Assembly (NCBI GenBank): GCA_947446925.1
Contig: CANFHU010000005.1
Span: 1 to 64,000 of the forward strand
Direction of reading: 5' to 3'
DNA: 64,000 nucleotides
Source of the DNA: Flavobacteriia bacterium
Lineage (GTDB): Bacteria; Bacteroidota; Bacteroidia; Flavobacteriales_D; Crocinitomicaceae
Shown here: positions 1 through 64,000 of the stretch, in pieces
Layout of the letters: each line of letters opens with the position of its first letter
How positions within the stretch are numbered: position 1 is the first letter of the stretch
Made by a program: the position numbers and the translations under genes
The notes under the pieces: model-generated
Told to the model about the DNA's origin: nothing
Database searches by the model: none
The model's input: the letters and a program-made list of their open reading frames with translations, nothing else

Positions 1-909
1 AGAAACTCTTCCACGAATGGTTCCAATACCAGTCAAAACACCAATTACTTTTGTTTTTTTGTTGTTAGACTCAATAAATCCAAAGTCATTATTAACTTGA
101 CCTACAACAATCTGACCTTTTAACGTTGCAAAAAGTTCAATACTTGCGTCAATTTTTACTGAAATTCCTGGACAAACAGCCATTCTAAATACAGGAGAAT
201 TAAAATTTACACTTCTAGATTTTATTTCGTCAGATACTATTACCGAGATGTTAAGGTCAGAATCAATATTGCAAGTAGAATTATATTTTAAAGATTCATT
301 TATCTCAGAATAATCTAGTACATTCATTGTAATCTGTGTACTATTTTCGGTGATTTTTGCCTGTCCAGTAGTTAAATCAAATTCTGTATTGAATGAAAAA
401 TTTCCAACTAAATTCAGGGGTTTGTTTCCAAGAAGTAAAATCGAATTATCGATCGTATAATCATATCTATAAATTGGATATTTTCCTTCAAAAGTTAATG
501 TCGAATTTGAAATGTTGATGTTTTCAACAGAACCTTTTATCAACCACTTTGGTTTGGAAATAATAGTAAAAGAATAATTTTCAATATAGTCATTGTTTGC
601 AACACCTGACTTAAAGGATTGTGCATAAATCGAATAATTTTTCTTAAGATTACCCATATCAATCTCACAGAAATATCCATCAGAACTTGTATTATCACTT
701 ATACTATCTAATACTTTTCCTGTTGAATCTTGAATATAAAACATGTAGGAATCAACATTATTTGATGGGTTTTTTATTGAAAGTTTATTATCAATTTTTA
801 TCCCCTCAATAAACTTATTTCCATTGATTGAACTAATAATTTCTTGAGCGTAATTTTTAGTATAAACACAAAGGAATATTAAACTAAGTATGTGTAACTT
901 ATTTTTCAT
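1..909 (-). CDS. Secreted surface protein, N-terminal part (gene runs off the left edge)
   Basis: I read this frame directly; the ATG is at 909-907. The product begins MKNKLHILSLIFLCVY and has a cleavable signal peptide ending near a YAQ motif, as is common in Bacteroidota. The mature part is predicted to be beta-rich. Residues around 'VCPGISVKIDASIELFATL' and 'TKVIGVLTGIGTIRG' match the gene at 61.5-64 kb almost position by position, so the two are paralogues. The 61.5 kb copy ends in a T9SS sorting domain, so I infer this one is also exported by the type IX system, although its C-terminus is outside the window. It lies 36 bases after the lipoprotein gene on the same strand and may be co-transcribed with it. 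The ligand or function is unknown. Confidence 0.8.
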   Translation of the reverse strand, partial: MKNKLHILSLIFLCVYTKNYAQEIISSINGNKFIEGIKIDNKLSIKNPSNNVDSYMFYIQDSTGKVLDSISDNTSSDGYFCEIDMGNLKKNYSIYAQSFKSGVANNDYIENYSFTIISKPKWLIKGSVENINISNSTLTFEGKYPIYRYDYTIDNSILLLGNKPLNLVGNFSFNTEFDLTTGQAKITENSTQITMNVLDYSEINESLKYNSTCNIDSDLNISVIVSDEIKSRSVNFNSPVFRMAVCPGISVKIDASIELFATLKGQIVVGQVNNDFGFIESNNKKTKVIGVLTGIGTIRGRVS

Positions 910-913
910 AATG

Positions 914-950
914 GTTTAAATTATAGTAGTTTAAATTACAATAGTTTAAT
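914..950. repeat. Short 15-base tandem repeat
   Basis: About two and a half copies of GTTTAAATTAYARTA start at 914, 929 and 944. They fill the gap between the lipoprotein stop and the secreted-protein start. The function is unknown. Confidence 0.6.
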
Positions 951-1428
951 ACCAAGTACCATTAATGACAATGTCACATCCTGAATTTGATAATGGTATG
1001 GAAGTTGGGTATCCATTTGTGAAATAACTAGCGTTAAAACCAACGATACCAATCAAGTCATCTGAATCTAAATCATCGTGATCGTAAATTTCCACGAAAA
1101 AAGTAGTGTTTAGATTATTTATTTCAAATGCTTTGGTGAAGTTCCAACCAAAAGGAAGATTTGTAGAAAGTATATCGTTATATTGTGTACCTTTTGTATA
1201 CTCAGTATCGTTTTTATCTGTTAATCTGAAATACACATCTGGTCCACTTGAAACATCCCAACTACTTCCATTTCCATCCGTGAATGGTATGTTGTTAATT
1301 TTTACTGAAGTTATTTTAAAGTTAGAATAGGTAATAGGCTTTTCTGTTGTTGTAGGTGAAGCATCTTCTTTATTACAAGAATTTAATAAACAAACTAATG
1401 CAGAGATTAATAAAATGGTTTTTTTCAT
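946..1428 (-). CDS. Lipoprotein with C2-like domain
   Basis: A 160-residue lipoprotein. The signal peptide is followed by a lipobox (LLNSC, Cys at about residue 18), so the mature protein should be lipid-anchored. The rest looks like a single C2-type beta-sandwich: a 'PDVYFRL' strand, then 'TFFVEIYDHDDLDSDDLIG', whose closely spaced Asp residues resemble the calcium-binding loops of C2 domains. The family assignment is by eye and the calcium-binding role is inferred. It is the upstream gene of the secreted protein at 909-1, 36 bases away on the same strand. It is divergent from the XRE regulator at 1554, and the intergenic palindromes could control both. Confidence 0.8.
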   Translation of the reverse strand: MKKTILLISALVCLLNSCNKEDASPTTTEKPITYSNFKITSVKINNIPFTDGNGSSWDVSSGPDVYFRLTDKNDTEYTKGTQYNDILSTNLPFGWNFTKAFEINNLNTTFFVEIYDHDDLDSDDLIGIVGFNASYFTNGYPTSIPLSNSGCDIVINGTWY

Positions 1429-1457
1429 AATTAATTTTTTTTAAATTATATATTACT

Positions 1458-1520
1458 ACGGCTTAAGCGCCGTGTAAAAATAAATGAAAAAAACCAATTT
1501 TACGGCTGTTCAGTCGTAAA
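1458..1520. promoter_or_regulatory. Pair of inverted repeats between divergent genes (candidate operator)
   Basis: ACGGC-TTAAGC-GCCGT lies at 1458-1473. TTTACGGCTG-TT-CAGTCGTAAA (one mismatch) lies at 1499-1520. Both contain TACGGCT. They sit between the lipoprotein gene and the XRE regulator, where an autoregulatory operator would be expected. Confidence 0.5.
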
Positions 1521-1553
1521 TCTTTTGAAATCACTTTAACAATTTTTTAATCT

Positions 1554-1790
1554 ATGAAAGAAATGTATAGATTAAGGTTGATTAAATTGGGTGCGAAAAT
1601 CAAGGAAATTAGACAAGCTCAAAATTTAACCCAGTCTACTTTATCAGATTTGGCAGAAATTGACATTCGAACAATTCAACGATTAGAAAAGGGTGATATG
1701 AATTTATCTCTTAATATATTTATAGCTGTAATAAAATCATTAAACGTCGATGCCACAGAAATTATAAATGAAATTTCTAATGAGTCCTAA
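1554..1790 (+). CDS. XRE-family helix-turn-helix regulator
   Basis: A 78-residue protein made almost entirely of one Cro/C1-type HTH domain. The scaffold is visible: 'IKEIRQAQNLTQSTLSDLA' followed by 'TIQRLEKGDMNLSL'. It probably binds DNA as a dimer and represses its own promoter or the divergent lipoprotein gene, in view of the palindromes between the two. An alternative start is the Met four codons in. There is no toxin partner on this strand, so a solitary regulator is more likely than half of a toxin-antitoxin pair. Confidence 0.85.
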   Translation: MKEMYRLRLIKLGAKIKEIRQAQNLTQSTLSDLAEIDIRTIQRLEKGDMNLSLNIFIAVIKSLNVDATEIINEISNES

Positions 1791-1995
1791 ACGATTAACA
1801 ATTAGTTGAATAATTATAATTTCTTAAAGTTGTAATTTAGAACTATTCATTTCAATAGTTTTATAATTAAAACATTTTTCGAATGACAAACAGATTTAAA
1901 GTCTGATATTAAATTCTTTAGTTGAAATATCAATTACCATTTGATTAATTTCCTTTTGTTAAAGAGTAGTGCGTTTAAATAGATGTGTTGGAATA

Positions 1996-2030
1996 TTTTG
2001 TCGCAAAAACATACTATATTTGCGACAAAA
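1996..2030. promoter_or_regulatory. Perfect 12-bp inverted repeat in the promoter of the DUF6088 gene
   Basis: TTTTGTCGCAAA (1996-2007) and TTTGCGACAAAA (2019-2030) are exact reverse complements separated by 11 bases. The right arm overlaps TATATTTG (2015-2022), which fits the Bacteroidota TAnnTTTG -7 element. A dimer bound here would occlude the promoter. The ATG at 2047 follows 17 bases after the palindrome. Confidence 0.75.
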
Positions 2031-2046
2031 ACATCGTTTAAAAAGT

Positions 2047-2649
2047 ATGCAGAGTGTTGATGATAAGGTTATTGTAAAAATTAAAAAAGCCGAGAGAGGC
2101 TCGCTATTTTTTGTAAATAATTTTTTAGTGTTTGGTACTTCAAAAGCAGTCTCCAAAGCATTAGAAAGGTTAGTTGAAAAAGGGGAGATAAGTAGAGTCG
2201 CTCGTGGTATTTATGCTCGCTTAAAAATAGATCCAATCCTTGGCGAATTAAAGCCTACAACTGAAAAAATTGCAATTGCGATTGCAAAAAGAGACAAAGC
2301 ACGAATAATACCAACTGGTACCTTAGCCTTAAACGCTCTAGGATTATCCAATCAAGTACCGATGAATGTAGTTTATTTAAGTGACGGCGCTGCACGAAAA
2401 ATAGATTTAGGAAGAAGAAAAATTGTATTCAAAAAAACTGCTCCAAAAAATTTAGCTGCTATCGGAAAAATCAGCAGTTTGGTAATTCAAGCCCTAAAAG
2501 AAATTGGTAAAGGGAAGGTGACGGATGAAGAGATTGTTATCATTTTAGATAAGTTAAAACAAGAAGAAACATATCGTTTGGAACACGATATCAAATTGGC
2601 TCCTGAATGGATACGAATAATCATGCGTAAAGCATTAATTTATTGTTGA
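2047..2649 (+). CDS. DUF6088 / AbiEi-like winged-helix regulator
   Basis: About 200 residues. I chose the ATG at 2047 (MQSVDDK) over the upstream in-frame start at 1969, because the longer version would translate through the palindrome and promoter. The N-terminal half has the winged-helix look of AbiEi-type antitoxins ('SKALERLVEKGEISRVARG'). It is followed by the conserved 'KARIIPTGTLALNALGLS' and 'YLSDGAARKI' segments typical of DUF6088. In Bacteroidota such genes usually precede an AbiEii-type nucleotidyltransferase toxin. Here the next gene, 42 bases on, is an AlbA_2 ATPase instead. The protein probably autorepresses through the palindrome at 1996-2030; that is inferred. Confidence 0.75.
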   Translation: MQSVDDKVIVKIKKAERGSLFFVNNFLVFGTSKAVSKALERLVEKGEISRVARGIYARLKIDPILGELKPTTEKIAIAIAKRDKARIIPTGTLALNALGLSNQVPMNVVYLSDGAARKIDLGRRKIVFKKTAPKNLAAIGKISSLVIQALKEIGKGKVTDEEIVIILDKLKQEETYRLEHDIKLAPEWIRIIMRKALIYC

Positions 2650-2691
2650 GAATTAATAGATTTACTAAATGTTTAGAAAATTAAAAAACTA

Positions 2692-4689
2692 ATGGAAAAT
2701 TCACAGTTAAGTTTATTTAATGAAATTGAATGGCCAATTTATGATTACTTGGTTACTTACTTTCCAAATGATGAGTTTTCTGAACTAGAATATAAATCTG
2801 CACAAGGAGGTTTTCCTAAAGATTTTTGGAATACATACTCCGCATTTGCAAATTCAAATGGCGGATTTGTTATTTTAGGAGCTACTGAAAAAAAGGGAAT
2901 TATTCATTTAGAGGGATTGTCGGATGAAGTAATTCAGCAGATGCAAAAGTACTTTTGGGATAATGTTAATAACCCTCAAAAAACAAATAGAAATATTTTA
3001 ACGAACGAAGATGTTAGAGTGATTAAATTAAAAGATATTTCACTTTTAGCATTCCATATACCTTCTGCCAAACGAATAGATAAACCTATTTATTTAACTA
3101 AAAATCCATTCGGAAATACTTTCAAACGTAATCACGAAGGAGATTATCATTGTACTGATGAAGAAGTAAGACGTATGTTGGCTGATGCTGATACAAGTCT
3201 TAATCACGACGGACGTATTTTAGAAGGTTTTTCACTCGATGATATTGACGAATCAACACTAAAAAAATATCGTCAACTCTTTGCATCTATTAAACCTAAC
3301 CACCCTTGGCTTACTCTTGATACCCAAGAATTTCTTGAAAGACTTGGCGGTTACCGTAAGGATAGGATAACTAAAAAAGAGGGGTTAACCTTAGCAGGAG
3401 TTTTAATGTTTGGCAAAGAAAGTAGTATTTTGGATCAAGAATGTACACCTAATTACTTTCCTGATTTCAGAGAAATATTAACCCAAGATACTACAATTCG
3501 TTGGACTGATAGAATTATCCCTGATGGTACTTGGGAATGTAATTTATTTCAGTTTTATTTAAAAGTATGGCCTAGACTTTCGTCAAGTATTCCAAAACCA
3601 TTTCAATTAAAAGATGGAGTAAGGCAAGAAGAAACCCCTGCTCATACTGCTTTACGTGAAGCATTTGTAAATGCTTTAATTCACGCAGATTATTCAGCGA
3701 ATGGAAATACAATCATAGAACAACGCCCTGAAATGTTTTCATTTTCTAATCCTGGAACATTATTGGTTTCAATTAATCAATATTATCATGGCGGAATAAG
3801 TGAATGTCGTAACCCAAGTTTACAGAAAATGTTTTTGATGATTGGTAGTGCTGAAAAAGCGGGGAGTGGGGTCAATAAAATTATGTCAGGCTGGGATTTT
3901 GCCCATTGGAGAAAACCTTTTTTAAAAGTCGATTCACAACCAGATAGATTGACCCTTGAATTACCAATGACTAGTATAATACCCGATGAAACATTACAAA
4001 AGTTAAGAGAGTACTTTGGTGATGCGATTGATTTATTAGGTAAAGAAGAGTTAATTATACTCTCTAGTTGTCAAATCGAAGGGGAAACATCTAACTATCG
4101 TCTTCAATTTATGATTGACCAACATAAAACAGAAATTACAAGAATTCTTCAAGAATTATGTAAGCAAGGTTTTTTAGCATCTGAGAACAAAGGAAGATGG
4201 ACTACATATCATTTGAATACGGAATATAACTTGTCTAGTAATGTGGACACCTCTAGCATATCTAATGTGGACACCTCTACCAAACCCAATGTAGACACTA
4301 CAAGTACATCTACTAATGTGGACACCTCTGATGCACCTAATGTGGACACCTCTGATACACCTAATGTGGACACCTCTGATGCACCTAATGTGGACACCTC
4401 AAATATACCTAATGTGGACACCTCTGATGCACCTAATGTGGACACTTTGAAAAATGAGCAAAGTCAGAAGCGGTTTACAAAAGAAGAATTACATCAATTA
4501 ATCTTACGATATTGTGAGGATGAATATCGATCAGCTGAAGAAATTGCGAAAAATATTAATAAAGATGTGAAATATCTTAAAAATAGGATTATTCCTTCGA
4601 TGATTGAAGATAATTTATTAGAACGTCTATTCCCATCAATAATAAACCATCCTAAACAGAAATATAAAAAACAAGATTTTTTGAAGTAA
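2692..4689 (+). CDS. AlbA_2 (Schlafen-type) domain ATPase with tandem-repeat linker
   Basis: A 665-residue cytoplasmic protein. The N-terminus carries an AlbA_2/Schlafen domain ('ELEYKSAQGGFPKDF', 'ANSNGGFVILGATE', about residues 30-70). Around residues 320-390 is a GHKL-like ATPase segment ('EAFVNALIHADYS', 'SFSNPG', 'GSGVNKIM'), the usual RecG-like architecture. The C-terminus is winged-helix. Between them, residues 517-585 hold nine NVDT units encoded by a 24-base repeat. Members of this family are often annotated as transcriptional regulators or putative helicases, and many sit in defence regions; the exact activity is unknown. The gene probably shares the DUF6088 promoter. Confidence 0.8.
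   Translation: MENSQLSLFNEIEWPIYDYLVTYFPNDEFSELEYKSAQGGFPKDFWNTYSAFANSNGGFVILGATEKKGIIHLEGLSDEVIQQMQKYFWDNVNNPQKTNRNILTNEDVRVIKLKDISLLAFHIPSAKRIDKPIYLTKNPFGNTFKRNHEGDYHCTDEEVRRMLADADTSLNHDGRILEGFSLDDIDESTLKKYRQLFASIKPNHPWLTLDTQEFLERLGGYRKDRITKKEGLTLAGVLMFGKESSILDQECTPNYFPDFREILTQDTTIRWTDRIIPDGTWECNLFQFYLKVWPRLSSSIPKPFQLKDGVRQEETPAHTALREAFVNALIHADYSANGNTIIEQRPEMFSFSNPGTLLVSINQYYHGGISECRNPSLQKMFLMIGSAEKAGSGVNKIMSGWDFAHWRKPFLKVDSQPDRLTLELPMTSIIPDETLQKLREYFGDAIDLLGKEELIILSSCQIEGETSNYRLQFMIDQHKTEITRILQELCKQGFLASENKGRWTTYHLNTEYNLSSNVDTSSISNVDTSTKPNVDTTSTSTNVDTSDAPNVDTSDTPNVDTSDAPNVDTSNIPNVDTSDAPNVDTLKNEQSQKRFTKEELHQLILRYCEDEYRSAEEIAKNINKDVKYLKNRIIPSMIEDNLLERLFPSIINHPKQKYKKQDFLK
4240..4446 (+). repeat. 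Coding 24-base tandem repeat (NVDTSDAP units)
   Basis: There are nine copies of AATGTGGACAC, mostly spaced at 24 bases, encoding NVDTSDAP-like octapeptides inside the AlbA_2 protein. The copies are nearly identical at DNA level in the second half, which implies recent slippage or recombination. It probably forms a flexible linker of variable length. Confidence 0.9.
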
Positions 4690-4732
4690 GGGAATAAAAA
4701 TAGAATACTCTAACTATTATTATAGTCAAACT

Positions 4733-4764
4733 AAAAGCCACTAAGAAAGTTCCTAGTGGCTTTT
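4733..4764. terminator. Bidirectional intrinsic terminator
   Basis: AAAAGCCACTA and TAGTGGCTTTT are perfect 11-bp arms with a 10-base loop. The hairpin lies between the ends of the convergent genes at 4689 (+) and 4768 (-), so it can serve both. Confidence 0.9.
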
Positions 4765-4767
4765 GTG

Positions 4768-4989
4768 TTAATCCCTCTTATCATCTTTAGCTTTTAATGG
4801 AATAAGAAATTTGTTTTTATTACCCTTGAAAAGGTCTTCATTTAATTTTTGTAAACCTTTTATGGCTAAATAAACAATGCCAATTCCTACTATTGCATGT
4901 ATCACCTTAAATTTATAAGGTATGTGAGGTCTAATCACCTGATTCAATGGAGCTCCAAAGAGCTCATCAATTGTTTTGTAATTCATCAT
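4768..4989 (-). CDS. Small membrane protein, unknown
   Basis: A 73-residue product starting MMNYKTIDELFG. The start is chosen at 4989 because the ATGATG there overlaps the TGA of the upstream gene, which suggests translational coupling. A longer in-frame start at 5040 would lie inside that gene. One hydrophobic segment ('VIHAIVGIGIVYLAIKGL') is followed by a basic tail, consistent with a single-pass membrane protein. I do not recognise a family. Confidence 0.6.
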   Translation of the reverse strand: MMNYKTIDELFGAPLNQVIRPHIPYKFKVIHAIVGIGIVYLAIKGLQKLNEDLFKGNKNKFLIPLKAKDDKRD

Positions 4990-5531
4990 AATGTGTGTAT
5001 TAAATTGGTTATTAAAATTTTTGAGTATTCTACTCGGCATAAACGAAAGTTTCCTACTTGTAAAAAATGACAGTTTTTGTTACTGTCGATATTAAATAAT
5101 TGTCCTCTACCTGAGAAATGAGACATCTTATATCCATAGGAATCTAGTGCTTCAACAGTATACCCCGTTCCATTTACAGCAACATTTAAACTCTCTAAAA
5201 TTGAAATATTCGATTTTAATATGGCTTCATCGGTTTCGTTTATCGATTCCTCAACTATTGTTTCAATCGTTTCTTCAATTAATTCTTCTGAGACTTCTAA
5301 TTTCTGTTGTTTCTCTATTTCGTCATTTAACTTTTTCATATCTCTTTCATAGCGCTTATGAGCGTTATGATATTCGTCACTACATTTATCGTCGCAGAAA
5401 ATTCTGCTACGATGAGAAGTCATAAACTCAGTATCACAATATTTACAGATACGATATCTATCCGAGTCAGGATTTAATTTATAAATCGATTGTGGAGGCT
5501 TTTTCCTTATGTATTGTTCATTAAATTGCAT
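4986..5531 (-). CDS. Zinc-finger protein, unknown
   Basis: A 181-residue protein. Near the N-terminus (about residues 30-55) is a CKYC...FCDDKC pattern, a treble-clef or ribbon type zinc site. An acidic, Glu-rich helical stretch ('EELIEETIETIVEES') and an unassigned C-terminal domain follow. Its stop overlaps the start of the small membrane protein, so the two form an operon. Similar Cys-pair proteins are common among the hypothetical genes of Bacteroidota mobile elements. A role in DNA binding is only a guess. Confidence 0.65.
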   Translation of the reverse strand: MQFNEQYIRKKPPQSIYKLNPDSDRYRICKYCDTEFMTSHRSRIFCDDKCSDEYHNAHKRYERDMKKLNDEIEKQQKLEVSEELIEETIETIVEESINETDEAILKSNISILESLNVAVNGTGYTVEALDSYGYKMSHFSGRGQLFNIDSNKNCHFLQVGNFRLCRVEYSKILITNLIHTL

Positions 5532-5825
5532 ACATTTTAATTTTTAATTTATACTTATTTTATTTAACTTTTTGAGATGTAACCTAACATCTTTTTGTTT
5601 CACTTTTCCTTATTTTTTTTATCTTAGCATAGCAAAAAATCAGTGCGTATGTTAATCTCCATTTTTTAGTTTTCATGCATTCTATTTTATGTGGGATTTT
5701 ATAAACTTTACTCAAAAAAAGTGTAGTCCAGTTTTTTCACTGTTTTTTCACGTTTTTTTCTGAATTTCGTCATTTTTACGAAATTTTACCATTGATAATC
5801 AATGATTTAAGTTTTAAACATAGGA

Positions 5826-5870
5826 TTCATAACCCTGAGGTCACGAGTTCAGCTCTCGTACCCGCTACGA
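5826..5870 (+). pseudogene. 3' half of a tRNA with CAU anticodon (attachment-site remnant)
   Basis: Visible parts are an anticodon loop TTCATAA (5826-5832), a 3' anticodon strand CCCTG, a variable loop AGGTC, a T-arm ACGAG-TTCAGCT-CTCGT with all five pairs, and an acceptor strand ACCCGCT plus A at 5860-5867. The 5' half is absent: the preceding TAGGA pairs poorly with CCCTG, and no D-arm is upstream. The match starts in the anticodon loop. Tyrosine integrases often recombine there and leave a 3' tRNA copy at one end of the inserted element. The identity (Met or CAU-Ile) cannot be settled without the 5' half. Confidence 0.8.
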
Positions 5871-5872
5871 AG

Positions 5873-5901
5873 AAACCTCTTGATTTTCAAGGGGTTTTTT
5901 G
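5873..5901 (+). terminator. Intrinsic terminator behind the tRNA fragment
   Basis: AAACCTCTTGA / TCAAGGGGTTT (11 pairs, one G-T) with a 3-base loop and a T run. It lies two bases after the tRNA fragment, as expected if the native tRNA terminator was kept. Confidence 0.8.
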
Positions 5902-6163
5902 TTTTAAATCCATTTCGTTTTTGCAAAATTTAATTTGGAGTACAGTTTGGAGTACAGTTTTTTCCAAAAAGTTGATTTTTTTTAGCGAATTTTTGGGTTA
6001 AAAATCGCCTTGATTTTGCCTTGTTAAAATAATGGTATATGCAAGGGCACGACGTTGGGAATGTTTTATATACCCTTGCAGATAAGTTTTTCTTTGTAAA
6101 AGGACGAAAAGGAGGAAGGCTATATTATCTTTTCTAACTTTAAATAATTAAGAGTAAAGAAAT

Positions 6164-7111
6164 TTAGGTTGTTTTACCATTTTTCTTCCAAATAGGTTCT
6201 TTATCCCAGTAATTCAAAAATCCTAGTTTATAAATTGAAATTGATGGATATCTATCAAATAAATCTAAAATATCTTTTTGGATTCGATTTTTCTTATCAA
6301 TTATTTTACATTGATAAACTAGGCATGAAATAATTATGAACGGTTTTTTTAATTGAACCGGAGTAATCGGATTTTGAAACCAGATACCTATTGGATTTTT
6401 TATATTGAAAATAGGAGTTTTAACCATATTTTTACTCCAAAGTCTTGAATGATGAGCAATGATGTTTCGAACATACGTGATTGCCTCTAACCAAGAAGAT
6501 AACTCAGAGTGAAGATTTAAACCCATTTCTTTTGAAATAGTTGATTTTTCAGGTAATTGGTGTTTTAAATTTTTGAATAATTTTGACAAAGTACCTAATG
6601 ATGCTACTTCTAACAATTTCCAGGCATCAGCATCTTGATTTGGGTATCTTTTTTTATGGTCTTGTACAAATATTTCTTGACTTCTATTGAATTCTTTTCG
6701 CAGTTCCGAAATGGTGTAATCGTAGACAGAAGTTTGCGTACCATCTTTTAATTTCAGAGGAACTTTTTCAAATAGTTTTTCATTTTTGTACCATAAACCA
6801 CCATAAGCAAGAGATAAATGATATATCATTTTAGTTCTCAATGAAATCTCAATTAATTCGATAGCATTGAACAAAATTATTCTTAATTCTTTATCAAAAT
6901 TGTACCTTTCGATAACATCTTCGAAATAAACATTGTTTTCGAATTGATGGTTAATTTTATCAACTTGTAAATCCCACCAATACCCTTTTAAGCGGTAATA
7001 ACTAATATTCTTTAAATAACTTACTGCATCTATTTCGTTTTTGAATAACATACCTCTTGATTTTAGTAATGTTATTTGTTCACTTAAAGAATACGCAGGT
7101 TTATTTGGCAT
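6164..7111 (-). CDS. Abi_2 family abortive-infection protein (AbiD/AbiF-like)
   Basis: 315 residues from the ATG at 7111 (MPNKPAYSL). The 15-residue in-frame extension to 7156 lies within a cassette-boundary-like sequence and is probably untranslated. Family hallmarks are visible: N-terminal 'LLKSRGMLFKNEIDAV' and 'LKNISYYRLKGYWW', then 'YNFDKELRIILFNAIELIEI' and the C-terminal 'YVRNIIAHHSRLW'. The RNxxAHHxR motif is the HEPN-type active-site signature seen in Abi_2 proteins, so an RNase activity triggered by phage is likely by family analogy. It stands alone, on the opposite strand to the flanking remnants, and is preceded by a GCTAACAG...CCCGTTATGC boundary motif. Confidence 0.85.
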   Translation of the reverse strand: MPNKPAYSLSEQITLLKSRGMLFKNEIDAVSYLKNISYYRLKGYWWDLQVDKINHQFENNVYFEDVIERYNFDKELRIILFNAIELIEISLRTKMIYHLSLAYGGLWYKNEKLFEKVPLKLKDGTQTSVYDYTISELRKEFNRSQEIFVQDHKKRYPNQDADAWKLLEVASLGTLSKLFKNLKHQLPEKSTISKEMGLNLHSELSSWLEAITYVRNIIAHHSRLWSKNMVKTPIFNIKNPIGIWFQNPITPVQLKKPFIIISCLVYQCKIIDKKNRIQKDILDLFDRYPSISIYKLGFLNYWDKEPIWKKNGKTT

Positions 7112-7152
7112 AGGTATAAAAAAAAATGACCCGAATGCAGATCTTACGGTAT

Positions 7153-7174
7153 GCATAACGGGTACTGTTAGCGC
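7153..7174 (-). other. Cassette-boundary-like motif upstream of the Abi_2 gene
   Basis: On the minus strand GCGCTAACAG is followed two bases later by CCCGTTATGC. The same two elements (GTGCTAACAGCAC and CCCGTTATGCC) bracket the site before the Thoeris genes at 51.6-51.8 kb, where they are about 120 bases apart. I read this as a shortened version of that site. Confidence 0.45.
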
Positions 7175-7230
7175 AAATATATAACTCTTTTTTAAAAAGT
7201 GTTTCTAATCTGATGAATTTCTCGAAACAA

Positions 7231-7419
7231 TTAATATATAAATTGTAACTTTTTTATTTCTAGTCTGTCGGAAATTTGCTTTCTACTGATCTTTAAATCT
7301 GATTCTATCAGTTTTAAAATTTCAATTTGAAGTCCAGATAATCTCGGAATCAAATTCTCAATCTGACCAACTGTTTGACAACTAGTCTGACCACCAATTT
7401 TTAAAATCAAACTAAGCAA
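7231..7419 (-). pseudogene. Remnant of an AlbA_2-type regulator (C-terminal winged helix)
   Basis: A 62-residue frame containing 'GGQTSCQTVGQIEN' and 'LQIEILKLIESDLKISRKQI', which resembles the GGQ-repeat linker and winged-helix tail of AlbA_2/RecG-like ATPases. Both the N-terminal domains and the end of the helix-turn-helix are missing. I read it as a decayed fragment; homology is judged by eye. Confidence 0.5.
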
Positions 7420-7497
7420 ATTAAATGAAATTATATCAAGTGCTATTAAAACTTTAATGGTAAGGAATTGAAATATATTTTTAATTTAAAAACGCTT

Positions 7498-7830
7498 ATG
7501 AGAACGATTACATTTTTGATTTTATTGCTTATTAGCAATGGTTTATTTGCACAATTAGAAATACCGAAATATGAAGCTGATGATATCATTATTAGACATC
7601 GAGGATATACATATTCCTATAATTCCAAATATAAACAAGCGAATTGGGTGGTATATCTTCTAACGAAAGATGAAGCCGTGAAACCTTTTCAATGTATGAG
7701 TTTTTAGCACCTGATCCTTTGATACCAGGAACATATTTTTCAATTGATTATCAAAAATCAGGATATGGCAGAGAGTATTTACACCTGCTGTTTGTATGGG
7801 GTACTCGATGGAATCAATGGTGCAATCATT
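7498..7830 (+). pseudogene. Broken DNA/RNA non-specific endonuclease (NucA/EndoG type)
   Basis: It begins at ATG 7498 with a signal peptide (MRTITFLILLLISNGLFAQ). It then reads 'IIIRHRGYTYSYNSKYKQAN' and 'VVYLLTKDEAVKPF', which match the start of secreted NUC endonucleases. Near 7690 the frame shifts: the +1 frame continues 'LAPDPLIPGTYFSIDYQKSG', and the following DRGH active-site motif is degraded to 'YGREYLH'. The rest of the domain is gone, so the gene is inactive. Confidence 0.75.
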
Positions 7831-7967
7831 TTTTCGTCAATCAACCATTTAATAATTTCAGGAATGTTACTTGGAACAGCTTTTTTAAGCAACTCTAATA
7901 TTTTATTATATTCGAATAAAGTTATTACTTCAACTTCGTTTAATAATTTTGAAGTGTGTAATTCTTC
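7779..7967 (-). pseudogene. C-terminal fragment of an unknown gene
   Basis: The minus strand reads a coding-like stretch ending at a TAA at 7781-7779 (segments 'VEVITLFEYNKILELLKK' and 'IPEIIKWLIDEKMIAPLIP'). It has no Met start and a stop just upstream near 7970. It runs head-on into the broken NucA gene and is probably debris from a rearrangement. The family is not recognised. Confidence 0.4.
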
Positions 7968-8294
7968 CTATGTTGGCGTTTTACTATTTAACATTAAAGC
8001 ACCAACAAGCTTTAAGAGTAGTACCACCACTACGAATAAAACTATCTTCAATTTTACCACATTTTAAATGAATAGGTTTGAATGCATATTGTATAGGGAT
8101 TCAGTAAAAACAAGCGTTATTAAGCAACTACAACTAACCGAAAGTGAAGGTTATTATGTATTTTAAGTTCTACACTTCAATCAAAGTTTCTATTTGTTCA
8201 CAAAGCGTAAAACGTTTTTAAAAAAATAAATTCTAACTTGGGTACGTCGATAAAATTTAAATTCACAACTGGAAGAATCAAAACGCATAAAAAA

Positions 8295-8924
8295 ATGAAT
8301 GAACTAAAAAAATGTTTAAAAGAACCTATTCCAGAAATATTTGAAGCGGCAAAACTTTTAGATGATGCAGTAAACTCACATTTGATAGGAGACTTCATGC
8401 AAGCAGAAAAGTTAATACTAAAGGCAGATATGTTTGAAATACGTGCGTGGACAGAATCAATTTGGGGTGCAGGAGGTATTTATACGGATTTAAAAAAGAA
8501 ATTAGGTGAACCTGAAACTTTTCCAAAAGAGTTGCGAGCACCTTTAAGGATGCCAAATAAAACTGGTGAAGCTGCATTATTAAAAAGAGATGGTTTTAAT
8601 TGTAGTTTTTGTGGAATTCCGGTAATACGAAAAGAAATACGTGTTTATTTACATAAATATTACCCAAATGCATTGAAGTGGGGTAAAACAAATTCAGAGC
8701 AACATTCTGCTTTTCAAGCAATGTGGGTGCAATATGACCATATCATTCCACACGCAAGAGGCGGCGAAACTAACTTAGAAAATATGCTAATTACTTGCGC
8801 TCCTTGTAATTATGGTAGAATGAATTTCCTCGTAGCAGAAATTGGGATTTCTATGCCTAATTTAAATAAGATTATTTCAAATGAATGGGATGGCTTAGAA
8901 AGACTTTTAAATAAGAAAAAATAA
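8295..8924 (+). CDS. HNH endonuclease
   Basis: 209 residues from the ATG at 8295 (MNELKKCLKEP); the frame is open back to 8238, but this Met is the better start. The C-terminal half is a zinc-stabilised HNH domain: 'CSFCG' supplies one Cys pair, 'DHIIPHARGGETNLENM' the first His and the central Asn, and 'CAPCN' the second Cys pair. The N-terminal 100 residues are helical and unassigned. It stands alone, followed by a strong terminator. A role as a restriction-type or homing nuclease in this mobile region is inferred. Confidence 0.85.
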   Translation: MNELKKCLKEPIPEIFEAAKLLDDAVNSHLIGDFMQAEKLILKADMFEIRAWTESIWGAGGIYTDLKKKLGEPETFPKELRAPLRMPNKTGEAALLKRDGFNCSFCGIPVIRKEIRVYLHKYYPNALKWGKTNSEQHSAFQAMWVQYDHIIPHARGGETNLENMLITCAPCNYGRMNFLVAEIGISMPNLNKIISNEWDGLERLLNKKK

Positions 8925-9050
8925 AAAACTTCAAAGAAAATATATAGAAGGACACCCAAACGCACAAGAAGTTTCAATCTCTCATAATCTTATTCAGATG
9001 AAAGTTGACGAACGAATTTCGGACGGGAACTTTTTTACAATCTACCTATT

Positions 9051-9094
9051 AACACCAAACCCCACTTAAATTTCTTCGAGTGGGGTTTGGTGTT
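9051..9094. terminator. Strong bidirectional terminator
   Basis: A perfect 16-bp stem (AACACCAAACCCCACT with its complement ending TTTGGTGTT) and a 12-base loop. It sits between the HNH gene end (8924) and the convergent gene end at 9113. Confidence 0.9.
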
Positions 9095-9112
9095 ATTGGA
9101 TTTTCAAAATAA

Positions 9113-10012
9113 CTATACGGTTTCGTTAGTAACAGGGAGGATATCTTTCCACTTGTCAAAGTTCCATTTTTGAAGAACGGTTTCAAAAGTTGATTCATTA
9201 ATGTAATCTTCTAAAAGCTTAAAATGTCTGACTTCGTAAAAGGGGTTTGAATCGTAATTAATTTTACCAATGATGGCTTTTGGAGAAATGTAGCCATTTT
9301 TAACACCATAACCAATACTTATTATTTCGTTAGCAAGATCTATTTTGTCAAACATTTTGTCTGTATACGCTTGATCTGTATCGTTTTTAAAATGGTTATA
9401 CTCAGATTTTTTTAATAAATGGTTTAGAATAAATAAATAATCTTCTTCCGATAGTATGCTTGGACCATAAACTGAAAAAAGTTTGTCTAAATCTTTGCAA
9501 TCAAAAATAGCTACTTTATCTAGTGGACAGTCTGTATTGCTTGCAGTGAAAATGTTTTCATCGATTGCATCAGTAATTTCTTTTACTTTTACATTCAATT
9601 TATTTAAATAATCATCTGTAATCAAACGGTCTTTTAGTGAATTTTTAAATTTTGTAAAATGATGTGGGAAAAATTCATCTATAAATTGTTTTTGCGTCCA
9701 GTTATAGTTGAAAATAATGTATTTAAAAGGACAAAACCCTATAAAATTGATCAAATCCTCTAGTTTTAATTCAAATTTTTTATTGTCGGATTCAAAAGAT
9801 ATAATTATTCCTGTTTCATCATATTTTTCAATGAATTCGTGGATGTCTTCATGAGACAAAATTACGTGTCTTGCAATAAATTCATTTAAACTATTTCTAG
9901 TAACTAATTTATATACTCTTAATTCTTCCATTAAATACTTCATTTCAATAGGTAACTCTAAGTCATTTTTTTTAAGGTTAGTTGATTCTAACAATTGATT
10001 TTCTTTTTTCAT
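9113..10012 (-). CDS. Hypothetical protein of the integrase module
   Basis: 299 residues, soluble and acidic, with no signal peptide or membrane segment. I recognise no domain. Visible features are a helical N-terminus ('YLMEELRVYKLVTRNSLNEF') and a region rich in aromatic residues ('GFCPFKYIIFNYNWTQKQFI'). It lies downstream of the integrase on the same strand with a 157-base gap, so it is probably a passenger of the same mobile element. Confidence 0.65.
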   Translation of the reverse strand: MKKENQLLESTNLKKNDLELPIEMKYLMEELRVYKLVTRNSLNEFIARHVILSHEDIHEFIEKYDETGIIISFESDNKKFELKLEDLINFIGFCPFKYIIFNYNWTQKQFIDEFFPHHFTKFKNSLKDRLITDDYLNKLNVKVKEITDAIDENIFTASNTDCPLDKVAIFDCKDLDKLFSVYGPSILSEEDYLFILNHLLKKSEYNHFKNDTDQAYTDKMFDKIDLANEIISIGYGVKNGYISPKAIIGKINYDSNPFYEVRHFKLLEDYINESTFETVLQKWNFDKWKDILPVTNETV

Positions 10013-10169
10013 GTTTTTTTTAATTAGTTAATAGTTATTTAATTATTCTTGAATAAGTACTATCAGCCCATTTGAATAGATTATTCGTAATGGACCGATA
10101 GTATGTCGAGCAAAACTATATTTGGTTTGTTTTGCAATTTTTTAAATTGGAAAGAGATTCTGGTATTGG

Positions 10170-11495
10170 TTATAGTCCAAATAACTCAAAATCCATCACC
10201 ACATCTGAGATTACTTTTTCGTCGATGTAGTGATTATGCATTACTTCGTCGCCAGAATGTTTGGTAATTATTCTCGCTTTATCACCGTATTTTGCGAATA
10301 GGTGAGAGATATACGTTTTTCTTAAATCGTAAAATCTCAATTCTTTTCCTGTGTTAAGTTGCTTGTAATAATGCGTGAAGGCTTTACTGATAAAGTTCTT
10401 CATCGTATTCCGTTGCATGGTCTCATATGGTGCAAGAATATATTCGTTTTTTCCTCTATTCTCCTCATAACCTAGCTCAAGTAAAAGCATTTTAAGTTGT
10501 GAAATCACTGGTATGTGAATCATTTTTAGCTCTTCCATTTCTGAAATACCTTTGCTTTTATTGACTTTGTAATCTTGTACAATGATTTTTCTTGGTTCCC
10601 CTTTATCGTTTTCAAGGATATCATTAAATTTCATAAATACAATTTCCTCACGCCTTCTTCCTGAATATATGGCAAGTAAAATAGCATCTTTTAACCAGGG
10701 TTTGTAAAAACTTTTTGAATAGGTTTTTTGATTTGATCGATTTTCGTAAGTGCTAATTCCATTCTCAGGAGTGATAATTTCTAGGAGTTTTTTAAATTCT
10801 TCTTTATTTATGGTATTTATTGTTGTTTTACCATGTAATCTTTTAAAACCTAAGAAAGGATTTTTCATTTGTAAATCAAATTCTCTTATCGAATGCTCCA
10901 TAAATACGCGCATTAAACCAATGTATTTATTATAGGTCTTGGGAGCGTATTTTTTTGTTTCTAGTAAATAGGATTTTAATTGACCTACTACGTCACGGTC
11001 AAGTTTTAAAATAGGGAGGAGGTCGGCATTTATTTTAATGGATTTTAAATATTCCACAAAGTACAAGAAATACCTTTCCACTTCTTTGATGTGTCCGATC
11101 GAACGTGTTTTATGTTCCTGTTGATGTGGGGTATCATTATTTAAATAAGCGATATAGGAAGCCATTGTCTCCACTACCGTTCTAGGTATTGAAGTTTCAA
11201 TCTTTTTATTTGTAGGTTGATAATCACATTTTTCAAGTTCTAAACGGTATTGATACGCTTGGATTACAAGTTCGTTTGGGTCTCTAGTATCAAAAAACTT
11301 TGTGCATACGGTATTATTGTTACCGGGGATACAAACCCTAAGTTTATATTTGTTTTTATCCAGGTGTTTACACGATCCAATTTTTTTTCCAGTTAATCCA
11401 CAAGAATTTGTAATCGTTTTTTTGCATTTTGTACATTGAATATATATCCCCTTTACATTGCATTTTTTAAGTGGTTTGTAGTTTTGGTTATTCAT
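10170..11495 (-). CDS. Tyrosine recombinase / integrase with N-terminal zinc finger
   Basis: 441 residues. The N-terminus holds Cys pairs (CTKC, SCGLTGKKIGSCKHL), a probable zinc-binding DNA-contact domain. A SAM-like core-binding domain covers about residues 110-220. The catalytic domain shows the first Arg in 'AIYSGRRREEIVFMK', a YDLRKTY box in place of the usual HxLRHT, 'ITKHSG' as the later His, and the tyrosine in 'HNHYIDEKV'. It should integrate and excise the surrounding element, possibly using the tRNA at 5.8 kb as target, although it lies 4.3 kb from that fragment. Its start overlaps the end of the excisionase-like gene by 8 bases. Confidence 0.9.
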   Translation of the reverse strand: MNNQNYKPLKKCNVKGIYIQCTKCKKTITNSCGLTGKKIGSCKHLDKNKYKLRVCIPGNNNTVCTKFFDTRDPNELVIQAYQYRLELEKCDYQPTNKKIETSIPRTVVETMASYIAYLNNDTPHQQEHKTRSIGHIKEVERYFLYFVEYLKSIKINADLLPILKLDRDVVGQLKSYLLETKKYAPKTYNKYIGLMRVFMEHSIREFDLQMKNPFLGFKRLHGKTTINTINKEEFKKLLEIITPENGISTYENRSNQKTYSKSFYKPWLKDAILLAIYSGRRREEIVFMKFNDILENDKGEPRKIIVQDYKVNKSKGISEMEELKMIHIPVISQLKMLLLELGYEENRGKNEYILAPYETMQRNTMKNFISKAFTHYYKQLNTGKELRFYDLRKTYISHLFAKYGDKARIITKHSGDEVMHNHYIDEKVISDVVMDFELFGL

Positions 11496-11952
11496 GACCG
11501 CGCAGTTTTATTTTGGTGAGAAAACTGGATGCAGCTTTACTATTAACTTTAAATGTTGGAACATTTACCGTTGAATTTGGTGCTGAAAATTTAGCGATGG
11601 TTTCGTAGTCCATTTTTTTGTAAGCACCATAAATCAAAGCCCAGTCCTTCGGGTGTTTCAATTTTAATGCTTCAATAAATGGATGGTCAATAACAAAATG
11701 GAAATCGATAAGATTTACATATTTTTCCTTCCCAAAATGAAGGATGTCTATTCCTTTTCTTTTACACCAACGGATGACTGTACGTAAACTTTTAAAATTT
11801 AAAAATTCAGCTATTTGGGTAAGTGTAATTTTATCAGGATGTAATCGGTTCTCTTTCGTAAGAGAAATATCGTTGAAAACCTCTCCATGTGCGATGGGCG
11901 AGTTGGGTTCAAATTTTTCGTCTGTTTTTCTGTTCTTTAAATTTAATTTCAT
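11488..11952 (-). CDS. Excisionase-like HTH protein
   Basis: 154 residues. The central 'ITLTQIAEFLNFKSLRTVIR' followed by 'WCKRKGIDILHFGKEKYV' has the pattern of an excisionase or MerR-type winged helix (helix, turn, recognition helix, then a wing). The stop overlaps the integrase ATG (ATGAATAA), so the two are translationally coupled. It is most likely the recombination directionality factor of the element, by context rather than by a firm family match. Confidence 0.65.
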   Translation of the reverse strand: MKLNLKNRKTDEKFEPNSPIAHGEVFNDISLTKENRLHPDKITLTQIAEFLNFKSLRTVIRWCKRKGIDILHFGKEKYVNLIDFHFVIDHPFIEALKLKHPKDWALIYGAYKKMDYETIAKFSAPNSTVNVPTFKVNSKAASSFLTKIKLRGHE

Positions 11953-12029
11953 TTTTTTTATACTATATAAATTTCCTCGTTTAGGTAATTTATCAATGAA
12001 CCGATGGTTTGTACCTTCAGTGGTTCATA

Positions 12030-12935
12030 TCACGCGTTAACCTCTAAGTGGTGAAACTTTCCAAATAGCGGATGTATAACGATATTCTGGTAATTCTTCT
12101 CAAGTATTAATTCATAAATCATGGTTTTTATTTCGTTTATATTATTTTCATCTACACGGATGGTTTCGTATTGATGGGGCGCTTTTTTTCTAAAGTCTAA
12201 CGTGAAATCAGTTATTTTTTCGAGCAATTCTAACGTTTCCATTTCTGGTTTAGTGAAAATTGGTATTTTTTCGGTGCAGATTGAATAACCTAATGTGCTA
12301 ACCAGGTCACTTAGAATTTCGTTCATCGATAAATGCACATGCGACTTAGATACAATCGTTTTATATCTTTCTAGATATTCTTCATTTTTGATACTATCCC
12401 ATTCTTCATAATTTCCAATCAGTGTTTTTCCCTCCAGATTTAATAACAAGAAAAAATTCTTTCTCTCTAAAAGCATCGATTGAATCATTTGTTCAAAGTC
12501 TGTCAATTTGATTTTAAAGATTTTATCCCAGATTGCTTTATCCTCTGATATTTCACTTATGTTGTTCTCGTCGATTATCCCTAAATCTTTGATTTTACTT
12601 AGGATGTCCTCTTTTTGTTCTTCCGAGTAAATATTTTTCGCTTCGTTAAACAAATTCTCCTTTATATTCTTCAGTGTATCCAGCGATATATTGAACTCCC
12701 TTAGTCGCATCATGATTTTAATCCAAAATGCTTCCGGTAAATTGAAAATAAACCAAGAGCCATTATCATATTTCCTCGGAAATAATCCTTTTTCATACCA
12801 ATGATTTGCATTTCTAGCGTCTAATTTTAATTCACTCCTTTTAAAAGTTGTTTCATACATATACTTTAAAGGATTAGTGTTTAATGCTTCAAAGATGTTT
12901 ATTGCTTGAATTATATTCTCTTTTTGATCTTTCAT
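12030..12935 (-). CDS. MerR-like transcriptional regulator
   Basis: 301 residues. Residues 30-90 fit a MerR-type winged helix: 'DARNANHWYEKGLFPRKY' followed by a wing ('NGSWFIFN') and a long helix ('EAFWIKIMMRLREFNIS'). The remaining 200 residues are helical and unassigned, longer than a standard MerR effector domain. It is encoded upstream of the excisionase/integrase pair on the same strand and may regulate the element. Confidence 0.65.
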   Translation of the reverse strand: MKDQKENIIQAINIFEALNTNPLKYMYETTFKRSELKLDARNANHWYEKGLFPRKYDNGSWFIFNLPEAFWIKIMMRLREFNISLDTLKNIKENLFNEAKNIYSEEQKEDILSKIKDLGIIDENNISEISEDKAIWDKIFKIKLTDFEQMIQSMLLERKNFFLLLNLEGKTLIGNYEEWDSIKNEEYLERYKTIVSKSHVHLSMNEILSDLVSTLGYSICTEKIPIFTKPEMETLELLEKITDFTLDFRKKAPHQYETIRVDENNINEIKTMIYELILEKNYQNIVIHPLFGKFHHLEVNA

Positions 12936-13154
12936 GCAACAAAGATATACATAACTTTTTAAATTTTATCTGTTTTTTGTATAATATTACATTATTGTTA
13001 TAAAAATTATCTTTAAAGATAATTTTATTTTTGCTTAAAAATGTTAAGTAGTTTAAAGTTAGATGTTTGTGAAATATGAGGTGTTTTATGAAAAAATCGA
13101 ACTTTTTTTTAAAAAAAACTGTTTTTGATGCAAATTCAGGTAGAATTACGCTAA

Positions 13155-13304
13155 ATGGAAAATGAAATTGTACGTAGGTTTGTGATGGGGGAGATTTTCA
13201 ATGATAAAGTAAGGTTTGAAGAGTTTATTGAGGGTTTGGAGGGATGGCTAACAAATAGCAATAAAAACTATCATTTTTACTTAAATTTGAAAAAATTAAA
13301 CTAA
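13155..13304 (+). CDS. Short ORF, 49 residues, unknown
   Basis: ATG at 13155 and TAA at 13302. The product is highly charged ('MENEIVRRFVMGEIFNDKVR') and ends in a Lys-rich tail. It lies in the 518-base gap between the regulator and the nuclease module. Composition and codon use look coding, but there is no homology I can name. Confidence 0.35.
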   Translation: MENEIVRRFVMGEIFNDKVRFEEFIEGLEGWLTNSNKNYHFYLNLKKLN

Positions 13305-13334
13305 TTATTAAATTCGGTATAAAAACTAAAAAAG

Positions 13335-13406
13335 TTCGGTAATCTCTACGTTATGGATTATTTACCGAAGTTTTTACTCGGGTATATACTAGTTATCGGT
13401 TATTCT
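13335..13406. other. Inverted repeat and left boundary of cassette 1
   Basis: TTCGGTAA (13335-13342) and TTACCGAA (13362-13369) form a hairpin. At 13392-13406, GTTATCGGTTATTCT is the reverse complement (14 of 15) of AGAACAACCGATAAC at 17224-17238, which marks the two ends of the SMC-ATPase/nuclease module. Confidence 0.6.
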
Positions 13407-13453
13407 CTGACGACAATCGGCACAAAAGAAATAGACCTAATTAAACATTAAAT

Positions 13454-13648
13454 ATGGCAGAACTTAAAGACTGGATCGCTGGACTAAAGACTGAAAAACC
13501 AGAACTAAATGACTTTGTAACAAAACTGGAAGGATTTATTTCTGACACAGGTTTTAATGCTTCAAAGTTCGAAAAAGCTGTTGAGGCAGGTCTGCAAATA
13601 AAAGAAGAAGAAGTAAAAAAAACTTTCATATATGATGCTGAAAATTAA
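13454..13648 (+). CDS. Small protein encoded with the SMC-like ATPase
   Basis: 64 residues, all helical and acidic ('MAELKDWIAGLKTEKPEL', 'KAVEAGLQIKEEEVKKTF'). The gene overlaps the start of the ATPase gene by 17 bases, so the two products are probably made together and may bind each other. Small partners of SMC-like ATPases occur in several defence systems. I cannot assign this one to a known family. Confidence 0.65.
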   Translation: MAELKDWIAGLKTEKPELNDFVTKLEGFISDTGFNASKFEKAVEAGLQIKEEEVKKTFIYDAEN

Positions 13649-16064
13649 GAAGTTAACTATAGAAAATTTCAGAGGACTTAGGTTACCTGTTTCCATTGAC
13701 TTCTTAAAAGGCAACAAGACAACTTCCGCTTTAATTTATGGTAGAAATGGAACGGGTAAAAGTTCTATTGTTGATGCTTGGGAGTGGTTACTTAGTACTT
13801 CGATTGGAAATCTTGAACGTGAGGGTATCTCTTTAGCAGACTTACCTCACAAAGCATCAGGAGGAAACAATAGCTACATAACGGCTGAGTTCCAACATTC
13901 CTCGATAGGCACAGTAACTGCACAATTTAACCCAAAGAAAATATCTGTACCAACAAGAACAGGAGAATTTGATGAATTCAAAACGCTTAGCAACTATCCG
14001 AATTTTTTACGATACATAGATTTGAATGAATTTGTATGTAATAAACGACCAGCAGAAAGGTATAAATATATTGCGAAATTTTTTGGACTTGAAAAGTTTT
14101 CATTGTTGCAAGACACGATGCAAACAGCAATCAACAAGCAGACAAATGCCTTGCAAAATCTTCAAACAGCCTTTGATGCTAGCAGTAAAACAATTAATGC
14201 TATAACAGGTTTGACAAAGGTTGACGAAGCAACAGTTGTTGCATTCATCAATAAAATTGCATCAAAGAATAAATTAGCGACTATTACCACTTTCAAAGAA
14301 GCTGAAACTGTAAAAGCTGCTTTACAAAAAATCGTTCAGAAGAACCCTATCACAAAAGAACTTACCGAATGGAAAGCGTTTCAACTGCGACAAAATACTT
14401 TTTACCCTATACCAACAGCAAAGGCAAATTGCATTGAACTTGAACGCCTATTTACAGATTTAAAACAAAACGAAGAAAGCATCAAACAACTTATTCTCTC
14501 ATCACTATATGAATTAAGCATTGAAATAATTCCAAAACTTGATGACGAATCCAAATGTCCAGTTTGCGATGAAACTTTTGATGGTGATTTGTTGAAGCAT
14601 ATCACAGCCAAACATAATTCACTATCAGCACTCACAAAAAAGAAAACAGAATTTGACACAAAAAAATCGTTGCTTGAAAAACAATTTGAAGGAACATCAA
14701 GAAAAATAGCTGCAATTGAAGCAGAGAGTAGTACAGTTGTTTTAACTGCTTTTAAAACGTTCTTTGATGATTTAATCACTATTAACTCTGCCATCCCAAC
14801 TCTAATTACAACGCTGAAAAAACAACTTAAGGATTTGCCAACGCTTTCAATAAGCAACGAAACAGCCCTTGAAAAAATTAACAGCATTATTTCTAATGAA
14901 GTAACAAGTAAACAATTTGTTACTGAAAAAATTTCAGTGTTGTCAAAGGACGAAACAACAAAAACCCTAGCACAGGATTATACTAATATTTCTAACATAA
15001 TTGACAATTTCAAGAGTCACTCAATAAACAAAGAAAAAGTTGCTTATCTAAAAAACATCACCGACAATCTTCAAGCATTCTTTAATAATCTTACTACCTA
15101 TATTCAAACAGAAATTCAAAATACTTTCACGATAATTTCATCTGACGTGGTTGATTATTTCAATGTATTAGAAAATAGCAATCCTGATATAAAAAATCCC
15201 GCTTTAAAACTGCTTACCGGAAAGGACAAGGCAGTAGAATTGGAAATTGAATTTGTTTCAGAGAGAATCACACCTGCATTTAAGTTTCTTAGTGAAAGTC
15301 AAGTGAACAGTTTTGGACTTGCAATTTTTCTCGCTTCTGTTAAACATTTCAACAAAGATTTTAAGTTTTTTATTTTAGACGATGTTGTAAATAGTTTTGA
15401 TAGTTTTAAAAGACCTAGAGTCGCAAAGTTGATTGCTTCGAAGTTTAGCGACTTTCAAGTTTTGATGATTACACACGACCAAATTTTCTTTGACACTGTG
15501 CAAAGAAATTTTCCTGAGTGGCAACGTTATAAGTTTACAGCGTGGGATTATTCAACTGGACCCAAATGCAAACCGTCAAAAAATTATTTGGAGGAAATTC
15601 AATCATACATTGATGATGACAATCCTATTACGGCTGGACAAACATTAGGAAAGTATTTAGAATGGATTTTTGGAATTCTTTGTGAGAAAATGGAAACACC
15701 AATTCCATATAGAGTTGAAAATGTATATACACTTTCAGATTACTACAATCCACTTGCAAAAAGATTTAGAGATAAACTCAAACGTGCAAACACACAGCAT
15801 AAACTTTTTGACCTCCTTAACGAGTTTGAGACAGGAACAATTTTTAGGAACTACTGTGTCCATTGGAAGAACGAAGCAACACAGTTTACAACTGAAGAAA
15901 TAGACGCAATTTTTAAAAAGTGGGTTGAAATTGAACAAATAATGTTTTGCACTTCGTGTAAATCATTTGTTAATTATGAGAGTATTAGCAATACTACATA
16001 TGTAAGGTGTGATTGTGGAACAATAAACTTATTAGACCAAATTCATTACACATCAACAAAATAA
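13632..16064 (+). CDS. SMC/RecF-like ATPase with zinc-hook and C-terminal zinc ribbon (defence candidate)
   Basis: 810 residues; two consecutive Met codons are possible starts. The N-terminal 'LTIENFRGL' strand and Walker A ('YGRNGTGKSS', about residues 36-45) are typical of RecF/SMC proteins. A long helical arm carries 'CPVCDETF' at about 309, the Cys pair of a Rad50-type zinc hook. Walker B is 'FFILDDVVNSFD' (about 580) and the H-loop 'MITHDQ'. The last 170 residues form an extra domain ending in a zinc ribbon (CTSC...CDC). It should dimerise on DNA. It lies in one cassette with the small protein and a double-nuclease gene, an arrangement reminiscent of Lamassu-type systems without being a clear member. 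Confidence 0.85.
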   Translation: MMLKIKKLTIENFRGLRLPVSIDFLKGNKTTSALIYGRNGTGKSSIVDAWEWLLSTSIGNLEREGISLADLPHKASGGNNSYITAEFQHSSIGTVTAQFNPKKISVPTRTGEFDEFKTLSNYPNFLRYIDLNEFVCNKRPAERYKYIAKFFGLEKFSLLQDTMQTAINKQTNALQNLQTAFDASSKTINAITGLTKVDEATVVAFINKIASKNKLATITTFKEAETVKAALQKIVQKNPITKELTEWKAFQLRQNTFYPIPTAKANCIELERLFTDLKQNEESIKQLILSSLYELSIEIIPKLDDESKCPVCDETFDGDLLKHITAKHNSLSALTKKKTEFDTKKSLLEKQFEGTSRKIAAIEAESSTVVLTAFKTFFDDLITINSAIPTLITTLKKQLKDLPTLSISNETALEKINSIISNEVTSKQFVTEKISVLSKDETTKTLAQDYTNISNIIDNFKSHSINKEKVAYLKNITDNLQAFFNNLTTYIQTEIQNTFTIISSDVVDYFNVLENSNPDIKNPALKLLTGKDKAVELEIEFVSERITPAFKFLSESQVNSFGLAIFLASVKHFNKDFKFFILDDVVNSFDSFKRPRVAKLIASKFSDFQVLMITHDQIFFDTVQRNFPEWQRYKFTAWDYSTGPKCKPSKNYLEEIQSYIDDDNPITAGQTLGKYLEWIFGILCEKMETPIPYRVENVYTLSDYYNPLAKRFRDKLKRANTQHKLFDLLNEFETGTIFRNYCVHWKNEATQFTTEEIDAIFKKWVEIEQIMFCTSCKSFVNYESISNTTYVRCDCGTINLLDQIHYTSTK

Positions 16065-16150
16065 ATGATTAGGCAATTACAAAGAAATACAACAATAATC
16101 TATAACTACTCATTATCGGTTATCTGCAAAAAACTCTAACAATAAATACA

Positions 16151-17215
16151 ATGGATAAAATAATGGACTTTGATGATTTTTCGCTTTACAAAGATTTTGA
16201 AAAATTAGTTCAGACAATTTTTGAAAGCAACGGTTTTAAAACAGAAATTCCTTTAAAGGAAAAGGGTTACGACTTTTTGGCAACCATTGACAATACATTT
16301 GCCTATGTTGAAGTAAAGTTCTATAAGAGTAAACTTCCAAAACTCGACTTACTAAGACAAGCTTATCGCAGATTGCTTTCTCAAAAAGACAATGAAAACG
16401 CTAAACTAATTTTAGTAGTTTCGAGCTACGTAACACCAAGTTTAAAAGAAGAAATATTCAAAGAAAGTGGCGTAATAATTTGGGATGCAAAGACACTTTT
16501 TGCACTTGCATTTGACTTTTCTACAATTTACTATGACCTTGAAAGTATTTTAATAAGAGCTTTTAACGGCCAATTAGACGACCTAATTATTGTTGACACA
16601 AATTACAAATCGACAATTATCCCATCTCTCATAAATGCGTCAACTAACGTAAAACAAAAGAAAACAGACGACAAAGGTGAGATATTATGCAAAGAACTAA
16701 ATGCTTTAAATCCAGGTCGACAAGATGCAACAAATTTTGAAAACAAATGCACGGAAATTTTAAGATATCTATTTGACAATAATACAGATTTGACTTTATG
16801 GGAATTGCAACCAACGACTGATGATGGTTTGCATCGGTTCGACCTACTATGCCGTATAATTTCTTCACACCAAAATACATTTTGGACAGAGTTGGCTCAC
16901 GACTTCCATACAAGATATGTTTTATTTGAATTTAAAAACTACACGGACGAAATCAAACAAGGACAAATTTATACAACGGAAAAATATTTATTCTTGACCG
17001 CTTTGCGTTCAGTCAGTTTTATTATAGCAAGAAATGGAGCAGACAACAATGCAATTAAAGCAGCAAAGGGTGCATTGAAGGAAGCAGGAAAATTAATTGT
17101 GATTTTGACAGCGATGGACATTTGTGAAATGCTCAAACTAAAAGACAAAGGTGACGAACCATCAATAATTTTAAGAGCAAAAATTGACGAAATGTTAATC
17201 AAATTGACCAGATGA
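16151..17215 (+). CDS. Protein with two PD-(D/E)XK nuclease-like domains
   Basis: 354 residues. The first 130 fit an Mrr-type restriction endonuclease: 'KGYDFLA' gives Asp41 and 'YVEVKFYK' gives Glu54-x-Lys56. A second nuclease-like core follows after residue 190: 'LHRFDLLCRI' (Asp near 230) and 'YVLFEFKNYTDEIKQGQI' (Glu-x-Lys near 260). Two ExK cores in one chain is unusual. It is probably the DNA-cutting effector of the ATPase at 13632, 86 bases upstream. A partial boundary motif (TTATCGGTTATC at about 16112) sits between the two genes, so they may once have been separate cassettes. Confidence 0.75.
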   Translation: MDKIMDFDDFSLYKDFEKLVQTIFESNGFKTEIPLKEKGYDFLATIDNTFAYVEVKFYKSKLPKLDLLRQAYRRLLSQKDNENAKLILVVSSYVTPSLKEEIFKESGVIIWDAKTLFALAFDFSTIYYDLESILIRAFNGQLDDLIIVDTNYKSTIIPSLINASTNVKQKKTDDKGEILCKELNALNPGRQDATNFENKCTEILRYLFDNNTDLTLWELQPTTDDGLHRFDLLCRIISSHQNTFWTELAHDFHTRYVLFEFKNYTDEIKQGQIYTTEKYLFLTALRSVSFIIARNGADNNAIKAAKGALKEAGKLIVILTAMDICEMLKLKDKGDEPSIILRAKIDEMLIKLTR

Positions 17216-17233
17216 CGGAAAGAAGAACAACCG

Positions 17234-17326
17234 ATAACAACTAACCTTTCGTCGTGTCTGAAAGACAAGCGATGAAAGGGCTGTTGAACGAAACCTATTC
17301 TATGGACTTTTCGAAAATTGATTTTT
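17234..17326 (+). repeat. Conserved cassette-end segment, copy A
   Basis: It starts ATAACAACTAACC and contains the imperfect hairpin CTTTCGTCGTGTCTG / AGACAAGCGATGAAAG (with a two-base bulge), then GTTGAACGAAACCTATTC and TATGGACTTTTCG. Copies occur at 20,509 (short) and 54,128 (nearly full). All three follow the inverted-terminal end of a gene module. Confidence 0.85.
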
Positions 17327-17335
17327 GATTATTAG

Positions 17336-17363
17336 AGCCAAGTTTGAACGACTTGGCTTTTTG
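17336..17363. terminator. Hairpin terminator at the 3' end of the IS91 transposase unit
   Basis: AGCCAAGT / ACTTGGCT with a 7-base loop and a T run on the plus strand. IS91 ends commonly carry such a hairpin, so it may also be part of the element terminus. Confidence 0.6.
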
Positions 17364-17433
17364 TTTGCTTGTAACCTTTAAAAAACAAGTCTTTTTGTGA
17401 TAAATAGCTACAAAGGGTCCCCTACCCATAAAA

Positions 17434-18600
17434 CTACTGTTTACAGGAAAACGCATTATTGGCCCCGCCGAAAACCAAAGCACTTGGTGGTCCTCGTTTT
17501 GCAAAAACTTCGATGGTGATTAATATTCCTTTCTTACAACAGGGACATTTCCGGTGAAGTGTTTGCTTTTCCTTTGGGCGGATTTCTACCAATAGTTTCT
17601 TTTGTAACTCCTTTAATTTCTTTCGTTTCCAAGTGCTACTTAAAAATCCCATGTGGCGGATTTTCACAAAACGACGTGGTAAAATATGGAGCGAAAATCG
17701 ACGAATAAATTCACGATTACTCAAGGTCATTGTTCGTTTTTTACCCGCTGCTTTGTAATCTTTATAGGAGAAGGTAACATTCTCTTTGTCAATGGATAGT
17801 AAGCGACTATTACTGATTGCTATTTTATGCGTGTAGCGTCCTAAATATTCTGTGACTGAATGCACATTTCCAAAAGGTTTCTTGGCATATACCACCCATG
17901 ATTTGGAGAATAATTGTTCACCCAACGATTTGTCTATTTCTAGTTTAGAGCGTAATTCTTTCATGTATTTCGCTCTAAAAACCTTACTCATTGCTTTTAC
18001 CGGAAATAAAAACTTACCGTCTTTTCTGACGTTCTTCCAAACACCATTTTTAGTCACGCCACCGCCTGGAACAATACAATGAATATGAGGATGTAAACTC
18101 AAAGTTTGTCCCCAGGTATGAAGGATGGAAATCATTCCCATCGTTACACCCTGCTGTTTTGCAAAAGATTGTAGTGTATCCCAAGCACTGGAAAACAAGC
18201 TGTCATACACCACTTGTGGTTGATACATAGCAAGTCCATTCAGTTCACTTGGAAGTGTGAACACCACATGAAAATAAGGAACAGGCAACAACTCTTCACT
18301 ACGTTTCAGTATCCAAGCTTCTCGTTTATGTCCTTGGCATTTTGGACAATGACGATTTCTACAGGAGTTGTAACTAATTTGCACTACTCCACAACGATCA
18401 CACGCATCAATGTGTCCACCTAAAGCGGAAGTACGACACCTTCGGATAGCTGATAGGGTTCGTAATTGCCAGGTATTTAGTTGGAGTTGTTCAACTTCAT
18501 CACCTAGATAATCAAGAATATGCGCAACCTCATTTCTACTTCGCTCAATGCAGGCTATTTCATTTCGACTTCGTTCTAAATTTGCTACCTCGGTTTGCAC
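17434..18600 (-). CDS. IS91-family HUH transposase
   Basis: 388 residues. A zinc finger lies at about residues 65-90 ('CDRCGVVQISYNSCRNRHC', then PKCQ). The HUH nickase motif is 'LHPHIHCIVPGGG' and the Tyr-containing segment is 'YLGRYTHKIAISNSR'. It nicks and moves the element by rolling-circle transposition. The start is a GTG at 18600 overlapping the recombinase stop; the N-terminal 30 residues are two translated copies of a short repeat (ERSRNEIA, ERSRNEVA), so translation might begin further in. No internal stop is seen. Confidence 0.9.
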   Translation of the reverse strand: MQTEVANLERSRNEIACIERSRNEVAHILDYLGDEVEQLQLNTWQLRTLSAIRRCRTSALGGHIDACDRCGVVQISYNSCRNRHCPKCQGHKREAWILKRSEELLPVPYFHVVFTLPSELNGLAMYQPQVVYDSLFSSAWDTLQSFAKQQGVTMGMISILHTWGQTLSLHPHIHCIVPGGGVTKNGVWKNVRKDGKFLFPVKAMSKVFRAKYMKELRSKLEIDKSLGEQLFSKSWVVYAKKPFGNVHSVTEYLGRYTHKIAISNSRLLSIDKENVTFSYKDYKAAGKKRTMTLSNREFIRRFSLHILPRRFVKIRHMGFLSSTWKRKKLKELQKKLLVEIRPKEKQTLHRKCPCCKKGILITIEVFAKRGPPSALVFGGANNAFSCKQ

Positions 18601-19418
18601 GCCTCAAACAAGGTATCCAATGGACTAAACAACTTCCTACGTTCATTTTGAGCGACATGTAAGTAAATCATTGTCGTTTCTATGTTTTCGTGACCCAAGA
18701 GTTCTTTGACAGAAAGGATATCTAATCCATCTTCAATCAAATGGGTAGCGTACGTATGTCGGAGTGTATGCACACATACGGATTTAACAATACCAGCACG
18801 TTTTGCAGCTTCTTTTACTGCCCATTGTACTCCTTTTTGAGAATAACGACTATCGAAGACTCCTCCAACTTGTTGTCCATTGAAAGTACCTCCAAATAAA
18901 TATTCTGTTGGTTTTTCTACTTCAATATAGGCTTTTAATCCTCGAACAAGATGCGAAGAAAGAGGTACATATCTATCTTTTTTACCTTTACCCTGAACAA
19001 CTTTAAGTTGTAATCGATCAAAATCTAAATCTCCTAAACGTAAACTTCGTACTTCCAAACAGCGTAATCCACAGCCATACAATAAGCCAATTAGGATTTT
19101 ATGTTTTAGTAAAGAGCAGTTTGTAAGCATTTTCCAGACTTCTTCTTTGCTTAATACTACTGGAAGTGTTTTAGCTTCCTTTATTTCTGGAAGATGTAAA
19201 AAAGAATAAGGTAAACCTTCCGATTTTAGTAAAAAACGCAAACCATACACCGTATGTTTGAAATACGTTTGAGAGGGTGTTTTACTTCGTTGTTGTAACA
19301 AATACAAGTATTCGTGTACTTGTTCTTGGTCGAGTAACGTTGGAACTTTACCAAAGTGTATGGCCATTGCCGCAATGTGTCTCGAATAACACTCATACGT
19401 TTTTTTACTTCGACCCAA
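18585..19418 (-). CDS. XerC/D-like tyrosine recombinase of the IS91 element (probable frameshifted start)
   Basis: 277 residues as read from a TTG at 19418. The catalytic domain is complete: Arg in 'LYGCGLRCLEVRSL', Lys in the 'GKGKKDRYVPL' hairpin, 'HTLRHTYATHLIEDG', 'LGHENIETTMIYLH'. The same frame stays coding upstream to about 19530 ('ATELRVDKLLHRAVTEIPDF', then 'EALIHRFERSISVLGRSKK'), which supplies the missing part of the core-binding domain. The only nearby ATG (19534) is out of frame by one base across a run of eight A residues. It is therefore either a slippage-dependent start or a one-base error or mutation. Confidence 0.8.
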   Translation of the reverse strand: MGRSKKTYECYSRHIAAMAIHFGKVPTLLDQEQVHEYLYLLQQRSKTPSQTYFKHTVYGLRFLLKSEGLPYSFLHLPEIKEAKTLPVVLSKEEVWKMLTNCSLLKHKILIGLLYGCGLRCLEVRSLRLGDLDFDRLQLKVVQGKGKKDRYVPLSSHLVRGLKAYIEVEKPTEYLFGGTFNGQQVGGVFDSRYSQKGVQWAVKEAAKRAGIVKSVCVHTLRHTYATHLIEDGLDILSVKELLGHENIETTMIYLHVAQNERRKLFSPLDTLFEACKPR

Positions 19419-19581
19419 TACTGAAATTGAACGCTCAAAGCGATGTATTAACGCTTCAAAATCTGGAATTTCTGTAACTGCTCGATGGAGTAATTTATCT
19501 ACTCGTAATTCTGTCGCTGACTTTTTTTTGTCATAATCCTAATTTTTAGTTTGTTTGCTAAAAATAGGAAATGTACGTAAA

Positions 19582-19736
19582 GGCTAACGAAGGTTTAGAT
19601 CAACAGCGCCTTAGCACTAGGCTTTTACACTCACTTCGATAAAAATATTTACTACTTTTGAAATAAATCTCGCTTCGGGTTTTGGGTGTTTTGCCTCGGT
19701 ATCGCCAATCGCTAAAGGCGCGGAACGTTATGCGTA
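19582..19736 (+). other. attC-like site before cassette 2
   Basis: GGCTAACG lies at 19582-19589, and inverted arms GCGCCTTAGC (19606-19615) and GCTAAAGGCGC (19711-19721) pair except for one unpaired base. The site ends in GTTATGCGTA at 19727-19736, the exact reverse complement of TACGCATAAC at 20504-20513. Outer AAC/GTT boxes, inner arms with an extrahelical base and a large loop are features of integron attC sites. The rest of the gap from 19419 is the recombinase leader and the IS edge. Confidence 0.5.
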
Positions 19737-19765
19737 ATTATACCAGAACCGAAAACACCACAGAT

Positions 19766-19957
19766 ATGATAACATTTGAAGATATAGAAAAGCTACAAGT
19801 CATTGTCAATGAAAAGCAAAAGAACGCAACAACAGATAGTCAATGGGTAGAGTTCAATTCTCTTTGGAATAAACTTGGTGAAATGATAGAACAATATGGC
19901 AGAAAGAGTTATCAGCGTGAAAAGAAAATTAATATTATTTTAGAAGAAAAACAATAA
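19766..19957 (+). CDS. Small helical protein of cassette 2, unknown
   Basis: 63 residues from ATG 19766 (MITFEDIEKLQVI). The frame is open upstream to 19682, but that part lies in the boundary sequence. Charged and helical, with no signal peptide. It is followed 13 bases later by the second cassette gene, so they form a two-gene unit. The family is not recognised; an antitoxin or immunity role is possible only by size and position. Confidence 0.6.
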   Translation: MITFEDIEKLQVIVNEKQKNATTDSQWVEFNSLWNKLGEMIEQYGRKSYQREKKINIILEEKQ

Positions 19958-19970
19958 CAATATAACTATT

Positions 19971-20495
19971 ATGGGATTTGCAGAATTACAATTACAATGG
20001 TATGATTTAACATTGAAGGTCGTTGCTCAGAGACTGTCTGAAGAGAAAGAAATCTCTATTGATTCGGAAAAAGTAGGATTAGCATTAGCGGAGATTAATA
20101 ACTATTCGCAAAACCTTCAAGTATTTTGGCACGTGCTTAATAACGGACTTAAAATATATGATGAACTAAAAGACTTTTCTTTTGGTGATGTATTAGGTGA
20201 AATTGAACTCTTTGGTGAAGAATGTATTTATCCAAAAGGTATACCTACCAATTTATATGAGAAACAAATTAAAGTCAAAGGACAAAAATGGGAACTGCAT
20301 AAAAATGATGATGACCCATTTCCATCAGACCCTCACGCTCATAATTACGAAACTGGACTTAAACTTGACTTGTCTAATGGCAATTTATATAAAAAGAAAG
20401 TTTTAATGGACTCCATAAATAGAAAAACGCTAATTGAAATTAGAAATAAATTTATACAAGCTGGTTTTAATAGAATGCCGACATTAACAGTATAA
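19971..20495 (+). CDS. Cassette 2 protein with C-terminal KWELHKNDDDPFPSDPHAHN motif
   Basis: 174 residues. The N-terminal 90 are helical ('VAQRLSEEKEISIDSEKVG'). The C-terminal third contains a striking polar stretch (W-E-L-H-K-N-D-D-D-P-F-P-S-D-P-H-A-H-N) followed by 'GLKLDLSNGNLY', a small beta-hairpin-like element. The spaced His and Asp residues could bind a metal, but that is speculation. I have seen this motif style in small hypothetical proteins but cannot name a family. With its 63-residue neighbour it fills one cassette between the IS91 element and the Septu-like genes. Confidence 0.65.
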   Translation: MGFAELQLQWYDLTLKVVAQRLSEEKEISIDSEKVGLALAEINNYSQNLQVFWHVLNNGLKIYDELKDFSFGDVLGEIELFGEECIYPKGIPTNLYEKQIKVKGQKWELHKNDDDPFPSDPHAHNYETGLKLDLSNGNLYKKKVLMDSINRKTLIEIRNKFIQAGFNRMPTLTV

Positions 20496-20508
20496 AAAAT
20501 AACTACGC

Positions 20509-20555
20509 ATAACAACTAACTTTTCGTCGTGTCTGAAAAACAAAAGATGAAAGGG
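20509..20555 (+). repeat. Conserved cassette-end segment, copy B (short)
   Basis: ATAACAACTAACTTTTCGTC followed by GTGTCTG and AAGATGAAAGG: the same order as copies A and C, but diverged, and cut off before the GTTGAACGA part. Confidence 0.8.
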
Positions 20556-20623
20556 TATTTAAACTTGACTTATTTTTATTGTTTTTTTGATAAATTATTG
20601 ACATTTTTTACAAACAAGATTAT

Positions 20624-23086
20624 ATGACGAAAAAAATAACTGAAAACGAATTAAGTGATTCATTTGAAATAATAGCAATTATTACAAAAGAATTTCCTGA
20701 AATTGATGGTAAAAAAGATAAGTTTCAATTACTAACTAAAGGATATGAAAGATTAAAATACTTTGATTTCCTAAAAGTTCTAAAAATGAACACCGTTTTT
20801 TCTATTAATAATAATTATGATATTAAATACGAAAAAGACCAGTCAATTTCAGTTCGAAAAATCAATAAATCTATTAATATATACTCTGACAGTAAACCAT
20901 TAATTCAGGTAAATGCAATTGTTGGAAAAAATGGAAGTGGTAAATCAACTATCAGTGAAATTTTGTACTTAATGCTGTATAATCTTGCTGTAGAAAAAAA
21001 AATAATTAAAGATGAAAAACAGAATTTAATTACTGCTTTCAAAGGTTTTTTGAATTCATACTTAATAATAAAGCTTGGAACAGAAATTATATGCATTGAC
21101 TTTGAAATTTTAGATTTTTTTGATTATGAAGCATCTCAGAAGAAAGAATCAAAAAAAGTGAGATTTATTAAAAGTTATTGCCAAGAGGGTGATATTAACT
21201 TAATTGATTTATTACAACCAAACATAGAAGATTTTGATCTGAAGAATTTATTTTATATGATATCCCTAAATTATTCACTTTATGGGTTAAATGAACTAAA
21301 TATGGGTGATTGGATTAAACATATTTTTCATAAAAATGACATGTATGATACTCCTATTGTTATTAACCCATATAGAGAAAAAGGTAATATAGATGTTAAT
21401 ACAGAAGTTACTCAAAATAATGCAAGAAGTATAAGCAATTTAAGTAAAAGAAATAATGATTTAAGTAAAACAACACTCTCTCCAGATTATAAATTCAACC
21501 ATTTAAATGTTTTTTATCATAAAAAAAAGAGAAAAAAAGCTCATGTACCAGAAGTATTAATGAAATTTATTGAACAGAATTTAACTCAAAAAGTAAGTCA
21601 ACCGATTGTTGAGAATAATATAAATTTCAAATCAATTTACAACCCATTCAATTTTTTTGATTCTACTGAATCTAGTGCTATAAACGATGAATTGTCATTT
21701 GAATCTAAATTATTTTCAAATATTATCAGCACTCCTTTTGGAGATAATGAATTAGAGGTTCAAAAGTTAGCATCTATTTTATTAGAGAATTCAAAAGAAG
21801 CTTTTGAAATTATACATAGGGATTTCTTTAATATTTCTAATCAAACAGAACTCTATGAAATTATTAAAAACTTAAATTTAAATCACAATAAAGAAACAGG
21901 TGAAGACATAATCATTGATCTTTTTTCTTATTTTATTTGTAAATTATATAGAATTGGTATACATTATCCGAAAGAATTTGGTTCATTAATAAATGACAAA
22001 AAAACAGGATTAAATAATAAAGTTGAGGAATTTAAAGAAGCTTTATTAGGAGTTTTGACAAATAAGTCACACGTATGTTTTAAATTAAAAAGAGTATATT
22101 ATTTTATCAATTATTCTCGAGGAAAAGATTCTATAAACTTCGTGATTGATGACAGATATAATGATCAAAACATTGTAGCTTGGACTTTAGAAAACTTGAA
22201 ATATGAAGATATTAAGTATAAATATAGTACTGAAAATTTCAATATATCTTTAATAAAAGAATCATATATTGATAAAATTAACTCTCATTTTACGCTTGTT
22301 AATGATGTGTCATGGAGAATTCCACCACCAATATTTGAAACAAAATTAATTGTTGAGAGTGCACATGAAAAAAGTAAAAATGAAGATTTAAGTAATTTAA
22401 GTTCAGGAGAAACACAATTTATTTATGCACTACAAACAATTCTTTATCATATTATTAATATTAATTCAAATGATAAATATAAAAATATAGTATTGTTATT
22501 AGATGAGATAGAATTGTATCATCATCCTGACTATCAGAGAGTATTTTTATCTACATTGATAAAGCAAATTAATGAGTTAAATCTAAAAATAGAGAGTATT
22601 CAAATAATACTCTTAACCCATTCTCCATTTATTTTATCCGATATTTCTTCATCAAATATTCTTAGATTAAAAGAAGGGAATCCCGAAAAAATTGAAGAAC
22701 AAACTTTTGGAGCGAATATTCATGATTTATTAGCAAATGATTTCTTTTTAGATAAAGGATTTATGGGTGAATTTGCGAAACAAAAGATTAATAATGTCAT
22801 TGATTCGATGAGGATAAAAAAAATTCTTGATGAAAAAGAGAAAAAGGAACAAAAGTTGTTGACAGACGAGCAAAAATTGCAATATATTAGAACTATTAAA
22901 GGTTTTGAACATTTAAAAAAACTTGACATATTATCTCAAAAGGTGTGTAAACAAATTATTTCAGTTGTAGGAGAACCAATGTTATATATGAGCTTAATGG
23001 AAATATATGTGGAAACTTTTAATGATTCAAAAAATGATTTTATTGATGAACAAATTCAAAAATTAATTGATTTAAAAAAGAAATGA
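20624..23086 (+). CDS. PtuA-like ATPase (Septu-type defence)
   Basis: 820 residues, ABC/OLD-type AAA ATPase. Walker A is 'VGKNGSGKST' (about residues 99-108), the signature is 'LSNLSSGETQFIYALQ' (about 590), Walker B is 'NIVLLLDEIELYHHPDYQ' (about 620), and the switch is 'LTHSPFILSDI'. Between Walker A and the signature is a long variable insert. Its stop overlaps the ATG of an HNH nuclease gene by four bases. ATPase plus HNH in this order is the Septu (PtuA/PtuB) arrangement, in which the ATPase controls the nuclease. The same pair serves as a retron effector, but I see no reverse transcriptase or msr/msd nearby. Confidence 0.85.
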   Translation: MTKKITENELSDSFEIIAIITKEFPEIDGKKDKFQLLTKGYERLKYFDFLKVLKMNTVFSINNNYDIKYEKDQSISVRKINKSINIYSDSKPLIQVNAIVGKNGSGKSTISEILYLMLYNLAVEKKIIKDEKQNLITAFKGFLNSYLIIKLGTEIICIDFEILDFFDYEASQKKESKKVRFIKSYCQEGDINLIDLLQPNIEDFDLKNLFYMISLNYSLYGLNELNMGDWIKHIFHKNDMYDTPIVINPYREKGNIDVNTEVTQNNARSISNLSKRNNDLSKTTLSPDYKFNHLNVFYHKKKRKKAHVPEVLMKFIEQNLTQKVSQPIVENNINFKSIYNPFNFFDSTESSAINDELSFESKLFSNIISTPFGDNELEVQKLASILLENSKEAFEIIHRDFFNISNQTELYEIIKNLNLNHNKETGEDIIIDLFSYFICKLYRIGIHYPKEFGSLINDKKTGLNNKVEEFKEALLGVLTNKSHVCFKLKRVYYFINYSRGKDSINFVIDDRYNDQNIVAWTLENLKYEDIKYKYSTENFNISLIKESYIDKINSHFTLVNDVSWRIPPPIFETKLIVESAHEKSKNEDLSNLSSGETQFIYALQTILYHIININSNDKYKNIVLLLDEIELYHHPDYQRVFLSTLIKQINELNLKIESIQIILLTHSPFILSDISSSNILRLKEGNPEKIEEQTFGANIHDLLANDFFLDKGFMGEFAKQKINNVIDSMRIKKILDEKEKKEQKLLTDEQKLQYIRTIKGFEHLKKLDILSQKVCKQIISVVGEPMLYMSLMEIYVETFNDSKNDFIDEQIQKLIDLKKK

Positions 23087-24048
23087 TAGCTATCCATCAA
23101 GACAAAGTTAAAGCTGTTATATCTAAATTTCCAACTGAAATTAAAGATCAAAGATCTAAAGCAATTACAGCTCTTGAACGATTAATTCCTTCAAAAAATG
23201 GAAATGATTTAGTTTACTTAAATGAAATAATATCGTTGTTTAAAAATAACACTGATATAATAATTTGGGAACCTGAACGATTAGTAACAGAAATTAGTTT
23301 AGTACCCACTGTTCCATTGATTCAAAAGAATTATAAGAAAGGACCAAAAATGGTTAAAAGTGTAATTAAAGAAGATATTTTAAAAGCACTTAATTATAAA
23401 AATCTAAGAAGTTCTTTTTATCCTAAATATTTTAAGGAAATAGGAATTAAAGCTTGTGTTTATTGTAATTCTCAATTAACGGTTATTGCAAAAAAACCTA
23501 AAAATGGTTATTCAGCTAAATTTGATGTTGATCATTATCATTCAAAAGATGATTATCCATTTTTAAGTATTTGTCTATTTAATTTATACCCTGCATGCTC
23601 CTCTTGCAACAGAGCTAAAAGTAAAAATAAGATAGAATTTGGTTTATATACTAATGATACGTCTAAAACAAAAAAATCTGAATATTCCTTTAAATTGGAT
23701 TCGAATACAACAGCAAAGTATTTAACAACAAAAGATTCAACAGAAATCAATTTTAGTTTTGACGAACCAACTTATCCTATTGGAATAAAGTCTTTTAATG
23801 AAAGTTTTCATATTGAAGGAATTTATCAAACCCAAGATGATTTAATCGAGGAGTTGATTATTAAAAGTCAGATGTATAATAATTCCTATGTGAAGATTTT
23901 AAAATCCAATTTTAATAAACTTTCAATAAACCCTGAATTATTCAAACGTACTTTGGTTGGAAATTATACAAATGAAAAAGACATTCATAAAAGACCTATG
24001 AGTAAATTTGTAATGGATATTGCCAAACAGTTAGGTTTAATAGATTAG
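23083..24048 (+). CDS. PtuB-like HNH endonuclease (Septu-type defence)
   Basis: 321 residues. The HNH core is central: 'CVYCNSQLTV' supplies a Cys pair, 'FDVDHYHSKDDYPFLSICLF' the DH motif, and 'NLYPACSSCNRAKSKN' the second Cys pair and Asn. The length and the position directly after the ATPase, with a four-base ATGA overlap, match PtuB. It is expected to cut nucleic acid when released by the ATPase during phage infection. The C-terminal 120 residues are unassigned but typical in length for the family. Confidence 0.85.
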   Translation: MIAIHQDKVKAVISKFPTEIKDQRSKAITALERLIPSKNGNDLVYLNEIISLFKNNTDIIIWEPERLVTEISLVPTVPLIQKNYKKGPKMVKSVIKEDILKALNYKNLRSSFYPKYFKEIGIKACVYCNSQLTVIAKKPKNGYSAKFDVDHYHSKDDYPFLSICLFNLYPACSSCNRAKSKNKIEFGLYTNDTSKTKKSEYSFKLDSNTTAKYLTTKDSTEINFSFDEPTYPIGIKSFNESFHIEGIYQTQDDLIEELIIKSQMYNNSYVKILKSNFNKLSINPELFKRTLVGNYTNEKDIHKRPMSKFVMDIAKQLGLID

Positions 24049-24217
24049 ATGTTTCGCTATGTTTTTCATCCATTTTCACCCTTTTTGTTCCTTATTTGTT
24101 AGTCAACCTTCGCAAACCCTTATAAAACAGTAAAACTTACTTTTTTTATCGGATTTATTTCCTCCTTTTAAAATATTCCCCAAAAAGTGCCTCGCAGAGA
24201 AATAATCTGGGTTATAA

Positions 24218-24282
24218 GTGTGTTTACACACATAGTCTGTGCGTGTGCGCACGTGTTTGTATAAGTGTTCACACGTGTTTTT
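24218..24282. promoter_or_regulatory. RCGTGT/ACACGY array 1
   Basis: Clustered TGTGT-TTACACACA, GCGTGTGCGCACGTGT and GTGTTCACACGTGT units lie 76 bases and more upstream of the lipoprotein ATG at 24358. The same type of array recurs upstream of 30,109, 42,937, 48,857 and 49,135. The rest of the 24,049-24,357 gap holds nothing else I recognise. Confidence 0.6.
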
Positions 24283-24357
24283 AGTGGTTTGGTTGGTTGC
24301 TACATTTTATTTATTTTTATTTGCACTCGGATATCCAAAATCAATATTAATTAATCA

Positions 24358-24864
24358 ATGAAAAATATTACAAAATATCTTTCCAGTTTAAGTCTTGTCT
24401 TATTACTTCTTCCATTCCTTCAAACCTGCACAAATCAAGATTTGAAAAATCCTGAATATGTAGGCTACGAAAAAAACGGGAAGCATATCCCTTTAAATTA
24501 TAATAAGGCAAAGAGTAAGAAATTAAAAAGTGAAAGCACCCTTAACGGATATAAAATAGCTTTTTCTGTTTTTAAAAATGAACCAAAAAAAATAAATTTA
24601 GACGATGCCATTTTAGCAGATTATTTTATGTTATCTAGTGTTTTAATTTCTATAATTATTTGTATACTTTCATTTTTAAATAGATTAAATTTTATCGTGT
24701 TTTATTCTAGTCTGACAAATATTTTATTTGTTATATTAAGTATATATGTATTTAAAAAATCAGGAGTTTTAAGAGAATTTCATCAAATTAAAGTAGGCTA
24801 TTATTTGTATACTATTAATTTGATTTTAATTGCTTTATTTTCTAAAAGAAAGTTATCGATATAA
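24358..24864 (+). CDS. Lipoprotein-like membrane protein, unknown
   Basis: 168 residues. The N-terminus is a lipoprotein signal peptide (hydrophobic run then 'LQTC', Cys near residue 24). After a 60-residue polar part come three hydrophobic spans ('LSSVLISIIICILSFL', 'YSSLTNILFVILSIYVF', 'YLYTINLILIALF'), so the protein is probably an inner-membrane protein. The family is unknown. It is the only gene under array 1 and ends in a good terminator. Confidence 0.65.
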   Translation: MKNITKYLSSLSLVLLLLPFLQTCTNQDLKNPEYVGYEKNGKHIPLNYNKAKSKKLKSESTLNGYKIAFSVFKNEPKKINLDDAILADYFMLSSVLISIIICILSFLNRLNFIVFYSSLTNILFVILSIYVFKKSGVLREFHQIKVGYYLYTINLILIALFSKRKLSI

Positions 24865-24879
24865 TATAAAGCTTCGATT

Positions 24880-24925
24880 AAAAAAAAAAACAGGTTGATT
24901 CGAATGAGTTAACCTGTTTTTTTTG
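24880..24925. terminator. Intrinsic terminator
   Basis: An A run plus ACAGGTT pairs with AACCTGT plus a T run across a 14-base loop, 20 bases after the membrane-protein stop. Confidence 0.85.
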
Positions 24926-25080
24926 AATTGTTGTCTAGTCCTGAAATAGCGATATACCATTTTTATCGTTATTAAAAAGCCGGAAATTAGCGTTTACCAA
25001 AAAAAAACGTAGTTAAAAGGATTATTTTTAGTACTTTAAATTAGAAATTGTTTCAGAAATTTACCGGGTTTAAAACGCTA

Positions 25081-25728
25081 TTAAACATACCCGTTTTTGG
25101 TTGCGTAGATGATTAGTTTAGCAACGGAATCGATATCTAGTTTATTGAATATTCTTTGTCGATGACCTTCAACAGTTCGATTGCTAATATTTTTTTGTTC
25201 GCCTATCTCTTTACAAGAAAAACCTCTAGCACTAAGAATTAGTATTTCTTCTTCACGCGAACTTAGTTTATTAAGTTGATTCACTTTTTTTTGATCTGAT
25301 AGCGAGTTTTTAATTAATTCGGAAACCGAATTTGAAAAAAAGGTTCCTCCATCGAGTACGGATGCTATTGCTCTCATGAGAACATGTGGATCTTCAATTT
25401 TTAGCACATATCCTCTCGCATTTAAATCAATTACTTCTTTTACTATGAAACGATCAAAGTGCATTGTTTGAATGATTATAGGTATAGAGAAATTTTTAAG
25501 TCTATTTAGATGGCGAAGAACATCTATCCCTGACATTTTAGGTAATGAAATATCTAAAAGTATAATATCGAATTTTTCTATTTTTAGTAGTTCAATTGCT
25601 TCTTCTCCTGATATTACTTCCGTAAAATTAAATTCAAATTCCTCTTCGGTTTCAAGCATTAATTTCACCCCTTGTCGAATCAATGGATGGTCCTCGACCA
25701 TCAATAAATTTATAAACTGTTTTTTCAT
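25081..25728 (-). CDS. NarL/FixJ-family response regulator (orphan)
   Basis: 215 residues. The receiver domain has acidic pocket residues Glu12/Asp13 and a phospho-acceptor Asp59 in 'IILLDISLPKMSG'. A LuxR-type HTH follows at 150-215 ('LSSREEEILILSARGFSCKE', 'NRTVEGHRQRIFNKL'). It closely resembles the regulator at 44092, so the two are paralogues. No kinase is adjacent; it ends a tight minus-strand run behind DUF2235 (9-base gap). It may share the kinase encoded at 44765 and bind the RCGTGT arrays; both points are inferred. Confidence 0.9.
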   Translation of the reverse strand: MKKQFINLLMVEDHPLIRQGVKLMLETEEEFEFNFTEVISGEEAIELLKIEKFDIILLDISLPKMSGIDVLRHLNRLKNFSIPIIIQTMHFDRFIVKEVIDLNARGYVLKIEDPHVLMRAIASVLDGGTFFSNSVSELIKNSLSDQKKVNQLNKLSSREEEILILSARGFSCKEIGEQKNISNRTVEGHRQRIFNKLDIDSVAKLIIYATKNGYV

Positions 25729-25737
25729 ATATTATTG

Positions 25738-26835
25738 TTAATCAATTAGGAGGTAATTACCTTTTAAATTCATTATATTCAAAGGATTATAATCAACACT
25801 AATTATTTTAGTTTTATCTTTTTGTTTGATGATTTTTTCCGCTTTAATTTCTTTGCTTAACTTAAACGTCAACGAATGAATAGCAGGTTTTATCTCGGTC
25901 GTTTTTTCTCCGTCAAGTTGAACATAAATTTCTCGTTCATCTGTCGAGAAATTGTCGGGGAAGAAATGAAAACATACTTCTTGTGGAGATTCCACGGTGT
26001 ATTTTTTTAACAATTCATTATTTATTAATAAGGGTTCTTGGTTTTGTTCATTCAACCATTCATTCCATTTTTTAAGCATATAATGAAGAGATGCGCGAGC
26101 TAACTGGTCTTCTTGGTAACTTCCTCCTATGTCTGAATGAACACCAGGGAACCATACTTCATGTGTTACTCCTTCTTTGTGATTCATTAGGGAAGGTGTA
26201 AATATTTTGCGTGACTCGTCAATAGCAAGTAGATGAACAGCACGTTGAATATTTGGTGATATATGGTTGTTTGTGAATAAATCACCTGTTTTTTCAAACA
26301 ATAAACGTCCAAGATTATTTACTACACCGAATGCACTTACAGTATCCCAAACACCTAAAAAAGAAATGTCAATATGCTTGATTTTACCAATCGGTGTATA
26401 TTTTGAAACATTATTTTTGTTGTCATATTCCACAGTTATTTTTTCTGGAATACCCTCACGGTAAATTTTACTAGCTAACATACGCGCTCCAGCAGATCCT
26501 CTACTAAAACCAAATATTTTGATGATATCTCCAGGTTTCCATGTATCAACCAATTGAATATAAGCATTATCAATTATTTGTTTGACGCCATCTCCAGATG
26601 TACCTCCCCAGACTTTTTCGAACCAGTTGTTATCATCGTCATTTCCAACACCTCGATGATACTGAACTACTTGTTTTTCTTGGTCATTTATCAAAATTCG
26701 AGACAAATGAACGATGTTTGTTACCAAACCGTCGTTGTTTAATCCATTTTCATCATTCCAAGTTCCGTCTAGAAGGATGATTATTTTGCGAGGGGAAGGG
26801 GTGAGGGTGAAGTTATGACTTATTGTTTTTTGCAT
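25738..26835 (-). CDS. DUF2235 alpha/beta hydrolase
   Basis: 365 residues. The family starts with 'IIILLDGTWNDENG' (oxyanion and Asp region, about 18-31) and has the nucleophile elbow 'FGFSRGSAGARMLA' with Ser111. Later motifs are 'FLGVWDTVSAFG' and 'FPGVHSDIGGSY' (catalytic His). DUF2235 proteins are fungal/bacterial lipase-like hydrolases and include type VI secretion phospholipase effectors (Tle1-like). No T6SS genes are visible here and there is no signal peptide, so the substrate is open. It follows the FRG gene by 14 bases and precedes the regulator by 9. Confidence 0.85.
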   Translation of the reverse strand: MQKTISHNFTLTPSPRKIIILLDGTWNDENGLNNDGLVTNIVHLSRILINDQEKQVVQYHRGVGNDDDNNWFEKVWGGTSGDGVKQIIDNAYIQLVDTWKPGDIIKIFGFSRGSAGARMLASKIYREGIPEKITVEYDNKNNVSKYTPIGKIKHIDISFLGVWDTVSAFGVVNNLGRLLFEKTGDLFTNNHISPNIQRAVHLLAIDESRKIFTPSLMNHKEGVTHEVWFPGVHSDIGGSYQEDQLARASLHYMLKKWNEWLNEQNQEPLLINNELLKKYTVESPQEVCFHFFPDNFSTDEREIYVQLDGEKTTEIKPAIHSLTFKLSKEIKAEKIIKQKDKTKIISVDYNPLNIMNLKGNYLLID

Positions 26836-26849
26836 TTTTGTTTAAAAAA

Positions 26850-28418
26850 TTAATCCTTTAATATTTTATTTTTTATGTATTCTGAAGAATTCATTATTTC
26901 AGGAAATAATGTTCCTTTATTTATGCTTAAAACATCTAGTTCATCTCGAATCTCTTTGAATGAATTATTCCCCTTTAAAGTATTTTTATTTGATATAATT
27001 AATCGTTTTCGATTGTTGTTTTCATCTTTTAAATGAAATTTAATTTCAGCAGGTTTACTAGGGTCATTCTCATTTAAACCAACTATAATAAATGCACCAT
27101 CTTGTTTTTTTATGCGCTCATTATCAAGTTTTGGTTTAACTACACCACTAGAAATCATATCAGTTGGTTTTATACAATTTTGGAAGTATGGCTTCTCATT
27201 TTTTATATTGTGAATTAAATATGATATACCTTCACTTTTATTGAAATCATTAATAATATTTTTTTGATTTGATTCATGAATCTCATTATTATATAGATCA
27301 ACAAACTGTTTTAATTGTGGAAATATTTTTTCTCTTTGAGCTAGATTTGATAATACAGATACATAATCGCTGTCATAATATTTAATTTCTTCTTTTTTTA
27401 CTGAATAAATTAGTACTTCACTAGGAATATTATCATGTTTTTCATTTTCACATGCAAAATATAATGCAATTAGCGGGTTAGATGTTATGTCAAGTAGTCT
27501 AGTTGGTAAACCATAGTGCTGCATTTTTGTTAATTTTTCAAAAGTTGATTTGCGTCCAATGAATTCTGTTGGGTTTTTTAATATAATTTCTTTGAAAATC
27601 AAGTGTTCGTTTGATGGTCCTTTAGAGTACCTATAAATGCTAGGTATATCTATCCTTTTGTAATTACTATGTCCTCTAAAAAAGTATACATTTTCTTCAT
27701 TTTTCACACAAAGTTTTTTTATAGAATACAAATAATTAGATAAATTACTTACAATTTCTACGCAATTTTTATCGTAAATAAAATTCTCACCATATACATA
27801 ATTTTTATTAAGTCTATTAATTATTAATCTACTTATTAATTTAATCCTATTCTCAAAATTATTTTCATAATCATTTCCTATATTTTTAATAAAAAAATCT
27901 TCAATGTTGATTGAAATGTTTTTTGATTCATTTATATTTTTTCTTTCGGAAAAATTTCTATTATTTTTAAATCCTCGATGTATATAATAATTAATTATAT
28001 GGTTTTCATAGGTTTCCGAATCTGAATTATTTATAATATTATAGTGACGAAATATATTATCCGTATTGATTTTATCAAAATAATAATATCCATTTACTAT
28101 TATTTGATTATCAATAAATTTGATGAAATTTTTTGAAATTGCTTCTTGATTAATTATTGGTTTGAATTTTATATTATAAAACCTCCATCTATGATTTTGA
28201 TTTTCTCTATATAAATATGGAATCTTATAGAGCTCATTTTTTGACTCTAATGTTTTTAAATAAGCAATTAATGATTTTTTAGTCTTAAATAAATAATCTT
28301 CTCCCAATTGAATAATTAGTTTTTCAAATACATCTGAAACTAAAACATTTTCTTTATCTTCTAAAACTTTATAAATCGCCTTATTAAGCCTAGAAATTTC
28401 ATAATTATTTAATTCCAT
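26850..28418 (-). CDS. FRG-domain protein
   Basis: 522 residues. The FRG domain spans roughly 240-460: 'VYFFRGHSNYKRIDIPSIYR' is the name-giving motif, followed by 'LTKMQHYGLPTRLLDIT' and 'NPLIALYFACEN'. The N-terminal 230 residues are Asn-rich and helical, without recognised domains. FRG domains are widespread in phage-encoded and defence-associated proteins, and the biochemical activity is not settled. It follows the small HNH gene by only three bases, so the two are coupled and probably act together. The extreme Asn/Lys/Ile bias indicates an AT-rich donor. Confidence 0.8.
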   Translation of the reverse strand: MELNNYEISRLNKAIYKVLEDKENVLVSDVFEKLIIQLGEDYLFKTKKSLIAYLKTLESKNELYKIPYLYRENQNHRWRFYNIKFKPIINQEAISKNFIKFIDNQIIVNGYYYFDKINTDNIFRHYNIINNSDSETYENHIINYYIHRGFKNNRNFSERKNINESKNISINIEDFFIKNIGNDYENNFENRIKLISRLIINRLNKNYVYGENFIYDKNCVEIVSNLSNYLYSIKKLCVKNEENVYFFRGHSNYKRIDIPSIYRYSKGPSNEHLIFKEIILKNPTEFIGRKSTFEKLTKMQHYGLPTRLLDITSNPLIALYFACENEKHDNIPSEVLIYSVKKEEIKYYDSDYVSVLSNLAQREKIFPQLKQFVDLYNNEIHESNQKNIINDFNKSEGISYLIHNIKNEKPYFQNCIKPTDMISSGVVKPKLDNERIKKQDGAFIIVGLNENDPSKPAEIKFHLKDENNNRKRLIISNKNTLKGNNSFKEIRDELDVLSINKGTLFPEIMNSSEYIKNKILKD

Positions 28419-28421
28419 AAT

Positions 28422-28724
28422 CTATTCACCACATTTCCAATTCAATAAATCACTTTTTGCTAGATTATTCTTCCAATTTATAGGTTGAAGATTGTCTAAC
28501 TCATCTCCACCATCATTAGAGATAGGATTTATATGATCTATTTCCCATCCAAAATCAGAATTTCTATCGCCATGTTTGGAGAATTCAATTGTATATCCGC
28601 ATTTATCCATTCTATATTTACTTGGTTCTTGTCCAATAATTGTTTGTGCTTTACTCCAAACAAGAATAATAGTTAACTGACTCCAACTTCCACCAATTTT
28701 TGTTGTATTTGGTTTTCTACTCAT
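28422..28724 (-). CDS. Small HNH nuclease
   Basis: 100 residues, essentially one HNH domain: 'GWEIDHINPISNDGGDELDN' carries the Asp-His pair and acidic residues, then 'LQPINWKNNLAKSD' gives the Asn and a Lys in place of the last His. There are no zinc-binding Cys pairs, as in the compact HNH class. It starts the run HNH-FRG-DUF2235-regulator, with gaps of 3, 14 and 9 bases, so it is likely the promoter-proximal gene. Confidence 0.8.
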   Translation of the reverse strand: MSRKPNTTKIGGSWSQLTIILVWSKAQTIIGQEPSKYRMDKCGYTIEFSKHGDRNSDFGWEIDHINPISNDGGDELDNLQPINWKNNLAKSDLLNWKCGE

Positions 28725-28784
28725 ATTTTAGTTATTAATTTCCTTTACTTTATCTAAATAGTTTTTTAAACTATAATATATCCT

Positions 28785-28802
28785 CACTTCGACATGCTCA
28801 GT
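28785..28802. repeat. Bacteroidota-type short interspersed repeat
   Basis: CACTTCGACATGCTCAGT, related to TTTCGACAAGCTCAGGGT at 49.86, 50.0 and 50.1 kb. The remainder of the 28,725-28,918 gap holds nothing recognisable. Confidence 0.6.
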
Positions 28803-28918
28803 CTAAACATCGAGTGAAACTTAAAATATCTTCAAATTTGAAAATTGCTATCTAGCATTTAAAACTATTAGTTGTTATTTTATTTCTTTTCGCCAATAAT
28901 TGATAACTTTTTATGAAA

Positions 28919-30109
28919 TCATTTTTTTCCTTTCGCTACAGCGACAGTACCAGGCTTTGTTCCCGAACCTCTTATGGATACTATTTTATTAAGTAAATCG
29001 AACCAAAATGGTGCTCCGAACGAAATAGCCAATGCGGTGAGTAGGAAACCTAATATTGTTCTAAAGTTGAATTTTGAACTCACATATTTTATTTTATCCC
29101 AATTGGTTTGTATTGGCTCTTTCCTTAAAACACGTGGTACCTCACATTTTTCATGATTTTTGATCGTTTTATTACATAAAATATCTACAGTATCAGGGTA
29201 GTGCCAGCCTAAACCAATTATCTGATTTGCGGTACTAACATCGGTTTTCACCAAAGAATCTGCTCTCAAAAAAAATGTTTGCGCAATGGAATCATGTTCT
29301 TCCGATAAATGTCCTAATGAATCTTTATGTGTATTTACATATTGAACACTTAATTCTGTCATTTTTTTCGCGGCATCTTTGTCTTTTGAAAGCTGTTTGA
29401 CAATTTTAATCGTATCTACATTAAAAACGACAGCTATCGTAAATCCAATCAACAACGTAATAATTTGACTTTGTTTTTTGTACCAACCTGAAGCACGATT
29501 CATGGTTTCTTCAAACCAACCTTCTAACTTTTTGTGAAATTTTTCTAATTCGTAATTTGAATTATCAATCATGGTTAGAAATAAAGTCCGTGTTTCATTA
29601 ATTTGTTCAAGATTTTCTATCCCTCGTTTAATGTATTGAATTTTTTGTGCTTCATTTAATCCTTCAATACATGTCTTTTCCTCAGGACTTTTACCTTTTT
29701 CAAATAAAATTTTTAATACCGCTTTTGCAAAAAAATCAGAACTTATGTAAGAAGGACGCTTAGTTAGTTTATGTTCCCCTAAATATTTTATAAGTGGTTC
29801 GTTATAAAATAATTCGACAAAATTCATATCTTTTATTTCTTTTGTTTTTGGACGTGTAAATCTGAAATAGCGAATTACATTCCTAATTCCAAAAACAATG
29901 GATTTTAGTAAGTCAAATAATACTGTCCAAAAGGTATGTTCTGTATGAATTCCATCATCCAACATTCGTTTGATAGCGTGCTCCAATTTTTTGCCTCGTA
30001 AATTTAGATTAGCGGCGATACCTTCGTTAATTGTAGTTGCTAAAAGACTGTAGATTAAAAAAATAAATACGAGTCCAATAACAACATCTAATGCTATATT
30101 ATCTATCAT
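28919..30109 (-). CDS. Membrane protein, unknown
   Basis: 396 residues. It starts with a hydrophobic span ('VVIGLVFIFLIYSLLATTI') and a juxtamembrane 'NLRGKKLEHAIKRML'. A second span lies near 215 ('IITLLIGFTIAVVFNV') and a third near 355 ('ILGFLLTALAISFGAPFWF'). A mostly helical soluble part sits between spans one and two, and a 110-residue part, probably on the other side of the membrane, lies between spans two and three. I have no family name. It lies alone behind array 2, which starts 75 bases upstream of its ATG. Confidence 0.75.
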   Translation of the reverse strand: MIDNIALDVVIGLVFIFLIYSLLATTINEGIAANLNLRGKKLEHAIKRMLDDGIHTEHTFWTVLFDLLKSIVFGIRNVIRYFRFTRPKTKEIKDMNFVELFYNEPLIKYLGEHKLTKRPSYISSDFFAKAVLKILFEKGKSPEEKTCIEGLNEAQKIQYIKRGIENLEQINETRTLFLTMIDNSNYELEKFHKKLEGWFEETMNRASGWYKKQSQIITLLIGFTIAVVFNVDTIKIVKQLSKDKDAAKKMTELSVQYVNTHKDSLGHLSEEHDSIAQTFFLRADSLVKTDVSTANQIIGLGWHYPDTVDILCNKTIKNHEKCEVPRVLRKEPIQTNWDKIKYVSSKFNFRTILGFLLTALAISFGAPFWFDLLNKIVSIRGSGTKPGTVAVAKGKK

Positions 30110-30183
30110 TTTAAAATTCTTTAAAAAGTGAACTTTATAAATCTATGTATTTGTTTGTAGGAATTTATACTCACTATGTTAAA

Positions 30184-30296
30184 ACACGTGTGAATACGCA
30201 ATAAAATACGTGTACACACGTATTGTTACACGTGTATATACACGTTATTAGTACGTGTAAATACACGTTATATATGCGTGTGATTAATACGTGTAT
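30184..30296. promoter_or_regulatory. RCGTGT/ACACGY array 2
   Basis: Units include ATACGTGT-AC-ACACGTAT, ACACGTGTATATACACGT and ACGTGTA-AA-TACACGT: perfect arms with 2-base centres, about 18 bases long, separated by 5-15 bases. The array lies upstream of the membrane-protein start at 30109. Confidence 0.65.
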
Positions 30297-30321
30297 GGCT
30301 AATTTAACATTAGCCATACAC
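30291..30321. terminator. Terminator of the giant-gene operon
   Basis: GTGTATGGCTAAT and ATTAGCCATACAC are perfect 13-bp arms around TTAAC, just beyond the stop of the 2,113-residue gene (30329). Confidence 0.75.
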
Positions 30322-30328
30322 TTTTCTA

Positions 30329-33300
30329 TTAATTTAATTCTGGTTTAAAAGGGGTTGTACTACCAAATGGAAGATTGTTCTCCTTAAATGTTTTGAACGC
30401 ATTAGCTGCCAACCTTATATTCTTTGTAGTAACTTCCTTTCTGGTATATCCTTCACCATTCCACACCTTGTACGTAAACGTAAAACGCATCTCAAACGGT
30501 GGGTTTGGGTGGGTGTAGTAGACTTTTGCATCCAGTATCATTCCTGTTTTTCGCATCACAAATACTTGGGATAGATCCTTCGACCAAAGGAAGTTGAAGT
30601 CCGTCTGTCCCACGATTTTCAAGGTATCTTGTATTTGGTCGATGGTCCCTGCTTCGCTACCTCTTGGTAGTTTCGGATCGTTAAAGGGCTCTGGATTTCT
30701 GATCCATATTCCGAGGATGTTTTTCTGCGCATCTCTGACAATGTTAAACTCGGTACTGATTGCAGTCTCTAGTGGTGCAAAACCAAGCGCTCCATATACT
30801 AACTGCTCAAAAGCATCTGCATACTTTTCTGTTATTGCTTGGTAAGTAGCATCTCCAGTTGCACTTTGACGTGCACTGATTTTGTGTGCTAACGCTACGC
30901 GTGCACTGTCTGCACTTTGTGGTAAGTCTAATTGGAAGATGGCTTCTTTTTGATTTAGGTCCTTGTCCTCGAGTAGGTAACTGTTGATTTGTTCCTCGAA
31001 GGTACCGTAACGAGAAGTCTGAAAACCATAACGATGTACTTCTTCCACTTGGTCTTTGTATACGTTGTTAAACATGGCTGTATACATTTTGAGTGGTTTT
31101 AAGTAACGAGGGATAATCGTTGTTTTTAAACGCGCAGGTTGTATCGGTACACCACCTGTTTGTATACAGGTTGTTCCCGTGAATGCAGGATCCTGGAATA
31201 TCGGATTTGCTAAGTTATTTACAGTATCCACCGAGTTGTAGATGTATTTAGTACCATCTTTTTCCCATTGTACACCATCCACATACGGAAGCATGACTGC
31301 AGGGTCCGTTGTTTGGATGATTTCTGGTGTTGGAGGGTTAATGAAAGCTACATCTTCTACCGGATCTTTCACCAGTACTTGTAAACTTCCTTTTTGAGCA
31401 GGATATCCCGCAAAGGCTGGCCAGTCATTAAAGAAGTGATATACATAACGCGCGTTATAATACAGATACAGTGTAGGTTCTTTGTAGAACAACGGTTTAG
31501 CATTGACAATGTTTCCATCCGCATTCGGGTAGGATTTTCCGTAATCAATGTAGGTTTTCAAGGAAGTTAATTGCTTGCGTTCAGCGAGTAAGTTTAAGCG
31601 TTGACGGTATTTGAAGGTTCCTTTTTGTAAGGTAATTTCATTTCCATTTTCATCCTTGTCTTTTAGTTCGTTAGCAGTAGGTTGTATGTACCTTGTTTCC
31701 ACCAACTCATTTTTATGCCAGTAACCTAATGGACCAGCTGTTTGGAAGGCATAGTATACCTTTACTTCACTTTTTTGGTTATTTACCGTATCACTGATGG
31801 TAAGTTCCATGTAGTATTTAGAGTCTGGTCTCCAAATCGGGCTTAAGGTATGCTCTAAGCCTTTGACCATTGCTTCATACTGCTCTTGAATGGCTTCTTG
31901 TGGCGTGATGGTTTGGTTGAAGGCATGCTCTTGCTTGGTTAACCAACATACTTGGTGTACATACGTACCACAATGCCCATATCCATCTGGACGAATGTAT
32001 CCGATGCCTGTATGCGCAGCAATGTATTCGTTCAGTTCTGACAGTGTTTTTTGGTATTTCGCCAGCTCCGCTTCTTTTCCTAAAATGCTTACACGGATGG
32101 TTTCACATTCTTTTTTAGCTTCCTGGATGTAGTGTTTTAAATCACGACATACCTTTTTAAGGTCGATGTAATACTGGATGCTTGCTAAATGAATGTCATC
32201 TATAAATTTCTTTACATCGGCCATAAAGGTATCGTATGCAGCATCACTCGCACCGTTTGGTGGAGGAAGTAAACTCATCTCCCGTAAACACGACAGAGCA
32301 GTAGGAGGGAGCTTGTAGTCACAGAGTTCCTTAAAGCAGGTATTAAACTTATCTTCTAAGGCTTTGTGTGTGGTTTTACAGTTGGTGTATTCGGTGTTCA
32401 GAGCAGCGATTGCACTGGTAGCCTCCGCTATCAATACGTTAGTCTCGGTAACCTTGTTTGTAATCACCGCATCGATTGCTTGTCCTGTCAATAAATCACT
32501 TGGAGCATCGATACAGGATACTTGTAACTCGGCATTGATTTGTTCAAGCTTGGTTGCAATCAAGGCACGTTTTTCCTCTTTTTGTAGTGTTGTAAAATCA
32601 CCTTCATTGATTTCTCTACGCAACGTCTCCACTTGATTCTGTAAGGTAGTAACAAGTACTTGATTGGCCTGAGTACGTTCAATGTGTATGCGTGTGATTT
32701 CTTGGTTTGTTGTTGGGTTGTAATAGATGGTATTAATCAACTTCATACGCTCGATGTGTCTGTGTTCGACAAGTTCATCTACGTTATAGAAGCTAACTTC
32801 TATTCCTGAAGCATAGGTAAACAAACGCAGTTCAGCATAACTTACAGGTGCTTTGAATTGGATTTCAAAGACACCTTCTTTGAAGGTAAGCGATTTAGAA
32901 AGGTTAAATACATTCGAAAACGCAATTACTTTCGCTTCGTTTTGACTATAAAACACCACCCCATCTTTTTCTACATAATGTTGGTAGGTTGTATCTGTCG
33001 CTACATTTTCCCATCCCAAACAATGCTTGGAGATTGTTCTAGTTTGACAGAATAAATTTCCTGGAGTAAGTCCAAATTTCTCTGGAACAAAGCTACCTGG
33101 TAATCCTTTATCGGTAAAGGAGAAAGGCGTTTGAGAAAGTACCCTAAAGTTGTCTAAAGCACTTCCTTTTAGCTGCCAATATCCGAGTTTGTAATTTGTT
33201 TTTTGTGGAGTATATATCGCTAATGCCTCAGGTGTAGCCATGGCTTTGTAAGGATCGTATACATCCCAACCTCCCAATTTATTTAGGATTTTAACTTGAA

Positions 33301-36300
33301 TAGATTCTACACCGTATTGGTGTTTTTCTTCAAAGTTTACTGGTTTTGGAGGTAGGGTTTCTGTGTAATCCGCCGTTTGTGCTTCTTTTAGACGACCAAT
33401 CACGGCATCAAAATCAGCAGAAGGCAACATTCCTTTTTGGAACTGCACATCGATGAAACTGTCTAGTGGTATGATGGCCTCGTCTAGGTTGTCTTCAAGA
33501 GTAGGTTCTCTTAATAAAACAACCAATGGGAAGATTTCATTGGATTGAATGTTCACCGCTTTGGCAACTTCGCCAAGAGCTCGCAACGTTTCTGCACCTT
33601 TATCCACTGGTAATGGGTAGATGGGGTCAGCAACTGGTCGCGCTGCTTTCTCCCATTTAAATTCAACAGTAAAGCATGCATCAAAGTGTTTCCAAAGGAT
33701 TTTCACCCCAACACACAGTTCTGCGCTACCTGCAATGTAGAATGGTTTTGGAGCCTCAACAGCTAGGGTAGTGTCTAAGGATAGGTGGAATCCACATCCC
33801 CAGATGCTTATTGCACAACTACCACCTACTTTTGCATACGCACCAATCTGTGCATGTAGGAAACTAATGTGTCCACCTACTTCAATATACACATGGGTTT
33901 TTGTTTTGAGTTTACCTTTGAGGTATTCTTTATCAAATCCCCAATCGATGCGTGCCATGGTGTCTATCCCTGCACGGTTAATCATCAGGTAGGTTTTAGC
34001 GGTAAACAAACTCAGAACACCTGCAGTGATGGGTTTATCTTTTGTACCAAAATTCAAATACCACGCACTTGGGTTATCAAAGAAGTACCCTGCTTGCATT
34101 TCTGCTTGGATGTCTATAAGTAAACCTTTCACACCGAGTTGGAAGTTTGCTCCAAATCCTGTTTCTAGGGATTTATGTGGCTCGAAGGCAACATAAGCAA
34201 AGTATGGAGCATCCCCATTATCTAATCCAAGACGAGGTCCAAGGATGTTTGCTTTCCCTTCTAGATATACTAAACTAGGGAGAGACAACAACAAAAACAA
34301 CTTCATGGAGAAAGGTTCTCCATCCTTCATGGTGGTAGCTAGGGTAATACCTGCACCGACCGAGAAAGGATTTTGTGATTTATCTGTTTGAAGCGGTTTT
34401 CTGAATTTATTAATGTTTACTCCTTCAGAAACAGGAGGAGTTGCGTTTTTGTACTTATAGTAATCAAACCAAGAATTGTTTTCTGTAAATCCTGGGATGG
34501 CAGTTTTACTCGCTACATAGCGTTGACCAACAAGACCTCTGAATCCATAGATACCAAGACCTGTTGCTGCCAAAGGAATAGAAATTGGGAAGTCAAACTG
34601 TGCATCCACCATCCATGCTGGAAACTTGGTATCTAGCTTCATGTCAACAGCCCCAGAAATACCTACTTGTGGAAGAGTTAAATCTACCCCTCCAGCATAT
34701 TCCTGTTTTTGTACCGATAGCCAACCTTTGATGAGTGCTGTTGCATCCTTGGGTTTGGATTTTCCAGGGATAATCAAATCGATGGCCATGCTTTCCATGC
34801 TGATGTAGGAGTCATGGGCTTTCCCTGGTCCATCATCGATGGTGTAGTGGTATTTAATCCCTTTTCCTTTCACATCTACACCACCTGGGTTGACATTTAC
34901 GCCACCATCAAAGCCCCAGAAATTGTATTTTCGGTCACCTTCTTGGTGTGAACCAAAGTATATACCCGTAATACTAATGGTGGTAGGTCCCATTTTAACC
35001 GTAAGTGATTTGGGTAGGGGAATAGCTCCTCCTTCAAGTTCGATGTGACCGTCTTCCCAAATTGTAAGTTTATTAAGTTTAATTGGTTTCTCGATACTTA
35101 ATATATCATGGACGGGAGTACCTTCAGGGAAAATTAATTCGCCACTAGTACTTAAGAAATATTTATGATTGTCACGTCCAACGTTGATGTCGAAACATTT
35201 AAAGTGAAAGTTTTTACCGAATTTGAAAAGATGACCTTGTTTTACAGCAGCGCTAATACTAAAATCGCCATCTTCTTGGATGTCAATAGTTACGTCAATC
35301 TCTTCTACAATGCCATGTTCATCTTTGATAGCAGGAATTCGTAGTTTACCCGAAATTTCAGAAGCTGTTATATGATTTTGGTGAAAAGTAATGGAGAAAC
35401 CAGTTAATGATACTTCCAACCCTGAACCAAATTTACAAGCAATCACCGGAGCAGTATTTACTCCATTTTTAGCACGCATCCCGATAGTACCTGATATTCC
35501 TCCTGTACCTACAAGTAAATTATTCACATACAATTCAGCTGTTGAACCAGCTTCGTTGTGCCCCCAATCAGCTGGAAAACCAATGCTCCCATCTTTCACA
35601 TACACACCGACAAAGTCAACAGGTCGACCATCCGCATCTGCTTCAGGAATGTTTGAAGTGCGACTTAAGTCGAGCTTCATATCGTGGATTTCAAGCGAAA
35701 ATTGTGTATTTGCAATAAATGACTTTTGAAAATCGAATGAATTTTCGCCTACAAATGTAAACCCATTTTCAGAATCGAATTGAAGGGATCCAACATGAAA
35801 AATCAACAACGTTTTATATTCTTCCGGTAAAGCAGTACCTAATGTTTGTGCAGGAACAGTATTTACAGTAGAGGTGGCTATTGGTTGAAATACAGAACGT
35901 GGGAACTCAATAGCGAGATTAATGTCGTTGATGGAAAGGTTGAATTGTGGAATAAACAGATTCTTGAAAATTTGTTCAAAGTCAATATTCTCTAAAGAAT
36001 TATGAAAAAGGAGTTTAATATTTGATATAAACTCATCCGTCGATCCAACATTAAGATAATCTTCAAAAATAACCGTTGGTAGCTCAAAGCCTTTTTGACT
36101 AATCTGCAGAATAACATCAATAACATCTTCGCTTACCTGACCACTATTAAGTTGAATATTATCATTGAGACCTCTACCTACATTATAAAGTGAAATAAAA
36201 TTTTCAAGAGGATTTGGATCATCCTCTGTTACATTGATAAATAACCCAAGAAATTCCAGAAACAAATCGATCGTTGATAAATCCACGATTTCCAAAATCA

Positions 36301-36670
36301 AATTGAAATATGCAAGTGGATCACCTTTGAAATTTGCAGGATTTAATTCTTTAATGTATTTAATAATTTCAAGTTGATACCGAAATTCAAGATGAATGAC
36401 AGAAGTATTAATATCATTTTCTATCAAATTCGGGTTTAGCACAAGTGATAGTCCATTTGTTCCCTGAAATTCATACTTAATTGTCTTATAAGAGATTAAA
36501 CTGAACTTATAAAATGCGCTATCACCTAAAGGACTTTTTTCAATTAATAAATCACTATAATGAAGTTTATTTACGATCGAACTGATAAAATCTGAGATTT
36601 GCGACAGTTCTGAAGGGATACTGTCTACAGACAATATGCGACTTAATGGAGGGTAAAATATGTTAGACAT
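30329..36670 (-). CDS. Giant beta-rich protein of 2,113 residues, unknown
   Basis: No signal peptide and no clear membrane span. Residues 1-300 are helical. About 300-1000 is a long series of beta strands with many Gly and alternating hydrophobic residues ('GISGAVDMKLDTKFPAW', 'LGIYGFRGLVGQRYV', 'YLEGKANILGPRLGLDNG'), which may resemble DUF6603-type repeats. Residues about 1280-1600 contain coiled-coil stretches ('LEQINAELQ', 'AEEAKKECE-like'). The C-terminal 500 residues are mixed. It is the last and largest gene of the minus-strand run 42937-30329, 12 bases after the 526-residue gene. The coding DNA from 30.3 to 35 kb looks less AT-rich than its neighbours. Structural or effector roles are both possible. 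Confidence 0.75.
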   Translation of the reverse strand: MSNIFYPPLSRILSVDSIPSELSQISDFISSIVNKLHYSDLLIEKSPLGDSAFYKFSLISYKTIKYEFQGTNGLSLVLNPNLIENDINTSVIHLEFRYQLEIIKYIKELNPANFKGDPLAYFNLILEIVDLSTIDLFLEFLGLFINVTEDDPNPLENFISLYNVGRGLNDNIQLNSGQVSEDVIDVILQISQKGFELPTVIFEDYLNVGSTDEFISNIKLLFHNSLENIDFEQIFKNLFIPQFNLSINDINLAIEFPRSVFQPIATSTVNTVPAQTLGTALPEEYKTLLIFHVGSLQFDSENGFTFVGENSFDFQKSFIANTQFSLEIHDMKLDLSRTSNIPEADADGRPVDFVGVYVKDGSIGFPADWGHNEAGSTAELYVNNLLVGTGGISGTIGMRAKNGVNTAPVIACKFGSGLEVSLTGFSITFHQNHITASEISGKLRIPAIKDEHGIVEEIDVTIDIQEDGDFSISAAVKQGHLFKFGKNFHFKCFDINVGRDNHKYFLSTSGELIFPEGTPVHDILSIEKPIKLNKLTIWEDGHIELEGGAIPLPKSLTVKMGPTTISITGIYFGSHQEGDRKYNFWGFDGGVNVNPGGVDVKGKGIKYHYTIDDGPGKAHDSYISMESMAIDLIIPGKSKPKDATALIKGWLSVQKQEYAGGVDLTLPQVGISGAVDMKLDTKFPAWMVDAQFDFPISIPLAATGLGIYGFRGLVGQRYVASKTAIPGFTENNSWFDYYKYKNATPPVSEGVNINKFRKPLQTDKSQNPFSVGAGITLATTMKDGEPFSMKLFLLLSLPSLVYLEGKANILGPRLGLDNGDAPYFAYVAFEPHKSLETGFGANFQLGVKGLLIDIQAEMQAGYFFDNPSAWYLNFGTKDKPITAGVLSLFTAKTYLMINRAGIDTMARIDWGFDKEYLKGKLKTKTHVYIEVGGHISFLHAQIGAYAKVGGSCAISIWGCGFHLSLDTTLAVEAPKPFYIAGSAELCVGVKILWKHFDACFTVEFKWEKAARPVADPIYPLPVDKGAETLRALGEVAKAVNIQSNEIFPLVVLLREPTLEDNLDEAIIPLDSFIDVQFQKGMLPSADFDAVIGRLKEAQTADYTETLPPKPVNFEEKHQYGVESIQVKILNKLGGWDVYDPYKAMATPEALAIYTPQKTNYKLGYWQLKGSALDNFRVLSQTPFSFTDKGLPGSFVPEKFGLTPGNLFCQTRTISKHCLGWENVATDTTYQHYVEKDGVVFYSQNEAKVIAFSNVFNLSKSLTFKEGVFEIQFKAPVSYAELRLFTYASGIEVSFYNVDELVEHRHIERMKLINTIYYNPTTNQEITRIHIERTQANQVLVTTLQNQVETLRREINEGDFTTLQKEEKRALIATKLEQINAELQVSCIDAPSDLLTGQAIDAVITNKVTETNVLIAEATSAIAALNTEYTNCKTTHKALEDKFNTCFKELCDYKLPPTALSCLREMSLLPPPNGASDAAYDTFMADVKKFIDDIHLASIQYYIDLKKVCRDLKHYIQEAKKECETIRVSILGKEAELAKYQKTLSELNEYIAAHTGIGYIRPDGYGHCGTYVHQVCWLTKQEHAFNQTITPQEAIQEQYEAMVKGLEHTLSPIWRPDSKYYMELTISDTVNNQKSEVKVYYAFQTAGPLGYWHKNELVETRYIQPTANELKDKDENGNEITLQKGTFKYRQRLNLLAERKQLTSLKTYIDYGKSYPNADGNIVNAKPLFYKEPTLYLYYNARYVYHFFNDWPAFAGYPAQKGSLQVLVKDPVEDVAFINPPTPEIIQTTDPAVMLPYVDGVQWEKDGTKYIYNSVDTVNNLANPIFQDPAFTGTTCIQTGGVPIQPARLKTTIIPRYLKPLKMYTAMFNNVYKDQVEEVHRYGFQTSRYGTFEEQINSYLLEDKDLNQKEAIFQLDLPQSADSARVALAHKISARQSATGDATYQAITEKYADAFEQLVYGALGFAPLETAISTEFNIVRDAQKNILGIWIRNPEPFNDPKLPRGSEAGTIDQIQDTLKIVGQTDFNFLWSKDLSQVFVMRKTGMILDAKVYYTHPNPPFEMRFTFTYKVWNGEGYTRKEVTTKNIRLAANAFKTFKENNLPFGSTTPFKPELN

Positions 36671-36682
36671 GGTAAACAGATT

Positions 36683-38263
36683 TTAATTATTCAAAGTAGT
36701 TTCGATTTGTAATTTTTTTAGCTGGTGACGAATAAAACGCTTCGCTCTAGGTGAATTGAGAGGATAACTTTTATTCTTCTTTGGTTCATGATCCATACTA
36801 TAAAAACATAGTTTCTGATATTCATTATTAACATCGAAACCTCTTTCGGCTCTCATATATACAATCTTAGAATCTTCAATAAAAACGACAACAAGTCCAT
36901 ATTTTTTCGAATTGTATACTCTTTTTTCACTTTCATTAAAATAAGAAATGACTACTCCTACTTTATCCTTATGAAAGGATATTTTTTTTTCCAATTCTCC
37001 ATCTGGATAATAAAAATACCAATTGCCTTCTTTCTTTCCATTTTTAAATGTCCCTTCTATTGCTTTACGGCCATTCTCGTAATAATATACCCAAGAACCA
37101 TCTTGAGGAAAGATGATCTGCTCCGGATGATCAAAATTAATTTCGTAACATTTGATGATTAGTTTCTTGTTTAAATCCTTCGAAAAATCAAGCGAACAAA
37201 TTTCCCAAAGCCCAGCTATTTGCCTATTTCTGATTTTTCCGATTCCAAATGGAATTGAATCTTTACTTATAATAAGTAATGAGTCTATTTCACCCCAAGT
37301 GATTTTGAAATCAACATCTTCTGGTAAATGATTTAGATTCTTAGTACGAATGACACTATCGATTAAATAATAAGGGTGCTCATTTTGAGTAAAAGACAGA
37401 TTTTTAAGAAGAAAATAATTTTCAGCATAATTTGGAAAATAAGGTAAACATTCCATCGTAAATTTTTCAATTTTCAATTCTCTATGTAAAACTATCCGAT
37501 GATCAAAAATGGAATGAGAAAACAAATCAGAATTATATTCCTTAAGTACTTTTATATTTTCAAAGTTCTTAATATCTAATAAAGGATCATAATCAACTAT
37601 TTCAAGTTGTTTGAAAGCATTGATCAATTCGATATACTTTCTACCTCTTTTCAATGATTCCCTTGAATAACCTGTTATTTTAAACTCTTTTAAGATTTTA
37701 CTATTTAGCAATTGAGAATAATTGGGCCATTTTTTTATGTCTACTTTCGAACAATAGGTTGGATTTATACCAACTCTTTTAAGTGTTAATCTTATCCCGA
37801 TACAATTATTAGTACTTAAGTGATTGAATATCTTCATCTTACTTAAATTACTTTTTCGTTGTTTATCATCGATAACAGTTAGTTCCCAAATGACATTTTT
37901 TTGATTTTTAAGGTAAAATTTATGATCTCGGGGGATACTGTGAATTGAAGGGAGGGGGTATAACACACTCCCGGAATGATCATACAATGTATCACACTCA
38001 GGATGAGTATTGTAAAAATAAAAATCATTCTTCAGCGAATCAAAATAAACACTCTTATGGTGATTATGCATGTTGACGAAAAAACTGATATGCACATTCG
38101 AAATTATGTCTGATTCATCATAATAGCCAAATGCTTTATCATCCTGTAATGTTTTATATTCTAAGACCAATGTTTTCGTTGTATCAAAATCAAGATCAGG
38201 AACTTGAGAATGTAAATCCATGGCCCAAATAAATAGTAAAAAGAAAAAAAGTTTCGTTACCAT
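36683..38263 (-). CDS. Secreted protein with MORN-like repeats
   Basis: 526 residues. A signal peptide (MVTKLFFFLLFIWAMDLHSQ) directs export. Residues about 385-435 hold two MORN/YwqK-type units ('GSWVYYYENGRKAIEGTF', 'GKKEGNWYFYYPDGELEK'). The remainder is unassigned. Its start overlaps the end of the 893-residue gene by 7 bases, so it belongs to the same operon. A secreted partner or protective protein for the large proteins is possible, but I have no direct evidence. Confidence 0.75.
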   Translation of the reverse strand: MVTKLFFFLLFIWAMDLHSQVPDLDFDTTKTLVLEYKTLQDDKAFGYYDESDIISNVHISFFVNMHNHHKSVYFDSLKNDFYFYNTHPECDTLYDHSGSVLYPLPSIHSIPRDHKFYLKNQKNVIWELTVIDDKQRKSNLSKMKIFNHLSTNNCIGIRLTLKRVGINPTYCSKVDIKKWPNYSQLLNSKILKEFKITGYSRESLKRGRKYIELINAFKQLEIVDYDPLLDIKNFENIKVLKEYNSDLFSHSIFDHRIVLHRELKIEKFTMECLPYFPNYAENYFLLKNLSFTQNEHPYYLIDSVIRTKNLNHLPEDVDFKITWGEIDSLLIISKDSIPFGIGKIRNRQIAGLWEICSLDFSKDLNKKLIIKCYEINFDHPEQIIFPQDGSWVYYYENGRKAIEGTFKNGKKEGNWYFYYPDGELEKKISFHKDKVGVVISYFNESEKRVYNSKKYGLVVVFIEDSKIVYMRAERGFDVNNEYQKLCFYSMDHEPKKNKSYPLNSPRAKRFIRHQLKKLQIETTLNN

Positions 38264-40938
38264 CTTTTTAAATATTCGTATTCATTTCTATTTATATCTA
38301 CCGCTAAATTTGTTGGAGATAATTCACCAACAAAATCATTACAAACTATTGTAGAAGGATCACCTACACTTCCTACACCATTAACATTGAACCAGGTATC
38401 TAATTGGTGCTTTATGTATGTTTTTTCATCAGCAGTATACCGAGTAGAAAAATCATTTTCAAGTAAAAAAATCATCTTTCTAACAATCCCTTCCAAGAGA
38501 CCAAATGTTCGGAGCATCGCTAATACTTGATTATTCGATCCACTTCCCTTTTTTGAGTTAAAAAAAGTCAATTTATCCCCTGAATAATGTGTGTCTAAAT
38601 TTGATTTATCTGGACTTACAAATGAATTTATTTCCAACGAAATTGAATATGCTCTATCAGAAACAATTCCTGGGATTGAAGTCAATGTTGTGTCAATATT
38701 TATGATCGCATAACTATACCGCAACATTTTATACATTTTTTTCTTGTCGGCCGGTATACTTGATGGTTCATCAATCGTTCCCGATCCGGTATATTTTTGC
38801 TTATAGCTGGTATCCGGACCTACCCTTGGAGAAATTCCGCTGATTAACTTGCCTACAAAACCTCCTGTTAAGACAGGAGGTTTAAGAGTTGTAGTGGGTG
38901 AAGATTTAATAAAATCCTGTTTCAGGAGATCAAAAATAAATTGGATGGTATTTTTATCTGAACTTTTGGAAAATAAGTTTTTGTATGAATTTTTATTGAT
39001 TGATGGAACATTGCTTGAAGAAGCATTGGGAGATTCAAATGTAGTATTGTCACCAAGTTGGAAAGTATTGTTTTCATATGTTACATCTGCATTGAATAAT
39101 TTCGGACGGGGAAATTCATCTTCAAAAACGGTAAGTAAAACTTGAAATTCTTCTATGTTCTCATCGGTTCCACCTGACTTAATTTTAGCATTCAAAGTAC
39201 TTAACGGAGGAAAAGAATAATTCGAAATTTCTTCTTCTGTGAACTGACTAAAGACAAGATCTCTTTTTTGTTTAAAATATTCAGCAACTTTCACATTTTG
39301 CTCTACCCCATCGATTATAATTTTTTTATAATAACTTGTACTTTCCGAAACGCTGTCATTGAGTAAAAAAAAGTTGGCGGATGACGATGGTATGGGCGAG
39401 GCTTCAATCGAATTATTTACTAATGCGCTCATTGTGGTATGTGGAAAAACGTCAAACTTAAAAGTAAGTCCGTCTTTTTCAATCTCTATATTACTTGGAA
39501 TTTCTCCATCAATTCCTGTTGCCAATAGATGGACGATATTTTTTTTAACATTGTTGATGACGCTAAATCCAGATACTTGGTTTTCTGTTAAAGGAAGACA
39601 ATCTGAATTTAAATTATATTTAAAAAACGGAACCCCTAAACACTCCACTCCAAATAAAGAAGATGTCTTCGCTCCCTGACCCGCTGCAAAAATAGTACTG
39701 GAGGAGGGAGTAGTAATATCAGACAATAAAATTCCTTTCATCAATTCAGATTCAAAATCGATAGCAGCTTGAATTTCCGCTTGAATTTGATCATACACCT
39801 CATGAATATCAGCCTTTAATTGAGCTTCTTTGATTAAATCAGTTCCAGGATGTTTATTGTACTGTTTAACAACAGGTATAGGTGATTCTTTAGGTGATGG
39901 AACTGGAAATGATGAAATTATTGGAGCTGTTGCTGGACTTCTTGCAATAGTTTTATACAATGGATTTTGGACTCCGTTTCTCATCACTTTCGCAAGATCG
40001 AATATAAATCTGTTAAAATTGTCGTTAAAATCCCATGCTACTGGAGCACCTAAATCAATATCTATTTTATTTTTCATACAAATAGCTATAGTAGCTGATG
40101 AATATGCGATCGCGTCTGTACTATTAATCATATTCTTTACCGGATCGAACAACATCGTAAAAAAGGTCATGTTCAACTGAGCATTTTTTGTCACATCAGA
40201 AGTGTCAGAAGGTAACGGTAAAGCTGAGGTATTAAAATTTTGGGTTGTAAGAGCTGAAAGCAAAGAATTAAAAAAATAGGGAAGATCGTCAGGGTTTTTA
40301 TTGAATGAATTAACATTTGTCGGATCAAGCATATTGTTCATTCTTGTAACAAAGTTTATAGGATATTTAGCTTTAATAAACGAAAATTTATCACCGATAA
40401 GGTTGGCATCAAAATCCCAGATGTAATCATTCAACAAAGCCATCCTTTTTATAAGGTAAAAATAGGCAAACAAAATCATCGTTTCATGAAATGAACCCAA
40501 GGACGTTTCACCTGCAACAATAGCAGCCTTGATTTCACTTTTAATCAATTCCGCATCCCCTGCCGGTCTCAAGCCGGGTAATTTATTTCCGACTGTAGCA
40601 TCAGGTGTATAAATTAATTCAGACCCTAAAGCCACCCTCGTAAATATCTCTATTCCAGAATCATTCATTGGAATTCCTGTTACAGGATTCATATTAACAA
40701 AAAATTTAAGCACTAAATGGCACAAATTATCATGAGGAAACTCCCTACCATTAATTTGTCTATCATTTCCAAAATACATTAAAAAAATAAACTCCTGAAA
40801 AGCTTCTTTCCTTTTGCTATGTTTTGGATTCGAAAGGAAATCAAACCATGTATTGAGCTCAGTATAATCATCACCGTTTGGAGAACTCCCTTCAAAATCT
40901 GGAGGAGACACTGTGTTTTTATTCTGAAAAAAGGCCAT
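38257..40938 (-). CDS. Large protein of 893 residues, unknown
   Basis: Soluble, no signal peptide, Ser/Thr/Asn/Pro-rich in the middle ('SPATAPIISSFPVPSPKESP'). The N-terminal third is helical ('HETMILFAYFYLIKRMALLN'), and the C-terminus ends in 'DINRNEYEYLKRW'. No domain is recognised. It lies 7 bases after the 663-residue gene and overlaps the next by 7, so the proteins are made together and may form one complex or secreted machine. Confidence 0.7.
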   Translation of the reverse strand: MAFFQNKNTVSPPDFEGSSPNGDDYTELNTWFDFLSNPKHSKRKEAFQEFIFLMYFGNDRQINGREFPHDNLCHLVLKFFVNMNPVTGIPMNDSGIEIFTRVALGSELIYTPDATVGNKLPGLRPAGDAELIKSEIKAAIVAGETSLGSFHETMILFAYFYLIKRMALLNDYIWDFDANLIGDKFSFIKAKYPINFVTRMNNMLDPTNVNSFNKNPDDLPYFFNSLLSALTTQNFNTSALPLPSDTSDVTKNAQLNMTFFTMLFDPVKNMINSTDAIAYSSATIAICMKNKIDIDLGAPVAWDFNDNFNRFIFDLAKVMRNGVQNPLYKTIARSPATAPIISSFPVPSPKESPIPVVKQYNKHPGTDLIKEAQLKADIHEVYDQIQAEIQAAIDFESELMKGILLSDITTPSSSTIFAAGQGAKTSSLFGVECLGVPFFKYNLNSDCLPLTENQVSGFSVINNVKKNIVHLLATGIDGEIPSNIEIEKDGLTFKFDVFPHTTMSALVNNSIEASPIPSSSANFFLLNDSVSESTSYYKKIIIDGVEQNVKVAEYFKQKRDLVFSQFTEEEISNYSFPPLSTLNAKIKSGGTDENIEEFQVLLTVFEDEFPRPKLFNADVTYENNTFQLGDNTTFESPNASSSNVPSINKNSYKNLFSKSSDKNTIQFIFDLLKQDFIKSSPTTTLKPPVLTGGFVGKLISGISPRVGPDTSYKQKYTGSGTIDEPSSIPADKKKMYKMLRYSYAIINIDTTLTSIPGIVSDRAYSISLEINSFVSPDKSNLDTHYSGDKLTFFNSKKGSGSNNQVLAMLRTFGLLEGIVRKMIFLLENDFSTRYTADEKTYIKHQLDTWFNVNGVGSVGDPSTIVCNDFVGELSPTNLAVDINRNEYEYLKRW

Positions 40939-40945
40939 AATTCAT

Positions 40946-42937
40946 TTATTTTAGATCGTTAGTGTAATAATTAAAGATATCTATTCCAATTTCAAATTGC
41001 TGAATTTCAATACCATCAACTTGGTTACGAACAAACCCAGAAAGCGCTAAACTATATCGAATGTATTTTTTTTCTTGATTATCTAGTTCTTTTGAGATTT
41101 GACTTACCGTCAAATACGGAGGAAATTTAGAATCGAAGTTTTGAGTTGCTAGTGATATAATGGATTGAAAATCTGCATTCGATAATATGACAGCAAAAAA
41201 ATCAGTATTTAAATTTATTTTATTTCGAGTGAAATTTACTTTCCTTCTTTTTTGTTTTACTAGTTTAATCTCATCGTTACTAACTAATATCTTATCTTGC
41301 AAAAGATGATCAGGATTACTGATACTTTCAATATACTTTGTGAAATACTGAAAATCTTTATTTGTACTATTTGTGATGGACAGAAATGGAGAATCTTTTT
41401 TAAATCGTTTCTTCGACTTTCTTTTTGATAAATTCCAAAATAAAACGGTATTAAAATTATCTTTAGCAATCCCAACATCACTTAAATAATCAATTTTCAA
41501 GTCATTTAACAAGTTTATATAACGGTATTCATGATAAATTTTGATCTTGATTGGATCATCATTTTCAAAGGGAATCCTTAGTTTTGTAGGTTGAAAAACA
41601 TAATCTAATGATGTTGTCAGATTAGGATTTAAAACACCAAGATCATTGACTTCATTGTTCAACGTATGTATAAAGATTTTCATTTTAATGAATTGTCCTA
41701 CAGCAATCGATTGATCAACTACTGGTATTTTTACAGAAATGTAATTTGTACTGTAACTCGAATCTATATCATTTGTTAATTCTAAAAAACTATTCTTTTC
41801 CCCTTTAACTTTCTCAATTAATGAAATGAAACGATTACCTGTCAAAAGAGCTATAAAGTAACTGACGTCAATTTTAACTGGAAATGAAATATTTACATAT
41901 AATTCATTTTCTGATACTTGAGGATTTTCAAATATTAAAATTGGCCAACCGGAATTATAATAATTGATTTCTACAGTAGGCTCAATACGATCACTACTAA
42001 CCAATGCCATTAAATTATTATCCAAATTCTCCAATAGATTAAAAGAATAATTCAAGTCATTCCTGATATCAATATAAATTCTATTTCGATTATAAAAAAT
42101 ATGTTTATCAGATCCATTTATTAGTGTCGAATACAACTCGTCTCCGCTTACTTTACTGAATGAATGAATGTTATTATCATCCGTTTCATCATTTGAATTC
42201 CTATATTTTGTTTTTTGTTCAAACCTGTTCGTATATAAAGCACAAGGATCCATAAAGTGTAATACTGTTTCCTTTAACATTCTTGATTCAAATAAGTCAG
42301 CATCTGATGGTGAGTCCTGAATATCAACACTAAAAATTGTAACTAATTTACGTGCAGTATCAAATGTTGGTTCAAATCCAAGAGTATCAAATATTATTTC
42401 AATACCTATTTTATCCTTATCAAACGTTCCTAAACTCCAACCTCCGCCAACATTCCATAAATCGTATCCATCTTTTGAAGTGTAAAAAGCATTATCTATA
42501 AAATCATTATCTGTAAAGTTTGTGCCAATCAAATCAATTCCTAATACTTTTTGAGAAGTCGTCGGATTACTGGCTAAAATATGCTTTGTCAACGTATTAT
42601 TACCGTCTATAACATTCACTCCATCAGTTAAACTATTTTTTAATATCCCTTTGTAGATGAAATATTTTATTCTAGGGTTATTCAATTCAGACTGATCCTC
42701 AGGCTTTAAAATAATATTCACTAAATTTTGATCATCAATGGACTGTTGAACAAGAATAATTCCTTTACATACAGCATAGGCCAACGGATTAGAACTTGCA
42801 GAATGAAGCGATGTCAATCTATATTTTTCTTTACCTGATTCAAATTGAAAATCTGTGACCTGAATTGGTCCATAAGCTTGATCAGCAGTTTGTGAATTCA
42901 ACAAATCAACATCCGTAAAAAAGAAAAAATCCGCCAT
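40946..42937 (-). CDS. Large-protein family member (paralogue of the 54.3-58 kb pair)
   Basis: 663 residues from ATG 42937 (MADFFFFTDVDLL). The in-frame start at 43036 would add 33 residues with no counterpart in the paralogue. It aligns along its length with the products at 54269 and 55167: 'NIILKPEDQ...IKYFIYKGILKN' against 'NVIIKPIES...IKYYVFRGIEKN', 'VLHFMDPCALY' against 'ILSFIDPAAFF', and 'RIYIDIRNDLNYSFNLL' against 'RVYLDVRSELGYSYNFY'. The family is unknown to me. It heads the operon whose promoter region contains array 3. Confidence 0.75.
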   Translation of the reverse strand: MADFFFFTDVDLLNSQTADQAYGPIQVTDFQFESGKEKYRLTSLHSASSNPLAYAVCKGIILVQQSIDDQNLVNIILKPEDQSELNNPRIKYFIYKGILKNSLTDGVNVIDGNNTLTKHILASNPTTSQKVLGIDLIGTNFTDNDFIDNAFYTSKDGYDLWNVGGGWSLGTFDKDKIGIEIIFDTLGFEPTFDTARKLVTIFSVDIQDSPSDADLFESRMLKETVLHFMDPCALYTNRFEQKTKYRNSNDETDDNNIHSFSKVSGDELYSTLINGSDKHIFYNRNRIYIDIRNDLNYSFNLLENLDNNLMALVSSDRIEPTVEINYYNSGWPILIFENPQVSENELYVNISFPVKIDVSYFIALLTGNRFISLIEKVKGEKNSFLELTNDIDSSYSTNYISVKIPVVDQSIAVGQFIKMKIFIHTLNNEVNDLGVLNPNLTTSLDYVFQPTKLRIPFENDDPIKIKIYHEYRYINLLNDLKIDYLSDVGIAKDNFNTVLFWNLSKRKSKKRFKKDSPFLSITNSTNKDFQYFTKYIESISNPDHLLQDKILVSNDEIKLVKQKRRKVNFTRNKINLNTDFFAVILSNADFQSIISLATQNFDSKFPPYLTVSQISKELDNQEKKYIRYSLALSGFVRNQVDGIEIQQFEIGIDIFNYYTNDLK

Positions 42938-43084
42938 AGTACTTTTAGTTTGATTCAAAACTCCCCACCAAATCAAAAACGAACAATTATTTTTTTTCGT
43001 ATTTATTTCAATTAAAAAGGAGTCTATTATTTCCAACTGGAAAACTACAAATTAAAATGTTAAGTGGTTGTTAGTGAGTACTAA

Positions 43085-43183
43085 ATGCGTATAGATACGC
43101 AGTCAGATGCGTGTAAATACGTGTTTGATTTGCGTGTAGTTGCACGTGTTTTACACGTGTGAATACGCATTTTGTATGCGTGC
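43085..43183. promoter_or_regulatory. RCGTGT/ACACGY array 3
   Basis: TGCGTAT-AG-ATACGCA, GCGTGTAAATACGTGT, TGCACGTGTTTTACACGTGT and ATACGCAT...ATGCGTGC. It lies about 150 bases upstream of the chosen start of the large-protein operon (42937). Confidence 0.65.
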
Positions 43184-43195
43184 AAAAATATCGTT

Positions 43196-43591
43196 TTAGC
43201 TGTTTTTTTTAGTTAGATACTCACTTAAGTAATGTAAAGTGGAATTACCAATTTTTGATGAAGAATCTTGAGTGTATTGACTTTCAATAAATAATTTTAA
43301 TTCATTATTTGATTGAATGTTGTTTTTCTTTAGATAATTTTGGATGCGTGTAGGAAATTGAGCGTAAAAAGTATGTACGGTAGGGATGTTTTTGGGGAGA
43401 AATTCTTCTAATTGTTTTAATGAGTTTTCGCTAAGCTGGTTAGGGCAATTGGATCGCAGCTTTTTTAAATCCTGTTTTATTGCGAAATTTATTAAATCTT
43501 CTTTTGAATAAATATGATGTTTGAGTAAAACAGTTCGTTGTCTTGTGGAGAGGGATTGAAGAAAAACGTTATCTGAAAGTTTTGGTTGCAT
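43196..43591 (-). CDS. Protein with two helix-hairpin-helix (alpha-CTD-like) units
   Basis: 131 residues. 'LSTRQRTVLLKHHIYSKEDL' followed by 'LRSN...SENSLKQLEEFLP' has the pattern of the RNA polymerase alpha C-terminal domain. A second, weaker copy follows ('FPTRIQNYLKKNNIQSNNEL'). Such HhH units bind DNA or transcription factors, so a small transcription accessory protein is possible. The assignment is by pattern only. It is divergent from the XRE regulator at 43726 across an AT-rich repeat. Confidence 0.55.
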   Translation of the reverse strand: MQPKLSDNVFLQSLSTRQRTVLLKHHIYSKEDLINFAIKQDLKKLRSNCPNQLSENSLKQLEEFLPKNIPTVHTFYAQFPTRIQNYLKKNNIQSNNELKLFIESQYTQDSSSKIGNSTLHYLSEYLTKKNS

Positions 43592-43593
43592 TT

Positions 43594-43693
43594 AGTAGTA
43601 TAACTGAATTAAAATAATGTAAAACTAAATAAATTCAAATTTAAGTAAAATTTAATAAAGTAAAAGTAAAATTTGAACAAGTTAAACTAAACA
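43594..43693. repeat. AT-rich iterated motif between divergent genes
   Basis: AGTAAAATT-type units recur (GTAAAACT, AGTAAAATTT, AGTAAAAGTAAAATTT, AGTTAAACT). It is a candidate operator for the adjacent XRE protein. Confidence 0.45.
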
Positions 43694-43725
43694 TGGAAAA
43701 ACTCGAATGACTTTATTTTTGTTTT

Positions 43726-44073
43726 ATGAAAGTTAAGTTGGGAGAACGCATTCGTAAGGCGAGAACAATAAGAGGTCTGAGTCAACAAAATATGGCAGAT
43801 GATTTAGAATTATCCGTTGCTTCCTATTCAAATATTGAACGTGGTATCACGGATATTAATGTGAGTCGATTAATTGAAATCTCTCACATTCTTAAAATAG
43901 ATGTTTCTGAACTTTTAAAGGAAGGCGAAGATAAAAAAGCGTTACATGATGAGGCGCTTCCATATTTATCTCCCGAAATTTCTGGTGTATATAAAATGCT
44001 TGAAAAGCAACAAAGCGAAATTGAATCTTTAAAGCACATCGTGCAAGAACTGATTGCTAAAAATTCAAAATAG
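43726..44073 (+). CDS. XRE-family regulator with C-terminal coiled coil
   Basis: 115 residues. The HTH is at about residues 5-60 ('GERIRKARTIRGLSQQNMAD', 'SVASYSNIERGITDINVSR'). The last 40 residues ('MLEKQQSEIESLKHIVQELI') form a coiled coil that would dimerise it. A TATTTTTG (-7-like) element ends 4 bases before the ATG, so the transcript may be nearly leaderless. It probably regulates itself and the divergent 131-residue gene. Confidence 0.85.
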   Translation: MKVKLGERIRKARTIRGLSQQNMADDLELSVASYSNIERGITDINVSRLIEISHILKIDVSELLKEGEDKKALHDEALPYLSPEISGVYKMLEKQQSEIESLKHIVQELIAKNSK

Positions 44074-44091
44074 TCTAACTTTCTTTAACAT

Positions 44092-44733
44092 TTAATCAAT
44101 TAGTTTATGTTTTTGCGCATACAAAATAACGGTTTGTGTTGAGTGTGTATTTGTTTTTTTATATAGTCTCTTTTTATGCCCTTCGACTGTACGTTTACTT
44201 AGAAATAATTCGTCTGCGATTTTTTGATTCGTTAGTCCTTTTGCAATTAGATCAATTATTTCCAATTCTCTTTCTGTTAAACCATCTTTATTTTCGTGAA
44301 ATTTTTTAGAAGCATAGGTTGAAAACATAATTGCGTTCACTTCTCTTGAAAAATAGGGTTTATCGTCTAAAGCGTGTTCGATGGCATTCAATAATTCGTC
44401 ATGATCTGAAATTTTTAAAATATATCCTTTCGCACCGAGATCCATGGTTTGTTTGATGATTTGCGCTTCGTCATGCATGGATTGAATGATAATTGGTGTT
44501 TTGTTTTTTGACTGTTTCAAACTTTTTAACACATCGATACCGCCCATTTTTCGCATAGATATGTCTAAAATTAATACATCGAAGTTATTTTCTTTAATTT
44601 TTGAAAGCGCTTCTTCTCCATTGGAGGCCTCTGTAATCTGAAAATTGTAACTCGATTGATTTTCAAGCATTAACCGTACGCCATTACGGATCATTGGATG
44701 GTCATCAGTTACAAGTAATTTTACATTTTTCAT
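44092..44733 (-). CDS. NarL/FixJ-family response regulator paired with the 44765 kinase
   Basis: 213 residues. The receiver has Asp10/Asp11 and phospho-acceptor Asp57 in 'VLILDISMRKMGG', then a LuxR HTH ('LTERELEIIDLIAKGLTNQK', 'KRTVEGHKKRLYKKT'). It follows the kinase gene by 31 bases and is the last gene of the 48857-44092 run. It is a close paralogue of the orphan regulator at 25081. NarL-type dimers usually bind short inverted repeats, which fits the RCGTGT arrays upstream of several local genes; the link is inferred. Confidence 0.9.
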   Translation of the reverse strand: MKNVKLLVTDDHPMIRNGVRLMLENQSSYNFQITEASNGEEALSKIKENNFDVLILDISMRKMGGIDVLKSLKQSKNKTPIIIQSMHDEAQIIKQTMDLGAKGYILKISDHDELLNAIEHALDDKPYFSREVNAIMFSTYASKKFHENKDGLTERELEIIDLIAKGLTNQKIADELFLSKRTVEGHKKRLYKKTNTHSTQTVILYAQKHKLID

Positions 44734-44764
44734 GTGTTCAAATTTAGGATAAGGTTAAAATATA

Positions 44765-46054
44765 CTAATAGGAGATATAAAATTCTAAGTGCGTTCCTTT
44801 GTTTATAACAGAATTATAGGTATAATCAGTGTTTAAAATCTTTAATCGATGGTAAATATTTGCTAATCCATTTCCGTTTAAGGTACTTGTGTTTTTTAAA
44901 TCGAATCCGATTCCATTATCGGCTAAGGTTATTTTAAATTGTTTCCTCGCTTTGTTTTTCCGAACAACAATAGTTACTAATGATGCAGAAGCATGTTTAA
45001 AGGTATTATTTAAAAATTCTTGAATAACGCGATACACAAAAAGTTCCTCTTGCTTATTCTTCAATTTAATTTCTTTGTCAACACAATTTAAAGCTATGTT
45101 CAATGAAGAATTGGACATCACCTCAATTAAACGAACGATTGCTGCACGAAGATTTAGTTTAGTTAATAAAGTAGGTTTTAAGTTAAACGATATATCTTTC
45201 ACCGTTTGTACAGCATTTCGTATAATCTCATCCAAATTAATCATTACTTCTTGGTATCTTTCAGAGGAAGGGTTCGTGTTTTGAATAGAATTTATATTCA
45301 TTTTGAGTGAGCTCAATTCCTGCCCAATAGAATCATGAATTTCCAACGCTAAGCGTTTTCGTTCCATTTCTTGACCATTGTACGTAGCGCTTAATATTCG
45401 CACTTCTTCTTCTTTTTGACTCGTAATGTCTTTTCCAATAATCAATATTTGTTTTTTTCCCTCAAAACTAATTTTAAAAAGTTTATAGTGGAGGTAGGTA
45501 AGTTTCTCATCATTTAAGTTCCAGCTATAATTAAACTCATACTTATTAAGTGTTCCAGATTTAAAAAGGGTGATTTGATTAATAAAATCAATTGGTAAGA
45601 TTTCAAGAATGGAATTTAGATTTTCTGAATTTCCTTGTTTATAAAATTCATTTGCCGGATGGTTTATATAACGAATTTCATCCTTGTGATCAAAAACGAT
45701 GATATGATGGGCAATAGTATTAAATATTAATTCAAAATTATCTCTTGTGACCACATTATATTCTAATTCTTCAATGTAGGTGTTAAATCCATAACTAATG
45801 ATTGCAAATTCTTCCTTATGGTATTTAACTGGGAACTTTGAGAAAAAATCATTTTGAATGCAATGGTGAAGGTGTTCTGTAAACAAATCTAAATCATCAT
45901 TCGTTTCTTGTAATTTTGTTTCTATTCTTAAAACTTCCTCTAATACAGTATCTAATCCATTATTTGATAGTTGAGTAATAGAGTCAGATTGAAGTATTCG
46001 AATTCGCTTTAAACTCTCAAAAATTAAATCAATTTTATCCAATTCTACCTTCAT
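44765..46054 (-). CDS. HisKA_3 sensor histidine kinase with PAS domain
   Basis: 429 residues, no membrane span, so a cytoplasmic sensor. The N-terminal 100 residues are helical. A PAS fold covers about 105-215 ('FNTIAHHIIVFDHKDEIRYI' to 'GKDITSQKEEE'). The dimerisation/phospho-acceptor helix reads 'ERKRLALEIHDSIGQELSSL' with the His near 240. The ATPase domain shows the N box, 'LADNGIGFD' and 'NGNGLANIYHRL'. Its start overlaps the end of the 134-residue gene by 20 bases. It is expected to phosphorylate the regulator at 44092 and perhaps the one at 25081. Confidence 0.9.
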   Translation of the reverse strand: MKVELDKIDLIFESLKRIRILQSDSITQLSNNGLDTVLEEVLRIETKLQETNDDLDLFTEHLHHCIQNDFFSKFPVKYHKEEFAIISYGFNTYIEELEYNVVTRDNFELIFNTIAHHIIVFDHKDEIRYINHPANEFYKQGNSENLNSILEILPIDFINQITLFKSGTLNKYEFNYSWNLNDEKLTYLHYKLFKISFEGKKQILIIGKDITSQKEEEVRILSATYNGQEMERKRLALEIHDSIGQELSSLKMNINSIQNTNPSSERYQEVMINLDEIIRNAVQTVKDISFNLKPTLLTKLNLRAAIVRLIEVMSNSSLNIALNCVDKEIKLKNKQEELFVYRVIQEFLNNTFKHASASLVTIVVRKNKARKQFKITLADNGIGFDLKNTSTLNGNGLANIYHRLKILNTDYTYNSVINKGTHLEFYISY

Positions 46055-46439
46055 TTAACTCGTTTTTTTGTTTGATTCTATTCAACCATTCAACAGCATC
46101 TTCTTTTTCTATGAATAATTTAAAAGGAATCTTTGGGTTTTTTAAACTAATAAAAATATTTATTATAAAAGACTGTATTCGAGATTTGACAATAGCAGCA
46201 GAAGCGAACAGATAATCCTGTCCTTCTTTTGCTGCATGTTCTCTACATTCTTTAGACATAGATAATACATTCGTAAAATCATAACACCAATATTGTTTTT
46301 TAAAATCAGAAGCAATATGTCTTTGGTCTATTAATTTTTGACCTAATGTAGTGTCCAGATGAATAGGCTCTAAAAATTGGCTATATAGTATTCCTTCTTC
46401 CATCCAAAATTTAAAGATTTTATTATCTGTCTCTGTCAT
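46035..46439 (-). CDS. STAS/SpoIIAA-like (DUF7793-type) protein
   Basis: 134 residues. 'YWCYDFTNVLSMSKECREHA' and the C-terminal 'IPFKLFIEKEDAVEWL' follow the pattern of small SpoIIAA/STAS-like proteins common in flavobacteria. They often sit beside histidine kinases and are assumed to bind partners. It lies 6 bases after the synthase gene and overlaps the kinase gene, which suggests a modulator in this signalling operon. Family naming is by eye. Confidence 0.65.
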   Translation of the reverse strand: MTETDNKIFKFWMEEGILYSQFLEPIHLDTTLGQKLIDQRHIASDFKKQYWCYDFTNVLSMSKECREHAAKEGQDYLFASAAIVKSRIQSFIINIFISLKNPKIPFKLFIEKEDAVEWLNRIKQKNELNEGRIG

Positions 46440-46445
46440 AAATAA

Positions 46446-48857
46446 TTAATTATTAAAAATGTTTTCGATTAATTCGAGATTATATGTGTCATCAAATTTA
46501 AGAAAAGCATTCTTTTTTATCGTATTTGCACCATATTTTTGTTTTTCATAATCCGCAGAAAGACCACAAAATACCTTAGATTTATTAAGCATATTTGCTC
46601 TTTTTACGGTCTGAAAAATGATTTGTTTGTATATTTGATATTTATCTTGGAATTTATAATTTAAACCTGCAATTAGCGGTGAATATGAATTCTCACCTTT
46701 AAATGACCATCCACAACCAACAATTTCTTTGGTTTCTTTAAAGCAAATTTCAATAAATTCCCAATCTTTATATTTACTTAGTATAGCAGGAGTTTTTTCT
46801 GGATAGGTAAAGAAATTAAATGCGAAATTCTTGTTTTTTACATTTTTAAAAAGCGCGTAATATAAAGCAGCTTTTTCAGGTGTAATTTCGTCTAAATAAT
46901 TGATTTCAAAGTATTTTTCTTTTTTTATAGCAGAGTTTTTGATGTGATCTTTACGTTTTTTACTGTCAATTAAGTTCAATAATTCATCGTATGTTTCCCA
47001 TTTAGGGTTTTCAATAATGTTTGTATTTGGCATTTCTAGTTTTGTATAACCCTCATTTTCCAATACCTCTGCGATTGGATCTTTTTCTTCAAAGTCTCGG
47101 ATTACTATGACCTTTGCATCTATGGATTGTTTGATATTGTCTACTTCAACAAACATGTTATTCAACGCTTCTTTCCATTGTTTATGCCCTTTGTTGAGAT
47201 ATAGAAATTCACCTTCTGCAAATAAAGAACCCATTGCTAAAGTTTTAGAGCACAAATAGTAAGGGTCATTTTTACGAATTTCTTCAATTTTTTTCGATTT
47301 ATTTTCCAATGCTAACATATCATCTTTGTAGATTGCACCAGTAAAGAAAGTAGCTAAAATCAATTCATCTTGTTCGTCTTTTACTAGCAAATAATGAAAA
47401 CTCCAATTTTCTTCTAGTTTTTCATTTCCAGAAAATATTTCCTCCATACATTGCATACCAGAATGGTTAAAATTACCTTTATTTACCATTACTTTATCCC
47501 AAAGTTGTGCATCGATATCCTGAATCGTTGTGTAAACTTCCGTTTTTAAACTTATATCTGAAGTTTTAATTATTTTTTTCGTTTCTTTTAGATTCAAAGG
47601 AATATTAAATACATCATACACGCGTTGTCTATCATCCCCTTCTTCTTCGATTGCTAATGGAAGGTGGTAAGCTAATGCATCTGCTAAAAGTTGTACATCA
47701 TTCATAGTATTGTGTCTTGTTAAAGTAAAACGCAAACCTGACTTATCGTTCGGAACCACCGGAAAAGTTGCAGTATTTACGTAGATACCTTCTCCTAAAA
47801 TACGGTTTACCAAGTTGTGCGTTACTTTACTGCTTCCGGCTCCAATAAAGTAAATAGGTGCATCTGGCGAAGAAGTATTTGTAATGTTTTTTTCCACTAA
47901 TAGGCGATTCATGTAGTCCATCAATCCACGTAATTCCGCTTGGTATTCATAAATTTCAGGCGAAAGATGTAATTTGGCAGATGCAATCGCAGAACCAACA
48001 TTTGCTGGCGTAAGTGGATGTGTATAGGTTAAGATTCCACCATAAGTGTCAATTTTTCTATATGTTTCCGTATTTGCGAAAATCGCTGTACCACCAACAC
48101 AACCAAACCCTTTGGCTAACGTTGAAATTAGAATGATACGATCGCTCACCCCTAATTTTTCAAAAATATTACCAGCACCATTTGTACCTCCCCAACCCAT
48201 ACCATGAGCATCGTCGAAATATAAGTGAAGTTTAGGGTATTTATTCATCAATTCTTTTAATCTATCCGTATTTGGGATATCTCCATGCATGGAATAAACA
48301 CCATCCGCCATGTACCAAATTCGGGTAAACTTGTTACTTTCTTCCTTCAGCATATCTTCCAATAGGTCATAGTTGGAATGTCGCACCATCTTCACTTCAG
48401 TTCCTTGTAGTTTTGCAAACTTGCAAGGATATTGTACACTATAATGCACTTGTTGATCCAAAATAATTAAATCATCTGGTTTGATTAAAGTACCAATTAC
48501 CGATAAATGTGCAGTAGAAGTAGAGGTATATACAATTGCTTTATTTCCTTGAAATATTTGCGAAATCAATTCTTCCAATTCTTGAATGTATGGAGGTCGA
48601 ACATACGCACGCGACATAGATAATTGCGTACCAAACCTTTTGAGTAAGTCCGTTGCGCCTTCGATTAAAGCTGGGTGTTTTTCTAAACCTAAATATCCAC
48701 ACGTTCCGAAGTTCACGTAACGTTTTTCATTGATATCAAAAAAGGTACCATCAAAAAATGTTTCTTGAGAGTTTAAGTGCATGATACCTTTTTCTTTTGC
48801 AGTTGTCCAAATATGATCAACGGTATCTAAAAAGTTGTTGTGATTAATTTTTGCCAT
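46446..48857 (-). CDS. Alpha-oxoamine synthase (aminotransferase fold) fused to a GNAT/BioF2-like domain
   Basis: 803 residues. The first 400 are a PLP enzyme of the KBL/BioF/SPT/CqsA class: 'NFGTCGYLGLEKHPALIEGA', 'YTSTSTAHLSVIG', 'YFDDAHGMGWGG', and the Schiff-base Lys249 in 'ISTLAKGFGCVGG'. Such enzymes condense an amino acid with an acyl-CoA. The C-terminal 400 residues look like a BioF2/FemAB-type acyltransferase ('KETKEIVGCGWSFKGE'). It is first in an operon with a STAS-like protein, a kinase and a regulator. CqsA and LqsA are signal synthases of the same fold encoded beside kinases, so a signal synthase is plausible; a lipid or cofactor enzyme is the alternative. Confidence 0.85.
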   Translation of the reverse strand: MAKINHNNFLDTVDHIWTTAKEKGIMHLNSQETFFDGTFFDINEKRYVNFGTCGYLGLEKHPALIEGATDLLKRFGTQLSMSRAYVRPPYIQELEELISQIFQGNKAIVYTSTSTAHLSVIGTLIKPDDLIILDQQVHYSVQYPCKFAKLQGTEVKMVRHSNYDLLEDMLKEESNKFTRIWYMADGVYSMHGDIPNTDRLKELMNKYPKLHLYFDDAHGMGWGGTNGAGNIFEKLGVSDRIILISTLAKGFGCVGGTAIFANTETYRKIDTYGGILTYTHPLTPANVGSAIASAKLHLSPEIYEYQAELRGLMDYMNRLLVEKNITNTSSPDAPIYFIGAGSSKVTHNLVNRILGEGIYVNTATFPVVPNDKSGLRFTLTRHNTMNDVQLLADALAYHLPLAIEEEGDDRQRVYDVFNIPLNLKETKKIIKTSDISLKTEVYTTIQDIDAQLWDKVMVNKGNFNHSGMQCMEEIFSGNEKLEENWSFHYLLVKDEQDELILATFFTGAIYKDDMLALENKSKKIEEIRKNDPYYLCSKTLAMGSLFAEGEFLYLNKGHKQWKEALNNMFVEVDNIKQSIDAKVIVIRDFEEKDPIAEVLENEGYTKLEMPNTNIIENPKWETYDELLNLIDSKKRKDHIKNSAIKKEKYFEINYLDEITPEKAALYYALFKNVKNKNFAFNFFTYPEKTPAILSKYKDWEFIEICFKETKEIVGCGWSFKGENSYSPLIAGLNYKFQDKYQIYKQIIFQTVKRANMLNKSKVFCGLSADYEKQKYGANTIKKNAFLKFDDTYNLELIENIFNN

Positions 48858-48936
48858 TTTTATTCGTTTTAAGTGTAAGATTCAATATACACCAATTTAG
48901 TAATTAATTCTATAACAGGTGTATATACTTTAAAAA

Positions 48937-49068
48937 ATGCGTGTGAACACGTGTAAGAACAACGTGTAATCACACGTATATATAGCGTGTGTTTACACTT
49001 GTTTTTAGCGTGTATTTATGCTTTATCATAGCGTGTAAATACACGTGTATTATACGTGTTTACACTTG
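48937..49068. promoter_or_regulatory. RCGTGT/ACACGY array 4 (divergent promoter region)
   Basis: ATGCGTGTGAACACGTGT, ACGTGTAATCACACGT, GCGTGTGTTTACACTTG, GCGTGTAAATACACGTGT and TACGTGTTTACACTTG. It lies between the synthase operon (start 48857, minus) and the amidase (start 49135, plus), so it can serve both. Confidence 0.65.
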
Positions 49069-49134
49069 ATTTTCAATTGCTAAGGTGATTTTTAGTGAAT
49101 ATTTATCTAATTTGGTAAAACAAATCATAAGATT

Positions 49135-49782
49135 ATGCCTGCTAAATTAGATACTAGTAAGATTCTTCAAGTAAAATTTCCTGAGACCCAATATTACAAA
49201 GAAGAACACCCAAAAAATCAAGTGGTGATACACCATACGGTGAGTGGTTCTAATCCGACAAATGTTATAAACGCCTGGATTACCAATACAGAACGTGTTG
49301 CTACCGCATTTGTAATAGGGGGAGATGGAACGATTGCCCAAGCATTTAGTAGTAAACACTGGGCACATCATTTGGGTTTAAAGAAACCGAACAATACGCT
49401 ATTAAATCAACAATCTGTAGGTATCGAAGTGTGTAACTGGGGTGGTATCACCGAAAAAGACGGTAAATTTTATACAGCATATAATAAGGAAATAAGCAAA
49501 GACTTAATCATCGATTACGGAAAAACGTGGAGGGGATATCGTTATTTTCATAAATATACAGCTGTTCAGATTGAATCCTTACGACAATTGTTGGTTTATT
49601 TATGTGATACTTATAAGATTTCAAAGGAATACCACCCAACGATGTGGGATTTGAACGAGGAGGCGCTGTCGGGGAAGAGTGGAGTGTTTACGCATGTGTC
49701 GTATAGGGCTGATAAGAGTGATATGCACCCGCAAGTGGAGTTGGTAGAGATGTTGAAGTGGTTGAAGGGGTTGGGGGAGTGA
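49135..49782 (+). CDS. N-acetylmuramoyl-L-alanine amidase (amidase_2)
   Basis: 215 residues, zinc amidase fold. 'VVIHHTVSGSNP' gives the first zinc His (33/34), 'VATAFVIGGDGTIAQAF' is the conserved core, 'QSVGIEVCNW' the Glu strand, and 'FTHVSYRADKSDMHPQVE' the second His and the usual K/D-x-P segment. It cleaves the stem peptide from peptidoglycan. There is no signal peptide, so it needs another export route or lysis to reach its substrate, as with phage endolysins and secreted effectors. It is divergent from the synthase operon across array 4. Confidence 0.9.
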   Translation: MPAKLDTSKILQVKFPETQYYKEEHPKNQVVIHHTVSGSNPTNVINAWITNTERVATAFVIGGDGTIAQAFSSKHWAHHLGLKKPNNTLLNQQSVGIEVCNWGGITEKDGKFYTAYNKEISKDLIIDYGKTWRGYRYFHKYTAVQIESLRQLLVYLCDTYKISKEYHPTMWDLNEEALSGKSGVFTHVSYRADKSDMHPQVELVEMLKWLKGLGE

Positions 49783-50185
49783 CGAGTGACGAAAGTTAAG
49801 AGTGACGGAAGGGTGGGATGAAAGCTAAACTATTGGATCCTTGAAATGAGAGAACATTCTTTCGACAAGCTCAGGGTGAGTTGAGTGACGGAAGTTAAGA
49901 GTGACGGAAGTGACGAAGTGACGAAGAGACGTCCCGAAAGCTTTCGGGAGACGGAAGGGTGGGGTGAAAGCTAAACTATTGGAACCTAGAAATGAGAGAG
50001 CATTCTTTCGACAAGCTCAGGGTTAACTATGCTCAAGGTAAACTAAGAGGAGAGCGACTGAAAGGGTGGGGTGAAAGGTAAACTATTTGAACCTAGAAAT
50101 GAGAGAACATTCTTTTGATATGTTCAGGGTGAGCTGAGTGACGAAGAGACGTCTTGAAAGCTTTCGGGAGACGGAAGGTGTTGAT
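49783..50185 (+). repeat. Imperfect direct repeats with a palindrome
   Basis: Three copies of a roughly 60-base unit (GGGTGGGATGAAAGCTAAAC ... GAGAACATTC ... AAGCTCAGGGT) lie near 49.81, 49.96 and 50.07 kb, separated by GTGACGAAG-type motifs. CCCGAAAGCTTTCGGG at about 49,935 is a perfect palindrome, echoed at 50,158. The 49,783-50,277 gap has no gene. Confidence 0.75.
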
Positions 50186-50277
50186 GTACAAGGGAATGAT
50201 AGGAGTGCAAATGGCGGTAAAAATCACTTTGTATTAGGACTTAATACTGAAATGAAAATTAATTAATCGCTAATAAT

Positions 50278-50829
50278 ATGAAAAATACATTTACGGTTCT
50301 TCCTATAGAACAAATGAAAATAATTAAACGCATAAATTTTGTAACAGAAAATAAATTCAATCAAGATATAATTATTGGTTTTATAATTTATGAAAGAAAT
50401 TTATCTCCAACATATAAATTTGACAGCAAAAAAACTGATGAAAATAGATTTTCATATTTAGTTTCATATCCCAAACAAGAAAGTTATCCAAATGATGAAA
50501 TTGATAATTTAATACTAAACACAGTCAAGGGAATCTATCCTAAATCACTTGTTCATAATGAATTACTATTTTCATCAATAGACGTAGAAAATTTAGAAAG
50601 ACTGGTTAAACGACCAAATGAAAAAACTATTTTTATTATTTCGCCAGATTTTTCTGAAATGGATGTAACAGACTTAATAGGAAAACAATTTAACTGCTTT
50701 CGTAAATCAGTAAATATTTACGTTGACAGCTCTTCTGATTTAATAAAAAATATTTCGTTATCTGGAAAATGTGAATTTAATCGTCACAATGAAATTTACA
50801 AACTTCTTGATACCATTACATTCCTTTAA
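50278..50829 (+). CDS. Hypothetical protein paired with a PIN-domain gene
   Basis: 183 residues, soluble, with no recognised domain. Segments such as 'NEKTIFIISPDFSEMDVTDL' suggest alternating strands and helices. The gene is followed 14 bases later by a PIN-domain ribonuclease gene, so an antitoxin, adaptor or sensor role is possible by context. The two are on the plus strand between the repeat block and the Thoeris cassette. Confidence 0.65.
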   Translation: MKNTFTVLPIEQMKIIKRINFVTENKFNQDIIIGFIIYERNLSPTYKFDSKKTDENRFSYLVSYPKQESYPNDEIDNLILNTVKGIYPKSLVHNELLFSSIDVENLERLVKRPNEKTIFIISPDFSEMDVTDLIGKQFNCFRKSVNIYVDSSSDLIKNISLSGKCEFNRHNEIYKLLDTITFL

Positions 50830-50843
50830 AATTATTACTAAAA

Positions 50844-51623
50844 ATGGTACACTTAATTCTTGATACAAACATATGGATTTATTTAGCTGAAGGGCAACAC
50901 CCTTTTGTTTTAGAAGGTCTGATCAAAAAAGTAAATGACAATGAGATTTCACTATTGGTGAATGATGAAATAATAAAAGAATGGGACAGAAATAATAGTT
51001 TATCTAAGGAGAGAATTAAAAAGGAACTAAAAAAACAGCTGGAATTTGCAAAAGAATTAAAATCTTGTTTGAAATCAGAGGACGAGATTAAATTCAATGA
51101 GCTTATTTCCAAAATTAAAGATTCAAACCCTGAATTTGAAGCGACAATTGATTCACGCTTTCAATTGGTTGACGATTTAATAAAAAAGCAGTCGATAAAT
51201 GTTCCAATTAGTATTGGAAATAAATTGGAAATTATAGACTGGGCATTAAAAAAACAAGCACCTTTTCATAGAAATAAAAACTCTGTTGCTGATGCTTTAA
51301 TTTTATTCTCATCAATTGAGTTTATTAAAAAAAATGGTATAAATAACGTAAATTATAACAGAATTGATATTTCCGATTCAGTATTTGTTTCTTACAACAG
51401 TGATGACTTTTCACAAGGTGTAAAAGGGAATGATAAGGATTTAATTCACGAAGATTTAAAACTTTTATTAGAATCTGTCGGAATGAAATATGAACGTAAT
51501 TTTGGTAATTTGCTAAACTTAACATCAAGTATGAAGCTAGAAATAGACGATTATATGGACTATGTAGAATCAAGAATTATTGAGCAAATGGAATGGGAAA
51601 ACGAAATTAAAAGAGGTAAATAA
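50844..51623 (+). CDS. PIN-domain protein (DUF4935-like)
   Basis: 259 residues. PIN nuclease acidic residues are visible: Asp7 in 'LILDTNIWIYLAEG', Glu near 46 in 'NDEIIKEWDRN', Asp in 'NSVADALILFSS' and 'FVSYNSDDFS' at the end of the core. A long helical insert follows the second motif, as in DUF4935 proteins. It probably cleaves RNA. It forms a two-gene unit with the 183-residue protein upstream; its stop is immediately followed by an attC-like site, so the pair may be another cassette whose left end has been lost. Confidence 0.8.
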   Translation: MVHLILDTNIWIYLAEGQHPFVLEGLIKKVNDNEISLLVNDEIIKEWDRNNSLSKERIKKELKKQLEFAKELKSCLKSEDEIKFNELISKIKDSNPEFEATIDSRFQLVDDLIKKQSINVPISIGNKLEIIDWALKKQAPFHRNKNSVADALILFSSIEFIKKNGINNVNYNRIDISDSVFVSYNSDDFSQGVKGNDKDLIHEDLKLLLESVGMKYERNFGNLLNLTSSMKLEIDDYMDYVESRIIEQMEWENEIKRGK

Positions 51624-51626
51624 CGA

Positions 51627-51767
51627 GTGCTAACAGCACCTACAAAAAATTGGCGGTTCAGTGCCACGCAGACACATTTGTGGTTAATCAAAGTTTAGTT
51701 CTGCGCATCAACATTTGTGGTGAAAATCGCCACCTTCGCCAAGCCCGAACCCGTTATGCCTCATGCT
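51627..51767 (+). other. attC-like site before the Thoeris cassette
   Basis: It begins GTGCTAACAGCAC and ends CCCGTTATGCCTCATGCT. Inside are imperfect arms TTGGCGGTT / AATCGCCACC and two copies of ACATTTGTGG. Its last 15 bases (51753-51767) are the reverse complement, 13 of 15, of AGCACTAGGCATAAC at 54118-54132, the far end of the Thoeris unit. Confidence 0.55.
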
Positions 51768-51797
51768 AAGAAAACGACACCAAAACAAAAATAAATT

Positions 51798-53225
51798 ATG
51801 ACATTTGACAGAGACATTGAAGCTTTTATAAAAAACTATGTGAAAGCACTAAAAGAAAAAAATGCAGTTGTATTTGCAGGTGCTGGCATGTCTGTTTCAC
51901 AAGGTTTTTTTGACTGGAAGAAACTTCTCAAACCAATTGCAGACAAACTTGGATTAGACATTGAAGAGGAACAACATGACTTGACAGCTTTAGCACAATT
52001 CTTTGTTGATGACCATGGCGGTGTTAGAGGTGAACTAGACCAAATTCTTGTTGAGGAATATGGAAAATCAAATCTTGAAGCTTCCGAAAATCACAGGATT
52101 TTGGCAAGACTTCCGATTCAAATTTACTGGACAACAAATTATGACAGATTAATTGAAAAGGCACTTTTAGAAGAAGGCAAAACTCCAGACATCAAAAAAG
52201 CACAATCAGATTTAACTGTAAATCTTCCAAAGAGAGATGCAATAATTTATAAAATGCACGGGGATATAGAAACAGTTTCCGAGACAGTTTTAACTAAGCA
52301 TGAATATGAAGACTATAACAAAAAAAGAGAGCTGTTTAGTAATGCTTTTAAAAGTGATTATGTCTCAAGAACCTTTCTTTTTATAGGCTTTAGCTTTACA
52401 GACCCAAATCTCGACTATCTGATTAGCAGAATTAGAACAACACTTGGGCAAAATATTAAACCTGATTATTACTTCATTAAAAAGGAAAGTATCTTAAGAA
52501 ATCAAAGAAGACAAGAATTACGAGCAAATTCCTTGAAAAAGTACGGACTGAATCCATTATGGATAAGCGACTATTCAGAGATAACTTTGATTTTAAAAGA
52601 AATAGAATCTAGGTTATTAAGAACGACAATTTTAATTTCAGGAAGTGCAGAAGAATATGGAAGTTTCGAAGAATTAAGGGCAACTGAACTTTTGCATGAT
52701 TTAAGTAGGACATTGTCAAAAAACTCGTATAAAATTTTGACTGGGTTTGGCTGGGGTGTTGGCAGTGCCGTTATTAATGGAGTTCTAGAAAATATGGAAA
52801 CTGAAAGAAATCAAAATATGGATAATTATCTAATTATGCGTCCATTTCCTCAGTTTGAAACAAAAGGAAAAAATCTAAAAGAGCTTTGGACCGAATACAG
52901 AAATAGATTTATCCCGTTAGCAGGAGTTGCTATTTACGTATTCGGAAATAGGAAAAATAAAACTACTGGTGTAATTGAAGAAGCTACTGGAGTAATTGAT
53001 GAGTTTGAGATTGCAGTAAAAAATGGTTTACTTGTAATCCCAATAGGAGCAACAGGTTTTGTTTCAAAAACTTTGTGGGACAAAGTAATTAGTTCCTTCG
53101 ACCAATTCTATCCAAATCACAGTTTTCTCTTGGAAGACTTTAAAACCATAGGAGACCAAACAGTTGAAAATTCTAAAATCATCGAAGCTACTTTAAACAT
53201 TATAAACAATCTAAATTCAAAATAA
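51798..53225 (+). CDS. thsA: Thoeris ThsA: SIR2 NADase with SLOG sensor domain
   Basis: 475 residues, the usual ThsA length. The N-terminal SIR2 domain (about 1-275) shows 'VFAGAGMSVSQGFFDWKKL', 'IYWTTNYDRLIEKAL', 'IIYKMHGDIE' (catalytic His) and 'FLFIGFSFTDPNLDYLI'. The C-terminal SLOG domain (about 280-475) shows 'TTILISGSAEEYGSF', 'KILTGFGWGVGSAVINGV' and 'GLLVIPIGATGFV'. In Thoeris, TIR proteins make a cyclic ADP-ribose-type signal upon infection; the SLOG domain binds it and the SIR2 domain depletes NAD. Two TIR-like genes follow directly, which makes the assignment secure. Confidence 0.92.
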   Translation: MTFDRDIEAFIKNYVKALKEKNAVVFAGAGMSVSQGFFDWKKLLKPIADKLGLDIEEEQHDLTALAQFFVDDHGGVRGELDQILVEEYGKSNLEASENHRILARLPIQIYWTTNYDRLIEKALLEEGKTPDIKKAQSDLTVNLPKRDAIIYKMHGDIETVSETVLTKHEYEDYNKKRELFSNAFKSDYVSRTFLFIGFSFTDPNLDYLISRIRTTLGQNIKPDYYFIKKESILRNQRRQELRANSLKKYGLNPLWISDYSEITLILKEIESRLLRTTILISGSAEEYGSFEELRATELLHDLSRTLSKNSYKILTGFGWGVGSAVINGVLENMETERNQNMDNYLIMRPFPQFETKGKNLKELWTEYRNRFIPLAGVAIYVFGNRKNKTTGVIEEATGVIDEFEIAVKNGLLVIPIGATGFVSKTLWDKVISSFDQFYPNHSFLLEDFKTIGDQTVENSKIIEATLNIINNLNSK

Positions 53226-53226
53226 C

Positions 53227-53715
53227 ATGGCGACAAAAAGACAAATTTTTTACAGTTTTCATTATGACAATGACGTTTTTCGTGTTCAACAAATTAGAAA
53301 CATGGGAGCATTGGAAGACAATAAACCAGTTTCTTACAATGACTGGGAAACGGTTAAAAAAGGTGGAGACAAAGCAATTGAAAAGTGGATTAACGATAAT
53401 ATGAACTACAGGAGTTGTGTTGTTGTATTAATCGGCACTGACACATATAAAAGGCCTTGGGTAAACCATGAAATTAAAAAGGCTTGGGCAGACGGAAAAG
53501 GCCTTTTGGGAATACATATTAATAATTTGAAAGACCCAAAAACAGGTACTTGTCCGAAAGGAACAAACCCATTTGACCAATTTACTTTTAAAGATAGCAG
53601 AGGCAACATTAAGACAATCCCATGCAAAACACCTTCATCAACAGACGCATATAACGATATTAAAAACAATATAGAAAGTTGGGTTGAAGAAGCAATTAAA
53701 AATAGTAACTCATGA
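53227..53715 (+). CDS. thsB: Thoeris ThsB: TIR-like protein, copy 1
   Basis: 162 residues of the ThsB/DUF1863 TIR-like class: 'QIFYSFHYDNDVFRVQQIRN' at the N-terminus, 'SCVVVLIGTDTYKRPWVNHE' with the conserved Trp and Glu, then 'IKKAWADGKGLLGIHINN'. It is one base after the thsA stop. By family it senses infection and produces the signal nucleotide that activates ThsA. Its stop overlaps the next TIR gene by four bases. Confidence 0.9.
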   Translation: MATKRQIFYSFHYDNDVFRVQQIRNMGALEDNKPVSYNDWETVKKGGDKAIEKWINDNMNYRSCVVVLIGTDTYKRPWVNHEIKKAWADGKGLLGIHINNLKDPKTGTCPKGTNPFDQFTFKDSRGNIKTIPCKTPSSTDAYNDIKNNIESWVEEAIKNSNS

Positions 53716-54089
53716 GTAAATCAATTTTTATTTCCTGCGTTTTTGAAGACAGTCATCATATAGAAACTATAAAAAGTTGGGCTACTGGTAAACGGCTTGG
53801 TGACGTTGTAATTACTCATGAAACAGAAGACAAAAGAATTCTAGGTAAGGAAGCTATCAAACAGCACATTAAATCAAAAATCCAAGGTGCTTCTCTAATA
53901 ATCGTACTTATTGGACAAGACAACCATAATCATGATTGGATAGAATCAGAAGTTGAACTTGCTAATAGTTTTCATAAACAAATCTTATGTGTTCGGTTGC
54001 CACATACGACTGGTGCTGTTCCAGACATTTTAATAAATTATAGTCTAATAAGTTTTGATCCAGAATCTATCACAAGGAGTATTGACTGA
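53712..54089 (+). CDS. Thoeris ThsB: TIR-like protein, copy 2 (short)
   Basis: 125 residues, shorter than copy 1 but with the same fold: 'SIFISCVFEDSHHIETIKSW', 'GASLIIVLIGQDNHNHDWIE' followed by SEVELA (the conserved Trp-x-Glu region), 'KQILCVRLPHTTGAVPDIL'. Multiple divergent ThsB genes beside one ThsA are known and are thought to widen phage recognition. The ATG overlaps the TGA of copy 1. Confidence 0.85.
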   Translation: MSKSIFISCVFEDSHHIETIKSWATGKRLGDVVITHETEDKRILGKEAIKQHIKSKIQGASLIIVLIGQDNHNHDWIESEVELANSFHKQILCVRLPHTTGAVPDILINYSLISFDPESITRSID

Positions 54090-54127
54090 TTTATAAAAGT
54101 TAGACAGTGGACAAAAAAGCACTAGGC

Positions 54128-54240
54128 ATAACAACTAACCTTTCGTCGTGTCTGTACTTCGTCCGGCTCAGTTACCAGACAAGCGATGAAAGGTCTGTTG
54201 AACGAGACCTATTCTATGGACTTTTCGTAAATTGATTTTT
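54128..54240 (+). repeat. Conserved cassette-end segment, copy C
   Basis: It matches copy A (17,234-17,326) nearly base for base, including CTGTTGAACGA, ACCTATTCTATGGACTTTTC and AAATTGATTTTT, but carries about 20 extra bases (TACTTCGTCCGGCTCAG...) at the hairpin tip. It follows the Thoeris genes. Confidence 0.85.
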
Positions 54241-54268
54241 CACATAACTACAAATTTGTAATAAAACC

Positions 54269-55174
54269 ATGCACTCCTTCATAGACCCTATCAAACTACC
54301 TTTCCAAAACTCTTCCGATACTTTTGGAGTAGAACCTTCCGACCCAACTAACAAGTTTAATATTACCTCCAGGTTTCAATTGGATGATGTTGCAAAAGCA
54401 TTTGCATGTCAAGATGGTATGATGATAGTCCAGCCATCCGAAGTAAATGATACTTTGGTAAATGTTATTATTAAGCCTATTGAGAGTTTAAAAGTAAATT
54501 TTAATAATATTAAATATTATGTATTTCGTGGTATAGAAAAAAACACACTACTTATTGATAAAGATAAAATCGCTTTAGATGATACTGCTAATAATGAATT
54601 TATAGTTCGTCTTTGGAAGGACCACAAACAATTTAAAATAGATTTTAAATTACCAAACCTTCCAGATCCATCACCAAAAGTTTTCGGGTATACGGATTCG
54701 TTACCTAATAATTTGAATATCGAAAAAATTTACGATAATTCTCAGGAAGAAATACGTCCTTTGTTTGTGAAGCAAGGAGAATGGTTTGGTGATTTTGCAA
54801 CAACTCACAAAATAGGTTTTGAAATAGTAACTTCAAGTGATCGAATTAACATTGATTTGGCTTATCTAAAAAAGGAAAAGCATCAAATAGATGCAACTGA
54901 TTTAGTTGGACTAGAACTACGGGCTAAAAAAGAAGAGATACTTTCATTTATTGACCCAGCTGCATTTTTTGGTTTGCATTATAACTATGGAGTTAATATT
55001 TCTACTAATTCAGGTGTTCAAAAAATAACAGTAACTAAAAAGAAGAAAGAGTTATTCGATCTATTGATTGCGAAATTTGCGACTAAAAATCGAGTGTATC
55101 TTGATGTTAGAAGTGAATTAGGCTATTCCTATAATTTTTACCAAAACTATAAAGAACCAACCATTAATGTTTAA
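54269..55174 (+). CDS. N-terminal part of a split large-protein family member
   Basis: 301 residues matching the first 300 of the protein at 42937. In that paralogue the sequence continues in one frame past 'IRNDLNYSFNLL'. Here the frame ends at TAA 55172-55174, while the matching continuation is encoded from 55167 in another frame. The eight-base ATG/TAA overlap could allow coupled translation of two subunits, or the gene may be broken by a frameshift. Confidence 0.7.
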   Translation: MHSFIDPIKLPFQNSSDTFGVEPSDPTNKFNITSRFQLDDVAKAFACQDGMMIVQPSEVNDTLVNVIIKPIESLKVNFNNIKYYVFRGIEKNTLLIDKDKIALDDTANNEFIVRLWKDHKQFKIDFKLPNLPDPSPKVFGYTDSLPNNLNIEKIYDNSQEEIRPLFVKQGEWFGDFATTHKIGFEIVTSSDRINIDLAYLKKEKHQIDATDLVGLELRAKKEEILSFIDPAAFFGLHYNYGVNISTNSGVQKITVTKKKKELFDLLIAKFATKNRVYLDVRSELGYSYNFYQNYKEPTINV

Positions 55175-58076
55175 CATAAAAATAAAAGCAGAAACTGAGT
55201 CTTTTGTTACCGAAGAGTATGGAACATTTGGCTGGCCAATTAAGTATTTTGACAAAGCCCAAAATCTTAATGAAGAATATAATTATACTTCATTTAATCT
55301 TAGAATTGATGATAATACAAAACCAATTCTATTTATCGAAAATACAGATCTTTTAATTGAAAATAATGCATCAAGATTTCTAGACGATAAAAAACTTCTT
55401 AATGGTTCTTCAACTGATTGGAGCAATGAAATAACTTTAAAATTTCCTACAATAGTTTCAGAATACGTCAAAGAAAATGTATCTTATTATTTAAAAATCA
55501 ATTATTTCAGACAAGAATATAATGAATCATCCCCAAATACTGTAATTAAAAATGAATTTTATTTCAATAATGCTTTTGCACCAATTGATTTGCAAAATAT
55601 TACTGAAACTGACTATTTATTTCAACATTCAATAAATTCTGAATTAAACTTCACAAAAGGATTTCTGCCCAATATGACGAATGATTTTAGTTATGTTGCT
55701 GAAAATGGCGCTCAATGGGATGCTAATCGTATAGTTTTTTACAATAAAGCCTCTTTTAAAAAGAAAAGTACTGGTAGTTTTTTCGATTCAACAACAAATT
55801 CTTATTCAAATCTTGGTTTTAATCTTGAAGGAGATTTCAATAAAATGTCTTTTTTATCAAATGATATTCAAATTAACAAAAACACCATTCAAGAAGTTGT
55901 TTCAGCAGGTGTTTATCAAACTATAAACATAATAGACATTATCAAAAACAATGGTTTCCCTAATACTTATGAAGATTTACTTTGTTTGGGAATAACACAA
56001 GCTGAATTTACCACTTTAAAAAACCTTACTGGTTTTACAAATAAACACCATCGTTACATTTATATTCAAGAAATTACAGGTTCGCCATTTGAGGATAAAG
56101 ACGAGAAAAGATTTAGAAAATTTGAATTAAAAGTTCAAGGATTGAATTCTGAAGGAAACAGATTAATAGTTGCACCTGCACCCCCAATTTATGTTTACAC
56201 ACAAAACGGACTTGTTTTTACTACTAAAAATTTTGCTGAACAGGAAATTAGTCAACAATCCGTAACGTACCAAAGAAACTACGAAGAAAAAATTGGTTTG
56301 AATATCAATCCAAATACAACTAAAACGTATGAAGATTATTTCATTGGTGATATAAATCCAAATATGAAAGTAGAAGTAGATGGTTTTATAAACACACTAG
56401 CAGCTATTCCCAATGATTCAAACGCCTTTGCTAGCATAAGAACATTAGTGGAAGACAGCGCAAAAGATATTTGGGATGAAGCAGTAAGGTATGTTCAAGT
56501 CAACGTAAACACCACTCCTGATGATAGACCACTGTACTGGGCAAGAATAAAAATGCAGGTAGCGCTTAAAAGTCACCTGTATTTTATCGGACAACATACT
56601 TATAGTTCTGACATACAAGGTAGTGAAGTAAACTCAGGAAGTGATTTAGAAAAAATTATTCAAATTTTTGAAGAAAAATCTAGAAACTATAAAGGAGTTG
56701 ATTTTTCATCCAATAACTCAGCTTTTATAACTGCATATCAACAAAATCCAAACTTGAAGAAAGTTTTAATTAGCGGTTATGATCCATTTTTTTTAAATGA
56801 AAAACAATTTCCTGAATGGCAGCATTTTAACCAAAACAATCCATCAGGTGCTGTTGCATTATCACTACACAATGTAATCGTTTATGATAATTCTAATTTT
56901 CCTATTGGGATAATTCAATCCATTGTTTTACCAGTTCGATATAGAGATTTTAATCTTGGTATTATTGAGGATACATTTTCACAATTTTTCAATTTAATTA
57001 ATAATAAAGCTAATATAATATTAACTATCAGTTTGGATCCCAACACAAGTACTGAGTTCTATATTGAACGATTTGCCGCCAGAAACAGAGGTGGAACAAT
57101 TGATAATGAAGGGGTTAGTAATGAAACAAAAAATACTTTTATTCAAATTAAATCAAATGTTGATGGTAATCAGTTTTACGAAACCAAATTGCCTTTTGTT
57201 CCAATTATTTATAATCAAACCCAAAAAGGAAATCCATTTACAGTTGGTTTAAGACAAGACTTTAATGATTTAAATTCTATTTACACGACAAGTGTCAATA
57301 GTGCAAATGATGACCCAGATAATTATAAGCAACCATTAAACTTGACTTCGGGTCTAATTTCTAAATCTGGTTCAGGTGGCAGTTATTTGTCCAATGAAAT
57401 ATTTTATCGAGTATCTAGACTCAGAGAAAAATTAGATAAGAATTTGCCAACCGGACATTTACATATTCCTGAAGTTCCTATCGCACACGTTGGTAGCGTT
57501 AGCAAGAAAGTAAGAGAAATAATTAAAAATGCTTTATTGTTTGTTATTTTATTATTCATATTTAATAATACCAGTTTTTGTCAGGTTGAATCCAAGTGCT
57601 TTTTTAGAGCGTTTTCAGATAATGGAAAAATAATTACAGCGCAAGATAACTTATTTAAAATAGATTTTATTCCTTTATCTATTGATACTGTTGAATTTCG
57701 AACTCTTAAACAAAATAAATTAGAAAACAGTATTATTTATGATTCGATTAAATGTATTTTTAGTTCAATAATTACTGTTAGTGGAAATGAATTTTTAATA
57801 ATCATTAATAAAAGAAATAACGAAAAAGAAATGAAAATAAGGGTATTAATGAATGCAGGATTTAAAAATTATCAGTTTGATTCAATTCCATTTTTAGAAG
57901 GATTTTATGAAATTAATGTTAATAAGATATTGAATAAAAAATATAAAGGACGATATGTTGAAGAAGAAAATGAGAGAAAAAAATGGGATTATTCAAATGA
58001 AAGAAAGTCGTTGTCACCAATTCCAAATTTATGGGATATAACTCCACAACATTGGAAGGATGTCAAGAAATACTAA
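55167..58076 (+). CDS. Large-protein family C-terminal part with a pyroglutamyl-peptidase-like domain and fused secreted-type domain
   Basis: 969 residues. About 1-380 match the second half of the 42937 protein. Residues 531-770 follow the peptidase C15 (pyroglutamyl peptidase I) pattern: 'KVLISGYDPFFLNEKQFPEW', 'GIIQSIVLPVRY', 'TEFYIERFAARNRGGTIDNE', 'GGSYLSNEIFYRV', 'GHLHIPEVP'. The catalytic Glu (634) and His (766) positions are kept, but the Cys position is Ser742. Residues 780-806 look like an internal signal peptide ('IIKNALLFVILLFIFNNTSF'). The last 160 resemble the secreted protein at 58228, so two genes seem to have fused. Confidence 0.7.
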   Translation: MFNIKIKAETESFVTEEYGTFGWPIKYFDKAQNLNEEYNYTSFNLRIDDNTKPILFIENTDLLIENNASRFLDDKKLLNGSSTDWSNEITLKFPTIVSEYVKENVSYYLKINYFRQEYNESSPNTVIKNEFYFNNAFAPIDLQNITETDYLFQHSINSELNFTKGFLPNMTNDFSYVAENGAQWDANRIVFYNKASFKKKSTGSFFDSTTNSYSNLGFNLEGDFNKMSFLSNDIQINKNTIQEVVSAGVYQTINIIDIIKNNGFPNTYEDLLCLGITQAEFTTLKNLTGFTNKHHRYIYIQEITGSPFEDKDEKRFRKFELKVQGLNSEGNRLIVAPAPPIYVYTQNGLVFTTKNFAEQEISQQSVTYQRNYEEKIGLNINPNTTKTYEDYFIGDINPNMKVEVDGFINTLAAIPNDSNAFASIRTLVEDSAKDIWDEAVRYVQVNVNTTPDDRPLYWARIKMQVALKSHLYFIGQHTYSSDIQGSEVNSGSDLEKIIQIFEEKSRNYKGVDFSSNNSAFITAYQQNPNLKKVLISGYDPFFLNEKQFPEWQHFNQNNPSGAVALSLHNVIVYDNSNFPIGIIQSIVLPVRYRDFNLGIIEDTFSQFFNLINNKANIILTISLDPNTSTEFYIERFAARNRGGTIDNEGVSNETKNTFIQIKSNVDGNQFYETKLPFVPIIYNQTQKGNPFTVGLRQDFNDLNSIYTTSVNSANDDPDNYKQPLNLTSGLISKSGSGGSYLSNEIFYRVSRLREKLDKNLPTGHLHIPEVPIAHVGSVSKKVREIIKNALLFVILLFIFNNTSFCQVESKCFFRAFSDNGKIITAQDNLFKIDFIPLSIDTVEFRTLKQNKLENSIIYDSIKCIFSSIITVSGNEFLIIINKRNNEKEMKIRVLMNAGFKNYQFDSIPFLEGFYEINVNKILNKKYKGRYVEEENERKKWDYSNERKSLSPIPNLWDITPQHWKDVKKY

Positions 58077-58114
58077 ATATTCTAACAGTAATTTTAATGA
58101 CTTTAGAGATTTAA

Positions 58115-58225
58115 CAGATAGATATCATTTCTTACAGAACAGTTTATGATGAGTTAACAAAACTACTCAAAACTGTTGAAGAAAGAATTACTTTAGGAGT
58201 TGAAGGTATAAATGATTTATTTTAA
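58115..58225 (+). pseudogene. Coding remnant upstream of the secreted protein
   Basis: A coding-like frame ('VYDELTKLLKTVEERITLGV') follows a TAA at 58112, has no Met, and ends three bases before the next gene start. It is probably the tail of a lost copy of a neighbouring gene. Confidence 0.35.
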
Positions 58226-58227
58226 TT

Positions 58228-58689
58228 ATGAGGAAGTTATTACTTTATTTTGCTCTAATAAAATTTAACTTTATTGTTGCACAACCAATATCCGAATGTG
58301 AAGATATAACTAAAAGATTATTTTTAACTTGTGACAATGATACGCTGCTTTATTTAACAGACCTTAATGTTCCTGAAGCAATAGGTTCAAAAGAAAATTG
58401 TTTTAGAATTCGAAATATAAAAGATTCTTTAAATACTAAATTATTTAAAATTGAAATTTTTCAATCTGATAAATATTTCTTAAAAAAAAATGAAAAAGAA
58501 ATGAAAATATTTTTAACCAATTTAATGGTAGAAAATAGTTTCAATTATTACCTTAATATAACAGAATTCGTTGAAGGGACTTTTTTCATAGATGTTTCAA
58601 AGAAAAAAAATACTAAAAAAGTAAATTGTGAAATGTGTATAGATATTATTGAAGCGATTGACATAACTCCAAAAAAATGGAAGAATTGA
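58228..58689 (+). CDS. Small secreted protein, paralogue of the fused domain upstream
   Basis: 153 residues with an N-terminal signal peptide ending near 'NFIVAQ'. The mature part aligns with residues about 806-969 of the preceding protein ('NEKEMKIFLTNLM', 'FVEGTFFIDVSKK', 'ITPKKWKN' against 'NEKEMKIRVLMN', 'FLEGFYEINVNKI', 'ITPQHWKD'). It is an export-directed single-domain protein. A duplicated small secreted gene behind a large enzyme-like protein is the layout of effector and immunity pairs, which is only a hypothesis here. Confidence 0.75.
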   Translation: MRKLLLYFALIKFNFIVAQPISECEDITKRLFLTCDNDTLLYLTDLNVPEAIGSKENCFRIRNIKDSLNTKLFKIEIFQSDKYFLKKNEKEMKIFLTNLMVENSFNYYLNITEFVEGTFFIDVSKKKNTKKVNCEMCIDIIEAIDITPKKWKN

Positions 58690-58708
58690 AATTAAAAACC
58701 AATCTAAA

Positions 58709-59182
58709 CTATAAATTCTTCCCCAACCTCTCATCAAACTCCAATTTTCGCACATTCAATACCCTTATGCGTTTTGCATCTTTATGACTCGGATTAATTA
58801 AATAATTATACTCTTCTGGAATGATTGCGCTTGGCACTTTTAGTATAGCTGAATCGTTTTCAAAAACAAAATCATCCCCGATGGTTTGCGTGTTTAGGGT
58901 AGGTGGCTTATCATCCCAATTTTCAGGTAAATCTTCTAGTAGTACTTCCAAAATTTGTAGGTTATCTGGAATTTCAATTTCCACCAAATAACGATCGTTT
59001 GGTAAATCTTCTTGAATGTCTAAATGAACAGCAATCTCTAACATGGCGAGGGATCGTGATTCAGAGGTGTAAACGATTCGTGTATGTTGGCTGATCCAAC
59101 GGTAACCATCGGTCATAGAAGCACCAATTCCATGCAAGGTGGAGGAGAGGTATTTTTCTCTTTCGATTCGGAAAACTTTCAT
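58709..59182 (-). CDS. RES-domain toxin
   Basis: 157 residues with the RES triad region: Arg in 'GYRWISQHTRIVYTSESRSL', Glu in 'AMLEIAVHLD' and the Ser of the family name nearby. 'FVFENDSAILKVPSAIIPEE' and 'NYLINPSHKDAKRIRV' are the conserved C-terminal parts. RES toxins degrade NAD (phosphorylase or glycohydrolase). The gene begins at the last base of the antitoxin gene, so the two are coupled. Confidence 0.92.
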   Translation of the reverse strand: MKVFRIEREKYLSSTLHGIGASMTDGYRWISQHTRIVYTSESRSLAMLEIAVHLDIQEDLPNDRYLVEIEIPDNLQILEVLLEDLPENWDDKPPTLNTQTIGDDFVFENDSAILKVPSAIIPEEYNYLINPSHKDAKRIRVLNVRKLEFDERLGKNL

Positions 59183-59682
59183 TAAGCAAAATTTCCGTAT
59201 TCAATACGATTTAGACAATTTCGTACTTCGTCAATCCCGGAAGAAGTGTCCAATAAACTCTCAGGTGTATTCCCACCTAATGCACTATTTTTCTTTTTTA
59301 ACCAATGTTGAAATTTTTCAAATTCATTATTAAAAACTTCTGTACCATAATCAATTAATTCATTGATTAATAAGATTAATTCACTGTTCTTAACATCTAA
59401 TAAAGCATGGTTGGATTTTTTACTATTATAGGTAGTTTGAGGAATGCCAACTATGTCTAATACATTTTTTATCGGACAATTAATGCGGTTACTAATCACT
59501 TCAATAGAATTATACGGAATACCTATTCGAACTATTCCTAATCGCTCCATTGCATTCGACCAAGTATATTCATGTCCATCTGCGTTTAATAAATAGACTT
59601 TTCGAATTTGTTTTTTCGATCCCGCATTACGAACACTTCTTTGGGTGTTAAATGGCTTGGTATTTAAAGTTTCACGACGCAT
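59182..59682 (-). CDS. Xre/ParS-type antitoxin of the RES toxin
   Basis: 166 residues from ATG 59682; an in-frame start at 59757 adds 25 residues that look non-conserved. The middle has the Xre-like fold ('IGIPYNSIEVISNRINCPIK', 'VLDIVGIPQTTYNSKK'). The C-terminus is the toxin-binding domain ('VFNNEFEKFQHWLKKKNSAL', 'GGNTPESLLDTSSGIDEV'). It should neutralise the RES enzyme and repress the operon. Lone CACGTAGAAATACGC at about 59,755 resembles a unit of the arrays upstream. Confidence 0.9.
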   Translation of the reverse strand: MRRETLNTKPFNTQRSVRNAGSKKQIRKVYLLNADGHEYTWSNAMERLGIVRIGIPYNSIEVISNRINCPIKNVLDIVGIPQTTYNSKKSNHALLDVKNSELILLINELIDYGTEVFNNEFEKFQHWLKKKNSALGGNTPESLLDTSSGIDEVRNCLNRIEYGNFA

Positions 59683-59818
59683 AACAAACTGTTTTGCTTT
59701 AAAAGTACAACAGATTTGCTGTGTTTCCAAACTTAATTTTATAAAATGATAAAACACGTAGAAATACGCTAAACCAAATTCATTATATCATCTAATTTTA
59801 GTTTTAAATGTATTTACA

Positions 59819-60040
59819 ATGAAAAACCTTAAAAGATTCTCTATATTACTTTCACTACTAATATCCTTGTCGTTTACTTCGTCCACAACGGTATTTGTAT
59901 GTGATAGTGAAACTTCTGTTGCTTATCATGCTTCAAGGTCGTGTAAAGGGTTAAATCGTTGTACACATACCATCATTTCGGTAACTGAAAATGATGCCAT
60001 TAATCGTTGTGATAAAAGAGCTTGTAGAATTTGTTATTAA
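59819..60040 (+). CDS. Small secreted Cys-rich protein
   Basis: 73 residues. A signal peptide (MKNLKRFSILLSLLISLSF) precedes a 50-residue mature part with six Cys (CDSE, SCKGLNRC, RCDKRACRIC) that could form disulphides or bind a metal. 'VAYHASRSCKGLNRC' resembles a motif of small flavobacterial hypothetical proteins. The next gene starts 11 bases later. The function is unknown. Confidence 0.75.
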   Translation: MKNLKRFSILLSLLISLSFTSSTTVFVCDSETSVAYHASRSCKGLNRCTHTIISVTENDAINRCDKRACRICY

Positions 60041-60051
60041 ATAAAAGAAAG

Positions 60052-60336
60052 ATGGATTTATTGCTCAAATCAGATTTAAAATTTTCGTATAGTTGGGTTG
60101 CAGTATCGAACGATAATCCGAAAGTTTTTGGAAAACCAGATAGTACTTTGTTTAATCGTAATGAAGGATACGAAGTGTTATACTTAATTAATAAGTTTGC
60201 AGAAATGTATAGTCTACATAAAAAATCGAGTGGAATTCATATGGAATATTTAATCCATAATTATTTACCATCCAATTGCAGAAACCAAGAAGATGTTTGT
60301 GCATGGGTATATACAAATTGGAAGAAATACGCTTAA
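60052..60336 (+). CDS. Hypothetical protein, 94 residues
   Basis: It starts at ATG 60052 (MDLLLKSDLKFSYSW); the seven-codon extension to 60031 overlaps the upstream gene. A small alpha/beta protein with 'GYEVLYLINKFAEMYSLHKK' and 'ICAW-like' C-terminal 'VCAWVYTNWKKY'. No family is recognised. Probably co-transcribed with the small secreted protein. Confidence 0.65.
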   Translation: MDLLLKSDLKFSYSWVAVSNDNPKVFGKPDSTLFNRNEGYEVLYLINKFAEMYSLHKKSSGIHMEYLIHNYLPSNCRNQEDVCAWVYTNWKKYA

Positions 60337-61065
60337 AGAAGTTTAACTCTAAAATAACGAATAAATAAGCATATCACTTTAATGGTATTTAATATTCTAA
60401 ACGAAGCATTTGGATTAATCTATTTTTCGTTAAATCCAATGATAGAAGAAAGAGAAAAAGTTAATTTTATTTTGGTTAAATAACTAAATATAACAATGGT
60501 TAATAATACCGTTTGTAAGAAATAATCATCATTCAAGTTTCATTTCTTCTTTAATAAATTTACTTGCATTTTAATAATTAGAAAAATATAATTAAATATA
60601 GAATTAGTACGAATATAAAATACGAAGTTTAACAATTCTTCTAATTCAAAAAAAACGAATATTTATTATTTTTTTATACTAAATATCCATCATTAAAATA
60701 GGTTGGATATTACTGTTTTTTATGAATGATTCTTCGTTTATTTTTTAATGAAACAAATAGCGTTTATGATTTATTAAAAAATAGAATTAAATAGATAAAT
60801 AATATAAATATTAATGACGATTTTTTCATTTCTTCTAATGAGGAAACAACGAGAAACACTACTTTTTTCTACGAGAATAAATACTAATTTATAGTGCCCG
60901 ATTTCCAGTGAAATATAGGGTTATTTTAAAGGTCCAAATTATTTAGTAAAATAATTGGAGCCTTTTTTTTGTTTTTCTGGGATGCCAAAACCTGTTTCCA
61001 AAAGTTCTTTTATTAAATAATTTATTCCTCTGTAATTTCGCTTGCTGTAAAACCAATATCTGGCA
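60337..61065. other. AT-rich intergenic region
   Basis: Very AT-rich, with no convincing gene. A 33-codon frame (60382-60483) is too short to support. The only structured element is the terminator-like hairpin at 60928. Confidence 0.6.
60928..60970 (+). terminator. Intrinsic terminator-like hairpin
   Basis: AAAGGTCCAAATTATTT pairs with AAATAATTGGAGCCTTT (two small bulges) and is followed by eight T. No gene ends close by, so it may close an untranslated RNA or be a remnant. Confidence 0.6.
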
Positions 61066-61108
61066 AAAAAAAGCCCCTATTCTTTGGAGAAAAATAGGGG
61101 GCTTTTTT
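61066..61108. terminator. Terminator of the 61125 gene
   Basis: AAAAAAGCCCCTATT and AATAGGGGGCTTTTTT form a strong stem (one bulge) directly beyond the minus-strand stop at 61125. Confidence 0.85.
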
Positions 61109-61124
61109 GGAATAAAAACTTCAT

Positions 61125-61448
61125 TTATTTAAAACGGATAGCGTCACATTTATCTTGACCACCAGACTTAAATTGTAGAATAAATCCATCCGCATTTGGG
61201 AAATCTTTTTTTCCTTTTTTAATCAGTTTGTCTCGAACACCAGTATATTGACTATCCCATGCAAAAGCAATTTTTACAGTACCTAAATATTCGTATTCTG
61301 TAACCGGTTTACTATCTACAAATAAATAAACACCTTCTAATTGATCTACTTCAGCAGTTGATTTTGTAACCATATAATTGGATGTTGTAAATCCAACTAA
61401 CGCAAGTGCGGTTACGCCAAGAACAATTTTTAAAATTCTTTTTTTCAT
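61125..61448 (-). CDS. Small exported protein, unknown
   Basis: 107 residues with a signal peptide or anchor (MKKRILKIVLGVTALALVGF). The mature part contains 'GVYLFVDSKPVTEYEYLGTV' and a C-terminal 'ADGFILQFKSGGQDKCDAIR', seen in small flavobacterial periplasmic proteins of unknown role. It lies 16 bases after the T9SS-protein stop on the same strand and is probably in its operon. Confidence 0.75.
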   Translation of the reverse strand: MKKRILKIVLGVTALALVGFTTSNYMVTKSTAEVDQLEGVYLFVDSKPVTEYEYLGTVKIAFAWDSQYTGVRDKLIKKGKKDFPNADGFILQFKSGGQDKCDAIRFK

Positions 61449-61464
61449 ATTTTTTTATTTTTTA

Positions 61465-64000
61465 CTATTTTATTAATACCAATTTACCAGTTGAAGTCTC
61501 TCCGTTTACTGTCAATTTAGAATGGTAAATCCCCTCTGGAAGGTTACCTGCATCAAAGTTTGTTTTATATATACCTTGCCCTAATGGCGCATCTAACAAC
61601 GTTGCCACTTTGGTACCTGTTGCATTGTAAATTTCAAGTAGTACATTGGATGGTTGATAGAGTGAGAACTCTATTGTTGTATATTGTTGGAATGGATTTG
61701 GGTAGTTGTTAATGTATCTGAAAGTAGGGTTTTCTAAAGAGGTAAGACGGGTAGTTTTTGTTTCTGGTTCGTCGATATCTATAATTGTTAAATCATCATT
61801 CACTTTCAAACCACGAAGTACCATACTTAACTCTTTATCGCCAAATAACACTCCATTTTTAGGGTTTTCAGTGATTGGACCATTATCATTGTACTCTTGA
61901 GTCATTACATAATAATGATTATCGGGACCAAATCCTGTCGTCATGTCCCAAATAAAGGTTGAAGTATCACATAAATTTGTGTTTTGTGTTATTTCCTTCC
62001 ATTCCTCATTTTTGTTTAGGTCTTTAACGTACAAGTATAATTCGCCATTGTCAATATTATCTGCAGTATTATATTTATCAATAACTTGATACGCAACTGA
62101 AACAAAACCATTTGAACTAATGGATGTTTGTGGACATTGGAAGGTTAAAACTTCAGAAGTATCTACGAAACTGGCATTACTATCCCAACTATTTTTTTTA
62201 ACATCAAAAACTTCTCCATTTATAACACTTACATCTGTAGAATCGTCGAGTACACTTGTATATGCAATTGCTATTTTGGAATCATTTGTTGCTAAAGAAA
62301 GATTTTTGTAGGTAATATTTCCAGCATTGTCTGCAATGATTTTTATGTCTTTATCCCAATTTTCCCCATCCCATCCAGCGTAAACGATTTTAGTGTCTTT
62401 TGTATTCGAGTTACCATCAAGATCATTTATCCAAACAGCAAGTGCTACTGAACTATCACCATATACCACATTTATATCTGAATTTGTTCCAGTTATGTCT
62501 ATTAATTTATCTGGGTCGGTCATTTCCCATTTCCCATTTGTTTTACTTATACTTGAAAACCAAATATCGCTCGAATTCGAATTTTCGTTTAGACTCACCC
62601 AAGTGACCATCGCTTCATTATTTGAATTAACTGAAATTGCCGCTTGACCTTCTGCTCTTCCATCCGTTAAACCGGTGGATGCATCTTTTAAACGCGATGT
62701 TGCGATAATTGAATCAGAATTCGCATCATAAAATGCAAACCAAATGTCTTGGGAATTTACCAGTTGCTCAACCGTAACATTATTTGGAACATTCGATTTA
62801 TTATACCTTAATTGCGTCCAAGTAATAATTGCAGAGCCATCACTAAGTACCCCAATCTTTGGATTTGATTTTGCAAAATCATTGGAAATAACAATATTTC
62901 GATTGCCAAATGTATTATTGGAATTATTATAGTTTGATAATAATATCTGATAATTTTGGTCTACAACTTCAATCCAAGTGGCATAAAGATTATTTCCATT
63001 GCTTGAGAAAGTTGGTTGTGGTTTAAACAGGGGTAATACTAATGAGCCAGAATCTTTAACTGTAAGCGCATTTGTGTTAAATAATTCATCAAAATAATGA
63101 TTTGACGGACCTCTTAATGCTGCGGTATCTCCGAAGTAATTAGAATACAATTGTTTATATCCAGAATATACGTTGATTGGGTTGACACCAAACCATTTTA
63201 ATAATCTACTTTCTAGTATATTTATTTCAACATTTCCAGATAAGTCAAAATCTCCTCCAAATAATGTTTTAGTATTTGCTGCTGGAATATTTGTGTATTC
63301 AAAACCTACTCCTAAATTGGCTTTAGCGGTCAATGATGCAGTTGCTTTTGCTACACCTCCCAAGACAGATATTCCACCTCTAACAGTTCCAATACCGGTT
63401 ACAACGCCTATAATTTTAGTTTTTCTACCTTGTCCATCTTCTAAAAATCCAAATTTTCCATCTTTCTGCCCAATTACAATTTGACCCTTAAGTGTAGCAT
63501 AAAATTCAATACTTGCACTAAATTCAATACTGAATCCTGGACATACTGGAAAACTCGCTTCTGGCGAATCCCAATTAACCGATTTTGATTGAATAGATTT
63601 CGAAGCAAAAATGGAAATATTCAAATCTTTATCCATCGTCAATTCAGCATCATAATTGATGTTTTCTTGAAGATTTGAATAGTTAAGTATGTTTACATCA
63701 ATGACTGCTCTATTGTTTTGAACTTTGCCTACACCGGTATTTAAATCAAAAGTTGTATTAAACAAGAACTTTCCTATAAGTCCTAGTGATTTATCTCCCA
63801 GTAATTTCACGTCATTATTGAAAACATAATCATAGTTATATATAGGATAATTTCCTTCGAAACTCAAATTGTTACCATTCACTGAAACATTCGTTACACT
63901 TCCATTCACTAACCAATCAGGTTTTTTAATGATTGTTAATTCTTGGAGAGAAATTGAGTCCCCCTCAAAATCAGAACCAATATACATTTGTGCATAGATA
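61465..64000 (-). CDS. T9SS-secreted surface protein, C-terminal part (gene runs off the right edge)
   Basis: At least 845 residues; the frame continues past 64000 ('IYAQ' precedes the Met at 63987), so the start is outside. The N-terminal half is a beta-rich domain shared with the 1-909 gene ('VCPGFSIEFSASIEFYATL', 'GVVTGIGTVRGG'). The middle has repeated propeller-like segments ('SDGSAIITWTQLRYN', 'NNEAMVTWVSL', 'DSSVALAVWINDLDG'). The last 80 residues are a type A sorting domain ('NNYPNPFQQYTTIEFSL', 'GIYKTNFDAGNLPEGIYHSK', 'TGKLVLIK'), which targets it to the type IX system and the cell surface. Confidence 0.88.
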   Translation of the reverse strand, partial: IYAQMYIGSDFEGDSISLQELTIIKKPDWLVNGSVTNVSVNGNNLSFEGNYPIYNYDYVFNNDVKLLGDKSLGLIGKFLFNTTFDLNTGVGKVQNNRAVIDVNILNYSNLQENINYDAELTMDKDLNISIFASKSIQSKSVNWDSPEASFPVCPGFSIEFSASIEFYATLKGQIVIGQKDGKFGFLEDGQGRKTKIIGVVTGIGTVRGGISVLGGVAKATASLTAKANLGVGFEYTNIPAANTKTLFGGDFDLSGNVEINILESRLLKWFGVNPINVYSGYKQLYSNYFGDTAALRGPSNHYFDELFNTNALTVKDSGSLVLPLFKPQPTFSSNGNNLYATWIEVVDQNYQILLSNYNNSNNTFGNRNIVISNDFAKSNPKIGVLSDGSAIITWTQLRYNKSNVPNNVTVEQLVNSQDIWFAFYDANSDSIIATSRLKDASTGLTDGRAEGQAAISVNSNNEAMVTWVSLNENSNSSDIWFSSISKTNGKWEMTDPDKLIDITGTNSDINVVYGDSSVALAVWINDLDGNSNTKDTKIVYAGWDGENWDKDIKIIADNAGNITYKNLSLATNDSKIAIAYTSVLDDSTDVSVINGEVFDVKKNSWDSNASFVDTSEVLTFQCPQTSISSNGFVSVAYQVIDKYNTADNIDNGELYLYVKDLNKNEEWKEITQNTNLCDTSTFIWDMTTGFGPDNHYYVMTQEYNDNGPITENPKNGVLFGDKELSMVLRGLKVNDDLTIIDIDEPETKTTRLTSLENPTFRYINNYPNPFQQYTTIEFSLYQPSNVLLEIYNATGTKVATLLDAPLGQGIYKTNFDAGNLPEGIYHSKLTVNGETSTGKLVLIK

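Follow-up and report, generated by a model that had tools for sequence, protein, structure and literature searches.

Closest Described Systems

In the CqsA/CqsS and LqsA/LqsS-LqsR systems, as set out in the accessible part of PMC3376566, a PLP-dependent alpha-oxoamine synthase is encoded together with a sensor kinase and, in the case of Lqs, also with a regulator; both CqsS and LqsS are six-transmembrane kinases. The operon described here has a similar layout, but contains a fused putative acyltransferase, a STAS-fold partner protein and a soluble kinase (elsewhere, an AraC output). The closest solved synthase by sequence, which also forms a sister branch in the tree (see below), is Alb29 of the Streptomyces albogrisin pathway, a natural-product enzyme of about 400 residues that, unlike the synthase studied here, has no acyltransferase half, and for which we know of no sensing genes. 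Alb29 turns L-glutamate and acyl-CoAs into aminoketones (accessible part of PMC11906848). A synthase encoded on Rhizobium plasmids (L178, L179) belongs to the Alb29 branch and is also regulator-linked, with a response-regulator gene directly upstream, but is only about 413 residues long and likewise has no acyltransferase half; a DUF7793 profile search of the L178 and L179 stretches gave no match. SpoIIAA-like/STAS proteins (2q3l, 4xs5) have their fold in common with DUF7793, the STAS-fold partner, at 11-18% identity, and to our knowledge do not partner with acyltransferases.

In comQXPA of Bacillus, which also includes a kinase and a response regulator, the synthesis and recognition parts co-diverge between strains, and comQ is >30% divergent among strains with clonal (nearly identical) gyrA (accessible part of PMC4408185). 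Unlike our operon, comQXPA makes a peptide signal processed by ComQ, and only the two-component proteins are common to both. Searches of the literature at the level of titles and abstracts, with subscription papers and preprints mostly outside their scope, found neither a description of the operon's signalling system nor a dedicated quorum-sensing system of Bacteroidota, and a search by name found no paper on DUF7793. In one paper that names Flavobacterium together with an autoinducer synthase, the synthase is, in the accessible text, that of Janthinobacterium.

Organization of the Operon

The earlier note had described an operon of an oxoamine synthase, a STAS-like protein, a kinase and a regulator, and four minus-strand ORFs with verified coordinates were indeed found at positions 44,092-48,857 of the window (the whole stretch of 64,000 nt that was analysed, from a member of the phylum Bacteroidota). 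Since the synthase and DUF7793 genes are 6 nt apart, the DUF7793 and kinase genes overlap by 20 nt and the kinase and regulator genes are 31 nt apart, the four genes likely form one operon. The features of the locus and of related promoters are as follows.

46446-48857, minus strand: alpha-oxoamine synthase-acyltransferase fusion, 803 aa
47591..48857, minus strand: PLP alpha-oxoamine synthase half, aa 1 to about 422, with K249
46446..47590, minus strand: putative GNAT/FemAB-like acyltransferase half, aa about 423-803, presumed to set product specificity
46035..46439, minus strand: DUF7793 (PF25056) protein, 134 aa, STAS fold, putative receptor or adaptor (Pfam and structure model)
44765..46054, minus strand: soluble HisKA_3 sensor kinase, 429 aa, phospho-acceptor His240 by motif
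44092..44733, minus strand: NarL/LuxR-type response regulator, 213 aa, by profile match
46117..47595, minus strand: exchanged cassette of putative specificity function, acyltransferase half and N-terminal part of DUF7793, 66% identity vs 99% in the flanks
48940..49059, no strand: 23-bp-phased CGTGT/ACACG array, synthase promoter, by motif positions
43110..43160, no strand: CGTGT array, 3 phased copies, upstream of the 43,036 operon
30187..30281, no strand: CGTGT array, 22-23 bp phasing, upstream of operon 30109-25081
24252..24278, no strand: two-copy CGTGT site upstream of 24358-24864 (+)

The kinase, which contains HisKA_3 and HATPase_c domains (Pfam), had been taken for a cytoplasmic PAS kinase. 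The cytoplasmic part of this claim holds, as no membrane span was found (largest 19-residue hydropathy 1.22, no segment above 1.6); the PAS match is weak, at 16.5 bits below the cut-off of 22.9. Judged by hydropathy, the kinase, the regulator and DUF7793 all look cytoplasmic, and the operon thus has no six-transmembrane cognate kinase of the CqsA/LqsA kind.

Thoeris and FRG defence-type genes and Tle1-like and HNH genes adjoin the synthase locus. Among the large proteins (696, 893, 526 and 2113 aa) encoded in the 43,036 operon, only the 526-aa one had a Pfam match above cut-off, to MORN_2, and none matched PHROGs.

The Synthase Belongs to a Clade of Its Own

The PLP lysine K249 (TLAKGFG), together with D215 and H218, is invariant across the 66 sequences (of 81 at hand) included in the synthase structure alignment, which bears out the earlier identification of Lys249. 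The PLP lysine, the D-x-x-H motif and the Aminotran_1_2 fold place the enzyme in the alpha-oxoamine synthase superfamily, and its structure model has an Alb29/KBL-like fold (Z up to 44.8; CqsA 2wk9, Z 37.9). The narrower assignment to the CqsA/LqsA class made in the earlier note had to be abandoned, on the grounds of model score and architecture: the alpha-hydroxyketone (CqsA/LqsA) model NF005526 gave 67.3 and 64.5 bits in two runs vs a cut-off of 428, and three ordinary paralogues from the same genome score higher on it, at 160-189 bits. Among 60 of 706 plasmid records listed, none was named CqsA or LqsA. The best model of the synthase is PRK07505 (NF005697), at 255 bits, under the cut-off of 342; pairwise, in a comparison for the class of sulfonolipid cysteate acyltransferases, the synthase scored 117 bits with Alb29 and 57.7 bits with PDB 28eh.

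In a tree with four long branches and composition warnings on five rows, whose reference set contained no proven sulfonolipid enzyme, no CqsA and no LqsA, the fusion enzymes form one clade (100/99) that is joined with Alb29 and the Rhizobium enzyme (100/100) and stands apart from the genome's own KBL, BioF and SPT-like enzymes, from HemA and from plasmid BioF/KBL. In the same tree, the genome's own KBL and BioF fall with their annotated counterparts; the labels of the putative SPT-like paralogue and of the putative bioB beside BioF are our reading of the sequence. A biotin, KBL or SPT-like role was rejected because the tree separates the synthase from these enzymes of the same genome. Grouping with sulfonolipid or biotin enzymes, the outcome named beforehand as contrary to a signal synthase, was not seen in this tree of the stated composition.

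The extra C-terminal acyltransferase-like half noticed earlier is real. In an alignment of 48 of 81 sequences, 42/48 C-terminal halves match GNAT Acetyltransf_6 (PF13480) at E<=1 (best 1.5e-9) and 14/48 match FemAB_like (PF04339) at the same threshold, with the window's own copy matching neither family. Sequence and profile searches of the C-terminal half against solved structures gave no match, and the result rows of a whole-protein fold search were filled by the synthase half; by our reading of the model, the acyltransferase half may consist of two mixed a/b units. This half is variable between close relatives.

DUF7793 and Its Conserved Linkage to the Synthase

The 134-aa protein matches Pfam DUF7793 (PF25056) with 98.9 bits (gathering cut-off 26). 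A confident model shows a STAS fold (4xs5: Z 15.1, rmsd 2.1, 115 residues), and the top Foldseek match is 2q3l (E 6.7e-5). The hydrophobic cavity of 2q3l has been likened to CRAL-TRIO carriers, and a SpoIIAA-like relative has been proposed as a carrier of nonpolar ligands (accessible part of PMC2954212). For DUF7793, sequence variation does not support the cavity idea: between close relatives, it is lower, not higher, in the cavity helices a2/a3 (0.17, 0.22) vs the mean of 0.30. The structure alignment of DUF7793 covered 76 of 80 sequences. We infer that DUF7793 is likely the receptor for the synthase product.

Out of 272 loci found, the best 80 (L028-L107) were used, and counts lean toward close relatives; L112 and L113 (duplicates of L029 and L040) and L117 (without a synthase ORF >600 aa) were dropped. 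DUF7793 lies <=590 bp from the synthase in 94/96 loci examined; L059 and L068 are synthase loci without it. In 78/96 loci, a regulator is encoded <=400 bp away from DUF7793 and on the same strand, 40 of these regulators matching HATPase_c and 38 matching HTH_18 (the AraC DNA-binding domain), which marks the module as regulatory and not just metabolic. At least two DUF7793 ORFs are present within 3 kb of a synthase in 20/96 loci. Outside the synthase, DUF7793 and the regulator, every gene family is confined to 28 or fewer of 80 loci, so that an exporter or resistance gene is not a regular part of the locus. The presence of the synthase is patchy (20/99 genomes). DUF7793-regulator units without a synthase were also found (L148, L157, L159 and L161); in 7 of 10 sampled genomes with DUF7793 but without this synthase, there was no regulator directly beside DUF7793.

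An Exchanged Cassette within the Operon

Comparison with the operon of a related species (L028), which is otherwise about 99% identical in DNA, revealed a sharply bounded cassette of 1.48 kb. Identity to L028 is 99.03% over 43037-46129, 66.4% over 46130-47590 and 99.29% over 47591-48857, and synthase residues 1-421 show zero amino-acid differences; one 4-kb housekeeping stretch is 83-87% identical between the two genomes. Ten DNA profiles were drawn for hand-picked pairs, either discrepant or close. Comparable mosaics were seen in L044/L046 and L108/L111 and, reversed, in L037/L034; the swap in L031/L049 covers the end of the acyltransferase and leaves out the nearest DUF7793 copy; L081/L097 diverged broadly, and L050/L036 have no swap. 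Synthesis and putative recognition parts, the latter role being presumed for DUF7793, have co-diverged within near-identical flanks, as in pherotype polymorphism, and by analogy the exchange seems to resemble the pherotype cassettes of quorum sensing (comQXP).

Given PLP identity, the identities of the acyltransferase half and of DUF7793 are correlated (r=0.60 across 192 pairs, or 0.54 if the best-matching copy is taken), and 0/2000 within-cluster permutations, which leave some shared ancestry, reached either value. For 63 divergent gene pairs, in which DUF7793 lies beside the PLP half, the correlation at PLP identity >=70 was 0.44 (0/1000) for acyltransferase and DUF7793 given PLP, and 0.04 (231/1000) for PLP and DUF7793 given acyltransferase; at >=80, the corresponding values in divergent loci were 0.37 (0/1000) and 0.30 (35/1000). 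The latter correlation was 0.25 (20/1000) in codirectional loci at >=70. In controls with neighbour genes from 15 families, acyltransferase and DUF7793 correlated at 0.19-0.45 in eight divergent subsets and at 0.49-0.72 in seven codirectional ones; in one of the divergent subsets, the neighbour gene correlated with the acyltransferase at 0.28 vs 0.24 for DUF7793. From divergent loci and neighbour-gene controls, linkage alone was judged insufficient as the cause of co-variation, with exceptions at PLP >=80, in codirectional loci at >=70 and in that one subset. Since in divergent loci the regulator N-terminus co-varies with both acyltransferase and DUF7793 (0.44, 0.70), DUF7793 is not singled out there; regulator bodies diverge fast too (mean 75.5%).

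A Phased Promoter Array

The array claimed directly upstream of the synthase was found, with CGTGT at 48940, 48963, 48986, 49009, 49032 and 49055, a spacing of exactly 23 bp, and two further copies at 48950 and 49044. Genome-wide, 13/18 matches to CGTGTN{17,18}CGTGT fall within the 64,000-nt window, at four promoters, and the reversed-pattern control has 4 matches in the genome. Operon 30109-25081 encodes a membrane protein, HNH, FRG and Tle1-like proteins and a second NarL regulator, and 24358-24864 (+) what we read from the sequence as a putative lipoprotein, without a Pfam match.

Interpretation

With a probability of roughly 0.6, the locus is a cell-signalling module of exchangeable specificity: the acyltransferase would determine which product is made, and DUF7793 would sense that product. 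That there is a signal, that it diffuses and that DUF7793 binds it are our inferences. As judged from its family, the PLP half would condense an amino acid and an acyl thioester to an alpha-aminoketone, which the acyltransferase half would modify, probably by N-acylation, fixing the identity of the product. Cytoplasmic STAS-fold DUF7793 would recognise this product and then act on the regulator encoded next to it, at that protein's N-terminal sensor region. The output here would be phosphorylation of the NarL-type regulator by the HisKA_3 kinase, and in other species a HisKA kinase (often hybrid) or an AraC-type activator would take this role. The regulator may bind the 23-bp-phased array, both in its own promoter and in three others nearby, and the acyltransferase half and DUF7793 would be exchanged and diversified jointly, in a pherotype-like manner. 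Conservation, the swapped outputs and the exchange of the cassette all speak for the earlier view of a signal synthase with its own sensing and regulatory genes, under autoregulation, apart from its CqsA/LqsA class.

DUF7793 may instead bind the acyltransferase half directly and shuttle between it and the regulator, reporting the state of the enzyme inside the cell with no diffusible signal; the two would then have coevolved as an interface between proteins. STAS proteins often work by protein partnering, MlaFB being an example from the literature, and the structure matches of DUF7793 include SpoIIAA-SpoIIAB, SiaB-SiaC and a YchM STAS domain in complex with ACP. The cytoplasmic look of kinase, regulator and DUF7793 fits such partner switching, as does the stronger co-variation of DUF7793 with acyltransferase residues 560-803 than with 436-560. 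However, DUF7793-regulator units occur without a synthase, a fifth or so of the loci (20/96) hold at least two DUF7793 ORFs, and exchange of the pair as a block between species resembles recognition groups more than interface drift, which makes partner switching unlikely.

Antagonism loci can also diversify through cassette exchange. The cassette could be a toxin-immunity pair in an arms race, a toxic or antibiotic metabolite being matched by a self-protection sensor and the regulator tuning production, and Thoeris, FRG, Tle1-like and HNH genes lie nearby. This we consider improbable, given a transcription-controlling protein beside DUF7793 in 78/96 loci and no generally linked exporter or resistance gene.

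Sphingolipid and sulfonolipid pathways combine aminoketone synthesis with N-acylation. The operon would follow the same scheme if it made a ceramide- or sulfonolipid-like N-acyl aminoketone whose level is kept by DUF7793 and the kinase as a private feedback sensor, and the nonpolar ligands proposed for the SpoIIAA-like relative (PMC2954212, accessible part) would agree with this. In the tree, the synthase nevertheless does not group with the SPT-like enzyme of the same genome, and neither exchangeable specificity inside a shared operon nor patchy presence is expected of a housekeeping lipid, so that the chances of a lipid pathway appear equally slim. A true CqsA/LqsA alpha-hydroxyketone system, which would share superfamily, fold and the grouping of synthase, kinase and regulator genes, is hardly credible in view of a score of 67 bits vs 428, under three same-genome paralogues, the extra acyltransferase half, DUF7793 and a kinase without a membrane span.

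Bacteroidota abound in guts, soils and water. The exchangeable signalling module would give them a widespread candidate system whose synthase and likely receptor are named, whose specificity cassette is mapped and whose target promoters are predicted, and identification of the signal becomes directly testable, with natural matched and mismatched pairs on offer. It is possible, at somewhat below even odds, that it represents a new quorum-sensing class of Bacteroidota, with acylated aminoketones made by the fusion enzyme, a STAS-fold receptor, a pherotype cassette traded between species and kinase or AraC outputs. If so, STAS domains would be small-molecule receptors of cell-to-cell signals, and multi-DUF7793 loci and orphan DUF7793-kinase units would be listeners to neighbours' dialects.

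The Operon and Its Proteins

The four-gene operon proposed in an earlier note was recovered at 48857-44092 on the minus strand, with closely spaced open reading frames (ORFs):

46446-48857 (−), first gene: PLP synthase, 803 aa (Pfam Aminotran_1_2)
46035-46439 (−): DUF7793 protein, 134 aa (Pfam DUF7793)
44765-46054 (−): kinase, 429 aa (Pfam HisKA_3 and HATPase_c)
44092-44733 (−): NarL-type regulator, 213 aa (Pfam Response_reg and GerE)

No 19-residue hydropathy window above 1.6 was found in the kinase, regulator or DUF7793 protein, which fits the cytoplasmic location claimed for the kinase. The claimed membership of the synthase in the CqsA/LqsA class did not hold: the alpha-hydroxyketone model gives it 67 bits against a cut-off of 428, whereas the KBL, BioF and SPT-like paralogues of the same genome reach 160-189 bits. 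Among solved structures, Alb29 is closest to the PLP half (E 2.3e-33); it converts L-glutamate and acyl-CoAs to aminoketones (PMC11906848). The phylogeny called for in the note was run with 33 rows (21 of 97 fusion enzymes and 12 references). The fusion enzymes form a single clade (100/99), which is apart from the KBL, BioF and SPT-like enzymes of the same genome and is sister to Alb29 and a Rhizobium enzyme, with all three joining at 100/100. On two Rhizobium plasmids (L178 and L179), a response-regulator gene immediately precedes that for a single-domain synthase of the Alb29 branch, possibly a simpler signalling pair.

The additional C-terminal half is present and is a putative acyltransferase: of 48 aligned C-terminal sequences, 42 matched GNAT Acetyltransf_6 and 14 FemAB_like (both at E ≤ 1), and the window's own C-terminal half matched neither family. 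In the confident full-length structure model (pLDDT 90.5), residues 438-803 look like two mixed α/β units. We infer that the protein makes an aminoketone and has a further active site for acylation.

The DUF7793 model (pLDDT 89.5) has a STAS fold, and structure comparison retrieved 4xs5 (Z 15.1) and 2q3l (E 6.7e-5). The latter has a deep nonpolar cavity and has been likened to CRAL-TRIO carriers (PMC2954212). DUF7793 may bind a ligand; its site variation is not centred on the cavity corresponding to that of 2q3l.

Exchange of a Cassette between Species

Locus L028 belongs to a different species of the same genus, 83-87% identical to the window genome in one 4-kb housekeeping stretch. Between 43,000 and 54,500, most 100-bp intervals are 97-100% identical to L028. 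Within the operon, mismatches are concentrated in a cassette that spans 46117 to 47595 and covers the acyltransferase half of the synthase together with the N-terminal portion of DUF7793: DNA identity is 99.03% at 43037-46129, 66.4% at 46130-47590 and 99.29% at 47591-48857. Outside the cassette, intervals below 97% lie at 43200 (91%), 49100 (94%), 49400 (88%) and 49600 (96%); identity falls to 21-79% per 100 bp across a repeat-rich gap, 49700-50000. Synthase residues 1-421 are the same in both loci; the L028 acyltransferase is 89% identical to that of another locus, L029, and 59% to that of the window. Among ten pairs of loci chosen for discrepancy or closeness, L044/L046 and L108/L111 are mosaics of the same kind, and L037/L034 is a reversed one. 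Over 17 clusters of close relatives, mean identity is 89-94% for PLP segments, 59% for the linker, 72-82% for acyltransferase segments and 72% for DUF7793; regulators, taken from 14 clusters, average 81% at the N-terminus and 76% over the rest.

Near the operon lies a Thoeris system, ThsA with two ThsB-like genes (51798-54089, +). Since it is 99-100% identical to L028 per 100 bp, against 83-87% housekeeping identity, the island carrying both has probably, judging from these sequences, moved recently.

Covariation of the Acyltransferase Half and DUF7793

With PLP identity removed, acyltransferase and DUF7793 identities correlate at r 0.60 (192 pairs with PLP halves at least 80% identical), a value reached in none of 2000 within-cluster permutations. 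In 63 divergent synthase–DUF7793 pairs, DUF7793 adjoins the PLP half. At divergent loci with PLP identity of at least 70%, it correlates with the distal acyltransferase at 0.44 (0/1000 permutations) and with the PLP half at 0.04 (231/1000); at a minimum of 80% the contrast is smaller (0.37, 0/1000, versus 0.30, 35/1000). DUF7793 thus tracks the distal acyltransferase despite adjoining the PLP half, which linkage does not readily explain. At codirectional loci, the acyltransferase values at minima of 70% and 80% are 0.49 and 0.53 (0 and 1 of 1000), and those for the PLP half are 0.25 (20/1000) and −0.01 (518/1000).

As a control for time, 15 neighbour-gene families were added, and correlations alone were computed, without permutations. 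The acyltransferase–DUF7793 correlation was then 0.49-0.72 at codirectional and 0.19-0.45 at divergent loci, and the neighbour genes' own correlations with the acyltransferase ranged from −0.47 to 0.28. One divergent subset had a neighbour gene that correlated as well as DUF7793 (0.28 versus 0.24). At divergent loci the regulator N-terminus also co-varies (0.44 and 0.70), and in the pair L031/L049 the pattern is broken for the nearest DUF7793 copy. Both observations weigh against singling out DUF7793.

Conservation and Gene Neighbourhood

A genome scan gave 272 stretches encoding the synthase, of which the best 80, read as Bacteroidota, were kept, so the sample leans to more similar family members. 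Together with 16 loci from relatives and the window, these provided 96 loci with a synthase ORF above 600 aa. DUF7793 lies within 590 bp of the synthase in 94 of the 96, and at least two DUF7793 ORFs occur within 3 kb in 20. A regulator gene lies on the same strand within 400 bp of DUF7793 in 78 loci; 40 of these regulators have HATPase_c (HisKA in 20, HisKA_3 in 19) and 38 have AraC-type HTH_18, which sums to 78 when totals rather than members are compared. The same input is thus coupled to different outputs.

In a phylum sample of 296 genomes, all seven with the acyltransferase have DUF7793, which occurs in 17. DUF7793–regulator units without the synthase were found at L157, L159, L161 and, in the window's own genome, L148; no regulator lies directly beside DUF7793 in seven of the ten sampled genomes in which it occurs without the synthase. 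L148 (G000:C13, 8719-11410) carries two tandem DUF7793 genes, a 425-aa kinase-like regulator and a NarL-type regulator, with no synthase in the stretch, and is a putative orphan receiver module. At L163 (6934-9361), the synthase is split into two open pieces by one internal stop while DUF7793 and the regulator remain open; such a strain would be unable to send the signal. Divergent loci often lie near MauE, small DUF6520 proteins and an S9 peptidase (Pfam assigned on L164 only; families common to 11-26 of 80 loci), and some neighbours read as SusC/SusD-like. Another genome, G001, is 92% identical to that of the window in one housekeeping stretch but 41% in the synthase; the system therefore does not follow the species tree.

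Promoter Array and Probable Target Genes

The array claimed directly upstream of the synthase is present: six CGTGT copies at exact 23-bp spacing, two extra copies and interspersed ACACG. The pattern CGTGTN{17,18}CGTGT has 18 matches in the whole 3.15-Mb genome, 13 of them at four promoters in the window and five as scattered singles, versus four genome-wide for the reversed pattern. Among 13 synthase promoters, compared without shuffles, 22 or 23 bp is the strongest 5-mer repeat period in the window, L028, L029 and L110, and not in the other nine. The regulator probably acts on its own operon and on three further promoters of this island. Under the control of those promoters would be large proteins of uncharacterised function, the membrane protein, HNH, FRG and Tle1-like genes with a second NarL regulator, and a putative lipoprotein. 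Two array-bearing operons are:

25081-30109 (−): membrane protein, HNH, FRG (PADLOC PDC-S15), Tle1-like phospholipase and second NarL regulator, perhaps serving antagonism or defence under control of the signal
30329-43036 (−): four large proteins (2113, 526, 893 and 696 aa), nearly without family matches; the 696-aa protein is 29% identical in L028

Interpretation

No synthase–DUF7793 signalling system was described in the literature searched (titles and abstracts, and one paper in part). Direct partner switching, a toxin with its immunity protein and a regulated lipid pathway are possible but less likely explanations. In comQXPA pherotypes, comQ diverges by more than 30% among strains with clonal gyrA (PMC4408185); the exchange of a synthesis part and a putative recognition part in the cassette, within near-identical surroundings, resembles these pherotypes. 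The simplest account is a signalling system in which the acyltransferase would set the dialect and DUF7793 would read it.
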